The notes under the pieces are model-generated. The model saw only the letters and a program-made list of their open reading frames with translations. It did not search any database and was not told the DNA's origin. This document shows positions 1 to 64,000 of a DNA stretch of 64,000 nucleotides, in pieces (positions within the stretch are counted from its first letter, which is position 1; each line of letters starts with the position of its first letter). This DNA comes from Halovivax limisalsi. GTDB lineage: Archaea > Halobacteriota > Halobacteria > Halobacteriales > Natrialbaceae. A program made the translations under genes and the position numbers. The DNA lies in assembly GCF_023093535.1 (NCBI RefSeq), contig NZ_CP095757.1, positions 248,001-312,000 of the forward strand. The letters are read 5' to 3'.

Positions 1-132
1 GACGAGTTCGGAAGCCGATAACTGAGCGCGTTCGAAGCGTCCTCCGGTGACCAAGCGGCGGCCCGATCGAACGCCCGGTCGGCGACTCGGGTCTCCCACA
101 CCCTCTTCTACGTCCTCGTGGTACCGAGCTGT

Positions 133-405
133 ATGCCCGACGACACGCACCTCCAGCAGGCTCGGCGCGAACTCGAGGGAGCCGTCGATCGAGCCGACGG
201 CGGGAGCAGGGACGACCTGCGCAATCTGGCCGCCGAGCTCGCCGCGATCGAACGGGACGACCAGCCGGCCGACCACGCCGTCGTCGACGGCTACCTGAAC
301 CAGTTGCGCCAGTCCAAGCAGGAGGTTGGCGACGACGTGGAGAGCGACATCGACGCGGCGATCGAGGCGCTCTCGGCGTATCGCGACGGACTGGAGAACG
401 CCTGA
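133..405 (+). CDS. small haloarchaeal protein, DUF7553-like
   Basis: A 90-residue acidic, Ala/Glu/Asp-rich protein that should be mostly helical. It has no signal peptide, membrane segment or cysteines. The ATG at 133 is preferred over an in-frame GTG at 118 because the protein then opens with MPDDTHLQ, like the small haloarchaeal proteins I remember as DUF7553. That family name is from memory and no function is known to me. It stands alone, convergent with the stress-protein gene at 557. Confidence 0.7.
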   Translation: MPDDTHLQQARRELEGAVDRADGGSRDDLRNLAAELAAIERDDQPADHAVVDGYLNQLRQSKQEVGDDVESDIDAAIEALSAYRDGLENA

Positions 406-556
406 AACGATCGGCACCGTGCCCGTCGATCGGGGGTCTGGCTGAGACGAGCGAGTATCAGGATTCGACGACAGCTCGAGGACGCGGACCGGCTGGTCTC
501 CAACGCCCCGCGAAACGGGGACGACCGCCGCACCCGTTCGCCAACGGAGTTGGAAT

Positions 557-1066
557 TCAACCGGGAAGATAGAAATCAGATTTCGGTGACTCGTACGGAG
601 ATTCGTCCCTGAGCGCGGCGATCTTGGCAGGCGTTCGATCTCGAACGATGACGACGTCGTAGGACGAATCCGCCGCAACGGTTCCACCGACACTGCTCAA
701 TGCGGTGACGAGGTGACCGGCGTTTTCACTGCCGATGAAGACCATCGAAGCGTCCTCCGTCCGCGCCAGCTGCCGCAGTCGGTTCGCTATCGAGCCGGAC
801 GACGCGTACCGATCGACGACGATGTGCCGGAAGTTCGCACTCGGACACAACCTGGTCACCTGCTGGTGTAACGTCGACACGACGGCTTCCAGCTCGAACG
901 CATCATCCCCTTCGATCCAGCCGCGATCCCGGGCGTAGTCCGCGTTCCCCTTCGGGATCACGCTGACGGCCAACACGTCTTCCTCGAAGACGTTCCCGAA
1001 CTCGGTGGCGCGAACGAGGGCTGCTTCGGCGAGTGCAGACCCATCGAACGGAACGACCAGTGTCAT
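557..1066 (-). CDS. universal stress protein, UspA family
   Basis: A 169-residue single-domain protein. It opens with the UspA beta strand and acidic loop (LVVPFDGS at residues 3-10) and later has VFIGSENAGH followed by VVIVRD, which matches the nucleotide-loop and last-strand region of the UspA fold. The usual G-2x-G-9x-G(S/T) signature is imperfect, so ATP binding is uncertain. The protein should be cytoplasmic. On its own strand, a TATA-like stretch (about 1082-1095) precedes the start by roughly 25 bases, which fits a nearly leaderless mRNA. Family confidence is high; the physiological trigger is unknown. Confidence 0.85.
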   Translation of the reverse strand: MTLVVPFDGSALAEAALVRATEFGNVFEEDVLAVSVIPKGNADYARDRGWIEGDDAFELEAVVSTLHQQVTRLCPSANFRHIVVDRYASSGSIANRLRQLARTEDASMVFIGSENAGHLVTALSSVGGTVAADSSYDVVIVRDRTPAKIAALRDESPYESPKSDFYLPG

Positions 1067-1208
1067 AGAGCCACATTGATCAGTATAACTAAAACAGTCC
1101 GGGTTCGTTCCACGCAGGTAGTAATCGACGGTCAGCCCGACACTTTTCGTCTCGAGAATCTCCGGAACGGAGAGACAGTTATTTCAATCCTGAGTTTTGA
1201 CAGTAATT

Positions 1209-1385
1209 ATGGGTGAAAGTGATTCGGCGATGCAATCGCTCACGATCATCGGGAAAGCACTAGCGCTAATCTTGTTTGGCTTTCAGCTATCGATTATTGC
1301 AGCCACTATGGGAGGATACGCTATACTATTCGTCGGTGGGCTGCTCACCAGCTTCGTCGGAGTGGTGTTCGCGATATTCGAATGA
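1209..1385 (+). CDS. small membrane protein
   Basis: A 58-residue protein with two hydrophobic stretches (about residues 13-33 and 36-57) and a short polar N-terminus, so probably two membrane segments. The ATG at 1209 is chosen over an in-frame TTG at 1197 because a TATA-like motif (AGTTATTT near 1176-1183) lies about 28 bases upstream. I do not recognise the family. Codon use is less GC-biased than in its neighbours. Confidence 0.6.
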   Translation: MGESDSAMQSLTIIGKALALILFGFQLSIIAATMGGYAILFVGGLLTSFVGVVFAIFE

Positions 1386-1590
1386 ACGGCGGATCTGTCA
1401 CGAGGGACCCGTGGTGGACAGGTTCGACGTACGTGAGCGTCCGGCGATCCGCCTCTGGAGGACCAGTGCAGTCAGTTCGTCGCCGCCTAATCGGCGCCGT
1501 GACCGCCGTCAGAATCCGCCACCAACACCAGACGCTCCATTCGTCGGTCCGAACGGAGTAGTAGAACGGATCGATCCTACCTGGCGTACC

Positions 1591-2469
1591 TCACCCGGTC
1601 GGTTCCGGCGGTTCGGTCACGTTCGACCGCCCCGCGTGAGTCGCGAGCCACGTCTGGAAGGTATCCTGATCGACGACCGTCACGGTCGCCCGCATGGTGG
1701 CGTGGCCGGTCCCGCAGAACTCCGTGCAGCGAGCGCGGTACGCGCCGGGTTCGGTGACGTTCGTCCGCAACGCGGTCTCGCGACCGGGGTAGACCGTCCG
1801 CTTGAGGCCGAGCGCGGGTACCGAAAACGCGTGGAGCACGTCGCGACTCGTCGCGAGGAGGCGGACCTCCTCGTCGGCGGGCAGGACGAGTTCGCCGCGC
1901 GTCGTCACGTTCGCCGTCGGATACCTGAAGCGCCACTCCCACTGGGCGGCGAGGATCTCGACGTCGGCCGCGGCGGCGGTATCGTCGGGCGCCAGTCCAC
2001 CGTCGCCACCGATCGCTGCGTCGCCGCCGACCGCCCCGGCCGGCGCGGGTGTGAAGTAGGGCGTGGCGAGGACGGGGTAGGCCGCGACGCCGGCGAAGAC
2101 GAGAACCAGCGCCGACGCGACCACCCACGCCACCTCGAGGACCGGTCGTTCGTCGCTCCGGTTCGCCGGGGTTCCCTCTCGAGCGGTCCCGTAGACGAGC
2201 AGGGCAAACAGGCCCGCCGTGAGCGGCAGCGCGACGACCAGCAACTCGACGGCGAGGCCGTCGATGCGATCACGATTCGCCGATTGGGCGACGACGGGTG
2301 CCGCACAGATCGACAGCCCGACTATCGAGGCGACCAGCCACCAGATCGACCGACCGTTACTGGCCCGGAGCTGCCGGCTGAGCAGCCGCCAGCCCAGTCG
2401 CGCGACCGAGAGGATCGCCGCCCGGACGATGCGGGCGGCGCCGCCGTCCGAATCGGCGGATCGGCCCAC
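1591..2469 (-). CDS. coxB: cytochrome c oxidase subunit II (CuA-binding)
   Basis: A 292-residue heme-copper oxidase subunit II. It has two N-terminal membrane segments (about residues 42-62 and 76-95, with a further hydrophobic stretch near 110-130) and an external cupredoxin domain. The CuA ligands are visible: H213 in DVLHAFSVPAL, then C248, E250, C252, H256 and M259 in CTEFCGTGHATM. The usual aromatic pair after the first His (often WW or FW) is F-S here. The subunit should take electrons from a blue-copper carrier and pass them to subunit I. It is the last gene of the leftward string, 3 bp after the beta-propeller lipoprotein gene. Its partner subunit I (10759-12360) lies in the opposite string, which is unusual. 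Confidence 0.93.
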   Translation of the reverse strand: MGRSADSDGGAARIVRAAILSVARLGWRLLSRQLRASNGRSIWWLVASIVGLSICAAPVVAQSANRDRIDGLAVELLVVALPLTAGLFALLVYGTAREGTPANRSDERPVLEVAWVVASALVLVFAGVAAYPVLATPYFTPAPAGAVGGDAAIGGDGGLAPDDTAAAADVEILAAQWEWRFRYPTANVTTRGELVLPADEEVRLLATSRDVLHAFSVPALGLKRTVYPGRETALRTNVTEPGAYRARCTEFCGTGHATMRATVTVVDQDTFQTWLATHAGRSNVTEPPEPTG

Positions 2470-2472
2470 GGG

Positions 2473-3447
2473 TCAGTACCGGCGCTCGAACGCGGTCCCC
2501 GACTCGCCGACGACGACGGGCGGGGAGCGGGCCGTGCCGAGCGTGACGGCGTGCAGTTCGTTTCCAGAGGGCAACCGGTCGGGGTCGGTCCACTCGCCGT
2601 ACCGTCGCTCGTAGACCGTGCCGTCGACCGCGACCGCCAGGGCGTCGTACCGGTCACGGACGAGCGCGCCGACCGGTTGCTCGCCGAGCCGCGAGCGCGT
2701 CCACTCCTCGCCGTCGTAGCTGAAGACGGTCCCGTTGCCGCCGGCGACGGAGACGTGCCCGTCGTCGACGGCCGCGACGGCCGCGAAGTCGACTTCGGCG
2801 TCGGCGATCCCGATCCGGTCCCAGGTGCGACCGCCGTCGGTCGATGCGAAGACGCCGCCGTCGGTGTCGATCGCGTAGGCGCCGGCCGGCGCCGAGAGGT
2901 CGATGTCCGCGAGCGTCGAGCCGCTCCCGGGTTCGACGACGTCGGCCCACGCGACTGTCGCACCGTCGCGCCGCCCGGCGAGCAGTTCGCCGGACGTGTT
3001 GACGACGAGGAGCCGTTCGGCGCCGTCGACGCCAGCGGCCGCGACCGCGCTCCAGGAACTCGTCTTCTCATTCGGGGCGGAGAGATCGACGGCGTGGTCG
3101 GCGACGGCGTCGTAGTAGCCGAGCGCGCCGCCGTCCCCGGCGACCCAGATCGACCGCCCGGTGCTCGTCACCGCCGCGCTCCGGAGGCCGTCGCCGGCTC
3201 CGCCGATCCCGCTCTCGAGTCGAACGGTCCAGTCGCCGTCGTCTCGCGCGATGACGGTTCCGTCCTCGCCGACCGCGTACGCGCCGTCCGCGGCGGTCAC
3301 GACGTCGTACAGCGCGGCGTCGGTGGGGACGTCGGCGGCGACCCACCGGGGCTCGTCGTCGTGACAGCCGGCGATCGCCGTCGAGGCGCCTGCGGTTCCG
3401 ACCGCCGCGAGCAGCCGTCGGCGCGAGGTCGTGGGTCGGTCGGTCAT
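2473..3447 (-). CDS. Tat lipoprotein with BNR/Ycf48-like beta-propeller
   Basis: A 324-residue protein. The N-terminus has a twin-arginine stretch (SRRRLLAAVG) and a lipobox AIAGC, so it is probably exported by Tat and lipid-anchored on the outer face. The rest is short repeats with AYAVGEDGTV, ALGYYD and an Asp-box-like STDGGRTWDRI, typical of BNR/Ycf48-like propellers. In photosystems Ycf48 is an assembly factor; a similar role for the oxidase is my inference. The start overlaps the upstream stop by 4 bp (ATGA), suggesting translational coupling, and coxB follows at once. A cytoplasmic paralogue is encoded at 14616-15944. Confidence 0.8.
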   Translation of the reverse strand: MTDRPTTSRRRLLAAVGTAGASTAIAGCHDDEPRWVAADVPTDAALYDVVTAADGAYAVGEDGTVIARDDGDWTVRLESGIGGAGDGLRSAAVTSTGRSIWVAGDGGALGYYDAVADHAVDLSAPNEKTSSWSAVAAAGVDGAERLLVVNTSGELLAGRRDGATVAWADVVEPGSGSTLADIDLSAPAGAYAIDTDGGVFASTDGGRTWDRIGIADAEVDFAAVAAVDDGHVSVAGGNGTVFSYDGEEWTRSRLGEQPVGALVRDRYDALAVAVDGTVYERRYGEWTDPDRLPSGNELHAVTLGTARSPPVVVGESGTAFERRY

Positions 3448-4955
3448 CCGTCGGTCGCCCCCGCGTCGTCCCCGTCGGCGATCGCCGGGTCGGTGGCGTC
3501 GAGGGTCGTCTCCGGCCGGAGATCGTCGACGGCGTCGGTGGCGTTCGTGCGGTGGTACTCGCTGGTCGGCGTGAACGCGCCGGGGGCGGAGGTCCGTCTG
3601 AGGATGGTCGAGACGCGGACGACGTAGGCGAAGAGGACGGCCAGCGGGCTGAACGCGACCGCCAGCGCCAGGCTCACGAGGCCGAGTAGCCACCCCTCGA
3701 AGGCGACGGGCGGGTAGCCGCTCGCGTAGATCATGATGACGAGCGACGAGAGCAAGATCGCGGCGGTGCCGCTGTAGGTGATCAGGCGCGAGAGCCGGGC
3801 GAGCTCGCGCTGGAGGTAGATCGTCGTGAAGTACTGGCGCGTCGCGTCGGCCGCGACGAACAGCTCCCGGAGGTCTGCGAGCAGGGCGGCCGACCGGTCG
3901 TCGAGGTTCGCGTCGAACCGGTCGGCGAGGCGACGGGCCTCGTTCGCGGCGCCGGCGTAGTCGTGGTCGAGCGTCGGCAAGACGACGTCGAACACCGACG
4001 AGACCTCGCCCGTGAGGCGGGCCGACAGGGACTCGGCGTGCTCGCGCGTTCGCGCGCCGAAGCCGCAGATCGACTCGCGTCCGTCGGTCGAGGCGTCCGA
4101 CCGGCGCGGGGACCCGCCGCCCAGGACGGCGTTCGCGTCGCCCTCGTCCGCGTCCTCGTCGACCCGCTCGCCGCTCGAACAGGCGGTCACCAGCGCCCCC
4201 GCCCGCGTGCCGAGCGAGCCGGCGAGTCTGGCGAGAAACGGCGCGGGATCGGTCGGGCTGACGCCGTCGCCGTCCGTCTGGGACTCGACCCGGCGACGGA
4301 ACTCCTGGACGCCGTCGATGCGCTCGGTGAGTCGATCCGGCGTGCCGAACAGCCGCGAGATGATGAGCTGGTTCACCGCGACGACGATCGGGATGAACGA
4401 GAACAGGCCGGCGATCATCGTCGAGAACATGGTCGTCACGAATCGGCTCTCGCGAACGCCGATGACGTCGCTCAGCCCGAGCGCCATCGCGAGGACGAAG
4501 ATGCCGGCGACGAAGCCGCCGACGACGACCATCCGATCGGCCTCTAACAGGAGCCAGCGCCGCCAGCGCCGTCGTTTCGTCGAGTCGGACAGCAGCCGGG
4601 CGGCGATCCGGATCCCGGTCCAGAGGATTCGCAGGCCGATCCCGACGAGGGCGACCGTCAGTTCGAGCGCGTACCGGAGGGCTGACCAGCCGACCCCACT
4701 GTCGGTGGTATCGGGTTCGTCGCCCTCGGGATCGCGTTCGGTCGCGTCCCGGCCGCGTCCGTCGGGGGTATCGGATCGGTCGCCGTCGAGATGGCGGTCC
4801 TCGGTGGTTTCTGAGGCGTCGCCGGTCCGACGGTCGGTCGTCCGTTCGCCGTCGGGCCCGACTCGCGGATCGGCGTCCCCTGCGAGCGGTCGGTCGGCGT
4901 CGCCGGTGTCGGCCGAAGAACGGTCCGACCGGGGGCCGGCGGGCTCGTCGGTCAC
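3444..4955 (-). CDS. multi-pass membrane protein of unknown function
   Basis: A 503-residue protein. The first 90 residues are charged and disordered-looking (rich in D, R, T and G). Hydrophobic segments follow near residues 92-118, 145-165 and 175-205, then a hydrophilic domain of about 180 residues, then two or three C-terminal membrane segments (about 385-460). The hydrophilic domain looks helical and contains RLADRFDANLDDR. I do not recognise a named family. It is translationally coupled to the beta-propeller lipoprotein downstream and follows DUF389 by 25 bp, so it is part of the leftward oxidase-linked string. Confidence 0.7.
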   Translation of the reverse strand: MTDEPAGPRSDRSSADTGDADRPLAGDADPRVGPDGERTTDRRTGDASETTEDRHLDGDRSDTPDGRGRDATERDPEGDEPDTTDSGVGWSALRYALELTVALVGIGLRILWTGIRIAARLLSDSTKRRRWRRWLLLEADRMVVVGGFVAGIFVLAMALGLSDVIGVRESRFVTTMFSTMIAGLFSFIPIVVAVNQLIISRLFGTPDRLTERIDGVQEFRRRVESQTDGDGVSPTDPAPFLARLAGSLGTRAGALVTACSSGERVDEDADEGDANAVLGGGSPRRSDASTDGRESICGFGARTREHAESLSARLTGEVSSVFDVVLPTLDHDYAGAANEARRLADRFDANLDDRSAALLADLRELFVAADATRQYFTTIYLQRELARLSRLITYSGTAAILLSSLVIMIYASGYPPVAFEGWLLGLVSLALAVAFSPLAVLFAYVVRVSTILRRTSAPGAFTPTSEYHRTNATDAVDDLRPETTLDATDPAIADGDDAGATDG

Positions 4956-4980
4956 AGTTCCCTCCGTCCGGCCCGTCGCC

Positions 4981-6027
4981 TCACAGTCGGCCCGAAACCG
5001 TGCCGAGCAGCCGCAGCGTGACCAGCAGGAGGGCGAACAGCACGCCCACCCGTCTGAGGATCGCGCCGCGCACCGTGCGGGTCCGAGTGCGCTCGGACGG
5101 GTGGTAGCCGACGATCCACAGGGCGACGATCGCGCCGACGTTGATCGCGACGAGGTTCACCGCGACGACGACGAACGACCCGAGCGCGATCGTCGGTTCG
5201 CCCCAGGCGACGCTCACGCCGACGACGCCGATCGGGGGCATGATCGCGGCGGCGATCATCACGCCGATGAGGTCGGCGATGCCGGTCGTCGCCATGCCGA
5301 GGCCGCCGGCGATCCCCGAGCAGAGCGCCACGGTCACGAGCAGCGAGGGCGGCAGGCCGTGACTGCCGAGGCCGAGGCTCGCCTCCAGGTTCACGGCCGC
5401 GGAGACGACCGTCGAGGTCCGCGCGAGCGTCGCGAAGGAGAGCGCGCTCGCGGTCGCGACGCCGATGCCGAGGAGTTGCAACTCGACGCCGCGGCCGAAC
5501 AGCCGTCGCTCGTCGAGGACGGTCGCGACGCTCGAGGCCATCGCCGGGCCGAGAAGCGGCGCGATCACCATCGAGCCGACCAGCACCGCGACCGAGTTCA
5601 GCAACACGCCGGCCGTGGCGACGATCCCGCTGATCGCGGTCATAGCCGCGAAGATGACCGACGGTAGCAACTGCGAGCGCGCCTTCGAGCGCAGTTCGCT
5701 TCGCGAGACCCGCTCGAACGAGAGCCACTCCTGCCGCGTCGGCCACGACGGACTCGGGTCGACGACCGCCATCGGCGCCTCGACCACGAGGGTGAGGTCG
5801 CCCGGGAGGCGAGCCAGTTCGTCCTCCAGCGGTTCGACGGCGTGTTCCGGCACCGGCGCCGTGATCGTCCACCCCTCGCCGTCGCTGCAGTCGGCGAGGC
5901 CGTACTCGAGGTCGTGTCGGTCGAGGACCGTCCGGACGTCGCGGGCCGTCGACGCGTCCGTCAGTACCGTCAGCAGCCGGGTCGTGGACCGCCGGTCGTC
6001 CGTACGATCCCGACCGAGGGGGATCAC
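4981..6027 (-). CDS. DUF389 (TIGR00341-type) membrane protein
   Basis: A 348-residue protein. An N-terminal soluble part of about 120 residues (RLLTVLTDAS at the start) is followed by five to seven membrane segments with the DUF389 motifs NSVAVLVGSMVIAPLLGP and GVMIAAAIMPPIGVVGV. The family is widespread in archaea and actinobacteria; its transport role is not settled. It overlaps the upstream Cys-containing gene by 4 bp and precedes the 503-residue membrane protein, so the leftward genes probably share one mRNA. Confidence 0.88.
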   Translation of the reverse strand: MIPLGRDRTDDRRSTTRLLTVLTDASTARDVRTVLDRHDLEYGLADCSDGEGWTITAPVPEHAVEPLEDELARLPGDLTLVVEAPMAVVDPSPSWPTRQEWLSFERVSRSELRSKARSQLLPSVIFAAMTAISGIVATAGVLLNSVAVLVGSMVIAPLLGPAMASSVATVLDERRLFGRGVELQLLGIGVATASALSFATLARTSTVVSAAVNLEASLGLGSHGLPPSLLVTVALCSGIAGGLGMATTGIADLIGVMIAAAIMPPIGVVGVSVAWGEPTIALGSFVVVAVNLVAINVGAIVALWIVGYHPSERTRTRTVRGAILRRVGVLFALLLVTLRLLGTVSGRL

Positions 6028-6653
6028 AGTAGCGCGAGGTCATCGGTATCTGGTGGCGCGACGTCGGGGAATGTTCGCTCGAACAGCGACCTGACGAGGG
6101 TGCGAACCGTTTCGAGTCGATCGCCGTCGGCGGGGCGACACGACCCGCCGCAGCGACCGATCGGCCCGTTCGGCCCCTCGACGTACGCGAGGCGGCCGTT
6201 ACACCCCGGACACCGGGGCTCGGCGTGGGCGGCCATCCACTCGACGTCGAAGTCCGAGCGTGCGAGGCGCTCGCCGAGGGCATACCAGACGATCTCGTCG
6301 CGCGCGTCCCGTCCGGACGCGGCCTCTTTGAGCCGACCGAGAGCGAGCGCGCCGCGTCTGTAGAGCGCCTCGTCGGGCTCGCCGTGACGACCGTGACAGC
6401 GACGAAAGTACGCCGTCAGCGCTCGTTTCGACGACCGGACGGCGCCGGTCGTGAGCGGGGCATCGAGGGCCGCACTGGTCGCGCGATCGGCGGGCTGTGG
6501 CGCCCGCTCGGGGCGACCCCGTGCGTCGTAGTGGGCCTCTCGCGAGAGAGACGCACCGCTGTGCGGACAGAACGCGTGTTCACCGATCATGGGTAGTGCG
6601 GTCGAACCGACGACGCGGTCGACCGGGACCCAGCGTAGCGGCCCATCGCCCAT
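6024..6653 (-). CDS. Cys-containing protein, first gene of the leftward string
   Basis: A 209-residue soluble protein. Two Cys clusters can be seen: an early CPHSG and a C-terminal CPGCNGRL followed about 20 residues later by CGGSC, which together could bind zinc. I do not recognise the family. The start at 6653 is supported by a TATA-like CTTATTT about 30 bases upstream on this strand, giving a leaderless transcript. A second in-frame ATG at 6590 (MIGEHAF) is the main alternative. The 4-bp overlap with the DUF389 gene makes this the promoter-proximal gene of a five-gene string ending in coxB. Confidence 0.65.
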   Translation of the reverse strand: MGDGPLRWVPVDRVVGSTALPMIGEHAFCPHSGASLSREAHYDARGRPERAPQPADRATSAALDAPLTTGAVRSSKRALTAYFRRCHGRHGEPDEALYRRGALALGRLKEAASGRDARDEIVWYALGERLARSDFDVEWMAAHAEPRCPGCNGRLAYVEGPNGPIGRCGGSCRPADGDRLETVRTLVRSLFERTFPDVAPPDTDDLALL

Positions 6654-6793
6654 AAGGAACCGACATACTGGACGGATCTGAAATAAGGAATCGTGGCTTT
6701 CGAGGTTGCTATCGGAATTGTACAGATGTTTCGTCAAAAAATGTAACAAATTTGGGGCCCTTATCCGTGCCGGGTTCGAACGGCGGCTGCACC
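6654..6793. promoter_or_regulatory. divergent promoter region of the oxidase locus
   Basis: These 140 bp separate two opposed gene strings. Leftward, a TATA-like CTTATTT lies near 6684-6692. Rightward, GCCCTTATCC lies near 6756-6765, about 30 bases before the ATG at 6794. The middle (6700-6750) is clearly AT-richer than its surroundings, as expected for a shared control region. No clear inverted repeat was found. Confidence 0.5.
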
Positions 6794-7237
6794 ATGGCAC
6801 CCGGTGATCTCGCTCCGACCGATGCGTCCGCCGCCGACCGGTGGTACTGGTACGTCCTGATCGCCTACCCGGCGTTGAACCTGCTCGGGATCGTCGCGAT
6901 CGCCCGGCTCGCCGGCGGCGGGTCGATCCTCGCGTCGAGTCTCGCGAGCCTGACCATCCTGATCCTCGTCACCGCCGCCGGCGTCGTCGCGATTCCCGCG
7001 CTCTGGCGGGATATCGAGTTCGTCACGCGTGAAACCGAGGCGTGGACGCCCGACCGCGACGTATACGTGGGTTCGGCGATCGCCGTCCCGGCGGGGCTCG
7101 GGCTGCTCTCCGGCCTGCTCGCCGGCGTCGGCGTCGCGATCGCCATCGCGCTCGTCGCGTTCCTCCTCGCGACGGTGACCGTCTGCGTCGTCTACCTCTT
7201 CAACCGCCACCGGACCGTCGGATTGGCGACCCGATGA
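6794..7237 (+). CDS. membrane protein of unknown function
   Basis: A 147-residue protein with four predicted membrane segments (about residues 18-38, 43-66, 90-112 and 114-138) and short loops; residues 13-20 read DRWYWYVL. The ATG at 6794 is preferred to an in-frame upstream start because a TATA-like box sits about 30 bases before it. I do not recognise the family. It is the first gene of the rightward oxidase-linked string. Confidence 0.65.
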   Translation: MAPGDLAPTDASAADRWYWYVLIAYPALNLLGIVAIARLAGGGSILASSLASLTILILVTAAGVVAIPALWRDIEFVTRETEAWTPDRDVYVGSAIAVPAGLGLLSGLLAGVGVAIAIALVAFLLATVTVCVVYLFNRHRTVGLATR

Positions 7238-7391
7238 CCCCGCGGCGATCGAATCGGCCAGGTCGCGGCCAGCGATCGGATCGCTCGGGGGCAAAATGCA
7301 TCGCTCGCGGCGATCGGTTCGGCTGCAATCGGGGTGATCGATCCGCCCGTCGTTCCACGTTCTCTAGGATTCGCCACCACTTTTAGGTGCG

Positions 7392-7404
7392 CAACCACTG
7401 GTTG
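7392..7404. promoter_or_regulatory. 13-bp inverted repeat upstream of the permease
   Basis: CAACCA-C-TGGTTG is a perfect inverted repeat about 12 bp downstream of a TATA-like ACTTTTAGG (near 7378-7386). It sits at the expected transcription start, where a repressor would block. The permease ATG is 100 bp further on, so the leader would be unusually long for this genome. Which protein binds is unknown. Confidence 0.35.
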
Positions 7405-7504
7405 TAGCCGGTGGCAGGCCCGGATGACGCGCCCTCGGCGCGGATGACCTCCTGGCCGTACCGACCAGCCGCGAGGCTCTCGCCGCCCGATCCCCACGAC
7501 TCCC

Positions 7505-9142
7505 ATGCTCTCCGTGATCAACCCGCTCGTAGAATCCAGTAGCGCGGTCGCCGGCGCGGCCGGATCGATCGCCGCCTCTACGCGGACGGGGCTCGAACTC
7601 GCGGTGCGGTCCCCGGACGCTGCGATAGTGGGCCCGAAAGTCGTCCCCTCGCACGGCGGGGACGGTGGCCTCGCGGCTCGCGGGTCGTTCCTCCCCGCTC
7701 GCGGTTCCGAGGCCTCGCTAGCGCTCGGCCGAAGCCTCCAGTCGGTCGGCCTCGCGGCTCGCGGGTCGTTCCTCCCCGCTCGCGGTTCCGAGGCCTCGCT
7801 AGCGCTCGGCCTCGCACTCGCGATCAGACTCCTCGCCCTGCTCGGCTCGCTCCTGGCGGGGATCGTCGAGGGATTCCTGATCGCCTTCGAGATGGCGTGG
7901 GAGACGTGGTGGGCGCTCGTGTTCGGCTTCACGGTCACCGGCGCCGTCAGGGAGTTCGTCTCCGCGGCCGCCCTCACCGACTACCTCGGCGACGACGACT
8001 GGCGCTCGATCGGCTACGGGGCGCTCTTCGGCGCCTCCTCGTCGAGCTGTTCGTTCTCCGCCGTCGCGACGACCCGGACGCTCTTTACGAAGGGGGCGTC
8101 GGCCGCCGCGAGCCTGGGGGCGTTCCAGTTCGCGAGTACGGACCTCGTGGTGGAACTCTTCCTCGTCGTGCTGTTGCTGCTCGGCTGGCAGTTCGCCGTC
8201 GCCGAGCTGCTCGGCGGCCTCGTCGCCGTCGTCGTCCTCGGCATCGTCTACCGACGGTTCGTGCCCGACGCGTGGATCGAACGGGCGCGGAGCCACGCCC
8301 GCGCGCTCGACGCACCCGAGTGTGCGGCGTGCGGAATGGGAGTCGCGCCCGACGACGAGGGAACGGTCGTCGAACGGGTCGACGGAGACGTGCGGTACTT
8401 CTGCGGCGACGGCTGTCGCGGCGCCTACGAACCCGAGACCGACCGGGACGCGGTGACCGCCGGACCCGAACTCCTCTCGGGCGACCGCTGGCGGTCGGCG
8501 ACGGCCAAGGCGATGGCCGAGTGGGACATGCTCTGGCGCGACATCGTCTTCGGGTTCGCCGTCGCGGGCCTGCTGGCCGCGCTGGTTCCCGCGGCCTGGT
8601 GGACCGCCGTCTTCGGCGTCGGCGCCGAGGGGAGCGCCGTTCGACTCCTCTCGAACGTCGTCCTCGGCGCCCTCGTCGGCGCGGCGACGTTCCTCTGCTC
8701 GGTGGGGAACGTCCCCTTCGCCGTCGTCCTCTGGCAGAACGGCGTCTCGTTCGGCGGCGTCCTCGCGTTCGTCTTCGCGGACCTCCTGATCCCGCCGCTC
8801 GTCCGCACCTACCACCGCTACTACGGCCCCCGGATGGCCGGCGTAGTCGCCGTCGCGTTCTTCCTCGCGGCCGCGACCGCCGGGCTCGCCGTCGAGGTGC
8901 TCTTCGGCGGGCTGGGCCTCGTCCCGCCCGTGACCGACGTCGGCGGGACGGTTCCGGGATCGATCGTCACGCTCCTCAACGTCCTCGCGCTCCCCGTCCT
9001 CGTCGTCCAGTACCTCGTCACCCTCGATCCGGCCGAACGGGTCCGGCTCGGCGACCGACTCGCCCCGGTCGTCGCCGGACTCTACATCCGGGCGTCGCTC
9101 GCTCTCGGGCGACTCGCGTCCGCGATCGAGGAGCGGCGGTGA
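7505..9142 (+). CDS. predicted permease (PF03773/ArsP type) with Cys-rich insert
   Basis: A 545-residue protein with two permease halves. The first (about residues 115-250) contains GASSSSCSFSAVATT; the second (about 340-450) contains TFLCSVGNVPFAVV. These fit the paired Cys/Pro membrane motifs of PF03773 permeases, some of which export organoarsenicals. Between the halves is a TRASH/YHS-like cluster (CAACGMG, then YFCGDGC, residues about 275-305) likely to bind a soft metal. Residues 55-102 are a low-complexity segment encoded by a two-copy DNA repeat that does not belong to the family. Placement in the oxidase string suggests metal or metalloid handling, perhaps copper; this is inference. 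Confidence 0.8.
   Translation: MLSVINPLVESSSAVAGAAGSIAASTRTGLELAVRSPDAAIVGPKVVPSHGGDGGLAARGSFLPARGSEASLALGRSLQSVGLAARGSFLPARGSEASLALGLALAIRLLALLGSLLAGIVEGFLIAFEMAWETWWALVFGFTVTGAVREFVSAAALTDYLGDDDWRSIGYGALFGASSSSCSFSAVATTRTLFTKGASAAASLGAFQFASTDLVVELFLVVLLLLGWQFAVAELLGGLVAVVVLGIVYRRFVPDAWIERARSHARALDAPECAACGMGVAPDDEGTVVERVDGDVRYFCGDGCRGAYEPETDRDAVTAGPELLSGDRWRSATAKAMAEWDMLWRDIVFGFAVAGLLAALVPAAWWTAVFGVGAEGSAVRLLSNVVLGALVGAATFLCSVGNVPFAVVLWQNGVSFGGVLAFVFADLLIPPLVRTYHRYYGPRMAGVVAVAFFLAAATAGLAVEVLFGGLGLVPPVTDVGGTVPGSIVTLLNVLALPVLVVQYLVTLDPAERVRLGDRLAPVVAGLYIRASLALGRLASAIEERR
7667..7811. repeat. dispersed GC-rich repeat, two 64-bp copies inside the permease gene
   Basis: Copies at 7667-7730 and 7748-7811 look identical and are separated by a 17-bp spacer, giving a period of 81 bp (27 codons) that keeps the frame. 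The encoded unit reads GLAARGSFLPARGSEASLAL. The reverse complement of the whole structure, spacer included, reappears at 15301-15427 in another gene. Confidence 0.9.
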
Positions 9143-9307
9143 TCGGACCGACGAACCGGGCGTGAGCCGTCGATCCAGACGGTCCGCCCGGCCGCAGCCG
9201 TCGATCCAAACGATCCGCCCGGCCTCGCCGCTCCGTCGTCCGTTCCGCCGACCGGGGACGGTCGCACTGATCCGCCCTCGCGTCACCGATCCGTTCTCCG
9301 CTCACCC

Positions 9308-10762
9308 ATGATCCAACACCCGCTCGCCGCCGTCCTCGACCGGACCGACCCCGTGGGCGTCGTCTGTCTCGTCGCGCTCGCGGCGACGCACGGCCTCGTT
9401 CGCCTGACCGAACGGTACCTGCCCGCGTACGTGGTCGAACTCGGGTACGGACCGATCGTCGTCGGCGGCCTGGCGACGGTCGGGTTCGGCGCCAGCGCCG
9501 TCGTCGCCGAACGCGGGACTGCGTCGGGTCGGGACGTGCCCAGCGGCGCGGAATCGAGCGGGGCCGACGCGAGTGCGAGCGAGGCGGCTCACCCCGCCGC
9601 GTCGATCGGGCCGGCGGCCCCACTGCGCACGTCGCTGCTGGCCGCCGCCGGTCTGTGCGTCGTCGCCGGGGCCACGACGTTGGACGCGCTGCTCGGCACC
9701 CCGCTCTCCGCGCTGGGATGGCTCGCCGTCGCCGTCGCGGCGCTCCAGCCGTGGCACGCGAGCGGGCCGACGCGCTCGCTCTGGCCGTTCGAGACGCTCG
9801 TGCCGTCGATTCCGTCCGGCCGCGATCGGCGATCCACGTCGAGCGAGTCGCGGTCGATCCGGGGGACCGGCGTCGTGGTCGGCGGCGTCTCGGTCGCCGT
9901 CGCCGCGATCGTCGCGACGGCCGCCGTCGCGAGCGCCGAGGAGCTCGTCGCCGGGATCACCCTCCTCGCGACGGCCGGGGCCGCGGTCGCGCTCGTCGCC
10001 GCGGTGGCGCTCGGGACGAGCGAGGGCGAGCGCGACGGACGGGAAGCGGGTCGGCGGCCGAACGCCGACGAGGACGTTCGAGACGGAGCGAGCAACCGGT
10101 CCATCGCATCCAGCAGTGTCGGATCGCAACGGCGGGGCGACTCGTCGATCGAGCGCGTTCGGACCGCGTGGTCGGGCCGTTCGGGCGCCGACCGACCGGC
10201 GATCGTCGGCGACGCGCTCGTCCGGTTCGCGGTCGCCGGGATCGCCCCGTTCCTGGTACTCCTCGTCGTCGATCGGGGGATCGGCCTCTCGGTCGGCCCG
10301 CTCTCGCTCGAGCCAGCCGGCGCCTTCGCGCTCTTCGTGCTCGCCGAGGCGGCGGGCGCGATTCTGGGGGCGCTCGCGTCGGAGTCGCTCGCTGCGCGGC
10401 TCGGTCGACGGGCCGCGCTGGCGGGCGGGCTCGTGATCCTCTCGCTGGTGCCGACGGCGTTCGTCGCGATCGCGGCCCGCCCCGCGCTCGTCGCGGCCGC
10501 GTTCGGCCTCTTCGGGTTCCGGACCGCGATCGAGCCGTTGCGGCCGGCCGTCGGTATCGACGGGCGGGCCGTCCCGGTCCTCGAATCGCCGCCCCCGCCC
10601 GACCTCCGCTCGGCGCTCCGCCTCGCCCTCGTGCCCGCGCCGCTGGTCGCCGGCGTCCTGTACGCGATCGATCCGCTGCTCGCGTTCACCGCCGCGACGA
10701 CGACCGGGGTGCTCGGCGTCCGCGAACTGAGTCGGGCGTTCGACTTCGGGGCGGGACGATGA
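9308..10762 (+). CDS. MFS-like multi-pass membrane protein
   Basis: A 484-residue hydrophobic protein with about ten membrane segments, interrupted by two long polar loops (about residues 75-100 and 240-290). The N-terminus (VRLTERYLPAYVVELGYGP) and the later GLFGFRTAIEPLRP resemble Major Facilitator Superfamily transporters found in haloarchaea, but I cannot place it in a subfamily or predict a substrate. Its stop overlaps the coxA start by 4 bp (ATGA), so the two are almost certainly cotranslated. That coupling suggests a role tied to the oxidase, for example delivering a cofactor or metal. Confidence 0.65.
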   Translation: MIQHPLAAVLDRTDPVGVVCLVALAATHGLVRLTERYLPAYVVELGYGPIVVGGLATVGFGASAVVAERGTASGRDVPSGAESSGADASASEAAHPAASIGPAAPLRTSLLAAAGLCVVAGATTLDALLGTPLSALGWLAVAVAALQPWHASGPTRSLWPFETLVPSIPSGRDRRSTSSESRSIRGTGVVVGGVSVAVAAIVATAAVASAEELVAGITLLATAGAAVALVAAVALGTSEGERDGREAGRRPNADEDVRDGASNRSIASSSVGSQRRGDSSIERVRTAWSGRSGADRPAIVGDALVRFAVAGIAPFLVLLVVDRGIGLSVGPLSLEPAGAFALFVLAEAAGAILGALASESLAARLGRRAALAGGLVILSLVPTAFVAIAARPALVAAAFGLFGFRTAIEPLRPAVGIDGRAVPVLESPPPPDLRSALRLALVPAPLVAGVLYAIDPLLAFTAATTTGVLGVRELSRAFDFGAGR

Positions 10763-12360
10763 GCCGGCGGTCGACCCCCCTTCGCACGCTCGGCCGGGCG
10801 ATCCGTCGGCTCCGCGGCGGGACGTTCGCGGTCGGTCACCGGCGGCTGGCGCGGTGGTATCTCGGCTACGCGCTCGCGTTCGGCCTCTGGGGCGGACTCG
10901 ACGCGCTGTTGCTCCGGACCGCGCTGGTCACGCCGTGGCTGGCTCGCTGGAGCGCGCGCACCTACAACGCCTTCTTCACGACCCACGGGGTGACGATGCT
11001 CTTCCTGTTCGCCCTGCCGGCGATCTGGGGGATCGCCTACGCCGCGATCCCGCCGCTGGTCGGCGCGGACGGGCAGGCCCGTCCCCGACTCGGCGTCCTC
11101 GGCTTCGCACTCTTGCTGCCCGCGGCGGCGTCGATCCGCGCCGGTACGGTGGGCTCCATCCTCGAGTTCGGGCGCTTCGAGCCGGTGGCGACGGGCTGGA
11201 CGCTGTACGCGCCGCTGAGCGCGGCGTCCGCGAACCCCGCCGTCGACACGTTGCTCGTGGGCCTCCTGCTCGTCGCCGTCGGGACCACGCTGACCGGGGT
11301 GAACCTCGTCGCCACGATCGTTCGCGGCCGGTCCGTGCCGTGGACCCAGGTCGACGCGTTCGCCTGGACGGTGCTGACGAGCGCCGCGATGGCGGTGGTC
11401 GCGTTTCCGGTTCTCGCGCTCGCCGCGGCGTTGCTGCTCGCCGATCGGACGCTCGGGACGGCCGTGTTCGCCGCCGGCGGGGGCCCGACGGACTGGCTGC
11501 ACCTGTTCTGGTTCTTCGCCCACCCGCTCGTCTACGTGCTCGTGTTGCCGCCGATGGGGATCGTCAGCCACGTCCTCCCGCGCTTTTCCGGCCGCCGGCT
11601 GGTCGGTCGTCGCTCGGCGGTCTACTCGACGCTCGCGATCGGCGTCGTCTCCTTCGGCGTCTGGGGCCACCACCTGTTCGTCGCGGGGATCGGCCCGTCG
11701 GCCCGCCTCGCCTTCATGGCGGTGACGCTGGCGGTGGCGCTGCCGAGTTCGGCCAAGCTCTTCACCTGGCTGGCGACGCTCTGGGGCGGGTCGGTCCGCC
11801 TCACCGCGCCGATGCTCGCCGCCGTCGCCGCCGTCGGCTGTTTCGTCGCCGGCGGCGTGACCGGCGTTGCCCTCGCCGTCCCGCCGATCGCCGTCCGGTT
11901 CAACGGCACCTACTTCGTCGTCGCGCACTTTCACCTGCTGCTCCCCGGCTTCGTCGGGTTGGGGCTCCTCTCCGGCGTGTACTACTGGTATCCGCTGGCG
12001 ACCGGCTACCGGTACCACCGCGGCCTTGCCCGCCTGCACGTCCGGCTCACGGTCGTCGGCGTCGCCGTCGCGTTCGGCGCCCTGCTGCTCGCCGGCATCG
12101 CCGCCCAGCCCCGCCGCGTCGCGACCTACCGCGGCGCGTACGTCCCACTCCAGCAGCTCGCCACGGCCGGTGCGTACGTTATCGCCGCCGCCCAGCTCGC
12201 CTTCCTGGCGACGCTCGCCCGATCGCTCCGGCGGGCCGACCCCGCGCCGGCGGACCCGTGGAGCCTCGCTGACGCGCCGGCACACGCCCGCGAGTGGCGT
12301 CGCGATACCGAGAATGCGCGCCGTCGCGCCGAGGGCGATCGCACCGACGGCAGCGGGTAG
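10759..12360 (+). CDS. coxA: heme-copper oxidase subunit I, atypical A family
   Basis: A 533-residue, 12-helix subunit I. Heme and copper ligands can be assigned: H76 (THGVTM) and H392 for the low-spin heme, H390 (VAHFH) for the high-spin heme, and H255, H304 and H305 (AHPLVY, GHHLF) for CuB. Y259 sits where the His-Tyr crosslink forms. K333 (SSAKLFTW) marks a K channel, and R452/R453 the heme propionate pair. The run FTWLATLWGGS places it in the A family. Unusually, the pump glutamate of HPEVY is Leu (HPLVY), the A2-type YSHP is also absent, and the Mg-site HD before TYFVVAHFH is N382-G383. Proton pumping may be altered. It is coupled by overlap to the MFS-like gene; no subunit III gene is in the window. 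Confidence 0.92.
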   Translation: MSRRSTPLRTLGRAIRRLRGGTFAVGHRRLARWYLGYALAFGLWGGLDALLLRTALVTPWLARWSARTYNAFFTTHGVTMLFLFALPAIWGIAYAAIPPLVGADGQARPRLGVLGFALLLPAAASIRAGTVGSILEFGRFEPVATGWTLYAPLSAASANPAVDTLLVGLLLVAVGTTLTGVNLVATIVRGRSVPWTQVDAFAWTVLTSAAMAVVAFPVLALAAALLLADRTLGTAVFAAGGGPTDWLHLFWFFAHPLVYVLVLPPMGIVSHVLPRFSGRRLVGRRSAVYSTLAIGVVSFGVWGHHLFVAGIGPSARLAFMAVTLAVALPSSAKLFTWLATLWGGSVRLTAPMLAAVAAVGCFVAGGVTGVALAVPPIAVRFNGTYFVVAHFHLLLPGFVGLGLLSGVYYWYPLATGYRYHRGLARLHVRLTVVGVAVAFGALLLAGIAAQPRRVATYRGAYVPLQQLATAGAYVIAAAQLAFLATLARSLRRADPAPADPWSLADAPAHAREWRRDTENARRRAEGDRTDGSG

Positions 12361-12515
12361 GGCCTCGCCCACGATCCGATACGCGCCGCGACCCGGTCCC
12401 GACGCCGCGTCGACCACGATCGCGGCCGACGACGAACCCATCCCCGGTCGCCGGCTAGTCGAATTGTCGGTAGACACTACGATCCGTAACGACCGAATTA
12501 CACCACCACTCACCC

Positions 12516-12842
12516 ATGCCATCAACGGAACACACCGACGTCGCGCTGATGCTCGTCCAACTGATCGCGATAACGATTCCCTCGACCGTCGTGCTGGTCA
12601 AGCAGTTGCGCCGGTCGGACAACCTGAAGTGGCGGTTCCGAAAGCTGAGCTTCGGGCTCGTCGGCTCGTGTATCGCGTCGCTGATCGCGGCCGCGATCGC
12701 CCTCCTGTCGTACTTCGTCGTGAAATTGCAGCTCCCCAATACGATCACCGCGGGTCTCCTGCTCGTGATCGTCGGGCTCCTCCCGCTGGGGGCGTTCATC
12801 GCCGTCCTCTATCGGGAACACCGGAAGGAATTCGGCCCCTGA
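12516..12842 (+). CDS. small membrane protein
   Basis: A 108-residue protein with three hydrophobic segments (about residues 8-28, 45-68 and 75-98) and a charged C-terminus (YREHRKEFG). I do not recognise the family. It lies 155 bp after coxA in the same direction. A role as an accessory oxidase subunit is possible by size and position but nothing in the sequence proves it. Confidence 0.6.
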   Translation: MPSTEHTDVALMLVQLIAITIPSTVVLVKQLRRSDNLKWRFRKLSFGLVGSCIASLIAAAIALLSYFVVKLQLPNTITAGLLLVIVGLLPLGAFIAVLYREHRKEFGP

Positions 12843-12922
12843 ATCGCCACGCCCGGTTCCGGCCGGCCTCGGGTTCGATCCCCGCGCGTGGTATCGGCGG
12901 ACGTCCCGCCGATGACGCACCG

Positions 12923-13285
12923 ATGGCAAACCGCATGCACCCCGACGCAGACGATGACGACGAATCGCTCGGCGACGGCCCGACGGAGCCCCGTCCGCTC
13001 TCCGAGCTGACGGGCTTCAAACGAGACCAGCTGTTCGTCATCCGAAAGCTGGCCGATCGCGATCCGCACGGGCTCGTCATCAAGGACGAACTGAACGGCT
13101 ACTACGAAGAAGAGATCAACCAGGCGCGCTTTTACAAGAATCTCGGCGAACTCGTCGAGGACGGCTACGTCGAGAAGCGCCCGATCGACGGCCGAACCAA
13201 CGCCTACCGGCCCACCGACGGTGCCACCGAGCGCCTCGACTCCCACCACGAGTGGCAGCGACGCTGTCTCCGCATCGAACACTGA
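12923..13285 (+). CDS. PadR-like winged-helix regulator
   Basis: A 120-residue protein. After an acidic N-terminal tail comes a winged-helix domain (about residues 30-110): QLFVIRKLADRDPHGLVIKDEL, then a recognition region with RFYKNLGELVEDGYVEKR, typical of haloarchaeal PadR-like regulators. There is no sensor domain. It lies between the small membrane protein gene and the dehydrogenase-like gene in the oxidase string, so it may control that string. The ATG at 12923 begins MANRMHPD. Confidence 0.75.
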   Translation: MANRMHPDADDDDESLGDGPTEPRPLSELTGFKRDQLFVIRKLADRDPHGLVIKDELNGYYEEEINQARFYKNLGELVEDGYVEKRPIDGRTNAYRPTDGATERLDSHHEWQRRCLRIEH

Positions 13286-13341
13286 CCGGTCAGCCGTCGG
13301 CGGTCGACGTCGCCGACCGCCGACGGCACGATGATTCCACG

Positions 13342-14619
13342 ATGACGACCACTCGAGATCCATCCACCGACGGACCCGACAGCACAGCGCCCGATCTCTG
13401 CGCGCCGCGGACGTACGTGTCGAACGCCACGCGTCGGCTCGACGTCCCGGACGAGATCGGCCATCACCTGCACCACGTCGACCGACGCCAGCGCGTGTCG
13501 GTGCCCTTCGGGCGCGACGACGGCACCGTCGCGGTCCGCGAGGGCTATCGCGTCCGCCACGACCGGGTGCGCGGCCCGTGCCTCGGACCGCACCGGTATC
13601 AGGCGGGCCTCGACGGCGACGAGTTCGCCGGGCTCGCCGTCGCCGCCTCGATCAGCGCCGCGATCGCCGACGTCCCCTTCGGCGGCGCCGCGGGCGGCGT
13701 CGCGATCGACCCGTCCGAGCTCTCTCGCGAGGAACGCGCGCGGCTGACGCGATCCTACGCGACCCGCGTTTGCGGCGTGGGGACGAGCGACGACGTCCTC
13801 CTGCCGGGCGCCGGCGCCGACGAGCGAACCGTCGCCCGGATCGCTGACGCCGTTTCGGGCAGCGCCGGTGCCCCTGAACGGGGCGCCGTCGTCGGCAAAC
13901 CGCCGGCGCTCGGCGGGGTCCGATCCGTCGAGCCCGCGGGCGGCTACGGCGCAGCCCACGCGACCCGGGACGTCCTGGAGACGGACCTCGGCCGGCCGCT
14001 GACGGAGGCCACGATCGCCGTCTCGGGCGCCACCGTCGTCGGCGACACGACGGCGCGGTTGCTCGACTTCTGGGACGGCACCGTCGTCGCGATGAGCGGC
14101 GAGCGCGTCGGCCTCGCGACCGACGACGGCGGGCTCGACCCGAGCGTCGCCGCGAGCCACCTCCAGCGACCGAAGACCGCCCCGTCCTACGAGGGCGGTG
14201 AGGTGACCGGGACGGAGAACGTCCTCGAACGCGACGCCGACGCGCTGGTGGTCGCCTCGCCCGCGGCGACGGTCACCGAGGCGAACGCGGAGGCCATCCG
14301 CGCCGACCTGGTCGTCGAAGCGAGCGTCGGCGCGGTGACGCCCGGCGGAGCGCAGGTCCTCGGGGAACGCGACGTCCCCGTCGTTCCCGCCGCGCTCGCC
14401 TCGACCGGGCGGATGATCGCCGCGTCCCTCGAGTGGCACCGCAGCGTCGGTCGCGACCGGTCGAGCGACGCCCGCGTCGCCACCGAGTTCGAGTACGCGG
14501 TCACGAGCGCGATCGACGACGTGCGAGAGCGCCGCGAGCGCTGCGGACTGCGCTGGCGCGAGGCCGCCTACGGCGTCGGCTGCAGTCGTATCGCCGCCGC
14601 CCACGAGGTGGTCGCGTGA
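13342..14619 (+). CDS. Glu/Leu-dehydrogenase-like protein lacking active-site residues
   Basis: A 425-residue protein with the two-domain layout of Glu/Leu/Phe/Val dehydrogenases. The catalytic Lys motif GGAKGG is GGAAGG (in VPFGGAAGG), the substrate Lys of MTWK is lost (SISAAI), and the Asp motif PAPDVNT is replaced by LLPGAGADE. The Rossmann motif GFGNVG reads GATVVG. The C-terminal part stays close to the family (AEAIRADLVVEASVGAVTPGG). The fold is therefore kept while catalysis, and probably NAD binding, are lost. It overlaps the next gene by 4 bp. A sensory or scaffold role is possible; I infer a pseudoenzyme. Confidence 0.85.
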   Translation: MTTTRDPSTDGPDSTAPDLCAPRTYVSNATRRLDVPDEIGHHLHHVDRRQRVSVPFGRDDGTVAVREGYRVRHDRVRGPCLGPHRYQAGLDGDEFAGLAVAASISAAIADVPFGGAAGGVAIDPSELSREERARLTRSYATRVCGVGTSDDVLLPGAGADERTVARIADAVSGSAGAPERGAVVGKPPALGGVRSVEPAGGYGAAHATRDVLETDLGRPLTEATIAVSGATVVGDTTARLLDFWDGTVVAMSGERVGLATDDGGLDPSVAASHLQRPKTAPSYEGGEVTGTENVLERDADALVVASPAATVTEANAEAIRADLVVEASVGAVTPGGAQVLGERDVPVVPAALASTGRMIAASLEWHRSVGRDRSSDARVATEFEYAVTSAIDDVRERRERCGLRWREAAYGVGCSRIAAAHEVVA

Positions 14620-15944
14620 TCGATCGACTCGACGAGTCGGTCACGGACGCGCTCGCGTGGCTCCGGCGCGTCGAACGGAACGGCGACGGGCCCAGGACCG
14701 ACGGAGGCACTGCCGCCGACGCCGAAGCGGCAGACGCCTCCGCCGGTCAGCGCGGTGCGACCGGTGAGAATGGTCGCGGTGCGAGCGAGGGGACTGGCGC
14801 GTGGCGCACCGTCGACGGACCGACCTCGCGGGCGCTCCACGGCGTCGTCCACGGCCAGGACGGCGCGTACGCCGTGGGTGAAGGTGGGATGGTGCTCCGT
14901 CGCGGGACCGACGGCTGGCGAATCGTCTTCGAACGTGGCCCCGGCGTGGCGAAGAACACCCTCCGCGACGTCGCCGCGACGGCCGACGGCTGTCGGGTGT
15001 GGTTCGCCGGCGACAGCGGCGCACTCGGCTACTTCGACGTGGCCGACGGCCGCAAGAGCGATTACTCCGCCCCGATGGAAAAGACCAGCACGTGGGAGGC
15101 GATCGCCGTGGCCGGCAAGACCGGCGAGGAGCGCGTCCGGATCGCGAACGGCTCCGGCGAGGTCCTCGACTGCACCGTCGAGGACGGCTGTCCGACCTGG
15201 GGCGAGGTCGTCAAGCCCGGTGGCGGTTCGACGATCAACGCGCTCACCGTCGGCTCGGGAGATTTCTACGCCGTCGACACCAGCGGCGGGGTATATCGCG
15301 AGGCCGAGCGGCAGCGAGGCCTCGGAACCGCGAGCCGCGAGGCCGACCGACTGGAGGCTTCGGCCGAGCGGCAGCGAGGCCTCGGAACCGCGAGCGGGGA
15401 GCGAGAGCGACCCGCGAGCCGCGAGGGCGCCACCGATGACGGTGACTCGTCGACCGCACCAGGTGGTGACAACGGCTCGGCGATCGAGGACGGACCCACG
15501 CCCAGCGAGGGCGGACCGTCCGCGAGCGCCGACGCGGCCGACCGCTGGGAACGCATCGGCGTCGAGAACGCGCAGGTGAACTTCCACGACGTCTGGGCGA
15601 CCGGGTCGACCGTCTTCGTCGCCGGCGGCGACGGGATCGCCTACCGGTACGACCCCGAGTGCGAGAACTGGACGCCACTGTACGTCGGCGACGGGTCGCT
15701 CCGGGCGATCCGCACGCGAGGGGCCGAGCGAATCGCGGCCGCGACCGGCGGCCGGCTCTACGAACGCGACGAGGGCGTTCGCTGGGACGAGCCGGACGTC
15801 TCGACCGAAGCGTCGCTGGCCGGACTCGCCCTCGCTCGATCCGGCGAGACGGTCGAGGCGGGCCTGGCCACGACGCCGGTCGACGTCGTCGTCGGCGAAA
15901 GCGGCGCGATTCTCGAACGGGAGCACCCGTCAGATGGCGGTTGA
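14616..15944 (+). CDS. cytoplasmic BNR/Ycf48-like beta-propeller with repeat insertion
   Basis: A 442-residue protein paralogous to the lipoprotein at 2473-3447 (shared AYAVGE, ALGYFD/ALGYYD, SAPMEKTSTW/SAPNEKTSSW). It has no signal peptide, so it should be cytoplasmic. Its GTG start overlaps the dehydrogenase-like stop (GTGA). Where the paralogue has the Asp-box loop STDGGRTWDRI, this protein has about 80 extra residues (about 229-308): a repeat-encoded stretch with QRGLGTAS twice, then a Ser/Gly/Asp linker, before DRWERIGV resumes. The insertion comes from a dispersed DNA repeat. The pair of propellers, one on each side of the membrane, suggests assembly factors for the oxidase (inference). 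Confidence 0.8.
   Translation: MIDRLDESVTDALAWLRRVERNGDGPRTDGGTAADAEAADASAGQRGATGENGRGASEGTGAWRTVDGPTSRALHGVVHGQDGAYAVGEGGMVLRRGTDGWRIVFERGPGVAKNTLRDVAATADGCRVWFAGDSGALGYFDVADGRKSDYSAPMEKTSTWEAIAVAGKTGEERVRIANGSGEVLDCTVEDGCPTWGEVVKPGGGSTINALTVGSGDFYAVDTSGGVYREAERQRGLGTASREADRLEASAERQRGLGTASGERERPASREGATDDGDSSTAPGGDNGSAIEDGPTPSEGGPSASADAADRWERIGVENAQVNFHDVWATGSTVFVAGGDGIAYRYDPECENWTPLYVGDGSLRAIRTRGAERIAAATGGRLYERDEGVRWDEPDVSTEASLAGLALARSGETVEAGLATTPVDVVVGESGAILEREHPSDGG
15301..15427. repeat. dispersed GC-rich repeat inside the cytoplasmic propeller gene
   Basis: This is the reverse complement of the permease repeat at 7667-7811. The core AGCGAGGCCTCGGAACCGCG occurs twice, 60 bp apart. The 17-bp spacer of the permease copy is kept exactly (GACCGACTGGAGGCTTC). 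The first unit lacks 21 bp (7 codons) found in the permease units, so the frame is unaffected. The second unit is nearly full length. Confidence 0.88.
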
Positions 15945-16045
15945 GACCCCGTCCGCGTCGATGAGCCGACGGACACCGCCGTTCGACCGTCCATTCCGCG
16001 GTCCGATTCATCCCGACGTCCGACCATGCGTTCCGTTTCACTCCG

Positions 16046-16906
16046 ATGATTCCCGACAAACTCCGTTCCTCGCTCGATCGAGTCGCCGTCACCGATCACC
16101 GCCTCGTGCGCCGCCTGGGGGACCGCTTCGACGCCCTCGCACCCCCGATTCCCGACACGCTCGTCCTCTCGCTCGCCGCCCTCCTGTGGCTCGTCCTGCT
16201 CGCGGGCTGGCTCCCCGATCTCGGCCCGCCGCCGGCGCGGGTCGGCGCGCCCATGGCCGCGCCCGGCGTGCCCGAAGCGATGGCGACGTCGAACGGGCTC
16301 GATGGCGCGCTCGCGTACCTCCTCATGTGGGGGACGATGATGCTGGCGATGATGCTGCCGTCGCTGGTCTCCGTCGCTCGCCGAATTCGCGAGGCGGTCT
16401 GTCCCACGCCCCGGATCCTCGGCCGGTCCGTCGCCGCCTTCCTGCTGGCCTACGGCCTCGTCTGGACGCTCGTCGGGACCGTGCCGCTGTCGGTCGCGAC
16501 GCTCCTGGGGCTTCGCGATCTGTTGACCGGGTCCGTCTTCGGGATGGACGCCGGTCGACTCCTCCTCGGCGGCCTGCTCGCGTTCGCGGGCGCCTACCAG
16601 TTTACCGGGTTGAAGCGGGACCTCCTGGCCCTGTGCGCTTGCGGACGACCGGTTCCGCACCGCCCGTCTGTCACCTGCATGTTTCGCGACGGTCTCCGGT
16701 ACGCCGCGAACTGCGTCGGCTGCACCTGGCCCCTGTTCGCCGCGCTGGTCGCGATGGGCTCGATGAACGTGGTCGCCATGGCGGGCGTGACGCTCGTCGT
16801 GGTCGTCGAGCGAATCGCGCCGCGGAGCGACGACCTGGCCCGCGCCTGGGGCGTCGTGCTGTTCGGCGCCGCTGCCGTCGCGCTGACCCTCGGCGTTCCG
16901 TACTGA
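16046..16906 (+). CDS. DUF2182 Met-rich membrane protein, putative metal handling
   Basis: A 286-residue protein with about seven membrane segments. Family hallmarks are the Met-rich LLMWGTMMLAMMLPS (about residues 92-106), YQFTGLKRDLL followed by CACGRPVPH, and LRYAANCVGCTWPLFA. Met and Cys/His clusters in and near the membrane suggest soft-metal binding such as copper, but the family has no firm biochemical role that I know of. It ends the rightward oxidase-linked string, about 100 bp after the propeller gene, and could supply copper to the oxidase. Confidence 0.85.
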   Translation: MIPDKLRSSLDRVAVTDHRLVRRLGDRFDALAPPIPDTLVLSLAALLWLVLLAGWLPDLGPPPARVGAPMAAPGVPEAMATSNGLDGALAYLLMWGTMMLAMMLPSLVSVARRIREAVCPTPRILGRSVAAFLLAYGLVWTLVGTVPLSVATLLGLRDLLTGSVFGMDAGRLLLGGLLAFAGAYQFTGLKRDLLALCACGRPVPHRPSVTCMFRDGLRYAANCVGCTWPLFAALVAMGSMNVVAMAGVTLVVVVERIAPRSDDLARAWGVVLFGAAAVALTLGVPY

Positions 16907-16953
16907 AGTGAGACGCCCTCGCGCGCACAGGACGGTGACGCCGGCGGACCGAG

Positions 16954-18084
16954 TCACTCCAGGCGTTCGAGCACGGCGTCCGTCTCGTAGGACAGCGACA
17001 GCGATCGCGAGCGCCCGCGACCCTCGATCTCGGCGTAGTCGGCGTCGATCAGGTCGAGCTGGTCGAGCTTGTTGACGATCTCCGAGTAGCGGGTGTAGCC
17101 CAACTCGGTCTCGTCGCGGAAGGCCTCGTAGACGTCGCCGGCCTGGTCGCCGTCGTGTTCCGCGATGACGCGGACCAGCGCCTGCTCCGAATCGGACAGC
17201 CCCTGCAGGCTCCGCGAGAGGCTGATGTACTTCGAGGTCTCGTAGGCCGACTCGACGTCGTCCTCGGAGATGGTCTTCGAGCCGCGCATCTCGGCGTTGA
17301 GGCCGGCGCGCTTGAAGAGGTCGATGCCGACCCGCAGGTCGCCGCTCTCGGCGGTGAGCTCGGCGACGCGATCGAGGACCGGCGCGGTGACGACGCCCTC
17401 GTTGAACCCGCGATCGACGCGTTCGCGGAGGATATCGACGATCTCGCCCTCGTCGTAGACCGGGAAGTAGATGTCCTCCGGTCGGAAGACGCTCTGGACG
17501 CGCGCGTCGAGTTCGTTCACGACGTCGAGCGTGGGATCGGAGGAGACGACGATGACGCCGACCTTCGCGCCGGGGTGTTCTTCGTGGGCGCGAAGCAGCG
17601 AGTAGAGCGTGTCGGAGGCCTCGTTCTCGTAGAATAGGTAGTTGACGTCGTCGAGCGCGACGACGAGGACGCGATCGTCCTCGACGAGTTGCTCGGCGAT
17701 CTGGCCGAACAGTTTCTTGAACGAGATGCCCGACGACGGCGGCTCGTAGTCGAAGGTGCCCTCGAACAGGCGAGAGAAGACGGCGTAGCGCGTGGAGTTG
17801 ACCTGGCAGTTGACCCGGATCGTCCGGACGTCGCGGGTCTCGGCGCCGATCTCGTCGTAGAGGCGCTGGATCGCCGTCGTCTTGCCGGTCCCCGGCGGCC
17901 CGCGAACGAGGACGTTGAGCGGGCGCGACCCGCGAACGGCCGGGCGCAGCGCGTACGTGAGACTCTCCATCTGGGAGTCGCGGTGCTTGAACGTCTCCGG
18001 AAGGTAGTCGATCTCGAAGACGGACTCGTTGCGAAACACCGTCTCGTCCCAGCCCAGCATCCCCTCGTCGGGGTCCCGTTCCAT
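16954..18084 (-). CDS. Orc1/Cdc6-type replication initiator AAA+ protein
   Basis: A 376-residue AAA+ ATPase. The Walker A motif is GPPGTGKTT at residues 62-70 and Walker B is VVALDD near 142-146. Next come sensor I (VIVVSSD) and a C-terminal winged-helix domain (about 300-370) that in this family binds origin DNA. Haloarchaea usually carry several Orc1/Cdc6 paralogues, some next to origins. No origin-type repeats were seen around this gene, so it may not mark an origin. The ATG at 18084 is preferred to a GTG at 18093. Confidence 0.9.
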   Translation of the reverse strand: MERDPDEGMLGWDETVFRNESVFEIDYLPETFKHRDSQMESLTYALRPAVRGSRPLNVLVRGPPGTGKTTAIQRLYDEIGAETRDVRTIRVNCQVNSTRYAVFSRLFEGTFDYEPPSSGISFKKLFGQIAEQLVEDDRVLVVALDDVNYLFYENEASDTLYSLLRAHEEHPGAKVGVIVVSSDPTLDVVNELDARVQSVFRPEDIYFPVYDEGEIVDILRERVDRGFNEGVVTAPVLDRVAELTAESGDLRVGIDLFKRAGLNAEMRGSKTISEDDVESAYETSKYISLSRSLQGLSDSEQALVRVIAEHDGDQAGDVYEAFRDETELGYTRYSEIVNKLDQLDLIDADYAEIEGRGRSRSLSLSYETDAVLERLE

Positions 18085-18251
18085 CACTTTCACCTCGCTC
18101 TCGGAGCTACGTCAGTGTTTCGGCGAGCGGGAGCCACGGCGACGTTTGCGGGCGATCGTTGCCGGTGACCGATGGAAATACGTGCGGCCGGGATGGAAGG
18201 TGCGACGACGGCCGGTTCACCCGGCTATCGCTCGATCATCACCCAGGAATC

Positions 18252-18458
18252 ATGACGCGAGACGCACCGTCGCGATCGGCGGCCACCCAGCACCGGTTTT
18301 GCGCCGCCCTCGCCCTGTTCGTCGTCGGATGGATGCTCGCTCTCGCGGGTGCCGCCCTCGATTCGGTCGAGGAACCAGCGTGGATGGCCGCAGGGACCAT
18401 CGGCCTCCTCGCACTTTCGGGACTGACGGTCATCTGTTTCGGCCAGTGGAGTTCGTGA
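18252..18458 (+). CDS. small two-helix membrane protein
   Basis: A 68-residue protein with two hydrophobic segments (about residues 16-36 and 43-64) and a short loop. The ATG at 18252 is preferred over an upstream in-frame start because the extra N-terminal residues would be Arg/Asp-rich and unlike a membrane protein. I do not recognise the family. Confidence 0.55.
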   Translation: MTRDAPSRSAATQHRFCAALALFVVGWMLALAGAALDSVEEPAWMAAGTIGLLALSGLTVICFGQWSS

Positions 18459-18549
18459 ACAGGTCGGAGCAGCCCGATGTACGGACAGTCAGACGGTTCG
18501 TGAGAGACATTTATCTCCGCTGACAGCCTATGTAGATGCGGTGAATCCA

Positions 18550-18828
18550 ATGTCTACGTCCACCACGTCCCGATTCAGTTCGATCGAATGGCTCGCCATG
18601 GTCCTCGTGACCATCGGCGCACTCAACTGGGGCCTCGTCGGCCTCGCCGAGTTCGTCGGCGGCAACCTGAACGTCGTCGACCTCGTCTTCGGTTCGATGC
18701 CCGCGCTCGAAGCGGCGATCTACCTCCTGGTCGGCCTCGCCGGCCTCGCGATGGTCGCCGTCGCGACCCGGCGCTACCGCCACCGCGCTGACGAACCCGA
18801 GATCGGCGCGTCCGGTACCGCCAGATAA
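18550..18828 (+). CDS. DUF378 small membrane protein
   Basis: A 92-residue protein with two membrane segments. IEWLAMVLVTIGALNWGLVGL (the LNWGLVG signature) and a second helix AAIYLLVGLAGLAMV identify DUF378, a family of unknown function common in bacteria and archaea. The ATG at 18550 is preferred; a GTG at 18541 in the same frame is possible. It stands alone and is convergent with the histidine kinase gene. Confidence 0.85.
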   Translation: MSTSTTSRFSSIEWLAMVLVTIGALNWGLVGLAEFVGGNLNVVDLVFGSMPALEAAIYLLVGLAGLAMVAVATRRYRHRADEPEIGASGTAR

Positions 18829-19095
18829 CCCTCGTTTTTGATCGGCGACCGGGTGTCGCGACGGAGACGGGTGCGCTGGCTGTCAACACCTTCGATGAAC
18901 TGGGTTTCGGGTGACGCTCAGTTCGTCGCCACTTCAGGGATAAAACGTTCCACAGGTCCATACCGATTCCCAACCGCAGTCAGTGGTGGAACGGACTGAT
19001 CGTGGTCGGGTGTGCTGCGCTCCCGAGCGCTCTCCCGAGATGTCGCGCCGATCCACCGCCGCAAGTGGACACCGCACCGACGACCGGGCGAGGGT

Positions 19096-20274
19096 CTACG
19101 AGCGTTGGGGCGCTTCCGGTTCGTCCGGCACGGCCCGTTCGGCGTCCGTCGAGGCGCGCAGGAGCTCCACGGTGAACTGACTTCCCTCGGGGCCGGTCTC
19201 GGTCAGGGACACCTCTCCGCCGTACTGGGAGACCAGTGAGTCGACGAGATAGAGGCCGAGGCCGTGCGTGCTCGCGTGGTTCGTATCCCGTTCGAAGAGC
19301 GTCTCGCGTTTCTCGGCCGGGATCCCCGGACCGTCGTCTTCGATCTCGACGCGGACGGTTTCCCCTCGCTCTTCCACGGCGATCGAAACGTGTGGGTTCG
19401 GGTCGTCGTTGTGTACGACGGCGTTCGAGAGGATGTTGCCGAACACGCGGCCGAGCAATTCGTCGCCGCGGACGCGGACCGACGACGGCATCGCGGTTTC
19501 GATCGAGACGTCCTCGTGCGCCCGATTCAGTTTGGTCACCTCCTCCTGCAGCACCGCCGTGAGTTCGACCGCTTCCAGCTCGTGGTCGCCGGCGGCCGTC
19601 GCAAGCAGGAAGCGAACGTCGTCGATGACGGCTTCGAGTTCGCCGGCCTCCTCGTGGATGACGGTCGCCCACTCCCGTCCCGCGTCGCTCAGCGGGTCCG
19701 CGTCGTCGCGAAGCCGGCACGCGTAGCCGTCGATAATCGCCGCCGAATTCAGGATTTCGTGGCGGAGAATGCTGTTCAGGTAATCGAGCAGGTTTCGCTG
19801 TTCTTCGAGCTGTTCGGTTCGAACGGCCTCTCGCTCGGCGACCGTCGCGCGTTCGATCGCTCGCGCTTCGATAATCCCGATCATCAGGCCGACGGCGGTG
19901 CCGATAACGGTCGCCCAGCGAAGCCACGAGACGAGCATTTCCGGCGACTCGGGTGGTCTGGTCGGAAGCACCGCCAGGTTCATGGCCAGGAACGTCACGA
20001 GCCCACCGAACAGCCACCCGATGAGTCGCGGGTAGCGAGCTGAAGACAAGTCGGACCGGCGCAACCAGAACGGTGCATACAGGATCCCGATCAGAAACGG
20101 GAGCATCGAGACGATCCCGACGATGTAGCTGCCGGTGAAGATGAACGACGATCCGAGAGCGTAGAAGAGACAGAATTCGGCGACCAAGCCGAATGCGAAC
20201 AGCAGTCCGAGGGCGCGGATGATGAGAACCCCCGAAGTTTTTGACAGAGACGAATAGCCGGAGCGCAAATTCAC
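19096..20274 (-). CDS. membrane-bound sensor histidine kinase
   Basis: A 392-residue protein. Four membrane segments fill about residues 14-135. A linker helix follows, then the phospho-acceptor H172 in ILRHEILN, and an HATPase domain with the N box (ILSNAVVHND), DDGPGIP and GLGLYLVDSL. There is no extracellular sensor domain, so it may sense the membrane or a partner. No response regulator gene lies next to it. The GTG at 20274 is chosen because the residues further upstream in this frame are Arg-rich and overlap another gene; TTG at 20268 is an alternative. Confidence 0.85.
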   Translation of the reverse strand: MNLRSGYSSLSKTSGVLIIRALGLLFAFGLVAEFCLFYALGSSFIFTGSYIVGIVSMLPFLIGILYAPFWLRRSDLSSARYPRLIGWLFGGLVTFLAMNLAVLPTRPPESPEMLVSWLRWATVIGTAVGLMIGIIEARAIERATVAEREAVRTEQLEEQRNLLDYLNSILRHEILNSAAIIDGYACRLRDDADPLSDAGREWATVIHEEAGELEAVIDDVRFLLATAAGDHELEAVELTAVLQEEVTKLNRAHEDVSIETAMPSSVRVRGDELLGRVFGNILSNAVVHNDDPNPHVSIAVEERGETVRVEIEDDGPGIPAEKRETLFERDTNHASTHGLGLYLVDSLVSQYGGEVSLTETGPEGSQFTVELLRASTDAERAVPDEPEAPQRS

Positions 20275-20498
20275 AGTATCGTCGATGGGGCCGATTTCGC
20301 TTAGGGCTTCTGGCCTTCGACGACCCGATCCTCGCTCGAACTTCGGTGGCAGCCGCGTGGAACGCGTCGGCGTCCGTTCCGCCGTCCGCGCTCGTCCCGG
20401 CCGATTCGCCCCAATCACCCACTTTGTTGCCAGTTTCTCCACGATCAGCTCCGGCGTCGGCCACACGAGGTGGTTCGAGACGGGGAAGCACTCGGTTG

Positions 20499-20810
20499 TC
20501 ACCGCGTACACGACGGAAGTTCCGTTCGACGATGGAAGGAGACCAGATCGGCGACCGGACGCAGGTCTGGGCTGCCGTCCGGCCACCCGGTCGTTCGCGC
20601 TACGACGACCGCCCAGGCGTCTGGTGTGCGGTCCGACCATCGATCGGTAAACTCCAGCATTCCCGTCCTCGCCACGCAGTCGGAGCAACAGAAGCGGTCG
20701 GCGTCGGCGAATCGGTCCGAGGACCCCGTTGGCGGCTGAATCGACACTCGGAAGAGAGTCGCGGTCGCCACGTCCCGATCACACCGAACACACTCGCGGT
20801 CGTGGGCCAC
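20499..20810 (-). CDS. small Cys-rich (zinc-ribbon-like) protein
   Basis: A 103-residue protein with CVRCD near the N-terminus and FCCSDC about 35 residues later, an arrangement that can bind zinc, as in many small haloarchaeal proteins. The rest is hydrophilic. The start is a GTG at 20810, directly abutting a degenerate copy of the dispersed GC-rich repeat. It lies upstream of the histidine kinase on the same strand with about 220 bp between them. No function recognised. Confidence 0.5.
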   Translation of the reverse strand: MAHDRECVRCDRDVATATLFRVSIQPPTGSSDRFADADRFCCSDCVARTGMLEFTDRWSDRTPDAWAVVVARTTGWPDGSPDLRPVADLVSFHRRTELPSCTR

Positions 20811-20878
20811 GAGGGCGAGCGCAAGCGAGCCCTCGGAAACGCGAGCGGGAGCGAAGCGACACGCGAGCCGAGACGGTA
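20811..20878. repeat. degenerate third copy of the dispersed GC-rich repeat
   Basis: The sequence contains GAGCCCTCGG, then GCGAGCGGGAGCGAAGCGAC and ACGCGAGCC. These align with the permease and propeller copies but with several substitutions. It lies outside any gene I trust, directly before the start of the Cys-rich protein gene. Confidence 0.6.
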
Positions 20879-21624
20879 GCGCCGGTTCCGCCGCTCGATC
20901 GCTCGACGGATTTCATCCCACCGTCCTCCGGGCCGGTTGGGCGAACCGGTCGGTAACGATCGACCCTAGCGCCCCGGAATCTGAAATCGTCGACGGAGAG
21001 CGATTCGACTCTTCGGACCACAGGCGGGCGAGAGCTTTTTGTCTCGGTGGTGTGTTGCGTAACATGGCGACCAAAACCCTCCAATCGGGTCTGGAAGCCA
21101 CGCGTCTCGGGTGCTGGTTCCACCCGGGACATTTCCTGAACGCAGTCCCCTGCGACTGCCGAAGACGCCGGCTTCCAGCGAAGGCTACGGAGTAGTGTCT
21201 ATCATATCCACCGAGCATATTCGCAATCTAATAGTTTTAGACTCGATCGCGTCCCGGCGCCGAAGGGCACGCGGACGGCACGCCGACCGAGAGCGACGGC
21301 GTTCGGTCGTTTCCGCCGAGTCCACCCCGGCGAGCAGGGGCGAGATCGCGGTGGAATCGGGATCCATCAGGCGTGAGGGCGGGTTGGCGCACGCTGGGGG
21401 ACACTCGCAGGGTGGCGATGCTGCAGCCGAGGAGACGCGAGGCAGGATCGATCTAGCCGAGCCCATCGACCACCAGCACACAGCGACACAGGTTACGGGT
21501 GGCTACCGACCCGTAGCGCCGTTACCAGATCGATGATATAAAATTAATGTACCTACTGTCCGATTAGTGTGCCACAACTCGGGCAATAGTTCTAAGATTC
21601 TGTGATCGAGACTGTTCGCCATTG
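20879..21624. other. 746-bp region without a supported gene
   Basis: Longer reading frames here have poor composition and no recognisable motif. A short frame at 21064-21195 (43 residues, three Cys, opening MATKTLQSGL) has a T-rich promoter-like CTTTTTGTC about 28 bases upstream, but I would not call it a gene. Near 21532-21547 the AT-rich GATATAAAATTAATG is a plausible TATA box for the protease gene at 21625, implying a leader of about 50 bases. The middle may be degraded sequence. Confidence 0.4.
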
Positions 21625-24600
21625 ATGGAATTCACGATGGAGAAACTATCGGCGGCGACCGCCAGTCTAGTGGTCGTTCTGGCGGTCGTTTCGCTGACAG
21701 GAGGCGCAGTCGCCGGCGCCGATCTCGCTGTTTCGGACGGTGCGGTGGCGAACGAGAGCGAGTCGACGACCGACGTCGAGATCGATCGAGCCCTGCAGGA
21801 CGCCGAGGGCGAGGTCGAAGTGATCGTCCGGTTCGAGCCGGTCGATCGGGCGACCGTGCAGGCGAGCGAGAACGCCGTCGAGACGCTCAAGACCAAAGCG
21901 AGCGCGTCGCAGGGTCCGCTCCACCGATTCGCCGCGCGAACGGACGGCGTGACCGTCGAGAACGAGTTCTGGATTACCAACGCGGCGCTCGTGACGGTGG
22001 ATACGGAGCGGGTGCCGCTGGCGGCGATCGGGAGGATCGACGGCGTCGACCAGGTTCACGAAAACTTCGAGGTGGAGGTCCAATCTGAGTCGGTCCACTC
22101 AGACACCGTCGTCGGAATCAGTGGATCGGACGCCACGTCGGATTCGAACGACTATACGTACGGACTGGAGCAGGTCAACGCGCCGCAAGTCTGGGATGAA
22201 TACGGGACGAAAGGAAGCGGCGTCAAGGTGGCCGTACTCGACACGGGTGTCGACCCTGATCACCCCGATATCGACCTCTACACAACGGATTCGAGTGATC
22301 CGACGTATCCGGGCGGCTGGGCCGAATTCGATGGGTACGGCGATCGGATATCGGGTTCGACGCCGTACGATTCGGGCGATCACGGGACGCACGTCACTGG
22401 AACGGTCAGCGGCGCGGACAACAGCGGGAAGTGGATCGGCGTCGCACCGGAGACGAACGTGATGCACGGGCTGGTACTCTCCGGCGGCTCCGGATCGTTC
22501 GCCCAGATTTCGGCCGGGATGGAGTGGGCGGTGACCAACGACGCAGACGTAATCAGCATGAGCCTCGGGGCGGAAGGGTACTACTCACAGCTTATCGATC
22601 CCGTTCGCAACGCCCAGGCAGCGGGGAGTTTAGTCGTAGCTGCGGCCGGGAACGACGGCGAAGGGACGTCGGGAACGCCGGGGAACATTTACGATTCGTT
22701 CGCGATCGGAGCCTCCGACGCGAACGAAAATATCGCCTCCTTTTCGAGCGGCGAAACGGTCGACACGGACGTCGACTGGGGAAGCGACGCGCCGAGTGAT
22801 TGGCCGGCCGAGTACATCGTGCCAGACGTCGCGGCTCCAGGAGTATCGATCAAAAGTTCGGTGCCTGGCGGCGGATACGACACGAAACCCGGCACGTCGA
22901 TGGCAACACCCCACGTCTCGGGGGTCGTTTCGCTAATGGAATCGGCAACGGACCGCGACCTCACGCCAGCGGAAATCACGACCGCACTCGAGGAAACTGC
23001 CCGGAAGCCTGCGGATGCACCCGACTCCCAGGACACGCGCTACGGACACGGCATCGTCGACGCGTTCGCGGCGACGCAATCCGTCGCGTCGGGATCGGTC
23101 ACCGGCACCGTCACGGACAACGCAACCGGCGAGGTGATCGACGGAGCCACCGTGACGATCGAGGGGGTCGACGACGATTGGCGTGCGACCACCCAGACCG
23201 ACGCGAGCGGAACCTACGAGTTCCGGGACGTGCCTGCGGTGCGCGACTATACGGTGACCGTGACCGCCACTGGATACGAGCAATCGGCCGTCCAAACGAC
23301 GCCCGTCCAGCAAGGGTCCGTGACGGAAGACCTCGCGCTCGACGGCAACGCGACGCTCTCCGGGACGCTCGTCGACGCGACCGAACAATCGAACGCGGCC
23401 GTCGCGACCACCTCGGCCGACGTCACCGTCACGTTCGCCGACGGCTCCGCGTTCTCGACGTCGACCACGACCGACGCGGACGGGAATTTCGCTCTCTCGA
23501 AGGTCGCCGGCGATTCGACGGTCGACCTGACGATCGACGTCTCCGGCTACCGGACGGCGACGAACGAATCGATTGCCGTTCCGGATGACGGCGCCGTCGA
23601 CCTCGACTCCATCCCGATCACCGGCGACGCGAACCTCTCCCTTACCGTCGAGGACCGGTACTCGAACGCCCCCGTCGACGGTGCAGCGGTCGAATTGCGC
23701 AACGACTCACTCGGAACGTACGCGGGAACCGGCGACGGTACTGGTGGTTACAACCTTTCGAACGTTTCGAGCGGCTACGAGTACACCCTCGTCGTCGACG
23801 CCGCCGGCTACCGAGCCAACGAGACGCGGCTGACCGAGTTGACGGAACTAACAGGCGGTGACAACGACGTCGGGGCGGTGCAGGTCGACGGTGACGGCGT
23901 CGTCGAGGGGACCATCATCGACGCGGCCTCGGCCGGGACGAGCGCGGGTTCGACTGCACCGGTCTCCGGCGCGAACGTGACGGTCACCTACCCCGACGGG
24001 GTGACCGAGACCAAGCCGAATCGGACCGACGGTGACGGTTGGTTCCGCGTCGACGGAATTCCCGGCGACGGCTCGGACTACACCGTCAACGTGACCGCCA
24101 CCGGTTACGTACCGCTCGAGGAACCGATCACGGTCCGAGAATCCGAAACCGTCGACTTCGACCGAGAACTCGCCGGCGATGCGGCGATCAACGCGAGCGT
24201 CACGGCCGCGCTGACCGGCGACGCGCTCGCCAACGCGTCGGTGACCGTCACCGGACCCGACGGCGATCTCGTGATCGGGCCGACGGGGGCGAACGAATCC
24301 GGTCACGTCCACGTGCCGAACGTTCCCGGGACCGGTTCGGAGTACAACGTGTCGATCGAAGCGCCGGGCTACGAGGCAATTTCGGAGACGGTGACGGTCG
24401 ACTCCGGATCCACCCCATCAGTCGACGTCGCACTCCAGGGCGGCGCGGCAATCGACGGGACGGTGGTCGACACCGTGACCGACCGCGGAATCGAGAATGC
24501 GTCGGTGACCGTGTCCATCCCCGACAGGGAGATCGAGATCGACGCGAACGTGACTTCCGAGTCGGGTGCGTTCACGCTCGAACACGTCCCCGGGACGGGC

Positions 24601-25818
24601 GCGTCCTACGCGGTCAACGCGAGCGCACCCGGCTACGAGAACGTCTCCCAAACGGTCTCGGTCGAAGGGACCGAGCACTCGATCGGCGGCCTCTCGATGG
24701 CGGGCAACGCGTCGATCGCCGGGACCGTGAACACCACCACCGGTGAACGGATCGAGAACGTCTCCGTCGCGGCCGCGGCGAAGGGGGGAACCTACCGAAC
24801 GACGACCGCCGGGGATGGGACCTACCACCTCGCACAGATCCCGGGCACTGGCGTGTCGTACGAAGTCGCGTTCGGCCACCGGGTCTTCGAGAACGAGTCG
24901 CGAACCGAGTCCGTCTCGACCGACGTCGTCGACTACAACGTAACCCTGACGCAGCACGCGTACTACTTCGGGGTCGAGAACGTCTCGGCCCCGGAGACCG
25001 TCACCGTCGGCGACACCGTCGAGATCGCGGCGACCGTCTCGAACCTCGGGACTGCCGACTGGAACCAATCGGTCAGGCTGCTGGCCAACGAGACCGAAGT
25101 CAGTAGCAAAAACGTCTCGCTGAACGCGACCGACACCTGGCGGACGGCCAACCGGACCACCGTCGCCTTCTCGCACACGCCGGAAGCGGCGGGGGCGGTA
25201 ACCTACGACGTCGTCGCCAACGAGACGGCGAGTGCGACCGTCACCGTCGAGGAGTCCGGCGGCGGTGGCCTCCCGCTTCCGCCACCGCCGGAATCCGAGC
25301 CGTCGCTCTCCGTCGTCGACGCGACCCTCGCGACCGACGAGATAGAGGCCGGCGGCGTGGCGACCGTTGTCGTGACGGTCGCAAACACCGGCGACGCTGA
25401 TGGTTCCAGGACGCTCACCCTCGAACTCGACGGCGACGCGGTCGCGACGACGGACGTGTCGGTCCCCGCCGGCGAGAAGACCAAGACGACGCTCGAACAC
25501 GGCATCGACGAACCGGGCGAGTACGATCTCGCAGTCGACGGCGAAAGCGCGGGGAGGGTCACCGTCGTCGACCCCGAATCGAGTGGCGCGGAATCGGCGG
25601 GCGCGGCGAGCGACGAGGGAGCCAGCGGCGAAGCGTCGGCCGAGACGGACCCGGAGAACGCGACGGACGGGTCCGACGGCGGAGGCGATGATCCCGGTGC
25701 GGATTCACCGGACGCCCCTGGCGACGACGGGATTCCAGGCTTCTCGCCCGTGGCCGCCCTCGTCGCGCTGATGGCGTTCTGCGTGATTATCGCCCACACC
25801 CGTCGTCGAGACGACTAA
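21625..25818 (+). CDS. secreted subtilisin-like protease with PGF-CTERM-like anchor (copy 1)
   Basis: A 1397-residue exported S8 peptidase. After a signal peptide come an inhibitor-like propeptide (about residues 50-150; EVIVRFEPVDRA) and the catalytic domain with D206 (VLDTGVD), H253 (HGTHVTG), oxyanion N343 and S425 (GTSMATPH). About seven carboxypeptidase-regulatory-like repeats then run to about residue 1105, followed by two CARDB-like domains, an acidic Ser/Glu/Asp linker and a final GIPGFSPVAALVAL with a basic end. That tail fits PGF-CTERM, which is cut and lipid-linked by archaeosortase. It is the first of three similarly ended exported proteins. Asn-X-Ser/Thr sites are abundant, so N-glycosylation is likely. 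Confidence 0.9.
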   Translation: MEFTMEKLSAATASLVVVLAVVSLTGGAVAGADLAVSDGAVANESESTTDVEIDRALQDAEGEVEVIVRFEPVDRATVQASENAVETLKTKASASQGPLHRFAARTDGVTVENEFWITNAALVTVDTERVPLAAIGRIDGVDQVHENFEVEVQSESVHSDTVVGISGSDATSDSNDYTYGLEQVNAPQVWDEYGTKGSGVKVAVLDTGVDPDHPDIDLYTTDSSDPTYPGGWAEFDGYGDRISGSTPYDSGDHGTHVTGTVSGADNSGKWIGVAPETNVMHGLVLSGGSGSFAQISAGMEWAVTNDADVISMSLGAEGYYSQLIDPVRNAQAAGSLVVAAAGNDGEGTSGTPGNIYDSFAIGASDANENIASFSSGETVDTDVDWGSDAPSDWPAEYIVPDVAAPGVSIKSSVPGGGYDTKPGTSMATPHVSGVVSLMESATDRDLTPAEITTALEETARKPADAPDSQDTRYGHGIVDAFAATQSVASGSVTGTVTDNATGEVIDGATVTIEGVDDDWRATTQTDASGTYEFRDVPAVRDYTVTVTATGYEQSAVQTTPVQQGSVTEDLALDGNATLSGTLVDATEQSNAAVATTSADVTVTFADGSAFSTSTTTDADGNFALSKVAGDSTVDLTIDVSGYRTATNESIAVPDDGAVDLDSIPITGDANLSLTVEDRYSNAPVDGAAVELRNDSLGTYAGTGDGTGGYNLSNVSSGYEYTLVVDAAGYRANETRLTELTELTGGDNDVGAVQVDGDGVVEGTIIDAASAGTSAGSTAPVSGANVTVTYPDGVTETKPNRTDGDGWFRVDGIPGDGSDYTVNVTATGYVPLEEPITVRESETVDFDRELAGDAAINASVTAALTGDALANASVTVTGPDGDLVIGPTGANESGHVHVPNVPGTGSEYNVSIEAPGYEAISETVTVDSGSTPSVDVALQGGAAIDGTVVDTVTDRGIENASVTVSIPDREIEIDANVTSESGAFTLEHVPGTGASYAVNASAPGYENVSQTVSVEGTEHSIGGLSMAGNASIAGTVNTTTGERIENVSVAAAAKGGTYRTTTAGDGTYHLAQIPGTGVSYEVAFGHRVFENESRTESVSTDVVDYNVTLTQHAYYFGVENVSAPETVTVGDTVEIAATVSNLGTADWNQSVRLLANETEVSSKNVSLNATDTWRTANRTTVAFSHTPEAAGAVTYDVVANETASATVTVEESGGGGLPLPPPPESEPSLSVVDATLATDEIEAGGVATVVVTVANTGDADGSRTLTLELDGDAVATTDVSVPAGEKTKTTLEHGIDEPGEYDLAVDGESAGRVTVVDPESSGAESAGAASDEGASGEASAETDPENATDGSDGGGDDPGADSPDAPGDDGIPGFSPVAALVALMAFCVIIAHTRRRDD

Positions 25819-25924
25819 CCGCGTCGGGGCCGAGATCACCGCCGATCGCAACGCCGGATCGTTATGCAAATACCGGTTGGTTCGGAAAATCATTAGTTCC
25901 TGGAATTGTGACGGTCATATATCA

Positions 25925-28900
25925 ATGTATTTTGCGTTAAACCGTCGATTATTTTTGATAGTTTTGGTCGCGGCGGTCCTGCTGAGCGTCGGCGCTGGCG
26001 TCGGCGCGGGCCTTTCGGTCCCGTCGGACCAGGCGAGCGGCGAGCCGACGTCCGACGGGGCGAGCGGCGACGTCCGGACGGCGCTGCAAACGACCGGCGA
26101 CGGTGACGGTCCGACGAAAATCGCCACGACCGCCGTCGACGAGACGGGCGGTACCGTGACGAGCGCGATCGACGAGTCCGTCCGCAACGCGACGGGCGAG
26201 ATCGAGGTGATCGTGCGCTTCGAGTCGGCCGACCGGGCGAGGGTGCAGGCGAGCGACGACGCCGCGGCGACCCTCGAGCGGGCGGCCAGCGAGACGCAGG
26301 CGCCGTTCGAGACGGTGGCCGCTCGTACCGAAGGCGTCTCGGTCGAGAAGTCGTTCTGGCTCGCCAACGCCGCGCTGGTGACCGTCGACACCGACCGGGT
26401 CGCGCTCGAATCCTTGGCGACGATCGACGGCGTCGAACGGATTCACCGGAACTACGTACTCGAAGGAGCCAGTGCGATCGGGAGCGAATCGAAGGCGACG
26501 CCGCCGGGGCCGATCGGCGAGGGAACCGGTCCGGCGGCTTCCTCAGGTGGGGACGCGTCGGCGACGCCGACGGCCACGCACGACGGCGGCACGACCTACG
26601 GGCTAGACCAGATAAACGTCCCGCAAGCCTGGGACGAGTTCGACACGCAGGGCGAGGGGGCGACGGTGGCGATTCTCGACAGCGGCGTCGACGTCGAGAA
26701 TCACCCGGAACTGGAACTCGCAGGATGGTACGATCCGATCAACCACCGTGGCGAGCCCTACGACGACAACGGCCACGGCACGCACGTGACCGGGACGGTC
26801 GGCGGCCACGCGAAGTGGACCGGAACGCACTACGGCGTCGCGCCGGACGTGGAATTACTCCACGGGAAAGTGCTGGGTGCCGACGGTAGCGGTACCTGGG
26901 ACGTGTGGGTCGAAGCCATGCAGTGGGCGACGACCCACGAGAGCGGTGTCGACGCGATCTCCCTGAGCATGGGCCAGGATAACGCCTATCGGAGCGACCT
27001 TATCGAGCCCATTCGCAACGCCAACGACGTCGGGATCATCGTCGTCGCCGCGTCGATGAACGAGGGAGAGGGGACCTCGGGCTCACCGGGTAACCTCTAC
27101 AACACGCTCGCGGTGGGTGCGTCCGACCGATCGGCGGACATCGCCGGGTTCTCCGGCGGCGAAACGGTGCAGAAATCGAACTTCCACGACGCGCCGACCG
27201 GATGGCCGGACTCGTGGATCGTCCCGGACGTCGCCGCCCCCGGTTCGGCCGTCGTGAGTACGGCCGCAGGCGGCGGGTACGAAAAGCTCTGGGGGACGAG
27301 CATGGCCACGCCACACGTCGCCGGCGTGGTGGCCCTCATGCAGTCGGTCACCGAGGAGGACCTCGATCCCGCAGACTACAGGGAGGCCCTGATCGCCTCC
27401 GCCTGGAAGCCGGACGACGCACCCGACGAGAAGGATATCCGATACGGCCACGGGATCATCGACGCCTACGCGGCCGTCGACGCAGTGGTCAACGGGAGCA
27501 CGGTGACGGGAACGGTCACCGGACCCGAGGGGGATCCGCTTCCAGACGCGACGGTCGCCGTGGACGACGGTGAGACGGTCCGTAGCGTCACCACCAACGC
27601 GACGGGACAGTACGAGCTCTTCGCGACGAGCGGGAATCGAACGCTGACGGCCGAGGCGTTCGGCCACGGGACGAATTCGACCGACGTCGATGTGGCCGAG
27701 AACACGTCGTTGTCGGTCGACTTCGCGCTCGAAAGTGGCTTCGACGCCGCCGTGTCCGAATCACAGCCCGAAGCGGTGGAGGCCGGCGCGAACGTTACCG
27801 CGACGGTGGACGTCAATGCGGCGACCGAACTCGTTGTCAACGCGACCGGATCGCTCGCCGAAGACGGACTCGACCTCGTCGTCGGCGGCGAATCGGCATC
27901 GTTCGGCCAGCCGGTTTCCATTCCGAACGGTGCCGAGACGGTGACTATCACCGTCGAGACGCCCTACGACCAGACCGGCGAGCTCCGCCTCGATCACACA
28001 TTCCGCGGAAACGGCGAGACATTGGCAGTCGCTACCGGGCCAACTGCGGTCAAAGCGGAGTTCACGTCGATCGCGGTCGTCGACACCGACAGAACGTACG
28101 GTGGTGTGGTCTCCCGCGCGATCGAAGACCAGCTTCCGGCGAATGCGGCCATCCGACCGACCGTACGTGCCGACGTAGACCACTCGTCGCGTCCAGTGGA
28201 CGTCTACGTGGTTCAGAAACTCGGCGACGGCACCGCGGAACCGTTCATCAACGCGACGAACGAGTCGGACATCGGCGTCGTCTATCTGGATCAGTACTGG
28301 GGCGCGAACGGGATCAAGAAGTACGCCGACGTGACCAATGATCCGGAAGATACCATGGCTGGGTGGACGAATGAGACGGTGGAGACGGTCTCCTACGTCG
28401 TCCGATCCGAGCACGAACTGTTTTCCGGGTACGATGTCGGGTCGCGTGTTCCCGTCGCAGATGGATGGGGTAGTTATAGCGCCTTCGACAACACCTCGAT
28501 GAACGTGCTCGCGACAGTCGCAACCGAGTCCGAGAGTTCACTCGGAAGCGGACTCGCCATAGACGAAAACACCAACACCATCCTCGCAGCCTCACTCGGC
28601 CTGGGTCCTGACACGGAGTTCGGAAGCTACACAACCGAAGGAGCAAAGCTGCTCGCGAACGCGGTGTCGGCGGTCGAGCCCGAAGATCCGGCGTTCTCGG
28701 GAACAGTCGAGATCGGCGGAAGTCCGGCCCCCGAAGGAACGACCGTCGAGGCCCTGATCGACGGCGAGGTCAGGGGAACGACGACGGTGACGAGTCCCGG
28801 CGAGTACGGCACCGACGGCGGCCTGGCCGTCGCCGGCGGTCCGAGCACCGAGGGGAAGCGGATCGCCTTCGAGGTCGACGGGATGGTCGCCGGTGAAAAT

Positions 28901-30586
28901 GCGACGTGGCGGCAGGGTGCCTCGACCGAGCTGAACCTGACGGTGACGGGCAACGCGTCGGTCGCGGGCACGGTCATCGGCGACCGGACGAACGCCATGA
29001 TCTCGAACGCGACGGTCGCCGCGAGCGGCCCCTACGGTACGGTCACCGCCGAGACAGGCAGTGACGGTACCTTCCGGATCGACGAGCGGTTCCCGGGCGA
29101 GTACAGCGTCACGATCGACGCGCCGGGCTACGAGACCGTCACCCGGACGGTCGATCTCGCGAACGGCGCCACCGCGACGGTGAACGCGACCCTGAAGGGG
29201 AGCGCCACGATCGAGGGACGCGTGATCGACGCCGCCGCGGCGGACGCGATCGCGAACGCGACCCTCACCGTCAGCGCCAGCGGTACTGAGACGCCCCTGG
29301 CGAACGTGACGGCGAACGCCACCGGCGCTGTCGTCATCGATTCGATCCCGGCCGCCGGGGCGTCGTACTCGATCGCCGTCGACGCGACCGGCTACGAGCG
29401 CGCGAACCGGACCGTCTCGGTCGACGAAACCAACGTCACGCTCGATCCCCTCTCGCTACCGGGGACGGCATCGCTTGGGGGCTGCGTCGAAACCGCCGCG
29501 GGCGAGTCGCTTCCAGGGGTCCGCATCGACGCGGCCGACGGGACCGGCCTCGCGTACGAGACCGAGACGGGCGAGGGCGGCGACTACCGGTTCGACGCCG
29601 TCCGCGGCGCGAACCGAACGTACGCGGTCTCGTTCGAACGGGCCGGGTTCGCCGCGAACGAGACCACGGTCGCGAACGTGTCCGGATCGGTCGCGGACGT
29701 GAACGCGACCCTCACCCAGCGGGCGCACTACTTCGCCCTCGCCAACCTGTCGGCGCCGGGGAGCGTCGACGCGGGCGATACGGTCGGGCTCTCGGCGACC
29801 GTCTCGAACCCCGGCTCCGAGGACTGGAACGAAACCGTGTCACTGCTGGTCGACGGGTCCGAGGCGACGAGCCGAAACGTCTCACTGAACGCCACCGACT
29901 CCGTGCAGCGGAACGAGAACACCACGGTCACCTTCAGCCACGAACCCGACTCGGCCGGGAATCTGACCTACACCGTCGCCACCCCGAACGAGACGGCGAA
30001 CGCGACCGTCACCGTCGAGGAATCGGGCGGTGGCGGCCCGGCATTGCCGCCACCGCCGCCGGAGTCGGAGCCGTCGCTCTCGATCGCGTCGGTGGACCTC
30101 GACGCCGCGGAGATCGAAGCCGGTGAGGCCGTTGCCGTCTCCGTCGTCGTCGCGAACGACGGTGACGCCGCCGGGGAGCGGACGCTCGAACTCGCGCTCG
30201 ACGGTTCGGTCGTCGCGACGACCGAGCTCTCGGTGCCGGCCGGGGAGGAAACCACGGCGACGCTCTCACACGTCATCGAGGAACCCGGCGAGTACGACCT
30301 CGCGGTCGCCGGCGAGGTCGTCGCGACCGTGACGGTCTCAGAGCCGGGGTCGCCGGACGGCGAATCCGACGGCGAGGACGGGACCAGCGAAGACGGGACT
30401 GGCGGCTCGGACGGGGTCGGTGACGGGGGATCGGACGGGAACGCATCCGGGTCGTCGGACGACGGCTCCACCGACGACGAGTCGGCAGCGGACGCGACCG
30501 CTGGCGGCGACGGCGTGCCCGGCTTCTCGCCCGTGGCCGCCCTCGTCGCGATCGTGCTCGCGAGCGCCCTCGCTCGGCGTCGGTAG
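25925..30586 (+). CDS. secreted subtilisin-like protease with PGF-CTERM-like anchor (copy 2)
   Basis: A 1553-residue paralogue of the preceding protease. It has a signal peptide (RRLFLIVLVAAVLLSVG), a propeptide, and a catalytic domain with D252 (AILDSGVD), H284 (HGTHVTG), oxyanion N379 (in ASMNEGEG, where the usual residues are AAGNEGEG) and S459 (GTSMATPH). One regulatory-like repeat follows, then about 330 residues (roughly 610-930) that copy 1 lacks, more repeats, two CARDB-like domains, an acidic linker and GVPGFSPVAALVAI plus a basic end. The ATG at 25925 fits the signal peptide; an earlier in-frame start would add polar residues. Confidence 0.9.
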   Translation: MYFALNRRLFLIVLVAAVLLSVGAGVGAGLSVPSDQASGEPTSDGASGDVRTALQTTGDGDGPTKIATTAVDETGGTVTSAIDESVRNATGEIEVIVRFESADRARVQASDDAAATLERAASETQAPFETVAARTEGVSVEKSFWLANAALVTVDTDRVALESLATIDGVERIHRNYVLEGASAIGSESKATPPGPIGEGTGPAASSGGDASATPTATHDGGTTYGLDQINVPQAWDEFDTQGEGATVAILDSGVDVENHPELELAGWYDPINHRGEPYDDNGHGTHVTGTVGGHAKWTGTHYGVAPDVELLHGKVLGADGSGTWDVWVEAMQWATTHESGVDAISLSMGQDNAYRSDLIEPIRNANDVGIIVVAASMNEGEGTSGSPGNLYNTLAVGASDRSADIAGFSGGETVQKSNFHDAPTGWPDSWIVPDVAAPGSAVVSTAAGGGYEKLWGTSMATPHVAGVVALMQSVTEEDLDPADYREALIASAWKPDDAPDEKDIRYGHGIIDAYAAVDAVVNGSTVTGTVTGPEGDPLPDATVAVDDGETVRSVTTNATGQYELFATSGNRTLTAEAFGHGTNSTDVDVAENTSLSVDFALESGFDAAVSESQPEAVEAGANVTATVDVNAATELVVNATGSLAEDGLDLVVGGESASFGQPVSIPNGAETVTITVETPYDQTGELRLDHTFRGNGETLAVATGPTAVKAEFTSIAVVDTDRTYGGVVSRAIEDQLPANAAIRPTVRADVDHSSRPVDVYVVQKLGDGTAEPFINATNESDIGVVYLDQYWGANGIKKYADVTNDPEDTMAGWTNETVETVSYVVRSEHELFSGYDVGSRVPVADGWGSYSAFDNTSMNVLATVATESESSLGSGLAIDENTNTILAASLGLGPDTEFGSYTTEGAKLLANAVSAVEPEDPAFSGTVEIGGSPAPEGTTVEALIDGEVRGTTTVTSPGEYGTDGGLAVAGGPSTEGKRIAFEVDGMVAGENATWRQGASTELNLTVTGNASVAGTVIGDRTNAMISNATVAASGPYGTVTAETGSDGTFRIDERFPGEYSVTIDAPGYETVTRTVDLANGATATVNATLKGSATIEGRVIDAAAADAIANATLTVSASGTETPLANVTANATGAVVIDSIPAAGASYSIAVDATGYERANRTVSVDETNVTLDPLSLPGTASLGGCVETAAGESLPGVRIDAADGTGLAYETETGEGGDYRFDAVRGANRTYAVSFERAGFAANETTVANVSGSVADVNATLTQRAHYFALANLSAPGSVDAGDTVGLSATVSNPGSEDWNETVSLLVDGSEATSRNVSLNATDSVQRNENTTVTFSHEPDSAGNLTYTVATPNETANATVTVEESGGGGPALPPPPPESEPSLSIASVDLDAAEIEAGEAVAVSVVVANDGDAAGERTLELALDGSVVATTELSVPAGEETTATLSHVIEEPGEYDLAVAGEVVATVTVSEPGSPDGESDGEDGTSEDGTGGSDGVGDGGSDGNASGSSDDGSTDDESAADATAGGDGVPGFSPVAALVAIVLASALARRR
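30461..30550. repeat. 90-bp block shared with 33124-33213
   Basis: This block encodes the end of the acidic linker and the PGF-CTERM core. It matches 33124-33213 at 89 of 90 positions (C at 30526, T at 33189), although the proteins upstream are not homologous apart from the CARDB-like domain. Confidence 0.9.
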
Positions 30587-30744
30587 CGAGGTGAACGGGC
30601 ACGCGGATCGGTGCAACCGTTCCGTCCGTCCAGTCGCCCTCGATTGCCACTATCGCGACCGGCGAGAGCGACCGCTTCTATGTACTTCGATCCGGTTGAA
30701 AGCATCGACAATCTATTTGCGACGATCGTGTGAAGTGCTGTGTA

Positions 30745-33249
30745 ATGGCATTCTCACGATCGATCGTCTGTCTGATCGTCGTGACGCTCCTTTCGATCGG
30801 CATCGTCGCCCCGGCGGTCACGGCGGGCGACGCTCCCCCGTCACCGACCATCGATCAGGGTTCGGTCCAGTCGCAAGTTGCAACGTGCCAGAACGCGTCC
30901 GCGACGCTGACGAAACCGGACCAGACCGCGGCGACGTTCTTCTATCCGTGGTACGGCGACGAGGCACACTGGAGCGATCAGGGCCACTCGCCGCCCGATA
31001 CGTGGTACGCGAACTACACCCCGGATCTCGTCCCGGGATTCGATCCCGGGGTGGAGTTGTACAACAGCAGTAATCGAAGCGTCAAACGGTGGCAGTTCGA
31101 GAAGATGCGGCGGGCGAACATCGAGGTCGCAATCTCGTCGTGGTGGGGGCAGGGCTCGCCGACGGACGAGCGCTTCGACACCATCATCGACGAGATCATG
31201 CCCGGCACGACGAACCCGCACCGGAATCTTCAGTGGGCACTGTATTACGAGAAAGAGGGACCGGGATACAACGGCTTCGACAACTACGACGATCCGCCGG
31301 TGGACGAAATCGTCGACGACATCGAGTACATCAAAGCGAACTACGCCGACAGTCCGTACTACTACACCATCAACGGCTCGCCGGTGGTGTACGTCTACGG
31401 TGAACTGACCGACGACGGCGACCTCCAGGCGGGAGAGAACACCACCTACCCGGAGCGCTGGCGGCGCGTGAAGAACCAGACCGACGTCCACGTCGTCCTC
31501 AAAGTCAACGGGGACATGGCCGCGACGGAGCCGGGGATCGACGGCTGGCACCAGTACGCCCCGGCAAATCGGTGGGGAACCCAGCCGACCTCGGGTTACG
31601 TCTCACCCGGGTTCACGAAACCCCACCCCGAAGGCGCGCCGTTTCTCAAACGGAACGCGACGGAATACGAGACCGCCATCACCGACCTCGTCGACACCGG
31701 GCTCTCGCACCTCCTGGTCCAGACGTGGAACGAGTACCACGAGGGCACCCAGATCGAACCCGCGCAGCGAGTCCACCACGACGACTCGGGGACGTTCACC
31801 GCTCGGAACGCCTCCTACAACGATACCTTCGTCGACATCACCGGCGACGCCTTCGCCGACGTGGTCCCCACCGGGATAACGGCCGACTTCGCCGACGGGA
31901 CCGCGCTCACCAACGAGAGCACGGTTCCGCTCACGATCGAGGCGGCGAGTCCGTACGACGCGTCGTACCGGGCCTACCTCTCGGTGGACGGCGGCCAGTT
32001 CCGAGCGCTCGGCTGTGACGGCACGACCGCCGATGGAGACGGCCGGTTCGAGACGAACCGCACCCTGTCCGACGGTACGCACACCCTGACCACCTACGTG
32101 CGCGATGCGGACGACGATACGTCGACCGACAGTCGCCGGACCGTCACGGTCGACACCACAGCACCCGAGACCACGCTCGCGACGAATCGCTCGCTGTCCG
32201 ACGGCTGGACCAACGGGTCGGTCGAGATCGCTCTCGATGCGACCGATGCGACGACGAACGTCACCGAAACCCTCGTCAGTGTCGACGGGCAGGCCTACAG
32301 CACCTACAGCGGGCCGATCACCCTGTCGGCGAACGGAACGCACACCATCTCCTACTACAGCACCGACGAACTCCAGAACGCGGAGTCGGTCACGAACGCG
32401 ACCGTCGGTATCGACCGCGAGGCGCCCGCGATCGCGACGGTGACCGCGTCGCAACGCACCGACCTCGAACCCGGCGAGGCCTTCGATCTCACCGTCGACG
32501 CGTCGGACGAGACGAGCGGGGTTGGGACCGTCGACGTCGGGTCGACCCCGCTCCGGCGATCGGGCGGGAACTGGACGGCGACGCTGCAAGCACCCGATAC
32601 GACGGGGAATCACACGATGCCGATCACCGCGTTCGACCGCGCGGGCAACGCGGTATCCGAATCGCTCACCGTCTCGGTCACCGAGGACGACGGTGGCGGC
32701 GGTGGCCCAGCGTTACCTCCCCCGCCGGACCCGGAACCGGCGCTCTCGATCGCGTCGGTCGACCTCGACGCGGCCGAACTCGAAGTTGGCGAGTCGGTCG
32801 CGGTCAGCGTCACGGTCGCAAACGACGGCGACGCGACGGGCGAACGCACCCTCGAACTCGCCCTCGACGGCGAGGTGGTCGCGACCGCCGCGGTCTCGGT
32901 CCCGGCCGGCGAAACGGTCGAAGCGACCCTCAGCCACACGGTCGACGAGCCCGGCGAGTACGAGGTCGCCGTCGGCGCCGACGTGGTCGGGACCGTGACG
33001 GTCGCCGAGCCGGCGCCGGACGACGGGGGCGATGGGACGGGGAGAGACGGGGCTGACGGGACGGACGAGGTTGGCGACGGTGGACCGGGCGCCAACGAGT
33101 CGACGTCGTCGGTCGATCCGGGCGACGGCTCCACCGACGACGAGTCGGCAGCGGACGCGACCGCTGGCGGCGACGGCGTGCCCGGCTTTTCGCCCGTGGC
33201 CGCCCTCGTCGCGCTCGTTCTCACGAGCGCCCTCGCTCGTCGCCGTTGA
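30745..33249 (+). CDS. exported GH99-like protein with PGF-CTERM-like anchor
   Basis: An 834-residue exported protein. After a signal peptide comes a domain of about 330 residues opening with TFFYPWYGDEAHWSDQG and later VAISSWWGQGSP, YYTINGSPVVYVYGE and VQTWNEYHEGTQIEP. This is the layout of GH99/GH71-like (DUF5010-like) barrels, which in GH99 cleave alpha-mannosides. Three Ig-like segments with TLATNRSLSDGWTNGSVEI follow, then one CARDB-like domain and the end GVPGFSPVAALVAL. Surface glycan degradation is plausible; the substrate is unknown. The ATG at 30745 is preferred to a GTG at 30730. Confidence 0.8.
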   Translation: MAFSRSIVCLIVVTLLSIGIVAPAVTAGDAPPSPTIDQGSVQSQVATCQNASATLTKPDQTAATFFYPWYGDEAHWSDQGHSPPDTWYANYTPDLVPGFDPGVELYNSSNRSVKRWQFEKMRRANIEVAISSWWGQGSPTDERFDTIIDEIMPGTTNPHRNLQWALYYEKEGPGYNGFDNYDDPPVDEIVDDIEYIKANYADSPYYYTINGSPVVYVYGELTDDGDLQAGENTTYPERWRRVKNQTDVHVVLKVNGDMAATEPGIDGWHQYAPANRWGTQPTSGYVSPGFTKPHPEGAPFLKRNATEYETAITDLVDTGLSHLLVQTWNEYHEGTQIEPAQRVHHDDSGTFTARNASYNDTFVDITGDAFADVVPTGITADFADGTALTNESTVPLTIEAASPYDASYRAYLSVDGGQFRALGCDGTTADGDGRFETNRTLSDGTHTLTTYVRDADDDTSTDSRRTVTVDTTAPETTLATNRSLSDGWTNGSVEIALDATDATTNVTETLVSVDGQAYSTYSGPITLSANGTHTISYYSTDELQNAESVTNATVGIDREAPAIATVTASQRTDLEPGEAFDLTVDASDETSGVGTVDVGSTPLRRSGGNWTATLQAPDTTGNHTMPITAFDRAGNAVSESLTVSVTEDDGGGGGPALPPPPDPEPALSIASVDLDAAELEVGESVAVSVTVANDGDATGERTLELALDGEVVATAAVSVPAGETVEATLSHTVDEPGEYEVAVGADVVGTVTVAEPAPDDGGDGTGRDGADGTDEVGDGGPGANESTSSVDPGDGSTDDESAADATAGGDGVPGFSPVAALVALVLTSALARRR
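33124..33213. repeat. 90-bp block shared with 30461-30550
   Basis: Partner of the block at 30461-30550, with one mismatch (T at 33189). It encodes the linker end and the start of the sorting helix. Confidence 0.9.
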
Positions 33250-33276
33250 CGGCCGTTCCGGCGACTTCGTGGGTCG

Positions 33277-34593
33277 TTAGTCCCCGGGGAGCGACGCGTT
33301 CGCCACGCGACGCCGCCGCATGCGGTCGACAAGCCGAGTCGGCACCATCGCGGCGAGCAGGTTCCGGGCTGTCGCGCCGGCCCGCGACTCGATCGTCGCC
33401 AGCGATCCCAGCCGCCGGGATTCGGCCCGGGCCCGATCGGCACGGGGCTTTCGCTCGCGTTCGTAGGCCGCCAGCGCCGATTCGGTGTCGTCTCCGGTCG
33501 CGAGGGTATCGGCGAGAACGAGGGCGTCCTCGATGCCCTGGGCGGCGCCCTGCCCGGCGAAGGGACACATCGCGTGGGCGGCGTCGCCGGCGAGCGCGAC
33601 CCGATCGCGGTGCCAGCGCTCGAGCGTCGGGAGGTCGGCGAGCGCCGACCGGATGACGTCGTCCGGTTCGAGCGCGTCCAGCACGGTCGGTATCGGTTCG
33701 GGAGCGGCCGCGTGGCGATCTCGGAGGGCGGCCAGACGCGTCGCAGGATCCGCGTCGACCGGGACCAGCGAGTCGGGGGCGGTGGCGAACCAGTAGAAGC
33801 GATCGTCGTCGATCGGTGCGCCGCCCGTGTAGGTGCCTTGACCCCAGATTTCGCAACCGGCGGTTCGAGCCTGCGCCGGGAGGGTGACCGGGACGACGGC
33901 CCGATAGGCGACGGTCGGAAGCGGGCGTCGACCGACTCCGTCGACGACCGCGTCGCGCACCACGGAGTCGATGCCGTCCGCGCCGAGGAGGACGTCCGGC
34001 CGAACCGTGGTCCCGTCTTCGAATCGGGCGACCGGCGGCTCCGTCGACGAAACGGTCGCGCACGGCATGTCCGTCTCGACCCGAGTGTCGAGCGCGTCGC
34101 GGAGGATTCTCAGGAGGTCGCCGCGATGAATCGCGACGAACCCGACGCCGAACGCGTCACGCTCGACGCCGGCCACATCGAATCGCTGCAGGGTGCGACC
34201 GCTCGAGGATCGGATCGTGACGCGGTCGAGCGCCACGCCGGCCGATCGGATCGACGCGGCGATCCCCAGTCGGTCGAAGACGAGCATCGCGTTCGGCTGG
34301 AGCGAGATGCCGGCGCCGACGGGCCGGTACTCGCTCGCGGCCTCGTAAACCGTCGGTTCGATGCCCCGCCGTTCGAGCGCGAGCGCGGTCGTCAACCCGC
34401 AGATGCCGCCGCCGACGATCGCGACGTCGAGGGCGTCGGAAGCGGCTCCCGGCTCCCCGATCCGTCCCGTCGTCGACGCTTCGCTCGGATCGCATCGTCC
34501 GTTCGCGTCGTACCGTTCGGTCTCGCGCTCCTCGCTCGGTTCGGTCGCGCTCGCAGTCCGGTCCGTTCGGGCGTGGCGGTCGACCTCGTTCAT
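33277..34593 (-). CDS. FAD-dependent monooxygenase (UbiH/PHBH family)
   Basis: A 438-residue flavoprotein. A polar N-terminal tail of about 55 residues precedes the FAD-binding Rossmann motif VAIVGGGICGLTTA. The DG motif is LLGADGIDS, and the second FAD motif is LAGDAAHAMCPFAGQG followed by GIEDA. The family hydroxylates aromatic or isoprenoid substrates using NAD(P)H and oxygen; the substrate is not apparent. The long polar tail may reflect a start called too early. It is divergent from an HTH_10 regulator gene (34678), which may control it. Confidence 0.85.
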   Translation of the reverse strand: MNEVDRHARTDRTASATEPSEERETERYDANGRCDPSEASTTGRIGEPGAASDALDVAIVGGGICGLTTALALERRGIEPTVYEAASEYRPVGAGISLQPNAMLVFDRLGIAASIRSAGVALDRVTIRSSSGRTLQRFDVAGVERDAFGVGFVAIHRGDLLRILRDALDTRVETDMPCATVSSTEPPVARFEDGTTVRPDVLLGADGIDSVVRDAVVDGVGRRPLPTVAYRAVVPVTLPAQARTAGCEIWGQGTYTGGAPIDDDRFYWFATAPDSLVPVDADPATRLAALRDRHAAAPEPIPTVLDALEPDDVIRSALADLPTLERWHRDRVALAGDAAHAMCPFAGQGAAQGIEDALVLADTLATGDDTESALAAYERERKPRADRARAESRRLGSLATIESRAGATARNLLAAMVPTRLVDRMRRRRVANASLPGD

Positions 34594-34646
34594 ACTCGTC
34601 GTTTCGTCGGCAGTTCGAAGGGAATGCTGCCCCGTTGAAACGGTTC

Positions 34647-34653
34647 TTTAAGT
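34647..34653 (+). promoter_or_regulatory. TATA box of the HTH_10 regulator gene
   Basis: TTTAAGT is centred about 28 bases before the ATG at 34678, the expected spacing for a leaderless haloarchaeal transcript. It lies in the 84-bp region shared with the divergent monooxygenase gene. Confidence 0.6.
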
Positions 34654-34677
34654 GTATTGGGTGCGACCGAGCGACGA

Positions 34678-35334
34678 ATGCGGTACCTGACGGTCCGAAT
34701 CGATCCGAGCGAGAACGGCGGCCTCCACCCGCTCGGCGAGGCGCTGACCGCGGAACCGACGATCACGCGCGAGGCGATCCACTCCGTCGACGCGCGGGAC
34801 GACGGGACCGTGGTGCTGTTCGCGGAAGGGAGCGGCGACCGCGAGCGATACGAGGAGATCGCGGCGACCTCGCCGCACGTGATCGACTCGCTGGCCACCG
34901 GGACCGACCGCTGGCTCGCGGTGAGTCGGTTCGAACCGACGGACGCGGTCGAGCGCCTGCTGACACTGCCGCGCGAATCGAACCTCAGCGTCGAGTACCC
35001 GATCCGAATCGGCGACGACGGGTCGCTACGGGTGACTGTCCTGGGAAGCGACGGAGGGATCCGGCGGCTGTACCGGACCGCCGCGGCCGGTGACGCGCTC
35101 TCCGTCGACGTCCTCGAAACGGGTTCGTACGATCCCGACGAGGCGGAACTGCTCGGGGTGCTGACCGACCGCCAGCGGGAGGTCCTGACGGCGGCGGTGG
35201 AGGCGGGGTACTACCGCGAACCGCGCGCCGCCAGCCTGGCCGAGGTGGCCCGCGAACTCGACGTCACCCCCTCGACGGCCGGCGAACACCTTCGGAAGAT
35301 CGAGGCGCGGGTCTTCGCCGAGCTGGTTCGCTGA
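34678..35334 (+). CDS. HTH_10 (bacterio-opsin activator-like) regulator
   Basis: A 218-residue protein. The N-terminal 150 residues form a small-molecule or partner-sensing domain of the kind seen in haloarchaeal Bat-like regulators. The C-terminus has the HTH_10 pattern LTDRQREVLTAAVEAGYY, then REPRAASLAEVARELDV and TPSTAGEHLRKIEARV. It should be a cytoplasmic DNA-binding protein. The divergent neighbour encodes an FAD monooxygenase, so control of that gene is a reasonable guess. Confidence 0.88.
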   Translation: MRYLTVRIDPSENGGLHPLGEALTAEPTITREAIHSVDARDDGTVVLFAEGSGDRERYEEIAATSPHVIDSLATGTDRWLAVSRFEPTDAVERLLTLPRESNLSVEYPIRIGDDGSLRVTVLGSDGGIRRLYRTAAAGDALSVDVLETGSYDPDEAELLGVLTDRQREVLTAAVEAGYYREPRAASLAEVARELDVTPSTAGEHLRKIEARVFAELVR

Positions 35335-35527
35335 TGCAACACGGGACGAGTGACGCGGTTCGGGCCGAGTGCGTACGCTATTCAGGACGTCGGTCCGAAC
35401 AGACGCAAAAATCGGAACTGACTGCATCGGCCCGTTCGGAGCCGACATCTCGATTGTAGTGGGGTGAGCTGCTGACAGGCGTGGCGGGCTCGCACGTGAT
35501 GCCAGGTGGGTGCGTTATCGCAGGTCG

Positions 35528-36463
35528 TCAGGGCCCGGCGCGATCCGGCGGTCCGTTGCCGGCGTCGTCGTCCTGCCCATCGTCGTCTCCGGTCTCGTCG
35601 TCCGTCTCGTCTTCGTCGTCGGCGTCCTCGTCGTCTCCGTCGTCGGCGTCATCCGGCGGACCGGCGTGGTCCGGCGGTCCCTGGTCGCCGTCACTCGGCG
35701 GGCCCGCGTCACCCGACGGTCCGGCGTGGTCTGGCGCGTTACCGGGACCGTGCTCGAAGATGAAGTTGGCGACGGCGAGGCCGAAGGGGCCGTCGACGTC
35801 GTCTTTGTTATCGTGGATGAACTGCGAGAGGAGCTGACCGAAGGCGTTCTCCGATTCGTCAGCACCGATTTCGACCGTCGTCGAGACCGAGGTGTTCTCG
35901 ACGGTGGCCGTGACCACGATCGTCACCTCCTCGCTCGGGGCCGGGAGGTCGACCGTGCCGTTCTCGTCGGTCGTGTACGTGCCGACGCCGGCGTAACTCA
36001 CGTCGTCTTCCCCGTCATCGTCTGCTTCATCGTCGCCGTCGTCCGCGTCCTCGTCGTCGCTTTCGTCTTCGTCATCGTCGTCCGCCTCGTCATCATCGTC
36101 GCTTTCGGTGTCGTCGCCACCGTCCGCTTCGTCCCCGTCGTCCGACTCGTCGCCTGCGGCGGGCTCGGCGTCGGTCGATTCGTTGTCGTCGCTCTCCTCC
36201 TCGTCGCCGTCGTCGCTCTCGTCATCCTCGTCGTCCGACTCGTTGTCGTCATCGCCCGCGTCGTCCGCGAGCGACACGTCGACCGTCGCGTTGTCGGCCG
36301 GCGTGTCGTTCGCCGTGACCGTCACGACCGGATCGGCCGGGTTCGAAACCGAGACCGACAGGTCGTCCGTATCCTGCGAAACGGCCGCCCCGACCGGTGC
36401 CAGTGCCGAAAGGACCAGCATGCCGGCCAGCACGACGGCGATGGATGTGGTGGTACGATTCAT
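35528..36463 (-). CDS. secreted, extremely acidic surface protein
   Basis: A 311-residue protein with a signal peptide (about residues 1-27), then a short domain with SVSVSNPADPVVTVTA interrupted by about 90 residues that are nearly all Asp, Glu, Ser and Gly. After this come an Ig-like stretch (YAGVGTYTTDENGTVDLPAP) and a Gly/Pro/Asp tail with repeated DHAGP. There is no anchor, so it may be released. The acidic block could bind cations or act as a flexible spacer. No family recognised. Confidence 0.7.
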   Translation of the reverse strand: MNRTTTSIAVVLAGMLVLSALAPVGAAVSQDTDDLSVSVSNPADPVVTVTANDTPADNATVDVSLADDAGDDDNESDDEDDESDDGDEEESDDNESTDAEPAAGDESDDGDEADGGDDTESDDDDEADDDDEDESDDEDADDGDDEADDDGEDDVSYAGVGTYTTDENGTVDLPAPSEEVTIVVTATVENTSVSTTVEIGADESENAFGQLLSQFIHDNKDDVDGPFGLAVANFIFEHGPGNAPDHAGPSGDAGPPSDGDQGPPDHAGPPDDADDGDDEDADDEDETDDETGDDDGQDDDAGNGPPDRAGP

Positions 36464-36646
36464 TGCACTCGGTGCATCGCCGGATCACCGGATAAAGCCC
36501 CCAAGCGGTTCGTTCCGTTCGCCGTCGTACAGGAAGCGACGAAATTCAGTTAGAGCGTTTAAAACGGAATCTGAACGTTTAACTCTGCGTGAATTGGCGG
36601 GCGGCGGAGGGCTCCGTCACGGGGCGTCCCGCGCCGGTCGGCCGGC

Positions 36647-37939
36647 TCAGGCCCGGGCGCGCTCGACGAGCGCCGCCGCCTCGGCCGCCGCGCGTTCGCG
36701 GACGCGGTCGGCTTCGAGCGTCGTCACCTCGCGATCGCGCATGAGCACCCGTCCGTCACAGATCGTGTGGCGGACGTCGCTCGCCGCGGCGGCGTAGGCC
36801 AGGTGGCTCACGAGGTCGTGAGCGGGCGTGAGGTGCGGCGTCGCGAGGCCGATCACGGCGAGGTCTGCGACGCCGCCCTTCTCGAGACGGCCGACCGGCA
36901 AGCCGATCGCCGCGGCGCTCCCGGCGGTCGCCAGCTCGACGACCGCCTCGGCGGGGACGGCCGCGGCGTCGTCGGCCGCGAGCTTGCCGAGCATGGCCGC
37001 GTCGCGCGCCTCGTCGAGCAGCGAGAGGTCGTTGTTCGACCCGGCGCCGTCGGTGCCGAGTCCGACGGTCACGCCCGCGTCGAGCAGGGCCTGAACGGGC
37101 GCCATCCCGCTCGCGAGCTTCATGTTCGAGGCCGGGCAGTGGATCACGCCCGCGCCCGTCTCCGCCAACAGCTCGATCTCCGTTTCGTCGAGGTGGACGC
37201 CGTGGGCGAGGAAGTCATCGGGTTCGAGCAAGCCGAGATCGCGAGCGTACTCGAGCGGTCGGACGCCGCGTTCCTCGACGATAGGCGTCACCTCGTCTTC
37301 GGTCTCGTTCGCGTGGGTGTGAACGGGAAGGTCCGCCTCGCGCGCCTTCGGCACGAATTCCTCGTATATCTCCGCGCTCACGGTGGTGAGCGAGTGGGGC
37401 ATGAAGGCCGTCCGCACGCGCCCGTCGGCGGCGCCGTCGTACGCGCGGGCGAATTCGAGTCCGGTTTCGGCGTCCGTCCGCGCGTCTTCGTGGTCCTTCC
37501 CGACGGAGATGACGCCGTGGCCGAGCCGGGCGCGAACGCCCGCGCGGTCGACGGCCTCTGCGACCCGCTCCATCTCGAAGTACATATCGGCGAAGCCGGT
37601 GATCCCCGCCCGAATCATCTCCAGCAGGCCCAGCTCGGCGCCGGCCTCGATCGCCTCCGGGGTGAGTTCCGCCTCGGCCGGCCAGATGGCCTCCCGCAAC
37701 CAGGCGTCGAGCGGTTTGTCGTCGGCGTAACCGCGAAGGAGCGTCATCGCGACGTGGCAGTGGCCGTTGACGAAGCCGGGCGTGACGAGCGAGTCCGTCG
37801 CGTCGAGCGTCTCGTCGGCGTCGAGATTCGAACCGACTTCGAGGATCGTTCCCTCGGCCTGGTCGACCAGCACGTCGGCGCGCTCGACGGTCAGGTCCGG
37901 CCGGAGCACCCGACCGCCGGTGATGGCGAGCGTGGGCAT
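36647..37939 (-). CDS. dadD: 5'-deoxyadenosine / S-adenosylhomocysteine deaminase (DadD/MtaD type)
   Basis: A 430-residue amidohydrolase. Metal ligands are H60 and H62 (NGHCHVAM), a His in HTHANE, a His in LAHGVHL, and the Asp in GTDGAGSNND, the metal-dependent deaminase pattern. Family members convert SAH, MTA or 5'-deoxyadenosine to the inosine form in SAM by-product recycling. The ATG at 37939 gives MPTLAITGG; a longer in-frame start would add Arg-rich residues without family match. The substrate is inferred from family only. Confidence 0.88.
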   Translation of the reverse strand: MPTLAITGGRVLRPDLTVERADVLVDQAEGTILEVGSNLDADETLDATDSLVTPGFVNGHCHVAMTLLRGYADDKPLDAWLREAIWPAEAELTPEAIEAGAELGLLEMIRAGITGFADMYFEMERVAEAVDRAGVRARLGHGVISVGKDHEDARTDAETGLEFARAYDGAADGRVRTAFMPHSLTTVSAEIYEEFVPKAREADLPVHTHANETEDEVTPIVEERGVRPLEYARDLGLLEPDDFLAHGVHLDETEIELLAETGAGVIHCPASNMKLASGMAPVQALLDAGVTVGLGTDGAGSNNDLSLLDEARDAAMLGKLAADDAAAVPAEAVVELATAGSAAAIGLPVGRLEKGGVADLAVIGLATPHLTPAHDLVSHLAYAAAASDVRHTICDGRVLMRDREVTTLEADRVRERAAAEAAALVERARA

Positions 37940-38197
37940 ACACCCGCGTTGGACGAGGGGCCGCCTTAGCGTATCGATCCGCGTCACGACCGATCGTGCC
38001 AGTCCGGAAGAATTTGTCTGACACCGTTTACCGTCGTTCAGAACGGTCCAGCGGGGGATCGGCGCGGGGCCAGGGCCGAAAAACGGCGCTGGCGTGGGAA
38101 CGAATCGCACGAGGAAACCCGGAAACGGTTCAAAACGGTCCGAACGGCGCGGACGGTGTGGGCCGTTTTACTCCCCTCGGCGGGACCGTCAGGGTGC

Positions 38198-39073
38198 ATG
38201 AAACGACGAACCTTCCTGACCGGAGCGGCAACCGGCACGATCGCGCTGACGGCTGGCTGCACGGCCGCCCTCGACGGGTCGGACGCGAACGAACCCGGGA
38301 CTGGTAGTTCGGGCGCGACCGAACGCGGAACCGTTCGGTTCTACGTGAGCGACGAACCCAACCAGATCGACGACTTCGAGCGACTCGACGTGACGATCTC
38401 GCAGGTGGCGTTCAAACCCGCGGGCGATGACGCCGACGAGGGTGACGAACCCGACGGCGGGAACGAGACTGCAGACGAGGAGGACGCCCACGCCGATGCT
38501 GAGAATAGCTCGACGACCGACGGGGAGAATGCGTCCCCCGACGACGGATCCGGGGACGACGACGGATCCGATGGCGAGGGTGGGTCCGGAGCCGGCGAGG
38601 ATGACGGCAAAGAAGACGGCGACGACGGCGACGACTCGACGGACCGCAGCGGCTGGGAGACGTACGACCTCGACGATCCGACCGTCGACCTCACCCAACT
38701 GAAAGGGCCGAAAGCGACGGTCCTGGACGAACTCGACGTGCCCGCGGGCGAGTACGTGGCCGTCGACCTGTTCGTTTCAAACATCCACGCGGTACTCACC
38801 GACGGTACCGAGACCAGGGTCAAACTCCCGAGCGAGCGGCTCCAGATTCGAACGGAGTTTACGGTCGCCGCCGACGAGGAACTCGACTTCGTCTACGACG
38901 TCGCGCCCCACAAGGCCGGTCAGAGCGGGAAGTACATCCTGCGGCCGGTCATCAGCGAGAGCGGGACCGACGCCGAAATCGAAGACGTCGACGCCGAGCC
39001 TCGTGCGGACGGCGGCCGCCCGGAGAACGGGAATCGATCCTCCGGCGGCAACCGATCCGACGAGGGCAACTGA
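38198..39073 (+). CDS. DUF4382 Tat lipoprotein
   Basis: A 291-residue protein. It starts MKRRTFLTGAATG with lipobox TAGC, so Tat export and lipid anchoring are likely. The DUF4382 domain begins TVRFYVSDEPNQIDDFERL and continues after an acidic insertion of about 75 residues at GWETYDLDDPTVDLT and GEYVAVDLFVSNIHAVL. The insertion is the odd part. A TATA-like GTTTTACTCC lies about 30 bases before the ATG. Confidence 0.85.
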   Translation: MKRRTFLTGAATGTIALTAGCTAALDGSDANEPGTGSSGATERGTVRFYVSDEPNQIDDFERLDVTISQVAFKPAGDDADEGDEPDGGNETADEEDAHADAENSSTTDGENASPDDGSGDDDGSDGEGGSGAGEDDGKEDGDDGDDSTDRSGWETYDLDDPTVDLTQLKGPKATVLDELDVPAGEYVAVDLFVSNIHAVLTDGTETRVKLPSERLQIRTEFTVAADEELDFVYDVAPHKAGQSGKYILRPVISESGTDAEIEDVDAEPRADGGRPENGNRSSGGNRSDEGN

Positions 39074-39199
39074 CGTCGACAACGCGCTCAGTTGATCGCA
39101 GCAGTCGGCCCGCCTCCAGCTGACCACTTCGTGGGCCGTGGTGAATCGTAAGACGTAGCTTGATTTCATGGGTTCAGAAACTGCTTCATGTTATGAAGG

Positions 39200-39468
39200 T
39201 TATACATCAATGACTAGCGTGGAGTGATGCGGGAGATCGGCCTCGAACCGGCCGGTCTCCCCCGAGAATATGTGGCATCTCGCTCAGCAGATCCAACGCC
39301 TCTCGGTAGGACCTCTCCAGGTAAACTCGAAGACAATGGAGCGATACGACGGCGTATCGGCGAAGCCGCCACCCCCTTTGGGGCGGCGACTTCGCCTCGG
39401 CCACCGACAGCATTTTTAGCTAACTGAACCGCTTTCTTTCTGAAGCAGGAGATCTTCGACATAGGCAT
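39200..39468 (-). pseudogene. IS5-type (ISH) transposase remnant, frameshifted
   Basis: The N-terminal part of a haloarchaeal IS5-family transposase survives in three frames: MPMSKISCFRKKAVQLAKNA, then YAVVSLHCLRVYLERSYREA with LLSEMPHIL, then FEADLPHHSTLV. At least two frameshifts separate these, and the reading stops soon after STLV, so the catalytic DDE part is absent. No terminal inverted repeats were identified. Confidence 0.75.
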
Positions 39469-39661
39469 CGGCGGTTTCCCGCTTCATTCCACTGGTTCTG
39501 ACGGTCGAAGCCGACGCTATCAAGCGATTCACCAGAGCCACTTCGTGGAATACTCCGGCCCCACTATCGTATCGGGCGCGACCGCCACCTGGTACGGAGC
39601 CGTGCCGACTCCGCGAGCGGAAAGACGAGGATTTAACGAGCGCTCGCCCGTCAGCGGGCGT

Positions 39662-40870
39662 ATGGACGAGCGGTCGGGCGCTGACGGGCACTCGGACGAA
39701 GCCGATCCCCCAGAGCGAGATCCCCGGTCGACAGACACCGACGGAGTGAGATCGCAAACGGGGTCGAGGGAGCCGCTCCCCCGAGTTCCAGAGCGTTCCA
39801 CCGAGGCGAAGAAAAGCGGTGCCGACGCCGAGACGTGGATAGACGACGCGAGCAGTCCGGTCGACGCATCCGATGGCGAATCCGGCTCGCCGACGCTCGC
39901 CGACGCACTCGATCCCGAGACCGGTCGAATCCCGGTCGATCCGTCGCTCGACGTCGACCCGCCATCGGTCGAGGGGGATCGCCGGCCGAGCGGGCGGAGC
40001 GAGCTCCGCGACGCGCTCGCCCGACACCGGGACGCCGGTGAGGGGGCCGAAGAGCGCGCGTCGGACGCGGATCGGCCGTCGCCCGGCCGCCGGGCGGCGT
40101 CGCTGTGGGCGGCGCTGTTGAGTCTGCTCGGCGTGGTCTCGTTTCTGCTCGCCGGCTTCCTCCAGTGGCGGTTCGGCTCGACGGAGCTGTTCCTGGCGGA
40201 CGGCTCGACCCGGACGATCCCGAAGCCGGCCGCGCTGGGCGCGGCGGCCATCGGGGTCGCTTTTCTATCGCTGAGCGTGCTCGGCGTCCGGTACCGGCCG
40301 TCGATCACCCGCGGTCTCGCCGCCGCGTGGGCCGAAACGCGCCGGTACGTGTGGTTCGCCGCCGCGCTCCTGATCGGCGGAGCCGTCGTCGGCGCCGCAC
40401 TCGGTGCCGGTGGGTACGACGTGCTGTCGATCCTGCAGGAGACAACGGGCGAGCGCCCGCCCGTCGCCGGCGAGACGGCCGGCTGGTACCTCCGGCGCAA
40501 CTCGCCGCCGTTCGTCCTGGCCATCGCCGGCGGGGTGACGGTCGGGCTCGTCACCGGCTACCTCCTCGTCGTCAACGGGCTCGTCATCGGCAACGTGGCC
40601 TGGCTGGCGGCCCAGCAAGAGGGTGTCGTCCACGTCCTCGCCGGCCTCGCCCCGCACGGACTATTCGAACTCGCCGCGATCGCGATCGCCGCCGGCGTCG
40701 GGTTCCGCCTCGCGCACCGCGTCGCCGGCCGCCTCCGAGGTGCAGAGCGCGCGATCCTGCCCGCCGAGGCGCTCAACCGGTCGGTCCTCCTGATCGCGGT
40801 GGCCTGGCTGCTCCTCGCGCTCGCGGCGATCGTCGAGGCGCACGTGACGAGTCTGCTGCTCGGGTCGTGA
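39662..40870 (+). CDS. SpoIIM-family (DUF95) membrane protein
   Basis: A 402-residue protein. Residues 1-145 are polar and low-complexity. The C-terminal part has six or so membrane segments with the SpoIIM signatures VNGLVIGN and LAPHGLFELAAIAIA. The family is widespread and its role outside sporulation is unknown. A TATA-like GATTTAAC lies about 32 bases before the ATG. It begins about 200 bp from the transposase remnant. Confidence 0.85.
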   Translation: MDERSGADGHSDEADPPERDPRSTDTDGVRSQTGSREPLPRVPERSTEAKKSGADAETWIDDASSPVDASDGESGSPTLADALDPETGRIPVDPSLDVDPPSVEGDRRPSGRSELRDALARHRDAGEGAEERASDADRPSPGRRAASLWAALLSLLGVVSFLLAGFLQWRFGSTELFLADGSTRTIPKPAALGAAAIGVAFLSLSVLGVRYRPSITRGLAAAWAETRRYVWFAAALLIGGAVVGAALGAGGYDVLSILQETTGERPPVAGETAGWYLRRNSPPFVLAIAGGVTVGLVTGYLLVVNGLVIGNVAWLAAQQEGVVHVLAGLAPHGLFELAAIAIAAGVGFRLAHRVAGRLRGAERAILPAEALNRSVLLIAVAWLLLALAAIVEAHVTSLLLGS

Positions 40871-40873
40871 CGG

Positions 40874-41326
40874 TCAGTGGCCATCGTGCTCGCTCGTCCC
40901 GTCCCAGCACGATTCGATCCGTCGCTCGATCGCCGTCGTGACGGTCGCGTAGACGTCGAGGGGGTGCAGCGGTTCGAGATTCAGGTCGACCCCGGGCGTC
41001 CCATCGGGCGGTTCGTGGAAGTGGAGGCGCGAATTGTGTCCGTTCGGATGGCGATCCCACCGACACTCCCACGTCCCGGGTTCGTGTCGTTCGAGGTAGC
41101 GGATCGAGAAATCGCCGGACGAGAACCAGCGAACGTCGAGCCGACACGCCTCGATGGACGGTGGATACAGCGATGGATCGAACTCGACGACGAGGAGCCG
41201 CGGCTCGAATCGGTCGGGCCGATAGCTCGTGGCCGAGACGAGCCTGTCGCCGTCGAACTGGGTCTCGAGAAGCTCGATCGTCGCGCTATCGGGCGGGCCG
41301 GTCGACCAGGTGGGCTCATCCGGCAT
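40874..41326 (-). CDS. possible TumE-like (DUF6516-type) toxin
   Basis: A 150-residue soluble protein. Its central stretch RLDVRWFSSGDFSIRYLERH and later HPNGHNSRLHFHEPP resemble the TumE/DUF6516 toxins (RNase-like) known from TA systems; the link is from memory and moderate. The ATG at 41326 overlaps the upstream winged-helix gene by 11 bp, the order regulator then toxin. If not a toxin, it is a hypothetical protein coupled to a regulator. Confidence 0.5.
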   Translation of the reverse strand: MPDEPTWSTGPPDSATIELLETQFDGDRLVSATSYRPDRFEPRLLVVEFDPSLYPPSIEACRLDVRWFSSGDFSIRYLERHEPGTWECRWDRHPNGHNSRLHFHEPPDGTPGVDLNLEPLHPLDVYATVTTAIERRIESCWDGTSEHDGH

Positions 41327-41861
41327 TCGCAGGGACGAGGCGACCGTCGTTTCGGGCCAGCTGTCGGGCGAGTTCGTAGAGACGGATATGACGAATCGTC
41401 GCGTGCCAGTCGGCGATGGCGACCATTCGCTCGTGGACCGACTCGTGATCGTCGCCGTCGAGCGCCGAGACCGAAGCGGGATCACGCGCGTCGAAGCGTG
41501 ACTCGTAGCGCTCGCGTTCGGCTTCGAGCTGGCGAACCCGCTCGGTGATCTCGTCGATCGAGCGCTCCGCGGCGATCCGGTTCGCCCGTTGCCACTCGAG
41601 GTAGCCGTCGTTGCGCTCGTACCTCGCCGGGCGACTCCCGGATTCGACCCGTGCGATCCCCATCTCGACGAGGCGATCGAGGTGCTTCCTGGCGGCGTTG
41701 GGTGAACACGAGGCGACGTCGGCGATCTCGCCGTACGTCGTCGGGTCGCTCGTCCCAAGGAGCGTCCGGTAGACGCGATCGAACGTGTCACTCCCGGCCT
41801 GCCAGCGCGACCGGTCGATCCCGTCGTCCCCGGCGCCCGGCGCCGGGTCGAAATCGTCCAT
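41316..41861 (-). CDS. winged-helix protein, possible antitoxin (DUF7342-like)
   Basis: A 181-residue protein with an N-terminal winged helix (TYGEIADVASCSPNAARKHL, then LVEMGIARVE) followed by a coiled coil (about residues 80-115) and a helical tail. It resembles haloarchaeal DUF7342-type regulators. A strong TATA-like ATATATT sits about 28 bases before the ATG on this strand. The toxin-like gene follows with an 11-bp overlap. Confidence 0.65.
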   Translation of the reverse strand: MDDFDPAPGAGDDGIDRSRWQAGSDTFDRVYRTLLGTSDPTTYGEIADVASCSPNAARKHLDRLVEMGIARVESGSRPARYERNDGYLEWQRANRIAAERSIDEITERVRQLEAERERYESRFDARDPASVSALDGDDHESVHERMVAIADWHATIRHIRLYELARQLARNDGRLVPANAG

Positions 41862-42017
41862 GGTCGAATGGAGGCGTTCGATCGCAATATATCTTTGTAG
41901 TTTTCACATATTTGGTCAGCCCCGTGCGTTCGACCGAGTGATAGTCACCGATGGAACCTCGTCGAACAACCGACGGGAGTGAAAACGTTGACGTGCCAGC
42001 CGGCCCGTGAGTGAGCC

Positions 42018-42284
42018 ATGCACCCGTCGAAGCTCTTCTCGGGACTGGCGCTCCTCGTCAGCGTCCTGCTGATCGTGCAGTCGTGGGTGCGCGCGGGCTC
42101 GTTCGAGGTGTCGACCCAGGTGATCGGTGCGGTCCTCCTCGGGGCGACGGCCGTCGTCGGGTTCGTCCGCGCGGAGACGGACCCGATCTTCCCCGACTAT
42201 CACCCCATGGTGATCCTGATCATCTCGTTCGTCGCCCTCTGGAACCTGCTGCTCGTCTACGAGATCGTCCTCGCGATCGCGTAG
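42018..42284 (+). CDS. small membrane protein
   Basis: An 88-residue protein with three hydrophobic segments (about residues 5-24, 33-50 and 63-86) and a short acidic loop ETDPIFPDYHP. I do not recognise the family. It lies about 90 bp before hisG on the same strand. Confidence 0.6.
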   Translation: MHPSKLFSGLALLVSVLLIVQSWVRAGSFEVSTQVIGAVLLGATAVVGFVRAETDPIFPDYHPMVILIISFVALWNLLLVYEIVLAIA

Positions 42285-42377
42285 GCGAATTTCCCGCGGT
42301 CCCGGTTCTCGACGGCGGCCGGCAGGACGCTCCGAGATGGAAAGACAATTCCTTGGGGACCTCCAAGCGCCGGCACG

Positions 42378-43232
42378 ATGCGAATCGCCGTTCCCAACAA
42401 GGGCCGCCTGCACGAGCCGACGATCGATCTCTTAGAGCGGGCGGGTCTGCATCTGGAAAACGGCGCCGAACGGAAACTCTACGCCGAGACGGTCGACCCC
42501 GAGGTGACCGTCCTCTTCGCCCGCGCCGCCGACATCCCCGAGTACATCGCCGACGGCGCAGCGGACATGGGGATCACGGGCCTCGACCAGGTGCGCGAAT
42601 CCGGCCAGGCCGACGTCATCACGGACCTGCTCGACCTGGATTTCGGCCGGTGCCGGCTCGTCCTCGCGGCTCCGCAGGACGGGACGATCGAGACCGTCGC
42701 CGACCTGGCCGGCAAGACGGTCGCCACCGAGTTCCCGCACGTCACGCGCGAGTTCTTCGCCGGGACCGACGTCGATCCCGACGTCGTCGAGGTCACCGGC
42801 GCGACAGAGCTCACGCCCCACGTCGAGATGGCCGACGCCATCGTCGACATCACGAGTACGGGGACGACGCTGCGGGTCAACAACCTCGCGATCGTCGACG
42901 AGGTGCTCGCGAGTTCGGTCCGCCTGTTCGCCCGCGCGGATGTCGCCGACGACCCCAAGGTGCAGGAACTCAGGACCGCGCTCTCCTCCGTGCTGGCCGC
43001 CGACGGCAAGCGGTACCTCATGATGAACGTCCCCGAGGAAAAGCTCGACGCGGTCCGCGACGTCATCCCCGGCCTCGGCGGGCCGACGATCATGGACGTC
43101 GCCAACGGCGGCGACAAGGTCGCCGTCCACGCCGTCGTCGACGAGCGCGACGTCTTCGAGACGATCACGGAGGTCAAAGCCGCCGGCGCCAGCGACATCC
43201 TCGTGACTGAGATCGAACGGCTCGTCGAGTGA
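42378..43232 (+). CDS. hisG: ATP phosphoribosyltransferase, long form
   Basis: A 284-residue HisG, the first enzyme of histidine biosynthesis (ATP plus PRPP to phosphoribosyl-ATP). It starts [11 protein letters not shown] and contains [10 protein letters not shown], the PRPP-loop-like [12 protein letters not shown], and a C-terminal regulatory domain (about residues 210-284) that marks the long form, which does not need HisZ and is usually inhibited by histidine. It stands alone, as his genes often do in haloarchaea. Confidence 0.96.
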
Positions 43233-43338
43233 TCTCGGGCTACCGAAAGCGATCGGAGCTACCGATTTCGTCTCACAGGCGCCGGACGCAGGTCCGTCCA
43301 CCTGTCTTCGCAATAACTATTACTCGAGTCTGCCACGT

Positions 43339-44685
43339 ATGAATATGGACCGGATTCCCCGCCGGAGCGCCCTCGCCCTCACGACGTCCGCACTGCTAGC
43401 CGGTTGCCTCGACGACGGATTGTCACCGTCGTCGAGTGGCACCGACCCCAATTCGACTGGGCCAGACGCTTCCGGATCGACGACTGTCGAGGGAGCCATG
43501 TCGGCTGCCCAGTTCAACGGGTGGTCCCACGTCCCCGCGCTGGAGGACGGCCCCGTGTGGGCGTATCACTACGACTACGCCGAGAGCAAGCGGCAGGAAG
43601 TGGACCCGATCGTCGAAGGGATCGAATCGACCGTCCGCGGCGCGGATCACTGGCCGCCCCTCGAAGCGACGGACGAGGTTGTCATGATGCCGACGGTGAA
43701 CTCCGGAAAATCAAGCGTGACCGTCTTCGAGGGGACGTACGACACTAAGTCCCTCGCCGACCACCCGACAGCGGCTGGGAGTGCGGAAGCGATGTCGGTG
43801 GCCGACGGCGTCTTCCGTGCTGAGACAAGCGACTACGAGGTCGCGTTCTCCGACGAAGCTTTCATCAGGACCACAGCCGACGACGGTGTGATCGAGCCCG
43901 TGATCGCGACGCTTTCCGGCGACGGGGAGCGGCTCCTCACCACATCCCCCACCGCAGAACCACTGCTCGAGGCCGTCCCAGCGGGACTGATGACGAACCT
44001 CATGGCTGACGTCACCCATGACGACGAGACGTTCCCGGAGCTCCCCCACACCGAGGGAATCGTGCTGACGATCACCGACACCGGTCCCGAGCGGTGGTCC
44101 GGCGAACTCGCGGTGTTGTTCGGCGAGGACGCCGGAGACGACGAGGTCGTCGACACGGCCGAGGCGCTCTACGATGACCGCGTCGAGGAGATTGGGGCCG
44201 TCGAGTGGGACGCGGGAAACTCACAACTGGCGACCGCGTCGTTCGTCATGCGCGCCCCCGATACGGACGACGGGAACGTCGACGACTCGAGCGACGACGG
44301 AACGAGTGGTGACGACTCGAACGACGAAGAGACGGAGGCCCCGGCTCCCGATCCGGCCGAGTGGGACGACGTCAGCGAGATTATCCTCGCCGGACACACC
44401 AGCGGCTGGGTCGGCGTCGAACCACCGCTCATCGAGGGCGAGCAGAATCCGGCCATCGGGCTATTCGAGGGACGGACGTACACGATCGAGTGGATCGACG
44501 GCGACGGCGCCACCCACAACATCGAGATCAGAACCGAGACGGGTGAGGTCGTCGACGGTCTGGCGACCGAACTGACCGCCGAGCCGGATGGCAATCAGGT
44601 CCTCGAATTCGAGGCCACCGAGGAGATGGCTCGCTACCGTTGTAACCCGCACCCGCCCATGGCGGGCGACATCGTCGTCTTCTGA
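43339..44685 (+). CDS. lipoprotein with C-terminal cupredoxin domain
   Basis: A 448-residue protein. The N-terminus (RIPRRSALALTTSALLAGC) suggests an exported lipoprotein. Residues about 50-310 form a domain I do not recognise, with SAAQFNGWSHVPAL and VWAYHYDYAES. An acidic linker follows, then a cupredoxin-like domain (about 345-448) with probable type 1 copper ligands H393 (ATHNIEI), C435, H438 and M441 (CNPHPPMAGD). It could carry electrons to an oxidase. No gene partner is adjacent. Confidence 0.8.
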   Translation: MNMDRIPRRSALALTTSALLAGCLDDGLSPSSSGTDPNSTGPDASGSTTVEGAMSAAQFNGWSHVPALEDGPVWAYHYDYAESKRQEVDPIVEGIESTVRGADHWPPLEATDEVVMMPTVNSGKSSVTVFEGTYDTKSLADHPTAAGSAEAMSVADGVFRAETSDYEVAFSDEAFIRTTADDGVIEPVIATLSGDGERLLTTSPTAEPLLEAVPAGLMTNLMADVTHDDETFPELPHTEGIVLTITDTGPERWSGELAVLFGEDAGDDEVVDTAEALYDDRVEEIGAVEWDAGNSQLATASFVMRAPDTDDGNVDDSSDDGTSGDDSNDEETEAPAPDPAEWDDVSEIILAGHTSGWVGVEPPLIEGEQNPAIGLFEGRTYTIEWIDGDGATHNIEIRTETGEVVDGLATELTAEPDGNQVLEFEATEEMARYRCNPHPPMAGDIVVF

Positions 44686-44814
44686 CCGGGGCGGCCACGC
44701 CCTGTCCGTTCCCCCCAGCCAGGCGGTCGCCTGCTCGACCGGTTGGCGTACCCGAACGTTTCGCGGGTCGAGCAGAAAGGTTATGCCGGTAGTCGCGTAT
44801 TACTCTTCGACTTC

Positions 44815-45552
44815 ATGGCCGACTCGACCGACTTCGCCGATCGCTTTGCGGACCCCCGGGTAACTGCGCCCTACTGCCGCCGCGTGCCGGGCGACGCCGG
44901 GGACGTCGTCCTGCTCGGCGTGGTCCACGACCACCCTGCGAGCGTCGGACGGGTCCAGACCGTCCTCGACCGGTTCGAGCCGGAGACGCTCGCACTCGAA
45001 CTGCCCAGTGCCGCCGTCCCGCTCTACCGAGCCTACGCGTCGAGAGCGACGGGCGACAACCGCCCGCCCGTCGGCGGCGAGATGAGCGCGGCCATCGCCG
45101 CGACCGACGCGCGCGTCGCCGGGATCGACGCCCCCAGCCTGTCGTTCTTCCGCCGGCTCGCGACCCGTCTCGTCGCCGACCGCGTCAGTCCGGGGACCGC
45201 CCGGCGCGTCCTCGAGAGCGTCGGCGGCGCGACGCGGACCGCCCTCTCCTATCGCCTGGCCGCGACGCTCTCGAACGTCACCTCGGTCTCCGTGACGCCC
45301 GACGAGCGCATCGACTACGAGTGCGAGTTCGACGATCCGCCCGACCGGCAGGCCGACCACGAGCGGGGCCACGTCGCCGGCGTCAGGGCGCTGCTGCGCG
45401 CGACCGAGGGCGAATCGAAGCGCTACCGCGACGAGACGCGCGAGGCCTGCATGATCGATCGGTTGCGGTCGCTGCGTCGCGACGGCGACGTCGTCGCGGT
45501 CGTCGGCGTCGGCCACCTGGATCCGATCGAGGACGCTCTCGCGGGCTGTTGA
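44815..45552 (+). CDS. TraB-like protein
   Basis: A 245-residue soluble protein. VVLLGVVHDHPASVGRVQTV, ETLALELPSAAVPLYRAY and VAVVGVGHLDPI match the TraB/PrgY pattern (GXXH near the N-terminus, E in the next strand, GXXH near the C-terminus). Family function is uncertain; a protease-like role has been suggested. The ATG at 44815 is preferred, with a TATA-like AGGTTATGC about 34 bases upstream. Confidence 0.7.
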   Translation: MADSTDFADRFADPRVTAPYCRRVPGDAGDVVLLGVVHDHPASVGRVQTVLDRFEPETLALELPSAAVPLYRAYASRATGDNRPPVGGEMSAAIAATDARVAGIDAPSLSFFRRLATRLVADRVSPGTARRVLESVGGATRTALSYRLAATLSNVTSVSVTPDERIDYECEFDDPPDRQADHERGHVAGVRALLRATEGESKRYRDETREACMIDRLRSLRRDGDVVAVVGVGHLDPIEDALAGC

Positions 45553-45564
45553 CGGACGACCACT

Positions 45565-45876
45565 TCAGCCCAGCGTCGAGATGCAGTTCCAGCAGTAGGT
45601 GTAGGTCGAATCGGACTCGTTGGGCGCGCCACAGCGCGGACACTCGACGGCCTCGCCCTCGATTTCGAGATCGAACTCCGACGGATCGGCGCGCTCCGCG
45701 CCGGTGTGGGATCGATCGACCGGCGCGCCGTAGCGGACGTTCGAGAGGGGGCCGTCGTCGAGCGCACGGGCCGGTCGGCGGTCGTCGCTCTCCTGACGGC
45801 TGTAGTAGTAAAAGAGCGCCAGGTGTAGCAGGGCGAACAGGAGGACGTAGCCGGCCAGCCAGCCCCAGAGCTCCAT
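45565..45876 (-). CDS. membrane-anchored zinc-ribbon protein (DUF7577-like)
   Basis: A 103-residue protein with one N-terminal membrane helix (LWGWLAGYVLLFALLHLALF), a polar middle and a C-terminal zinc ribbon CPRCGAP followed by YCWNC. The ribbon should face the cytoplasm. Similar small proteins are common in haloarchaea; the function is unknown. Confidence 0.75.
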   Translation of the reverse strand: MELWGWLAGYVLLFALLHLALFYYYSRQESDDRRPARALDDGPLSNVRYGAPVDRSHTGAERADPSEFDLEIEGEAVECPRCGAPNESDSTYTYCWNCISTLG

Positions 45877-46066
45877 ATCGTGGGACAGGATGGCACGGCA
45901 CTTGGGTATTCGGCGCGGGCCTGCAGGGTCCGGGTTCGTAAGGGTCCGTTACCGACAGATACAGACGGACGCGCGGCATTCGGCCGGAACTCGTCACCGA
46001 CGACGCGGCCGACTCCCCCGCAGGGGCGCCAGTCTGGACGAAGCCCGCTCCAAACCGTTCGAACGA

Positions 46067-47017
46067 CTACGCACCCGGCGGTTCGAGGTCGCGCTCGAAC
46101 TCGTCGAAGACGTCGAGGTCGTCGGGCAGGTCGTACTCGATCCGGCGTTCGGCCTGGCGGTTCTCGCCGCCGGCTTCGAGCGGTTCGGCGACGTCCTCCC
46201 AGCCCGGCTTGATCTTCACGCTCTTCGCGGGGGCGCCGACGGCGACGTGGTGGGCCGGGACATCGCCCTGGACGACGGCTCGGGCCCCGACGACGGCGTT
46301 CTCGCCGACCTGGCAACCGGCCCGGACCATGGCGTCGTAGGTGACGCGAGCGTCGTCTTCGACGATCGTGTGGTAGTTCTCGACGGCCGTCTGGTCGACG
46401 ATGTCGTGATCGTGGCTGTAGAGGTGGACGCCGTCGGAGATCGACGCCCGGTTCCCGATGGTCAGCTTCCCGCGATCGTCCAGGTGGACGTCGTCGTGGA
46501 CGACCGTGTTGTCCCCGACGGAGATGTTGTGACCGTAGGTGAACGTGATCCCCTTGAAGAAGCGGCAGTCGTCGCCGCAGGATTCGAAGAGGTGGTTCGC
46601 GAGCATCCGCCGAAATCGGAGCGCGAACTCGACGTTGTCCGCGATCGGCAGGCTGTCGAACTGCCGCCAGAGCCACTGGAGGTGCTTCGACCGGCGGAAC
46701 TTCTCCTCGTCCTTCTCGGCGTAGTACTCGCTCTCGAGCGTGGTGTTACACGGATCGTAACTCTGCAGGCGCACCCGTTCGGCAGCCGAGACGTCCGCGC
46801 CGTCTCGCGCCTCGGGCGCTCGATCGGCCTCGTCGTGCTGCGACGCGCTCGCCTGCCAGCGTTCGTAGGCCTCGCGGTCGCCCGTCAGGTCGAGCAGGAC
46901 GTCCTCGACGACGTCGCACGTGTCCTCCGGGCCCGCGAGTCGGTCGTCGACCTCGTCGATGAACGCCGTCATCGCCGTCTCGGCCTCGGCCGGGAGCGAG
47001 ACGTGCCGCTTGGTCAT
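46067..47017 (-). CDS. left-handed beta-helix acyltransferase
   Basis: A 316-residue protein. The N-terminal 130 residues are helical and polar. The C-terminal part has hexapeptide repeats (FFKGITFTYGHNISVGDNTV, VHLYSHDHDIV, VRAGCQVGENAVVGARAVV), and VGAPAKSVK ends the helix. This is the maltose/galactoside acetyltransferase (LbH) pattern; the SHDHD stretch holds the likely catalytic His. The acceptor is unknown. A TATA-like CCTAATC lies about 27 bases upstream. Confidence 0.85.
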   Translation of the reverse strand: MTKRHVSLPAEAETAMTAFIDEVDDRLAGPEDTCDVVEDVLLDLTGDREAYERWQASASQHDEADRAPEARDGADVSAAERVRLQSYDPCNTTLESEYYAEKDEEKFRRSKHLQWLWRQFDSLPIADNVEFALRFRRMLANHLFESCGDDCRFFKGITFTYGHNISVGDNTVVHDDVHLDDRGKLTIGNRASISDGVHLYSHDHDIVDQTAVENYHTIVEDDARVTYDAMVRAGCQVGENAVVGARAVVQGDVPAHHVAVGAPAKSVKIKPGWEDVAEPLEAGGENRQAERRIEYDLPDDLDVFDEFERDLEPPGA

Positions 47018-47156
47018 GTCGGATCAATCGACGGCCGCGTTGATTAGGGGTTCGGTTGCGGAAGAAGCGGTGACGCAGCGACCGCGGCGAGACGGTGACG
47101 CGATGGTCCGTCCCGATCGCAACCGACATTTCGGCGTACCCACTCTGGCAGGGTAG

Positions 47157-47816
47157 ATGCCCACCGAGCACGTCAACCGGGACGACGTCGCCGCGCGGCT
47201 GGACCGTCTCCGGACGGCGTCCGAGTCGGTGCCCGTCGTCGAAACCGAAGCGGCGGTCCCGGCCGACCGGTTCGATTCGTTGCTCGAACGCGCTCACGAG
47301 GGATACACCGGCGGCGGCTACGCGTGGATCGTCCGCGAGCCGGCCGACGCCCCGCCGCTCTCCCCGTCCATGCCGGCCGATTCCGTCGAGAGCGATCCCG
47401 TCGTCTGCCTGATCCAGCACCGGGGCGACGAGGACCGCTGGCGACTCCCCGGCGGCGGTCGCGAAGACGGCGAGACGTACGAGGACGCGACGATCCGCGA
47501 GGTGCGCGAGGAGATCGGCCTGGAAATCGACCTGGCCGCGCCGAACCTGTGCTACCGGGAGATCCAGGCGCCCGACGACGGTCGCGACATCCGCCTGCAC
47601 ACCCTTTGGGTCACCTTCGACGCGGTGTGGGCGAGCGGGCACCTCGACATCCAGGCGGGCGAACTCCGCGGGGCGGCGTGGCTGGCCGATCCGCCGCGCG
47701 ACCTCGGCCCCTGGGCGCAGTATCGCGCGGCCGACTGGTGGGACGCGTTCGATCCCGTCGATCCCTGGTGGGCGGAAACCGACCCGGATCCGCACGCGGA
47801 GACGACGGACGAGTGA
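47157..47816 (+). CDS. Nudix hydrolase
   Basis: A 219-residue protein with a complete Nudix box from about residue 101: GGREDGETYEDATIREVREE followed by IGLEI, matching GX5EX7REUXEEXGU. An N-terminal extension of about 80 residues precedes it. Nudix enzymes hydrolyse nucleoside diphosphates linked to another group; the substrate cannot be told. It is divergent from the acyltransferase gene. Confidence 0.9.
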   Translation: MPTEHVNRDDVAARLDRLRTASESVPVVETEAAVPADRFDSLLERAHEGYTGGGYAWIVREPADAPPLSPSMPADSVESDPVVCLIQHRGDEDRWRLPGGGREDGETYEDATIREVREEIGLEIDLAAPNLCYREIQAPDDGRDIRLHTLWVTFDAVWASGHLDIQAGELRGAAWLADPPRDLGPWAQYRAADWWDAFDPVDPWWAETDPDPHAETTDE

Positions 47817-47859
47817 TCGGAGCGCAGCCGAGTTGACCGGGACGGGACGACCGCGCCGA

Positions 47860-49221
47860 TCACTCGTATCGGAGCGCGTCGATCGGATCCGTCCGGGCGG
47901 CCTTCCAGGCCGGGTAGAGCCCGGAAATCACGCCGACCAGAATGCCGACCACGATCGCGAGGGCGACGTACTCGACGGGGTAGACCAGCGGCAGGTCGAT
48001 GTACCGCGCGCCGACGTAACCGGCCGCCAGGCCGAGCGCGGTCCCGAGGATCGCGCCGATCACGCCGAGGACGATCGACTCCAGGAGGAAGAGGCCGAGG
48101 ACGTGGCGGTTCTGCGCGCCGACGGCCTTCATGATGCCGATCTCGCGGGTGCGCTCGGTCACGGAGACCAGCATGATGTTGGCGATGCCGATCGAACCCA
48201 CCAGCAACGAGATGGCCGCGACCCCGACGATGAAGTTCTGCAGCAGGCCGAGGATGTCCTGCAGCTGCGAGAGCAGTTGCGTGCTCGTCTGGAGCACCAT
48301 CTCCAGCTCGCCGGCATCGAGCAGCTCGCTCGCGTCCGACTCGTCGCTCTCGAGGTAGGTCCGCGCAGCGTCACGCGCCCGGTCGACCGCCGCATCGTCG
48401 GCGGAGGGTGCCTCGACGACGATCGCGATGTACCGCGTTCCATCAGAGACGGTTGCGGCACCGTCGTCGCCGCCATCACCACCGGCGTCTGCCGAGTCGT
48501 TTCCGCCCTCACCGCCCCCCGACTCGCTTCCGGCATCACCGCCCCCCGACTCGCTTCCGGCATCACCGCCCGCGCCCTCGCTGTAGAACGGGTCCGTCGG
48601 GACGTAGACCCGCGGCGAGGAGCCGAAGCCCTCGAACGGGCTCAGCCCCTCCGAATCCTCGGTGATGCCGACGACCGTCACCGTCGCCGTCTCGCCGCCC
48701 CCGTAGACGAGCGTGAGATCGTCGCCGACGCTGACGTTCGTCTCGAACGCGCCGGCGATGGCGGGGTTGATGACGGCCTCGGTGGCACCCATCTCGAACT
48801 GCCGACCGTCGGCGAGGTCGGCCTCGCGGACGTAGGACGGGCCGGTGGCGAAGGCGCCGTCGCCGAGCGGGACGAGGTCGTCGCCGGTCGCGATCGCCTG
48901 CGTCCCGAGCGGGGCGTAGCCGTAGGCCGCATCGACGCCGTCGCGCTCCGCGATGGCGGCGAGGTCGGCGTCGCTGACGACCGGCTGGGCGCCCGCGAGC
49001 GGACCGCCCTCGGCGCCGGGGTCGGCCGCCCAACCGTAGATGTTTCGCTGATCGTCCGGGCTGATGTCGCCGACGATGCCGGCCTGGAGGCTCGCGCCAA
49101 GCGTGACGAACGCGATCACAGCCGCGATGCCGATGACGACGCCGAGCGTCGTGAGCGCCGACCGCAAGCGGTGCCCGCTGATCGACCGCCAGGCCAGCCG
49201 GAGGAGCGAGAGCAGCCTCAT
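47860..49221 (-). CDS. MacB-like ABC transporter permease
   Basis: A 453-residue protein with one N-terminal helix (LTTLGVVIGIAAVIAFVTLG), a large extracellular domain (about residues 45-320) and three C-terminal helices with FtsX signatures (IANIMLVSVTERTREIGIMKAVGA, then YPAWKAARTDPIDALR). The extracellular domain contains a Gly/Ser/Asp-rich stretch with a short tandem repeat (GGDAGSES twice). The ATG at 49221 overlaps the ATPase stop by 4 bp. MacB-like systems move peptides or lipoproteins; no adaptor gene is nearby. Confidence 0.88.
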   Translation of the reverse strand: MRLLSLLRLAWRSISGHRLRSALTTLGVVIGIAAVIAFVTLGASLQAGIVGDISPDDQRNIYGWAADPGAEGGPLAGAQPVVSDADLAAIAERDGVDAAYGYAPLGTQAIATGDDLVPLGDGAFATGPSYVREADLADGRQFEMGATEAVINPAIAGAFETNVSVGDDLTLVYGGGETATVTVVGITEDSEGLSPFEGFGSSPRVYVPTDPFYSEGAGGDAGSESGGGDAGSESGGGEGGNDSADAGGDGGDDGAATVSDGTRYIAIVVEAPSADDAAVDRARDAARTYLESDESDASELLDAGELEMVLQTSTQLLSQLQDILGLLQNFIVGVAAISLLVGSIGIANIMLVSVTERTREIGIMKAVGAQNRHVLGLFLLESIVLGVIGAILGTALGLAAGYVGARYIDLPLVYPVEYVALAIVVGILVGVISGLYPAWKAARTDPIDALRYE

Positions 49222-50015
49222 CGAGGGCCACCCCGCCCCGCGTCGTCGTGGGTATCGTCGCTTCCAGCGCCGCCGGGTTCCGCATCGCTCCCGACGCCGT
49301 CGATTTCCCCGTCGTTTCCGACGCCGTCGAGCTCCTCGATGCGCTCGATTTTCCCGTCGAGCAGGTGGACGATCCGCTCGGCGCGCTCGGCGACGTGGCG
49401 CTCGTGGGTCACGACGACGATGGTCGTCCCGGCGTCGTGAAAGTCCTCGAAGAGGTCGAGGACGTCCGCCTCGGTCTCGGTGTCGAGGTTGCCAGAGGGC
49501 TCGTCGGCCAGCACGAGCGCCGGGTCGTTCACCAGCGCGCGGGCGAGGGCGACCCGCTGGCGCTGACCGCCCGAGAGTTCGTTCGGCAGGTGCTCGAGGC
49601 GGTCGCCCAATCCGACGCGTTCGAGTAACTCCCGGGCCCGGTCGAGGCGCTCGCGCCGACCGACGCCGCGAAAGAGCTGGGGCAGGGCGACGTTCTCCAA
49701 GGCGGTCAGGCGCGGCATCAGGTTGAACGTCTGGAAGACGAAGCCGACGGCCGTCCCGCGGAGCGTGGTCCGCTCGCGCCCCGAGAGCTGCGTGACGTCC
49801 GACCCGTCGACGAAGACCCGGCCATCGGTCGGGGTATCCAGACACCCCACGAGGTTCATCAGCGTCGACTTGCCCGACCCGCTCGGGCCCATGATCGCGG
49901 TGAAGGATCCCCGCGGGATTTCGAGCGAGACGCCGTCGAGGGCGTGGACCGGCTCGGCCAGCTGGTAGGTCCGCCGGACGGCCTCGAGTCTGACGGCCGG
50001 CTCCGCCGCGGTCAT
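49218..50015 (-). CDS. MacB/LolD-like ABC transporter ATPase
   Basis: A 265-residue ATPase. Walker A is GPSGSGKST (residues 43-51), the Q loop follows in VFQTFNLMPRL, the signature is LSGGQRQRVALARAL, and Walker B is ALVLADEPSGNLD with the H loop VVTHERH. The C-terminal 35 residues are a Gly/Asp-rich tail. It is cotranslated with the permease gene through an ATGA overlap. A T-rich TATA-like ACTTTTTTC lies about 27 bases before the ATG. Confidence 0.93.
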   Translation of the reverse strand: MTAAEPAVRLEAVRRTYQLAEPVHALDGVSLEIPRGSFTAIMGPSGSGKSTLMNLVGCLDTPTDGRVFVDGSDVTQLSGRERTTLRGTAVGFVFQTFNLMPRLTALENVALPQLFRGVGRRERLDRARELLERVGLGDRLEHLPNELSGGQRQRVALARALVNDPALVLADEPSGNLDTETEADVLDLFEDFHDAGTTIVVVTHERHVAERAERIVHLLDGKIERIEELDGVGNDGEIDGVGSDAEPGGAGSDDTHDDAGRGGPR

Positions 50016-50095
50016 GGGTGCTGGTCAATCCCGCGGGCGAAAAAAGTACGCCCGCGTCTCGGTCAGTTGCTCAGCGACGGCCCCAGTTTGGAACG

Positions 50096-51613
50096 CTACC
50101 TTTCCAGCGCCCGCTCGACGGCGCTCGCGACGGTCGACGCCTTCTCGGCCAGTTCCTCGCTCACCAGCCCGTCGGCGCGAGCGTCGGCGAGTTCGGCCGC
50201 GTCGACGACCTCGACCGACCCGTCCGGGCGGCGGACGACGTCGACGTAGAGGTCGACGTACCGGGCGGCGTCGGGGAAGAGTTCGACGGGCGTACAGACG
50301 TTGACGTACGTCCCCTTGACGTCGCCGCCGGCGGTTTTGTACGTCGTCGGGTACCACCAGCGGCCCTCGCGCAGCTTCGTCACGGCGACGTCGCCGTCCT
50401 CCTTCGGGACGCCGAGGCCGTCGTACGCGCCGCCGCCGGTCATCGAGCGTTCGAGCGTGAGCGAGCCGTCGGGCGCCCACGCGGTCACCTCGCCGCGGCC
50501 GAGGGTGAGCAGGCGGCCGTCGGGCTTTCCGTGTTCGAGGGCGAGTCGGTCGCCCTCACGCGGGCCGAACTGGCGGCTCACCGCCGCGAACGGGAAGTCG
50601 AGGTCGGCCGTTTCGGCGTCGTCGGTTCCCGCGCCGACGGTCGCGCTCGCATCGCCGCAGACGGCTTCGACGAAGTCGACGGCCGCGCTCGCCGCGCGAT
50701 CGGCCGCCTTCGTCCGGTGGTGGCCGGCCATCGTCGGCTCGACGGCCCGGCGGACCTCGTCGAGGGCAAAGCGGGACTCGCGGCCGAACCAGCACCACGC
50801 GGTCGCGGTCGGCGCGACGAGCTGGACGGGTTCGTTCCGTTCGCCGGGCGAATCGGGCGCCGCCTCGAGCGCCGCTTCCACCGCCGTCGCACGCTCGATC
50901 GCCCGGTCGAGCGCGGCCCCCATCGCGTCCAGATCGGCGTCGGCGGCCGGGTGCTCCCAGCGGAGGCCCCAGCCGTCCGGTAGCTCCGCGTCGAGGAGGT
51001 CGGTCAGTCCGACGAGTTCCTCGCCGGCCTCGCGCGAGGGCGCCGCCCGCACGCCGCTTCGCCCGCGGGTGAGCGTGCAGAGCCCGCCGCCGACGGAGAT
51101 CTCGGGAGACACGGCGGGTCGGTCGTCGTCCCACGGCGGTGCTGGATCGGTCACCTGCACCCGATAGGCGTCGCCCGCGTCGACGTAGCCGTCGACCGCG
51201 TCGTAGGGGAGATACCCCCGGCGTCCGTCGTCGAGGTCGACGACCGCGCCGCGCCCGCCGTCGGCGTCGCGGACGACCGCGTCGTAGGCGACGTCACGAG
51301 GCGTCCCGTCGACCCAGCGAAACGCGTCGATGCCGACGGATTCGAGCGCCGGTGCGAGCGCCTCGACGGCCGCCGGGTCGCCCGAACACTCGATTCCCTG
51401 TCGGTCGCGGGTCGTCCGAATCCGTACGTCGGCCGGGCGCGTCTCGAAGGTGGCGTCGAACCGCCGGTCGATCGGCGTCGACGCCTGGACGATCTCGTGG
51501 CCCGCGTCGGCGAGCAGGCGGGTGAGCGCGGTGGTGTAGATGCCGCGAATCCGGACGCGAACGGGATCGGTCGCCGCGTCCGACTCCTCGTCGACCGCGT
51601 GTTCCGACGGCAC
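50096..51613 (-). CDS. fau-1: probable ribonuclease FAU-1 (RNase AM)
   Basis: A 505-residue protein. It starts with the family's RVRIRGIYTTALTRLLADAG, has an S1-like part (about residues 110-155) with GRRGYLPYDAV, and a C-terminal DUF402-like domain with WWYPTTYKTAGGDVKGTYVN and RYVDLYVDVVRRPDG. FAU-1/RNase AM proteins are related to RNase E/G and bind or process RNA such as 5S rRNA precursors. Length fits the family. Confidence 0.85.
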   Translation of the reverse strand: MPSEHAVDEESDAATDPVRVRIRGIYTTALTRLLADAGHEIVQASTPIDRRFDATFETRPADVRIRTTRDRQGIECSGDPAAVEALAPALESVGIDAFRWVDGTPRDVAYDAVVRDADGGRGAVVDLDDGRRGYLPYDAVDGYVDAGDAYRVQVTDPAPPWDDDRPAVSPEISVGGGLCTLTRGRSGVRAAPSREAGEELVGLTDLLDAELPDGWGLRWEHPAADADLDAMGAALDRAIERATAVEAALEAAPDSPGERNEPVQLVAPTATAWCWFGRESRFALDEVRRAVEPTMAGHHRTKAADRAASAAVDFVEAVCGDASATVGAGTDDAETADLDFPFAAVSRQFGPREGDRLALEHGKPDGRLLTLGRGEVTAWAPDGSLTLERSMTGGGAYDGLGVPKEDGDVAVTKLREGRWWYPTTYKTAGGDVKGTYVNVCTPVELFPDAARYVDLYVDVVRRPDGSVEVVDAAELADARADGLVSEELAEKASTVASAVERALER

Positions 51614-51733
51614 GGTATCACCACCCGCCCGAGACGCTCACTGGTTCCGTCACGACAGTCATGCGTCGGCCTCCGCTCGGGAGGGACTTGTTCCTGCCGA
51701 CTGCGAGCCGGATCGGCCGCTCGCCGCAGGACC

Positions 51734-51767
51734 GGCTGGCAGCTTGCCGACGAACCGGTTGCCAGCC
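51734..51767. promoter_or_regulatory. hairpin-forming inverted repeat before the DUF6517-like gene
   Basis: GGCTGGCA (51734-51741) and TGCCAGCC (51760-51767) are perfect complements around an 18-base loop. It lies in the divergent region between the RNase gene and the lipoprotein gene, 68 bp before the ATG at 51835. No T-run follows, so it is not an obvious terminator. Confidence 0.35.
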
Positions 51768-51834
51768 CGACCAGTGTCGAAGTCGGATAGTCGACACAAC
51801 AAGCACTTATCGTTGGGGGACCCCGGTTGGGGTG

Positions 51835-52494
51835 ATGAAGCGCCGCACGTACCTCGCCGGAGCTGGAACGGCCGCACTCGCCGGGTTGGCCGGCTGCACC
51901 GGGCTTCTCGGACTCGACAAGCACGAGTCGAACCCGGTCGGCGTCGCCGCCGAAACCCGAAACGAAACCGGTTACCAGCAGTCGCGGATCGACGACATCG
52001 TCATCGATAAGTCCGTCGACCTGGGGCTCTGGAGCGAGTCGATCACGGTGACGAACTACGTGGTCGAACACGAGAAGGCGATCACGGTCGGACCGCTGAT
52101 CGACCAGCGCGCGGCGGTCTTCGCCGTCCTCTCGACCCCCCAGATTTCGATCGCCGGCCAGGAGGTCAATCCCATCAAGGACATGGAGACGGGCGAACTG
52201 GTACAGAGACTCGCGGCCAATTACGAGGGGGTCAGCGGCGTCCAGCACGTCGAAGACGCGACGGTTTCGATCCTCGGCGAATCCGTGACCACGTCCACCT
52301 TCCAGGCCCAGGCCACGTTCGGGGGGAATCAGGACATCGACGTGAACCTCCACGTCACCGAGGCGGCCGCGACGGACGAGGATCTCGTCGTCGGCGTCGG
52401 CGTCTACCCGACCGCGCTCGCGAGTCAGGAGCGGACGAACGTCGAAACGCTGCTTTCGTCGATCGACCCGAGCGTCGACGTCCGGAGCGAGTGA
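51835..52494 (+). CDS. Tat lipoprotein, DUF6517-like
   Basis: A 219-residue protein. MKRRTYLAGAGTAALAGLAG with lipobox LAGC indicates Tat export and lipid anchoring. The mature part has RIDDIVIDKSVDLGLWSESI and TNYVVEHEKAI, then a strand-rich domain ending VGVGVYPTAL, as in haloarchaeal DUF6517 proteins (name from memory). Function unknown. A TATA-like CACTTATCG lies about 27 bases before the ATG. Confidence 0.8.
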   Translation: MKRRTYLAGAGTAALAGLAGCTGLLGLDKHESNPVGVAAETRNETGYQQSRIDDIVIDKSVDLGLWSESITVTNYVVEHEKAITVGPLIDQRAAVFAVLSTPQISIAGQEVNPIKDMETGELVQRLAANYEGVSGVQHVEDATVSILGESVTTSTFQAQATFGGNQDIDVNLHVTEAAATDEDLVVGVGVYPTALASQERTNVETLLSSIDPSVDVRSE

Positions 52495-52524
52495 ACCGCC
52501 GACCAGAGTCGGATCGACCGGCTC

Positions 52525-53157
52525 TCACTTCGCGGGCCGCGCCAACTCCGACTCGTCCGCCGCCGGCGCCGCCTCGAGGACCGACTCGACGTACTTCGCC
52601 AGCACGTCCACTTCGAGGTGGACGGGATCGCCCGGGTCCTTCGCCGAGAGCGTCGTCAGGTCGTACGTGGTCGGGACGATCGCGACCGTCACCCGATCGC
52701 CGTCGAGCGCGGCGACCGTGAGACTGATCCCGTCGAGCGTGATCGATCCTTTCTCGACGACGTACTGGGCGTACCCCGGCGGCAACTCGAACTCGAAGTA
52801 CCAGTCCTCGCCGACGGACTCGATCTCGCCCACGGTGGCGACGGCGTCGACGTGGCCCTGGACGACGTGGCCGTCGAACCGGCCGTCGGCGGGCATCGCC
52901 CGTTCGAGGTTGACGGCGTCGCCGACGGCGAGATCGCCGAGGTAGGTCCGCTCGACCGTCTCGTCGGCGAGAAACACCTCGAACCACGCGTCCCGCTCGA
53001 AGCGCTCGACCGTGAGACAGACCCCGCTGACGCTGATACTCGCGCCGTGGGCGAGGTCGCTCGCCACCTCGTCGGCCCCAATTCGCAGTCGAACCCCATC
53101 AGACGTTGCCTCGCGATCGCGGATCTCGCCCGTCTCCTCGACGATCCCGGTGAACAT
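52525..53157 (-). CDS. ribE: riboflavin synthase (lumazine-protein family)
   Basis: A 210-residue protein with two similar barrels. It starts MFTGIVEETGEI, then has VSGVCLTVERF, GDAVNLERAM and GHVVQGHVDAVA; the second half begins at SITLDGISLTV and ends near LEVDVLAKYVES. This is the bacterial-type riboflavin synthase, which makes riboflavin from two dimethyl-ribityllumazines. A TATA-like ACCTTATTC lies about 27 bases upstream, and an 18-bp palindrome further up (53206-53223) may be an operator. Confidence 0.95.
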   Translation of the reverse strand: MFTGIVEETGEIRDREATSDGVRLRIGADEVASDLAHGASISVSGVCLTVERFERDAWFEVFLADETVERTYLGDLAVGDAVNLERAMPADGRFDGHVVQGHVDAVATVGEIESVGEDWYFEFELPPGYAQYVVEKGSITLDGISLTVAALDGDRVTVAIVPTTYDLTTLSAKDPGDPVHLEVDVLAKYVESVLEAAPAADESELARPAK

Positions 53158-53205
53158 ACGAGGGAGTCACCCCCGACCCCGAATAAGGTTTCCGAAACAG
53201 GAATG

Positions 53206-53223
53206 CATAACGCATGTGTTATG
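53206..53223. promoter_or_regulatory. 18-bp palindrome upstream of riboflavin synthase
   Basis: CATAAC-GCATGT-GTTATG has perfect 6-base arms around a near-palindromic centre. It lies about 20 bp upstream of the TATA-like box of the riboflavin synthase gene, in the position expected for a regulator. RbkR-type regulators control riboflavin genes in archaea; whether this is such a site is inference. Confidence 0.4.
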
Positions 53224-53321
53224 GTATCGTCCAGGGTGTGATGCGACGGCCGCGAGAGGGGGACGGACGGCCCGAAGCGGTGGCGAGACGTTTTTGCCGC
53301 CAGGGGCCAAAGCGGGTCGCA

Positions 53322-53567
53322 ATGGCTGGAATCCTCGAGACGTTCAAACTCGCCGGGACGCTGATCTTCGCCATTCCGGCGGGGCTGGCCGGTCTGGACC
53401 TGCTCGTCCGCGGGGGCGAGCCGGTGATCGGCGGCGGGCTCGTCGTCGCCGCCCTGGCGCTCGTCGCCTTCGAGCGGTACCTCAGCCTCCCGACCGACGT
53501 GCCGGCGGAGGCGGCCGAACGAGTCGGGGGCGCCGTCGCGGTCGATCCGGACGACGAGAACGAGTGA
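53322..53567 (+). CDS. small membrane protein (DUF7533-like)
   Basis: An 81-residue protein with two hydrophobic segments (about residues 8-28 and 35-52) and an acidic tail. It opens MAGILETFKLAGTLIFAIPA, as in small haloarchaeal proteins I remember as DUF7533. Function unknown. A T-rich GTTTTTGCC lies about 30 bases upstream. Confidence 0.65.
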   Translation: MAGILETFKLAGTLIFAIPAGLAGLDLLVRGGEPVIGGGLVVAALALVAFERYLSLPTDVPAEAAERVGGAVAVDPDDENE

Positions 53568-53615
53568 TTCGAACGGCGAGAACGAGTAGCGCTCCGACAG
53601 CCTCCTGCCGCGTTG

Positions 53616-54761
53616 TCACACGGTGTACGCCGACGGCTCGAGCGACCAGTTCGGGTCGCCGACCCAGCGCACCTCGTCCTCGGTCACCACGACCGGCTCG
53701 GCGATCCGGACCGCCGCGCCGTCGTCGCGTTCGACGCCGGCCTCGAGCGTCACCACCGACCCCGGACGGATCTCGGCGCCCGGCCGGAGCGGTCGTTCGA
53801 CGGGGTCGCGACCGATCCCGACCGCCGTCCCCGTCGCCGTCCCGGCGAAGCCGAAGGAGCCGATCTCCGCGACGAGTTCGGCCTCGACGTCGCCGACGCT
53901 CGGCGCGTCCGTCCGGAGCAGCACCCGCGCCGATCGCAGCGCGCTCTCGACAGCGACGTGGGCGCGTCGCTCCCACCCGCCGTCGGTGCCGGGCACCAGC
54001 GTCCGGACGAGGCGGGCGTGATAGCCCGCCCGCCCGCAGGCCGTGAGGTCCACGACGATCGGGTCGCCGGACTCGATCCGGGCGTCGAACGCCGACGCTG
54101 CGGGTGCTGACCCGGACGCGTCGGCGATCGGCGGCGAGCCGGACGCGCGCCTGGTAGCGCCCTCGGGCGTGACGATCCTCGTGCGCGCCCCCGGAGATCC
54201 GCCCGCGGTGACGACCGCGGCGTCGATCTCGCGGCGCAGCTCCCCGACCGTCGGGCCCGAGTCGGATCGCGGCTCCCCGTCGACCGGGTCGGCGGCGAGC
54301 GTCGCGGCGCGTCGCAGGCCGGCCGCGGCCGCCGCCCGGGCCGATCGGATCGCGTCGCGCTCGGCCGTCGATTTCCGGCTCCTGGCGACCGCGAGGGCGT
54401 CGCTCGAGGCCAGGTCGAAGCCCGCCGAATCGAGATGCAGCGCGGCGTCGTGGGGGATCGACGGCGGGACCAGGAGCGTCCCGGTGTCGGCGCGCTCGCC
54501 GAGGCGGGCGACGAGGCGCTGCGCGGCGTGGTCGGACGCCGAGGATTCGACGAGCGTCGCGTCCGGCGTGATCCCGTAGGCCCGCGGATCGGTTCGAACT
54601 CGTTCGGTTGGCATCTGTTCGACGGTCGCGTTCGCCGCAGGCTCGTCGAGAGCCGCCGCGAGAAATCGGGTCGCGGGCGATCGGCACCGACCGACGTGGA
54701 CGAAGCCGAGGGCGTCCCGCTCGTCGATCGCGGTCCGGATCGCGTCGAGGACCCGACTCAC
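53616..54761 (-). CDS. M24 peptidase-like protein with degenerate metal site
   Basis: A 381-residue protein with the creatinase/aminopeptidase-P layout: N-terminal domain to about 130, then the pita-bread domain. Of the five family metal ligands, the first Asp (VVDLT) and a Glu (VVTLEAGV) remain. The second Asp (usually GYHSDLTRT) reads GYHARLVRT, the His of GHGVG is lost (GTAVG), and the final Glu is displaced (VRIAEP). It therefore probably does not cleave Xaa-Pro bonds. It is coupled by a 4-bp overlap to the helicase gene. Confidence 0.75.
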   Translation of the reverse strand: MSRVLDAIRTAIDERDALGFVHVGRCRSPATRFLAAALDEPAANATVEQMPTERVRTDPRAYGITPDATLVESSASDHAAQRLVARLGERADTGTLLVPPSIPHDAALHLDSAGFDLASSDALAVARSRKSTAERDAIRSARAAAAAGLRRAATLAADPVDGEPRSDSGPTVGELRREIDAAVVTAGGSPGARTRIVTPEGATRRASGSPPIADASGSAPAASAFDARIESGDPIVVDLTACGRAGYHARLVRTLVPGTDGGWERRAHVAVESALRSARVLLRTDAPSVGDVEAELVAEIGSFGFAGTATGTAVGIGRDPVERPLRPGAEIRPGSVVTLEAGVERDDGAAVRIAEPVVVTEDEVRWVGDPNWSLEPSAYTV

Positions 54762-56635
54762 GCTGGACCGGCTTCGAGTTCGTCCGGTTCCTGCAGTTCG
54801 GCGACGAGATCGTCGAGGTCGGTACCCGTGAGTTCGTTGTTGAGCAGGACGTCGATCGGCAGTGTCGGGGCCCCGTCGACGAGGTTCTCGAGCAGGACGA
54901 GTCGTTCCCGGGCCCGGGACATGCCGACGTAGAACACCCGGCGCTCGTTATCGGTCAGCACCGGCACCGGCGACGTCGTCTTGGTGAACTCCTCGACGCC
55001 GGGGACGTCGGTGACGCCGCCCTCGCCGTCGCCGGAGCGATCGTCGATCGTCGCGACCATCTGCTCGACGACCTTCTCGGTGAGGTCGGTCGCGACGAAG
55101 ACGTGGTCGGCCTCGCGACCCTTCGCGGAGTGGATGGTGCCGACGCGGACGCGGTCGGTCGCCATCCCCCGGTACTCGCCGATGTTGAAGTAGGCCTTGA
55201 CGGACTTCTTCTGGAAGCTGGTGACCTTCCGCAGCATGTCCGCCGCGGAGTTCGTCCCCGGCATGAAGGGGACGTGCTCCTCGATCACCGACGCGGGGAC
55301 GGTCAGATCCACCAGATCGTCGACGCCCGCTTCCTCCTCCAGATCGTCGATGGCGTCGAAGAGCGCGTCGCGCTCGTTCGTCCCGAACGCCGAATCCTGC
55401 AGCATGTCGGCCAGCCGGCGGGCCTGCAGGCCGTCGACGTCCTCGCCCGCGTCGATCGCTTCGACCGCGCGGACGTACTGAGTCAGGCGGTCGGTCCACA
55501 TGCGCTGGTCGGTCAGCGCGGTGAAGGGGACGCCCTCGGTGATGAACTCGTCGACGAACTGGAACATCTGGTAGCGCGCCCGAAAGAGCAGCATGATGGT
55601 GCCGTCGCCCTCGACGAGCGTCCGGCGGACCATCCGAACCACGTCGAGCATCGACTTGTTCGCCTCGGCCTCGACGACGCCGCCCTCCTTGCGCGGGTTG
55701 AGGTCCTTGTCCTGGCGGACGTCGATGTGGCGGATCTCGCGGTTGACGGCGTGGAGCACGTTCGAGGGCAGGCGGTAGGAGTTCGGGAGGACGACGTCGT
55801 CGTCGACCTCTTCATCGAGCAGGAGCGCGGGGTCGGCACCCTGCCAGGAGTAGACGACCTGGTCGTCGTCGCCGGCGATCAGCACCCGCTCGACGTGGGG
55901 TTTCCACTCGTCGTAGACGTCGTACTGCAGGGTCGTGATGTCCTGAAACTCGTCGATCACCAGGTAGTCGACGTTCGGGACGAGCGAGCGCTGCTTGACC
56001 CGCTCGAGCATGTCCGCGAAGCCGACCTTGCCCTCCTCGCCCTTGTAGTTGCGCCAGGCGCGGATGACCTCTGGGACGTCGATCCGGTCGTCGTCCGAGG
56101 GCCACGTCGGCGTGTACTTGTTGCCCTCCTGGGCGTTGGGATCAATCTCCGGCGGCAGGCGGACCTCGTCGACGTCCCACTGGAAGGGCACGTCGTACCA
56201 GTCGGCGACGTCGCGGCTGGTCCGCTGGAGCCACTGGCTGGTCGCGATGATCTTGTTGCCGATCGTCGTCGATCGCGCCGTCCGCCGGCCCGCCCCCGAG
56301 TACTCGTCCTCGTACTCGATGCCGTAGTCCTCGCAGAAGTCCTCCTTGTCGGACTCGCCGATGACGTCCCCGCGTGAGAGGTCGAGCAACTCGTAGGCCT
56401 TCGCGTGCATGGTACAGACGTTGCCCTGCAGGGATCGCGGGTTGATGTCGAGGCGTTCGGCCAGGCGCTCGCGAACCTCCTGGGCGGCCGCCCGCGTGTA
56501 CGAGACGACGAGCACGTCGCGGAACGAGACGCTCTCGTCCTCGAGAATCTCCTCGACGTGGTCGAGAAGCGCCGTCGTCTTCCCGCTCCCGGGCCCGCCG
56601 AAGAGACGAGTCACCGCGGTGTCACTGGTGGTCAT
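54758..56635 (-). CDS. UvrD/REP-family superfamily 1 helicase
   Basis: A 625-residue DNA helicase. Motif I is GGPGSGKTT (about residues 14-22), Ia is VVSYTRAAAQEV, motif II is VIDEFQD, motif III GDDDQVVYSWQGA, motif IV YRLPSNVL, motif V near VGTIHSAKGREADHVF and motif VI YVGMSRARERLVLL. It should unwind DNA 3' to 5' in repair. The ATG at 56635 is preferred to a start 21 bp upstream; a TATA-like CCACTTATG lies about 30 bases before it. Confidence 0.93.
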   Translation of the reverse strand: MTTSDTAVTRLFGGPGSGKTTALLDHVEEILEDESVSFRDVLVVSYTRAAAQEVRERLAERLDINPRSLQGNVCTMHAKAYELLDLSRGDVIGESDKEDFCEDYGIEYEDEYSGAGRRTARSTTIGNKIIATSQWLQRTSRDVADWYDVPFQWDVDEVRLPPEIDPNAQEGNKYTPTWPSDDDRIDVPEVIRAWRNYKGEEGKVGFADMLERVKQRSLVPNVDYLVIDEFQDITTLQYDVYDEWKPHVERVLIAGDDDQVVYSWQGADPALLLDEEVDDDVVLPNSYRLPSNVLHAVNREIRHIDVRQDKDLNPRKEGGVVEAEANKSMLDVVRMVRRTLVEGDGTIMLLFRARYQMFQFVDEFITEGVPFTALTDQRMWTDRLTQYVRAVEAIDAGEDVDGLQARRLADMLQDSAFGTNERDALFDAIDDLEEEAGVDDLVDLTVPASVIEEHVPFMPGTNSAADMLRKVTSFQKKSVKAYFNIGEYRGMATDRVRVGTIHSAKGREADHVFVATDLTEKVVEQMVATIDDRSGDGEGGVTDVPGVEEFTKTTSPVPVLTDNERRVFYVGMSRARERLVLLENLVDGAPTLPIDVLLNNELTGTDLDDLVAELQEPDELEAGPA

Positions 56636-56966
56636 TGTCACCGTACAGGGGCGCACCCCTCATAAGTGGCGTGGGTTTCCTTCGACGGTCCGACCGCTGA
56701 ATCGCGAGGTCGCAGCGAGCGATTCGGATCGGCAGGCGGCACGCCCCACGGTCGGCCCGACCCGCTGCGTCGAACGCGGGCGTGGTGACCGAACGCGTCA
56801 CTCGATCGGATCGTAGCGGACGGAGACCCGACCGCAGCGAGTGCCGGAACGACGAGACGGGCGCGAGCGAAGAAGCGACGAATCACGAACTGTCGTCGCC
56901 GGTCGGCGAGGGGCAGCGTGATGCGAGCGATCCGGGGCGACGACCGGGGCCCGCCGCAGCCCTCGC
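56636..56966. other. 331-bp gap without a supported gene
   Basis: Apart from the helicase promoter near 56661-56669, I see no motif. The overlapping frames are Arg/Ser-rich with no family resemblance, so I call no gene. Confidence 0.5.
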
Positions 56967-57125
56967 TCAGTCGCCGCGGGGCGATCTGGCGGTCCGCACG
57001 TCGGCCCCGTCGCGGATCTTGTCCGGACAGTCCGGACAGACGCGCGGTTCGTCCACGGTAGGCGGCGTGAACACTCTGACGTACGCGTCGGTGACGAACG
57101 ATCCACAGTTCTGACATTCCGGCAT
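56967..57125 (-). CDS. small zinc-ribbon protein (DUF7563-like)
   Basis: A 52-residue protein: MPECQNCGSFVTDAYVRVF, then VCPDCPDKI and a short Arg/Ser tail. The two CxxC pairs can bind one zinc. Nearly the same sequence recurs across haloarchaea. The ATG at 57125 fits the family start; a longer frame exists but adds unrelated residues. Function unknown. Confidence 0.8.
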   Translation of the reverse strand: MPECQNCGSFVTDAYVRVFTPPTVDEPRVCPDCPDKIRDGADVRTARSPRGD

Positions 57126-57310
57126 TTCTTCTCTCGTCTCGTCGGTTCGCTTGCTTGCGATAATGAATGTTCCTATTCGAACGATCGGCAGTGCCGATCG
57201 GTGATTAGGCATCTGGTGGCGGGCGACGAGATCGCCGGGAGCGCCGCTGTCACTTTCCGATCGTCAGTCCGAAAATGGTTCGAGTCGCCGGACCGCTGGC
57301 GCCCGGCGGA

Positions 57311-57493
57311 CTAGCGGCCGGGCGCCCACCCGCAAACGGTACAGGCCGTGGCCCCGTCGTCGTGGAGGCCACCGCACTCCGGACACTGCTTCTTCCGGCG
57401 ATCGTGTTCCCAGCCGACCGGCTCGGTGGTGTGACCGCGATTGGACAGGAACTGGTCGAACACGTCGTCCGTACCGTCGGGAGTAGCTCCCAT
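57311..57493 (-). CDS. small zinc-ribbon protein (HVO_0416-like)
   Basis: A 60-residue protein with an N-terminal DDVFDQFLSNRGHTTEPVGW and a zinc ribbon CPECGGLHDDGATACTVCGW. Such single-ribbon proteins are common in haloarchaea and their role is mostly unknown. A TATA-like TTTATTATCG lies about 25 bases before the ATG. Confidence 0.8.
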   Translation of the reverse strand: MGATPDGTDDVFDQFLSNRGHTTEPVGWEHDRRKKQCPECGGLHDDGATACTVCGWAPGR

Positions 57494-57684
57494 AGGTATG
57501 CAATACCATCACACGATAATAAATCGTTGGGTCGACTGCCGCCGACCGGGACGGGCCCCGATCTGAACGGCACGCTGGCCGACGACCGGCCCCGGCAGCG
57601 AGACCCTCGTCCGGGCGACAGGACGAAGGCCGGGGTTCCGGGACGCATCCGCGGATTTTTGGCCTCGACGCCCCAACGACGGGC

Positions 57685-58602
57685 ATGGCAGACCTCTCGC
57701 TCGACGCGACGCAGCTCGATCGCTACTCGCGTCACGTCATCATGGACGAGGTGGGTCCCGAGGGGCAGGCGGCGCTGCTCGACGGGTCGGTCCTCGTCGT
57801 GGGGGCGGGCGGCCTCGGCTCGCCGGCCATCCAGTACCTCGCGGCGGCGGGTGTCGGTCGGCTGGGCATCGTCGACGACGACGTCGTCGAGCGCTCAAAC
57901 CTCCAGCGCCAGATCGTCCACGCCGACGCCGACGTCGGTCGCCCGAAGGTCGCGAGCGCGGCCGACTACGTCGAGCGGCTGAACCCGGACGTCGCGGTCG
58001 AGCCCTACGAGACGCGGCTCGACGCCGACTCGATCGACGAGATCGCGGCGGGCTACGACGTCGTCTGCGACGCCAGCGACAACTTCGCGACGCGGTACCT
58101 CTGTAACGACTACTGCACCCTCACCGACACGCCGCTCTCCCACGGCGCCATCTACCGCTTCGAGGGGCAGGTTACGACGATCGACCCGGCGGGCGCAGCG
58201 GCGACGGAGACGGAGTCGACGGCGTCGTCCGGGTCGTCGGCGACGGACTCGACGGGCGAGGGGGCAGCGGCCGGGGACTCGGGAGCGGCCGGCCCCTGTT
58301 ATCGCTGTCTCTTTCCCGAGGCGCCAGAGCCGGGCACCGTCCCCGACTGCGCCACGACGGGCGTCCTTGGCGTCCTTCCCGGCACGATCGGTTGCATCCA
58401 GGCGACGGAAGTGGTGAAGCTGCTGACCGGTATCGGCGAGACGCTGGCCGGTCGACTCCTCGTCTACGACGCGTCCGGGATGTCGGTCGAGACCGTCGAC
58501 GTCCGCCGGGATCCGGACTGTCCCGTCTGCGGCGAGGAGCCGGCCGTCGAGTCCGTCGACGACGTCTCCTACGGGGCGCGGTGTGCGATCCGGACCGAGT
58601 AG
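57685..58602 (+). CDS. ubaA: SAMP-activating enzyme E1 (UbaA/MoeB/ThiF family)
   Basis: A 305-residue E1-like enzyme. It adenylates the C-terminal Gly of small archaeal modifier proteins for protein tagging and for sulfur transfer to tRNA and molybdopterin. VLVVGAGGLGSPAIQYLAAA is the ATP motif, with VVERSNLQRQIV and ASDNFATRY following. The probable active-site Cys is C222 (PDCATTG). Zinc pairs are CYRC and CPVC. Before CYRC is an Ala/Ser/Thr/Gly-rich stretch of about 35 residues that the family usually lacks. Confidence 0.92.
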   Translation: MADLSLDATQLDRYSRHVIMDEVGPEGQAALLDGSVLVVGAGGLGSPAIQYLAAAGVGRLGIVDDDVVERSNLQRQIVHADADVGRPKVASAADYVERLNPDVAVEPYETRLDADSIDEIAAGYDVVCDASDNFATRYLCNDYCTLTDTPLSHGAIYRFEGQVTTIDPAGAAATETESTASSGSSATDSTGEGAAAGDSGAAGPCYRCLFPEAPEPGTVPDCATTGVLGVLPGTIGCIQATEVVKLLTGIGETLAGRLLVYDASGMSVETVDVRRDPDCPVCGEEPAVESVDDVSYGARCAIRTE

Positions 58603-58633
58603 CGCCGGCCTCCGTGCCCGAGCGGTGCCGGCC

Positions 58634-58918
58634 TCACACGCGGGGTTCGAATCGCGCGCCGCCGTCCTGCGTCACCGTGACCCGGTAGCCGTAGTAGGTG
58701 AACGAGACCTCGGCGTCCGCCTCGTCGCCGGGCGGATTCGTGTACAGGTGTTCGAGGACGTGGTCGATGCAGTCGTAGAGCGGCGGCAGCTCCTCGATCG
58801 GGACGTCCTCGATGTCGGCGATGACCGACACGACCTCGACGTTCGGATCGGTTTTCTCGGTGTCGAACTGTCTGGTGACGGCGTCGCCGGAGGAATCGCC
58901 GGGGGTCCGAGCGCTCAT
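58634..58918 (-). CDS. HalOD1 output-domain protein
   Basis: A 94-residue protein. VVSVIADIEDVPIEELPPLY and DHVLEHLYTN, then VSFTYYGYRVTVTQDG, fit the HalOD1 haloarchaeal output domain. It has no sensor part. A TATA-like CTACTTACG lies about 30 bases upstream. The domain is thought to act in signalling; the partner is unknown. Confidence 0.8.
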   Translation of the reverse strand: MSARTPGDSSGDAVTRQFDTEKTDPNVEVVSVIADIEDVPIEELPPLYDCIDHVLEHLYTNPPGDEADAEVSFTYYGYRVTVTQDGGARFEPRV

Positions 58919-58994
58919 ACTGGGTTGCTCACCATCCGCAGCCGTAAGTAGACCACCGACGGAGGCGTGCGATCGACTGGCCGCGACGTGGGGC

Positions 58995-60032
58995 TCACGA
59001 CGGCGGCCGGGATTCGAGTTCCGACAGCGGGACGGCGACGTCCGCGACCGGACGCGCCTCATCGCCGTCGACGCGGACGGACTCGGAATCGCGGCGCGAG
59101 CCGTAAGCTCCGGACCGCCGCCGATCGGCGTCGACCGCGTCCGCCGTCGCCTCGGGCTGAAGCATCGCCGCGAGCGCTTCCGCGGCGTCGACCAGTCGCG
59201 GACCCGGTCGGTTGAGGTAGTGGTGGCCGTCCATTGCCCAGGCGCGGCCCGCGTCGACGGCTGCGAGGTCGCGCCACCCCGCGCGATCGGTGAGGTCCGC
59301 GAGGTTCGCGGCGGTCTGGGCCAGGTCGTAGCCGCACGGGGCGACCACGACCACCTCTGGGTCGTAGTCGCGGATCTCGGCCCACTCCCGGGGTCGGGCG
59401 CGCTCCCCGGACGACGCGAGGGCGTAGCGCCCGCCCGCGATCTCGACCAGCTCCGGTACCCAGTGGGCCGCCACCATGAGCGGGTCCGTCCAGTCGAAGA
59501 TCGCGACGCGGGGCCGGGCGTCGGGATCGGCCGGCGCGCGTTCGCGGAGCGCGTCGAGGCGGGCGTCGAGGTCGGAACGAACGTCCCGGGCGCGATCCTC
59601 GCGACCCAGCACGCGGCCGAGGCGCTCCAGATCGTCGAAGACCTCGTCGATCGTGTGGGCGTCGATGGTGACGAGCTCCGGCTCCGCGTCGATCCCCTCG
59701 ACCGCGTCCGCGACGGCCGCGGTATCGACCGCGCAGACGTCGCAGACGCCCTGGGTGACGATCACGTCCGGGTCGAGCCGCTCGATCGTCTCGACGTCGA
59801 CGTCGAAGACGCCGCCGTCGGCCGCTCCGTCGTCGCCTCCGCCGACGCTCGCCTCGCGGACCTGCCGGTCGATCTCGTCGGTCGAAGCATCGGCGTCGAT
59901 CCGCGATCGCGTCACGCTCGGTCGCGACGCGAAGTGCGGCGGGTAATCGCACTCGTGGGAGACGCCGACGGGGTCGATCCCGAGGGCGGCGACGAGTTCG
60001 GTGGCCGACGGGAGGGTCGTCACGACGCGCAT
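58995..60032 (-). CDS. BtuF-like cobalamin-binding protein
   Basis: A 345-residue protein with the two-lobed BtuF/FepB-type binding fold: MRVVTTLPSATELVAALG, then GVSHECDYPPH, then the helix bridge and VAIFDWTDPLMVAAHWVPEL. It lacks a signal peptide, so unlike a classic BtuF it is probably cytoplasmic. The C-terminal 50 residues are polar. No BtuCD genes are nearby in the window. Confidence 0.82.
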   Translation of the reverse strand: MRVVTTLPSATELVAALGIDPVGVSHECDYPPHFASRPSVTRSRIDADASTDEIDRQVREASVGGGDDGAADGGVFDVDVETIERLDPDVIVTQGVCDVCAVDTAAVADAVEGIDAEPELVTIDAHTIDEVFDDLERLGRVLGREDRARDVRSDLDARLDALRERAPADPDARPRVAIFDWTDPLMVAAHWVPELVEIAGGRYALASSGERARPREWAEIRDYDPEVVVVAPCGYDLAQTAANLADLTDRAGWRDLAAVDAGRAWAMDGHHYLNRPGPRLVDAAEALAAMLQPEATADAVDADRRRSGAYGSRRDSESVRVDGDEARPVADVAVPLSELESRPPS

Positions 60033-60237
60033 ATCCGGTCGTACAGGCGGGGCGACGAAAAGGGTGCGGGACGGACGGGGTCGGGCCGCCGGCGTGGGAT
60101 ACCTGGGCGACAGTCCACGCGCGTCGCCGCCCGCAACCGCGGGGACCCGTTCACTCAGTTTATCACAACAACGTAATTTGATGAAAATGATAACACTTTA
60201 TCTCCGTAGCTAGCCATCTATTTCCTAGTGAAATAAA

Positions 60238-60537
60238 ATGAATGATAGAACCTTCGACGCGCTGACCCACACCGAACGGCGCCGGCTGCTGCTGGAATTG
60301 CTCGACCACAACCCGCGAGAGCTGACGTACACGAGCGACGAAGCGACGGGGTCGGGGACACAGCAAGCGGCTGTCGAACGAGAGCCGGCCCGGATCAGAA
60401 CCCATCACGTCCACCTTCCGAAGCTGGCCGAGTACGGGTACGTGGAGTGGGATCGGGAGGCAGATGTCGTCACGAAAGGGCCGCAGTTCGACGAGGTTCG
60501 GCCGCTGCTCGAGTTCCTCCGGGACGAGTGCGAGTGA
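60238..60537 (+). CDS. DUF7344-like winged-helix protein
   Basis: A 99-residue protein. FDALTHTERRRLLLELLDHN opens a winged helix, with HHVHLPKLAEYGYVEWDREA as the wing region, the pattern of haloarchaeal DUF7344 proteins. It follows an AT-rich stretch (60159-60200) with TTATCA and TGATAA 22 bp apart, possibly an operator. Target unknown. Confidence 0.75.
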   Translation: MNDRTFDALTHTERRRLLLELLDHNPRELTYTSDEATGSGTQQAAVEREPARIRTHHVHLPKLAEYGYVEWDREADVVTKGPQFDEVRPLLEFLRDECE

Positions 60538-60929
60538 CACCGCTGCGGTCGAACGCCGATCAGTGTTACAGCCGTCGCGTCTTCTCCGTCGCGTCCGCTC
60601 ACCGGCACCGCAGCCTTCGAGCGTAGCGGCCGCTGAAGACCGGTGTCCGTCAGGAGTCGCGTCACCGACAGCGTGCTCGCCGTCTCGCGTCGGTTGCGGC
60701 CGCCAGAAGATCGGATATGGCGCGCCCCATCGTGGTTGGGCCGTAATAGGGCGCGCCACTCGTGAACAACCGTTGCGTACTGAAGTAGCTTGTGTGATAA
60801 TCCGAGTGAAAACTCTCCCCCGGCGGAATACAGCCGATTCAGCGGATTACGACGGCTCGATAACAGGAACCTTTTCCCGTCCACGGGCGATAGTCCTCAC
60901 GTTCGGAACGCCGGACGCGTGGTTGGGCC
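60538..60929. other. 392-bp gap without a supported gene
   Basis: I see no convincing frame, repeat or RNA motif here. A T-rich CCTTTTCC near 60871 could be part of a promoter for the TrmB-like gene, but it is about 55 bases from the ATG. Confidence 0.4.
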
Positions 60930-61745
60930 ATGACAGAAGACACGATTACCAACGAAGCGGTGAGTCTGTTGCAAGAACTCGGGCTCCAGGAGTACGAAGC
61001 GCGCTGCTTTCTGGCGTTGACGCAATTATCGAGCGGAACGGCCAAAGAGGTCCACGAAATCTCCGAGGTTCCGCGGACGCGTGTGTACGACGCCATTCGC
61101 GTCCTCGAATCGCAGGGGCTGGTCGAAGTCCGCCACTCCAGCCCGCAGGAGTACCGGGCGGTCGGCATCGACGAGGCGACGCGCACGCTCCGGCAGAAGT
61201 ACTCCGACCGGATCGACACGCTGCTATCGTACCTCGAATCGGTCGAGCAGCGCAACGCCGAATCCGATCGAGATCGGGTTCAGGAGGTGTGGTCGCTGTC
61301 CGGGAACGACGCGATCGATTCCCGGACGGTCGACCTCGTCGACGGCGCGGAATCGGAGGTCGCGCTGCTCGTCGTGGACGAGTCGCTCCTGTCTAACGCG
61401 CTCTTCGATCGACTGCGCGAGGCCGCGGAAGGAGACCGCTCCGTCGTGATCGGCGGCCAGACGGAACAGATCAGGTCGCGGCTGGGGACGGAGCTCCCGA
61501 ACGTCACCACCTTCGAGACGGAGCTGGACTGGCTCACCGGACCGTGGGAGGACCACGAAGTGGCGATCAGTCGGATCCTGCTGGTCGACCGGGAGACGCT
61601 GTTGATCGGATCGTACTATCCCGGTTCCGACGACGGGGGCACGGAACAGGCGATCTACGCCACCGGCCTCGAGAACGGGGTCGTCGTCCTCCTTCGCCGA
61701 CTGATCTCGGCGGGATTGTCCCGTCGCGAGGAGCCCAGCGACTGA
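60930..61745 (+). CDS. TrmB-family transcriptional regulator
   Basis: A 271-residue protein. The N-terminal TrmB winged helix (LGLQEYEARCFLALTQLSSG, then VPRTRVYDAIRVLESQGLVE) leads into a coiled coil (about residues 85-110) and a C-terminal phospholipase-D-like sensor-type domain (about 115-260). TrmB proteins sense sugars or related compounds in archaea; the ligand here is unknown. Confidence 0.9.
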   Translation: MTEDTITNEAVSLLQELGLQEYEARCFLALTQLSSGTAKEVHEISEVPRTRVYDAIRVLESQGLVEVRHSSPQEYRAVGIDEATRTLRQKYSDRIDTLLSYLESVEQRNAESDRDRVQEVWSLSGNDAIDSRTVDLVDGAESEVALLVVDESLLSNALFDRLREAAEGDRSVVIGGQTEQIRSRLGTELPNVTTFETELDWLTGPWEDHEVAISRILLVDRETLLIGSYYPGSDDGGTEQAIYATGLENGVVVLLRRLISAGLSRREEPSD

Positions 61746-61781
61746 CCGTCGGACGGTCGCTCAGCGAACGGCGACCGTCGG

Positions 61782-62057
61782 TCACTCGCAGACGATCGTT
61801 ACCTCGTTCCCGTCGATCTCGACCGCGTACTCGCCCATGACGAACGAGAGGGCGACGCGCTCGGTACCGGAAACGAGCGTGTCGAGCGCCTCCGGATCCA
61901 CGTGGTCGAACAACGTCGTATCGAGCGCCCGCGCGAGGCGCACCGGCTCCGTGTTTTCGACGGCGGAGATGGCCTCGATGATCGCGAAACTCGGAGGAGT
62001 GACCGACCAGTCGTAGCGGTTGTGCGAGACCGCACCGACCGTGTCATCGTGATCCAT
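61782..62057 (-). CDS. HalOD1 output-domain protein
   Basis: A 91-residue protein with SFAIIEAISAVENTEPVRLA, then LDTLVSGTERVALSFVMGEY and VEIDGNEVTIV, a HalOD1 pattern. Its ATG has a TATA-like CCTTATCC about 27 bases upstream, so the mRNA is likely leaderless. It is convergent with the TrmB-like gene. Confidence 0.8.
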   Translation of the reverse strand: MDHDDTVGAVSHNRYDWSVTPPSFAIIEAISAVENTEPVRLARALDTTLFDHVDPEALDTLVSGTERVALSFVMGEYAVEIDGNEVTIVCE

Positions 62058-62301
62058 GATACAGTGTGGCAATCGATGGGGATAAGGATTGTGTGACGAT
62101 CCGGGTGACAGTTGGCGGATGGCCCGCACGCGTTCGCCTCTCGGTCGCGGATCGGAACGGAACCGACTCCGTCACCTCGACGTTCGGTTTGGCGTCCGGG
62201 ACGTCGGTTCGGATCCGCAACGCATACGGCATCGTCGGGCTCGACCGTACTCACAACCGCGCCGGAGCAACCGTTTTACGGACTCATTGCGAAGGTTCAC
62301 C

Positions 62302-63126
62302 ATGGCCAGCGGTGACGTGAAACGTTCTCCGGGCGACTCGCCGACGGCCGACGTCGCGTACCTCTCGCGGGCGGACCACCGCATCCCGGCGCTCGTCGCG
62401 CTGTCCGAGCGACCGCGCAGCCGGGCCGAGCTCTGCGAGCTGACCGGGGTCTCATCCTCGACTATCCGGCGGACGCTCGACGGGTTCGAGGCGCGGACCT
62501 GGATCCGCAAGGACGGCTACCAGTTCGTCGCGACTCGACTGGGGGAGACGGTCGCGGACGGGATGGAGACGCTGCTCGACCGACTAGAGACGGAGCGAAC
62601 GCTTCGCGCCGTCTGGCGGTGGCTGCCCGAGGCGGTGGGCGAGTTCTCCGTCGAGACCTGGGCGGCGATGACGGTCACCGTCGCCGACCCGGACGCCCCC
62701 TACCGACCGGTGAGCCGGTTCGAATCGCTGCTCTCGGGGACCAGCGAGTTGCGATACCTCCGCCCCGAGGTCGCCCTCATGGAGCCGTGCTTCGAGACGC
62801 TCCCCTCGCTGCTCGACGCAGGCGGCGAGATCACCGTGATCGACCGGCCGAACTGCCACGCGTACTTCGTCTCGACGTACCCGGAGCGCTGCGCCGCGCT
62901 GCTCGAGCGCGAGGCCTTTTCGGTACTCGAACACGACGACCTCCCGCCGTACGGGGTCGGTCTGCTCGACGATCGCACCGTCATCAGCTGCTACGAACCG
63001 GGTAGCGGGGCGGTCGCGGCGGTGATCGACACCGACGCGCCGCCGGTCCGCGAGTGGGCGACGTCGGTCTTCGACCGCCACCGCGCCGATGCCAGGCGCT
63101 TCGATCCCCGGCCGATCGGCGAGTGA
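62302..63126 (+). CDS. FilR1-like winged-helix regulator
   Basis: A 274-residue protein with an N-terminal winged helix (about residues 20-85; SRAELCELTGVSSSTIRRTL) and a C-terminal FilR1-like sensor domain (about 120-260; EITVIDRPNCHAYFVSTYPE, then YGVGLLDDRTVISCYE). This layout is common in haloarchaeal regulators. A TATA-like GTTTTACGG lies about 27 bases before the ATG at 62302. Its targets are unknown. Confidence 0.85.
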   Translation: MASGDVKRSPGDSPTADVAYLSRADHRIPALVALSERPRSRAELCELTGVSSSTIRRTLDGFEARTWIRKDGYQFVATRLGETVADGMETLLDRLETERTLRAVWRWLPEAVGEFSVETWAAMTVTVADPDAPYRPVSRFESLLSGTSELRYLRPEVALMEPCFETLPSLLDAGGEITVIDRPNCHAYFVSTYPERCAALLEREAFSVLEHDDLPPYGVGLLDDRTVISCYEPGSGAVAAVIDTDAPPVREWATSVFDRHRADARRFDPRPIGE

Positions 63127-63202
63127 GCCGAGCGCAGGCGGTGACGCGATCGCAAGCGGTGGACATCCGGCAGTCCCCGCCGACCCGTCACGGAATGGCT
63201 AC

Positions 63203-63226
63203 AATACGGCCGGAAGCGTCCGTATT
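63203..63226. promoter_or_regulatory. inverted repeat upstream of the OsmC gene
   Basis: AATACGG (63203-63209) and CCGTATT (63220-63226) are perfect complements 10 bases apart. They end 17 bp before the OsmC ATG and overlap the likely promoter. A GGGGGAG ribosome-binding-like stretch follows. Confidence 0.4.
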
Positions 63227-63243
63227 CTTGCGGGGGAGACACC

Positions 63244-63849
63244 ATGACAGACGATCAGCAACTGGCACACGGTATCGACCGCGAGGCGATGGCCGCGTTC
63301 GCAGAGCACGCGTCGGCCGAGCCCGACGCCGTCCAGCTCGGCCTCGGGGCGTCGGCGACGTACGAGGGGACCGCCGCCCACAGCCTGGCGAAGATCGACA
63401 GCTACGACCTCGGCGGCGAGACCATCGACCGGGAGACGCGCGAGTACACGATTCCCTACGGCGCCTGGAAGGAGGTGCTCGAGGCCGGCGGATGGGTCGG
63501 CGCGACCGACCGCATCGAGCCCGTCGAGGCCGCCCTCTCCGCGCTCGCGGCCTGCATCAACGTCGGCATCTCGATCAACGCGGCGGCCGAGGGCGTCGCG
63601 TTCGACGAGCTCCGGACGAGCGTCCGTACCGACTTCGATCCGGCGGTCCTGTTCAGCCTCGCGGACCTCGAGACGGCCGACTCCGTCTACGGGAACCTGC
63701 AGGCGACGATCGAGATCGAGGGCGGCGACGTCGATCCCGAACGAGTCGACGAGTGGGCCCGCAGAGCCCCGGTCTACACGCTCGTCTCGCTCGCCCAGGA
63801 CGTCGAACTGACCGTCCAGACGCCCGCCGAGGTCGCGGGCGACGACTGA
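63244..63849 (+). CDS. OsmC family protein
   Basis: A 201-residue OsmC-type protein. SALAACINVGISINAAAEG carries the expected Cys on the central helix; the second conserved Cys of peroxidatic OsmC/Ohr is not seen. Peroxidase activity is therefore doubtful. The next gene follows after 9 bp, suggesting an operon. Confidence 0.85.
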   Translation: MTDDQQLAHGIDREAMAAFAEHASAEPDAVQLGLGASATYEGTAAHSLAKIDSYDLGGETIDRETREYTIPYGAWKEVLEAGGWVGATDRIEPVEAALSALAACINVGISINAAAEGVAFDELRTSVRTDFDPAVLFSLADLETADSVYGNLQATIEIEGGDVDPERVDEWARRAPVYTLVSLAQDVELTVQTPAEVAGDD

Positions 63850-63858
63850 GGTGACCTG

Positions 63859-64000
63859 ATGGACGCACTCGATACCCAGAAGCTCGAACGCGAGGTCACG
63901 GCGATGTACCGCGACGTCGCGACGGCCGCCGACGCGGAGCGACACTTCGAGACGGGCCGGGACCTCGCCGAGCGACTCGGCTACGACGCCGCCGACCTCC
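63859..64000 (+). CDS. class I SAM methyltransferase, 5' end only
   Basis: Only 47 residues are in the window. MYRDVATAADAERHFETGRD and LAERLGYDAADL resemble the N-terminus of haloarchaeal methyltransferases related to arsenite methyltransferases, from memory. It follows the OsmC gene by 9 bp. Confidence 0.6.
   Translation, partial: MDALDTQKLEREVTAMYRDVATAADAERHFETGRDLAERLGYDAADL

Follow-up and report, generated by a model that had tools for sequence, protein, structure and literature searches.

We describe a cluster of 12 to 14 genes, among them the gene for subunit I of a heme-copper oxidase, that recurs in seven families of haloarchaea, at about 41 loci in all. The cluster appears to be an undescribed haloarchaeal oxidase module; no description of it was found in the open-access literature, most subscription journals being outside that search. 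We judge, with slightly better than even confidence, that it is a haloarchaeal module dedicated to an aa3-type terminal oxidase, with its own copper-handling and assembly proteins.

The locus in Halovivax limisalsi

The window, by which we mean the whole 64,000-nt stretch analyzed, consists of bases 248001–312000 of the complete 3.89 Mb chromosome of Halovivax limisalsi. Every gene assigned to positions 1591–16906 in the preliminary description was recovered at the same coordinates, most of them with Pfam or NCBIfam matches. The minus-strand string comprises, in order, Zn209, a small Cys-rich putative zinc protein (6024..6653, probable start at 6590) in which Cys29, 148, 151, 168 and 172 are invariant in the alignment; a DUF389/TIGR00341 membrane protein (4981..6027; PF04087, 93.5 bits); TM503, a helical membrane protein conserved in 41 sequences (3444..4955); PropB, a YCF48-like propeller (2473..3447); and CoxB, the CuA subunit II (1591..2469; COX2, 64 bits; TIGR02866, 144 bits against a cut-off of 147.7). 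The plus-strand string starts with TM147 (6794..7237), a small membrane protein without a Pfam family, and continues with an ArsP_1 permease carrying a TRASH/YHS-like Cys motif insert (7505..9142; PF03773, 203 bits; DUF7576, 27.8 bits), an MFS-like membrane protein (9308..10762; weak MFS matches below cut-off) and CoxA, an A-family heme-copper oxidase subunit I without the D-channel according to its residue table (10759..12360; COX1, 376 bits). These are followed by TM108, a small membrane protein recognized by locus comparison and without a Pfam family over cut-off (12516..12842), a PadR-like regulator (12923..13285; PF03551, 30 bits), the glutamate-dehydrogenase-like pseudoenzyme GdhL (13342..14619), a second YCF48-like propeller, PropA (14616..15944), and a DUF2182/PpoB2-family membrane protein (16046..16906; PF09948, 131 bits against a cut-off of 28.7).

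The overlapping starts and stops reported earlier are present as 4-base stop/start overlaps at Zn209/DUF389, TM503/PropB, MFS/CoxA and GdhL/PropA. The two strings indeed diverge from one region, but its length, previously given as 140 bp, is probably about 203 bp (6591..6793) because Zn209 probably starts at the conserved Met22. This divergent promoter region, common to both strings, contains blocks conserved with the other loci of divergent layout, as seen in an alignment of 19 intergenic regions. There are no RNA family matches in the first 20 kb of the window and no tRNA in the window as a whole.

The cluster is directly adjoined by an Orc1/Cdc6 gene (16954–18093). Orc/Cdc6 homologues also lie close to the cluster at loci L139 (Haloprofundus salinisoli) and L186, and close to Zn209 copies at L209 and L210; such neighbours may reflect replicon-borne spread of the cluster. 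Further along, at 21622–30586, giant subtilases of 1398 and 1569 aa are encoded side by side; their carboxypeptidase-regulatory-like and CARDB domains are repeated.

Distribution of the gene cluster

We searched 195 genomes of the order for CoxA and 391 of the class for Zn209, and compared the neighbourhoods of the matches. The core that occurs together at the ~41 loci consists of Zn209, DUF389, TM503, PropB, the ArsP permease, the MFS-like protein, CoxA, PadR, TM108 and PropA, with single genes absent at some loci (for example, PropA at L189 and L191, and Zn209 at L242). Membership varies for DUF2182, an HMA protein, GdhL, TM147 and a CPA2/TrkA-C antiporter pair. Since the same genes sit together at about 40 other loci, their grouping in the window is not a matter of chance. 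The proposal that these genes form one system thus withstands the comparison, their proximity extending well beyond a single genome or a coxA/coxB pair; co-occurrence of subunit I with both propellers is borne out in the seven families, while DUF2182 and the dehydrogenase-like protein, which had been counted among the defining neighbours, are not constant.

Two forms of the cluster can be distinguished. Type 1, which is widespread, is mostly a single same-strand string with a canonical CoxA, L126 being rearranged. Type 2 consists of divergent strings and is represented by 18 loci in the family to which the window belongs; TM147 occurs in type-2 loci and in some type-1 loci. The divergent layout is therefore not general: leaving aside L126, which is rearranged, it was found in this family only. 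The cluster is carried on plasmids in Natrinema zhouii, Haloprofundus salinisoli and Haladaptatus halobius.

Matches to Zn209 were found in 49 of the 391 genomes searched in the class. Weak paralogues of it (31–43% identity), situated outside clusters, were not counted. It was not found in the four same-genus genomes searched, and the distribution is therefore patchy. When TM503 was searched in 295 genomes of the phylum, strong, cluster-grade matches appeared only inside the order, and a scan of a genome contig collection gave mostly CoxA of bacteria, with none of the cluster's relatives among the results. Pairwise distances for the individual genes correlate with those of CoxA (r from 0.75 to 0.98, with no vertical control gene alongside), which supports, without proving, joint inheritance of the module genes. 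The dN/dS ratio is well below 1 in all genes with a usable estimate.

Propellers, putative metal proteins and the dehydrogenase-like protein

The view that the locus contains two paralogous propellers, one outside and one inside, is in agreement with the predicted locations: PropB, which few of the cluster loci lack, carries a Tat motif together with a lipobox, and PropA has no signal peptide. PropB matches PF14870 with 35.7 bits (cut-off 27); PropA does not match it and alone reaches no Pfam or NCBIfam family, its propeller kinship coming from alignment with PropB. The duplication is old, given that PropA and PropB form two separate clades with support of 100. The family match connects PropB to the photosystem II assembly factor YCF48, although the module has no photosystem, contains two paralogues (predicted inside and outside), and the score is far below the YCF48 equivalog cut-off. 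By analogy, this weak similarity suggests an assembly role for the propellers.

Met and Cys residues are conserved in an alignment of 27 copies of the DUF2182 protein, whose family PF09948 is now named 'PpoB2 copper chaperone'. PpoB2 has been reported (PMC2855505) to pass copper on to a tyrosinase. The Marinomonas mediterranea PpoB2 gene is likewise clustered with a copper oxidase gene, but PpoB2 serves a tyrosinase, whereas copper transfer by the DUF2182 protein of the cluster is putative. The ArsP permease has a weak similarity, far below cut-off, to the SO_0444 Cu/Zn efflux family. The link to metal in the earlier reading of these proteins as agents of copper delivery is supported by family membership.

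TM503 represents a cluster clade within a large haloarchaeal family. Its AlphaFold model, for which one plasmid-derived row was left out of the alignment, has a pLDDT of 69.6 and no fold match in the PDB. A homologue in Natrinema zhouii (WP_226778228.1; L138, 6900–8375) is labelled as cbb3-type oxidase subunit I; with no Pfam support for this label and no fold match for the window homologue, it is probably a misannotation.

GdhL is homologous over its full length to the haloarchaeal glutamate dehydrogenase GdhB (NF041398) and matches ELFV dehydrogenase Pfam models, but its score of 303 bits is far below the NF041398 family cut-off and the equivalents of the catalytic lysines K89, K113 and K125 are lost, as they are in 17 of 17 type-2 copies, in contrast to an active glutamate dehydrogenase, where these lysines are catalytic or bind the substrate. 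The suspicion that the enzyme is inactive thus applies to the window and to type 2; it does not generalize, as the dehydrogenases at three type-1 loci (L120, L132 and L187) keep all three lysines. Because its dN/dS is low, GdhL is, judged from its sequence, a maintained pseudoenzyme rather than a decaying gene.

Oxidase subunits and alternative readings

CoxA residues are numbered below in what we take to be the numbering of the Rhodobacter enzyme, mapped by motif. The six His that bind heme a, heme a3 and CuB, and which define the heme-copper oxygen reductase superfamily, are present in all 38 aligned cluster CoxA sequences (17 type-2 and 21 type-1), as are Tyr288 and Lys362; W280 is kept in 17/17 type-2 sequences. 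In the latter, Glu286 is replaced by Leu, Asn121 by Tyr and Asn139 by Gly or Ala, and position 132 is variable, with Asp in 6/17. Glu286 is kept in 21/21 aligned type-1 sequences, most of which retain GHPEVY and the D-channel pattern. Type-2 CoxA is one clade (SH-aLRT 100), and type-1 CoxA is not monophyletic, with stand-alone CoxA sequences falling among the cluster ones in the tree. Among the type-1 sequences, the two closest to type 2 (L189 and L191) have lost N121 and N139 and still have E286, so type 2 apparently lost its D-channel in steps. Variation at this motif is also seen at L244, where Gln occupies position 286, and in the type-1 cluster L242 (genome G180), whose CoxA has separately lost the Glu of GHPEVY (to Val). 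An intermediate cluster (L188/L243, genome G301) combines the divergent layout, CPA2 antiporter genes and a degenerate GDH with a CoxA that still has GHPEVY.

Oxygen reductases of the A types have D- and K-channels, whereas the B and C types have no D-channel and an alternative K-channel (PMC3084760). Type 2 shares with the A1-type enzymes of that classification the ligands of the binuclear centre, Tyr-I and the K-channel Lys. However, the D-channel residues by which A types are recognized (including Glu278, or the Tyr that replaces it in A2) are missing in the window and in all type-2 sequences, whose motif is AHPLVY and not YSHPAVY, so that the YS motif of the A2-like sequences aligned is also lacking. 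The A-type K-channel (Lys354, Thr351, Ser291 and Tyr280) is present: Lys and Tyr are invariant, Thr is replaced by Ser in all cluster members, and the S291 position is Ser in 13/17 type-2 sequences (by sequence, the window included), with Gly aligned in 4/17. Assignment to the B types is contradicted by the canonical Lys, which those enzymes replace, and by the position of the sequences inside the haloarchaeal A family. Under the criteria of PMC3084760 type 2 therefore fits neither A, B nor C, having no D-channel and yet a canonical K-channel. A nitric oxide reductase, in which the FeB Glu motif H-X-(Arom)-X-E replaces the motif of the active-site Tyr (PMC3084760), is ruled out by HPLVY with its Tyr present. 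The cluster CoxA resembles the haloarchaeal aa3 CoxA1 in grouping with haloarchaeal A-family CoxA sequences, in a tree that does not include the named CoxA1 proteins of Halobacterium salinarum (cytochrome aa3, P33588) and Haloferax volcanii (HVO_0907; PMC8305020); it differs in that the stand-alone loci inspected are without this gene set and that type 2 has no D-channel. We tentatively propose, as a possibility that falls short of an even chance, that CoxA of type 2 functions as an oxygen reductase of the A family but outside A1, A2, B and C, having lost the whole D pathway, using the canonical K path only and having its own twin-propeller assembly system.

The CoxB of the window has a full set of CuA ligands (CTEFCGTGHATM). 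It had been regarded as a regular part of the system, but CoxB is found beside PropB only in the window and in genomes G408 and G422, that is, at 3/18 type-2 loci and at none of type 1, and is better described as an add-on of one sub-lineage. This narrow distribution would fit a chance neighbour that is not the partner of the cluster CoxA. We regard this as improbable, as the gene lies in the same string with a 3-base gap to PropB, holds the same position in three genera, and forms a single CoxB clade (sister to Natrialbaceae coxB1) with a matching CoxA sub-clade, and as, in the window genome, each of four further COX1 genes has a COX2 match of its own beside it, one of them weak. This genome has seven COX1-family genes in 3.9 Mb. 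Elsewhere it encodes homologues of heme A synthase and a fusion of CoxA with CoxC, in accord with the expectation that subunit III and heme A synthesis come from outside the locus. A coxA1-coxB1 pair is present elsewhere in all 12 type-2 genomes without a local CoxB that were searched (G055, G193, G358, G375, G272, G351, G402, G225, G268, G362, G298 and G262) and in G398. The pair is absent from the complete window genome and none was seen in G408 (85% complete); G422 has both the pair and the local CoxB. In Haloprofundus salinisoli there are four A-type COX1 but just one COX2, which is unpaired. Type-1 loci were also searched for a CuA domain that might have been overlooked, and none was found; the lone CuA motif match, at L194, runs through a stop, and L194 is not a cluster locus. 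It is plausible that the CuA subunit is supplied in trans at loci without CoxB.

Several observations count against the oxidase module: stand-alone CoxA sequences fall among those of type-1 clusters, 4/17 type-2 sequences align Gly at the S291 position, and a CuA gene is missing from the surroundings of CoxA at most loci. The last of these would suit a copper/zinc homeostasis island, where a non-respiring CoxA-like protein serves as a sink for electrons or copper or as a sensor, the permease is a metal exporter, copper is bound by DUF2182 and HMA proteins, and PadR has a sensing role. The ArsP_1/TRASH permease in nearly all clusters, HMA at 12 loci and the missing D-channel of type 2 point the same way, and the permease could export metal for reasons unrelated to oxidase assembly. 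Nevertheless, we hold such an island to be unlikely, given that the invariant heme and CuB ligands, Tyr288 and Lys362 in 38/38 sequences, together with the GHPEVY and D-channel pattern of most type-1 CoxA, are what is expected of an oxidase. More doubtful still is that type-2 CoxA and GdhL are both becoming pseudoenzymes, retained for a structural or regulatory role while catalyzing little or nothing. The losses of defining residues in the two proteins fall in the same clade, and L243 could be an intermediate on this path, with its degenerate GDH and intact GHPEVY; a dead oxidase, however, would be expected to lose some of the metal ligands or the cross-link Tyr, and CoxA keeps all of them under purifying selection.

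In the oxidase module that we favour, CoxA would be the catalytic subunit, with its copper handled by DUF2182, the ArsP_1/TRASH permease and, at some loci, the HMA protein. The lipoprotein propeller outside and the propeller inside may act as assembly factors on the two faces of the membrane, and PadR would regulate the module. Electrons would enter via a CuA subunit, which we infer to be the local CoxB in the window and perhaps a CoxB in trans elsewhere. Since the D-channel is missing while the K-channel lysine is kept, the window form of CoxA may take up protons via the K path only and pump fewer protons or none.

What emerges is an apparently undescribed, conserved and partly plasmid-borne gene module around a terminal oxidase of haloarchaea, which nominates the propeller and DUF2182 proteins as archaeal oxidase assembly factors. 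Its divergent form amounts to a natural experiment, in which the D-channel was lost in one A-family clade and the active centre and K-channel were retained, so that the role of the D-channel in pumping is testable through natural relatives instead of point mutants.
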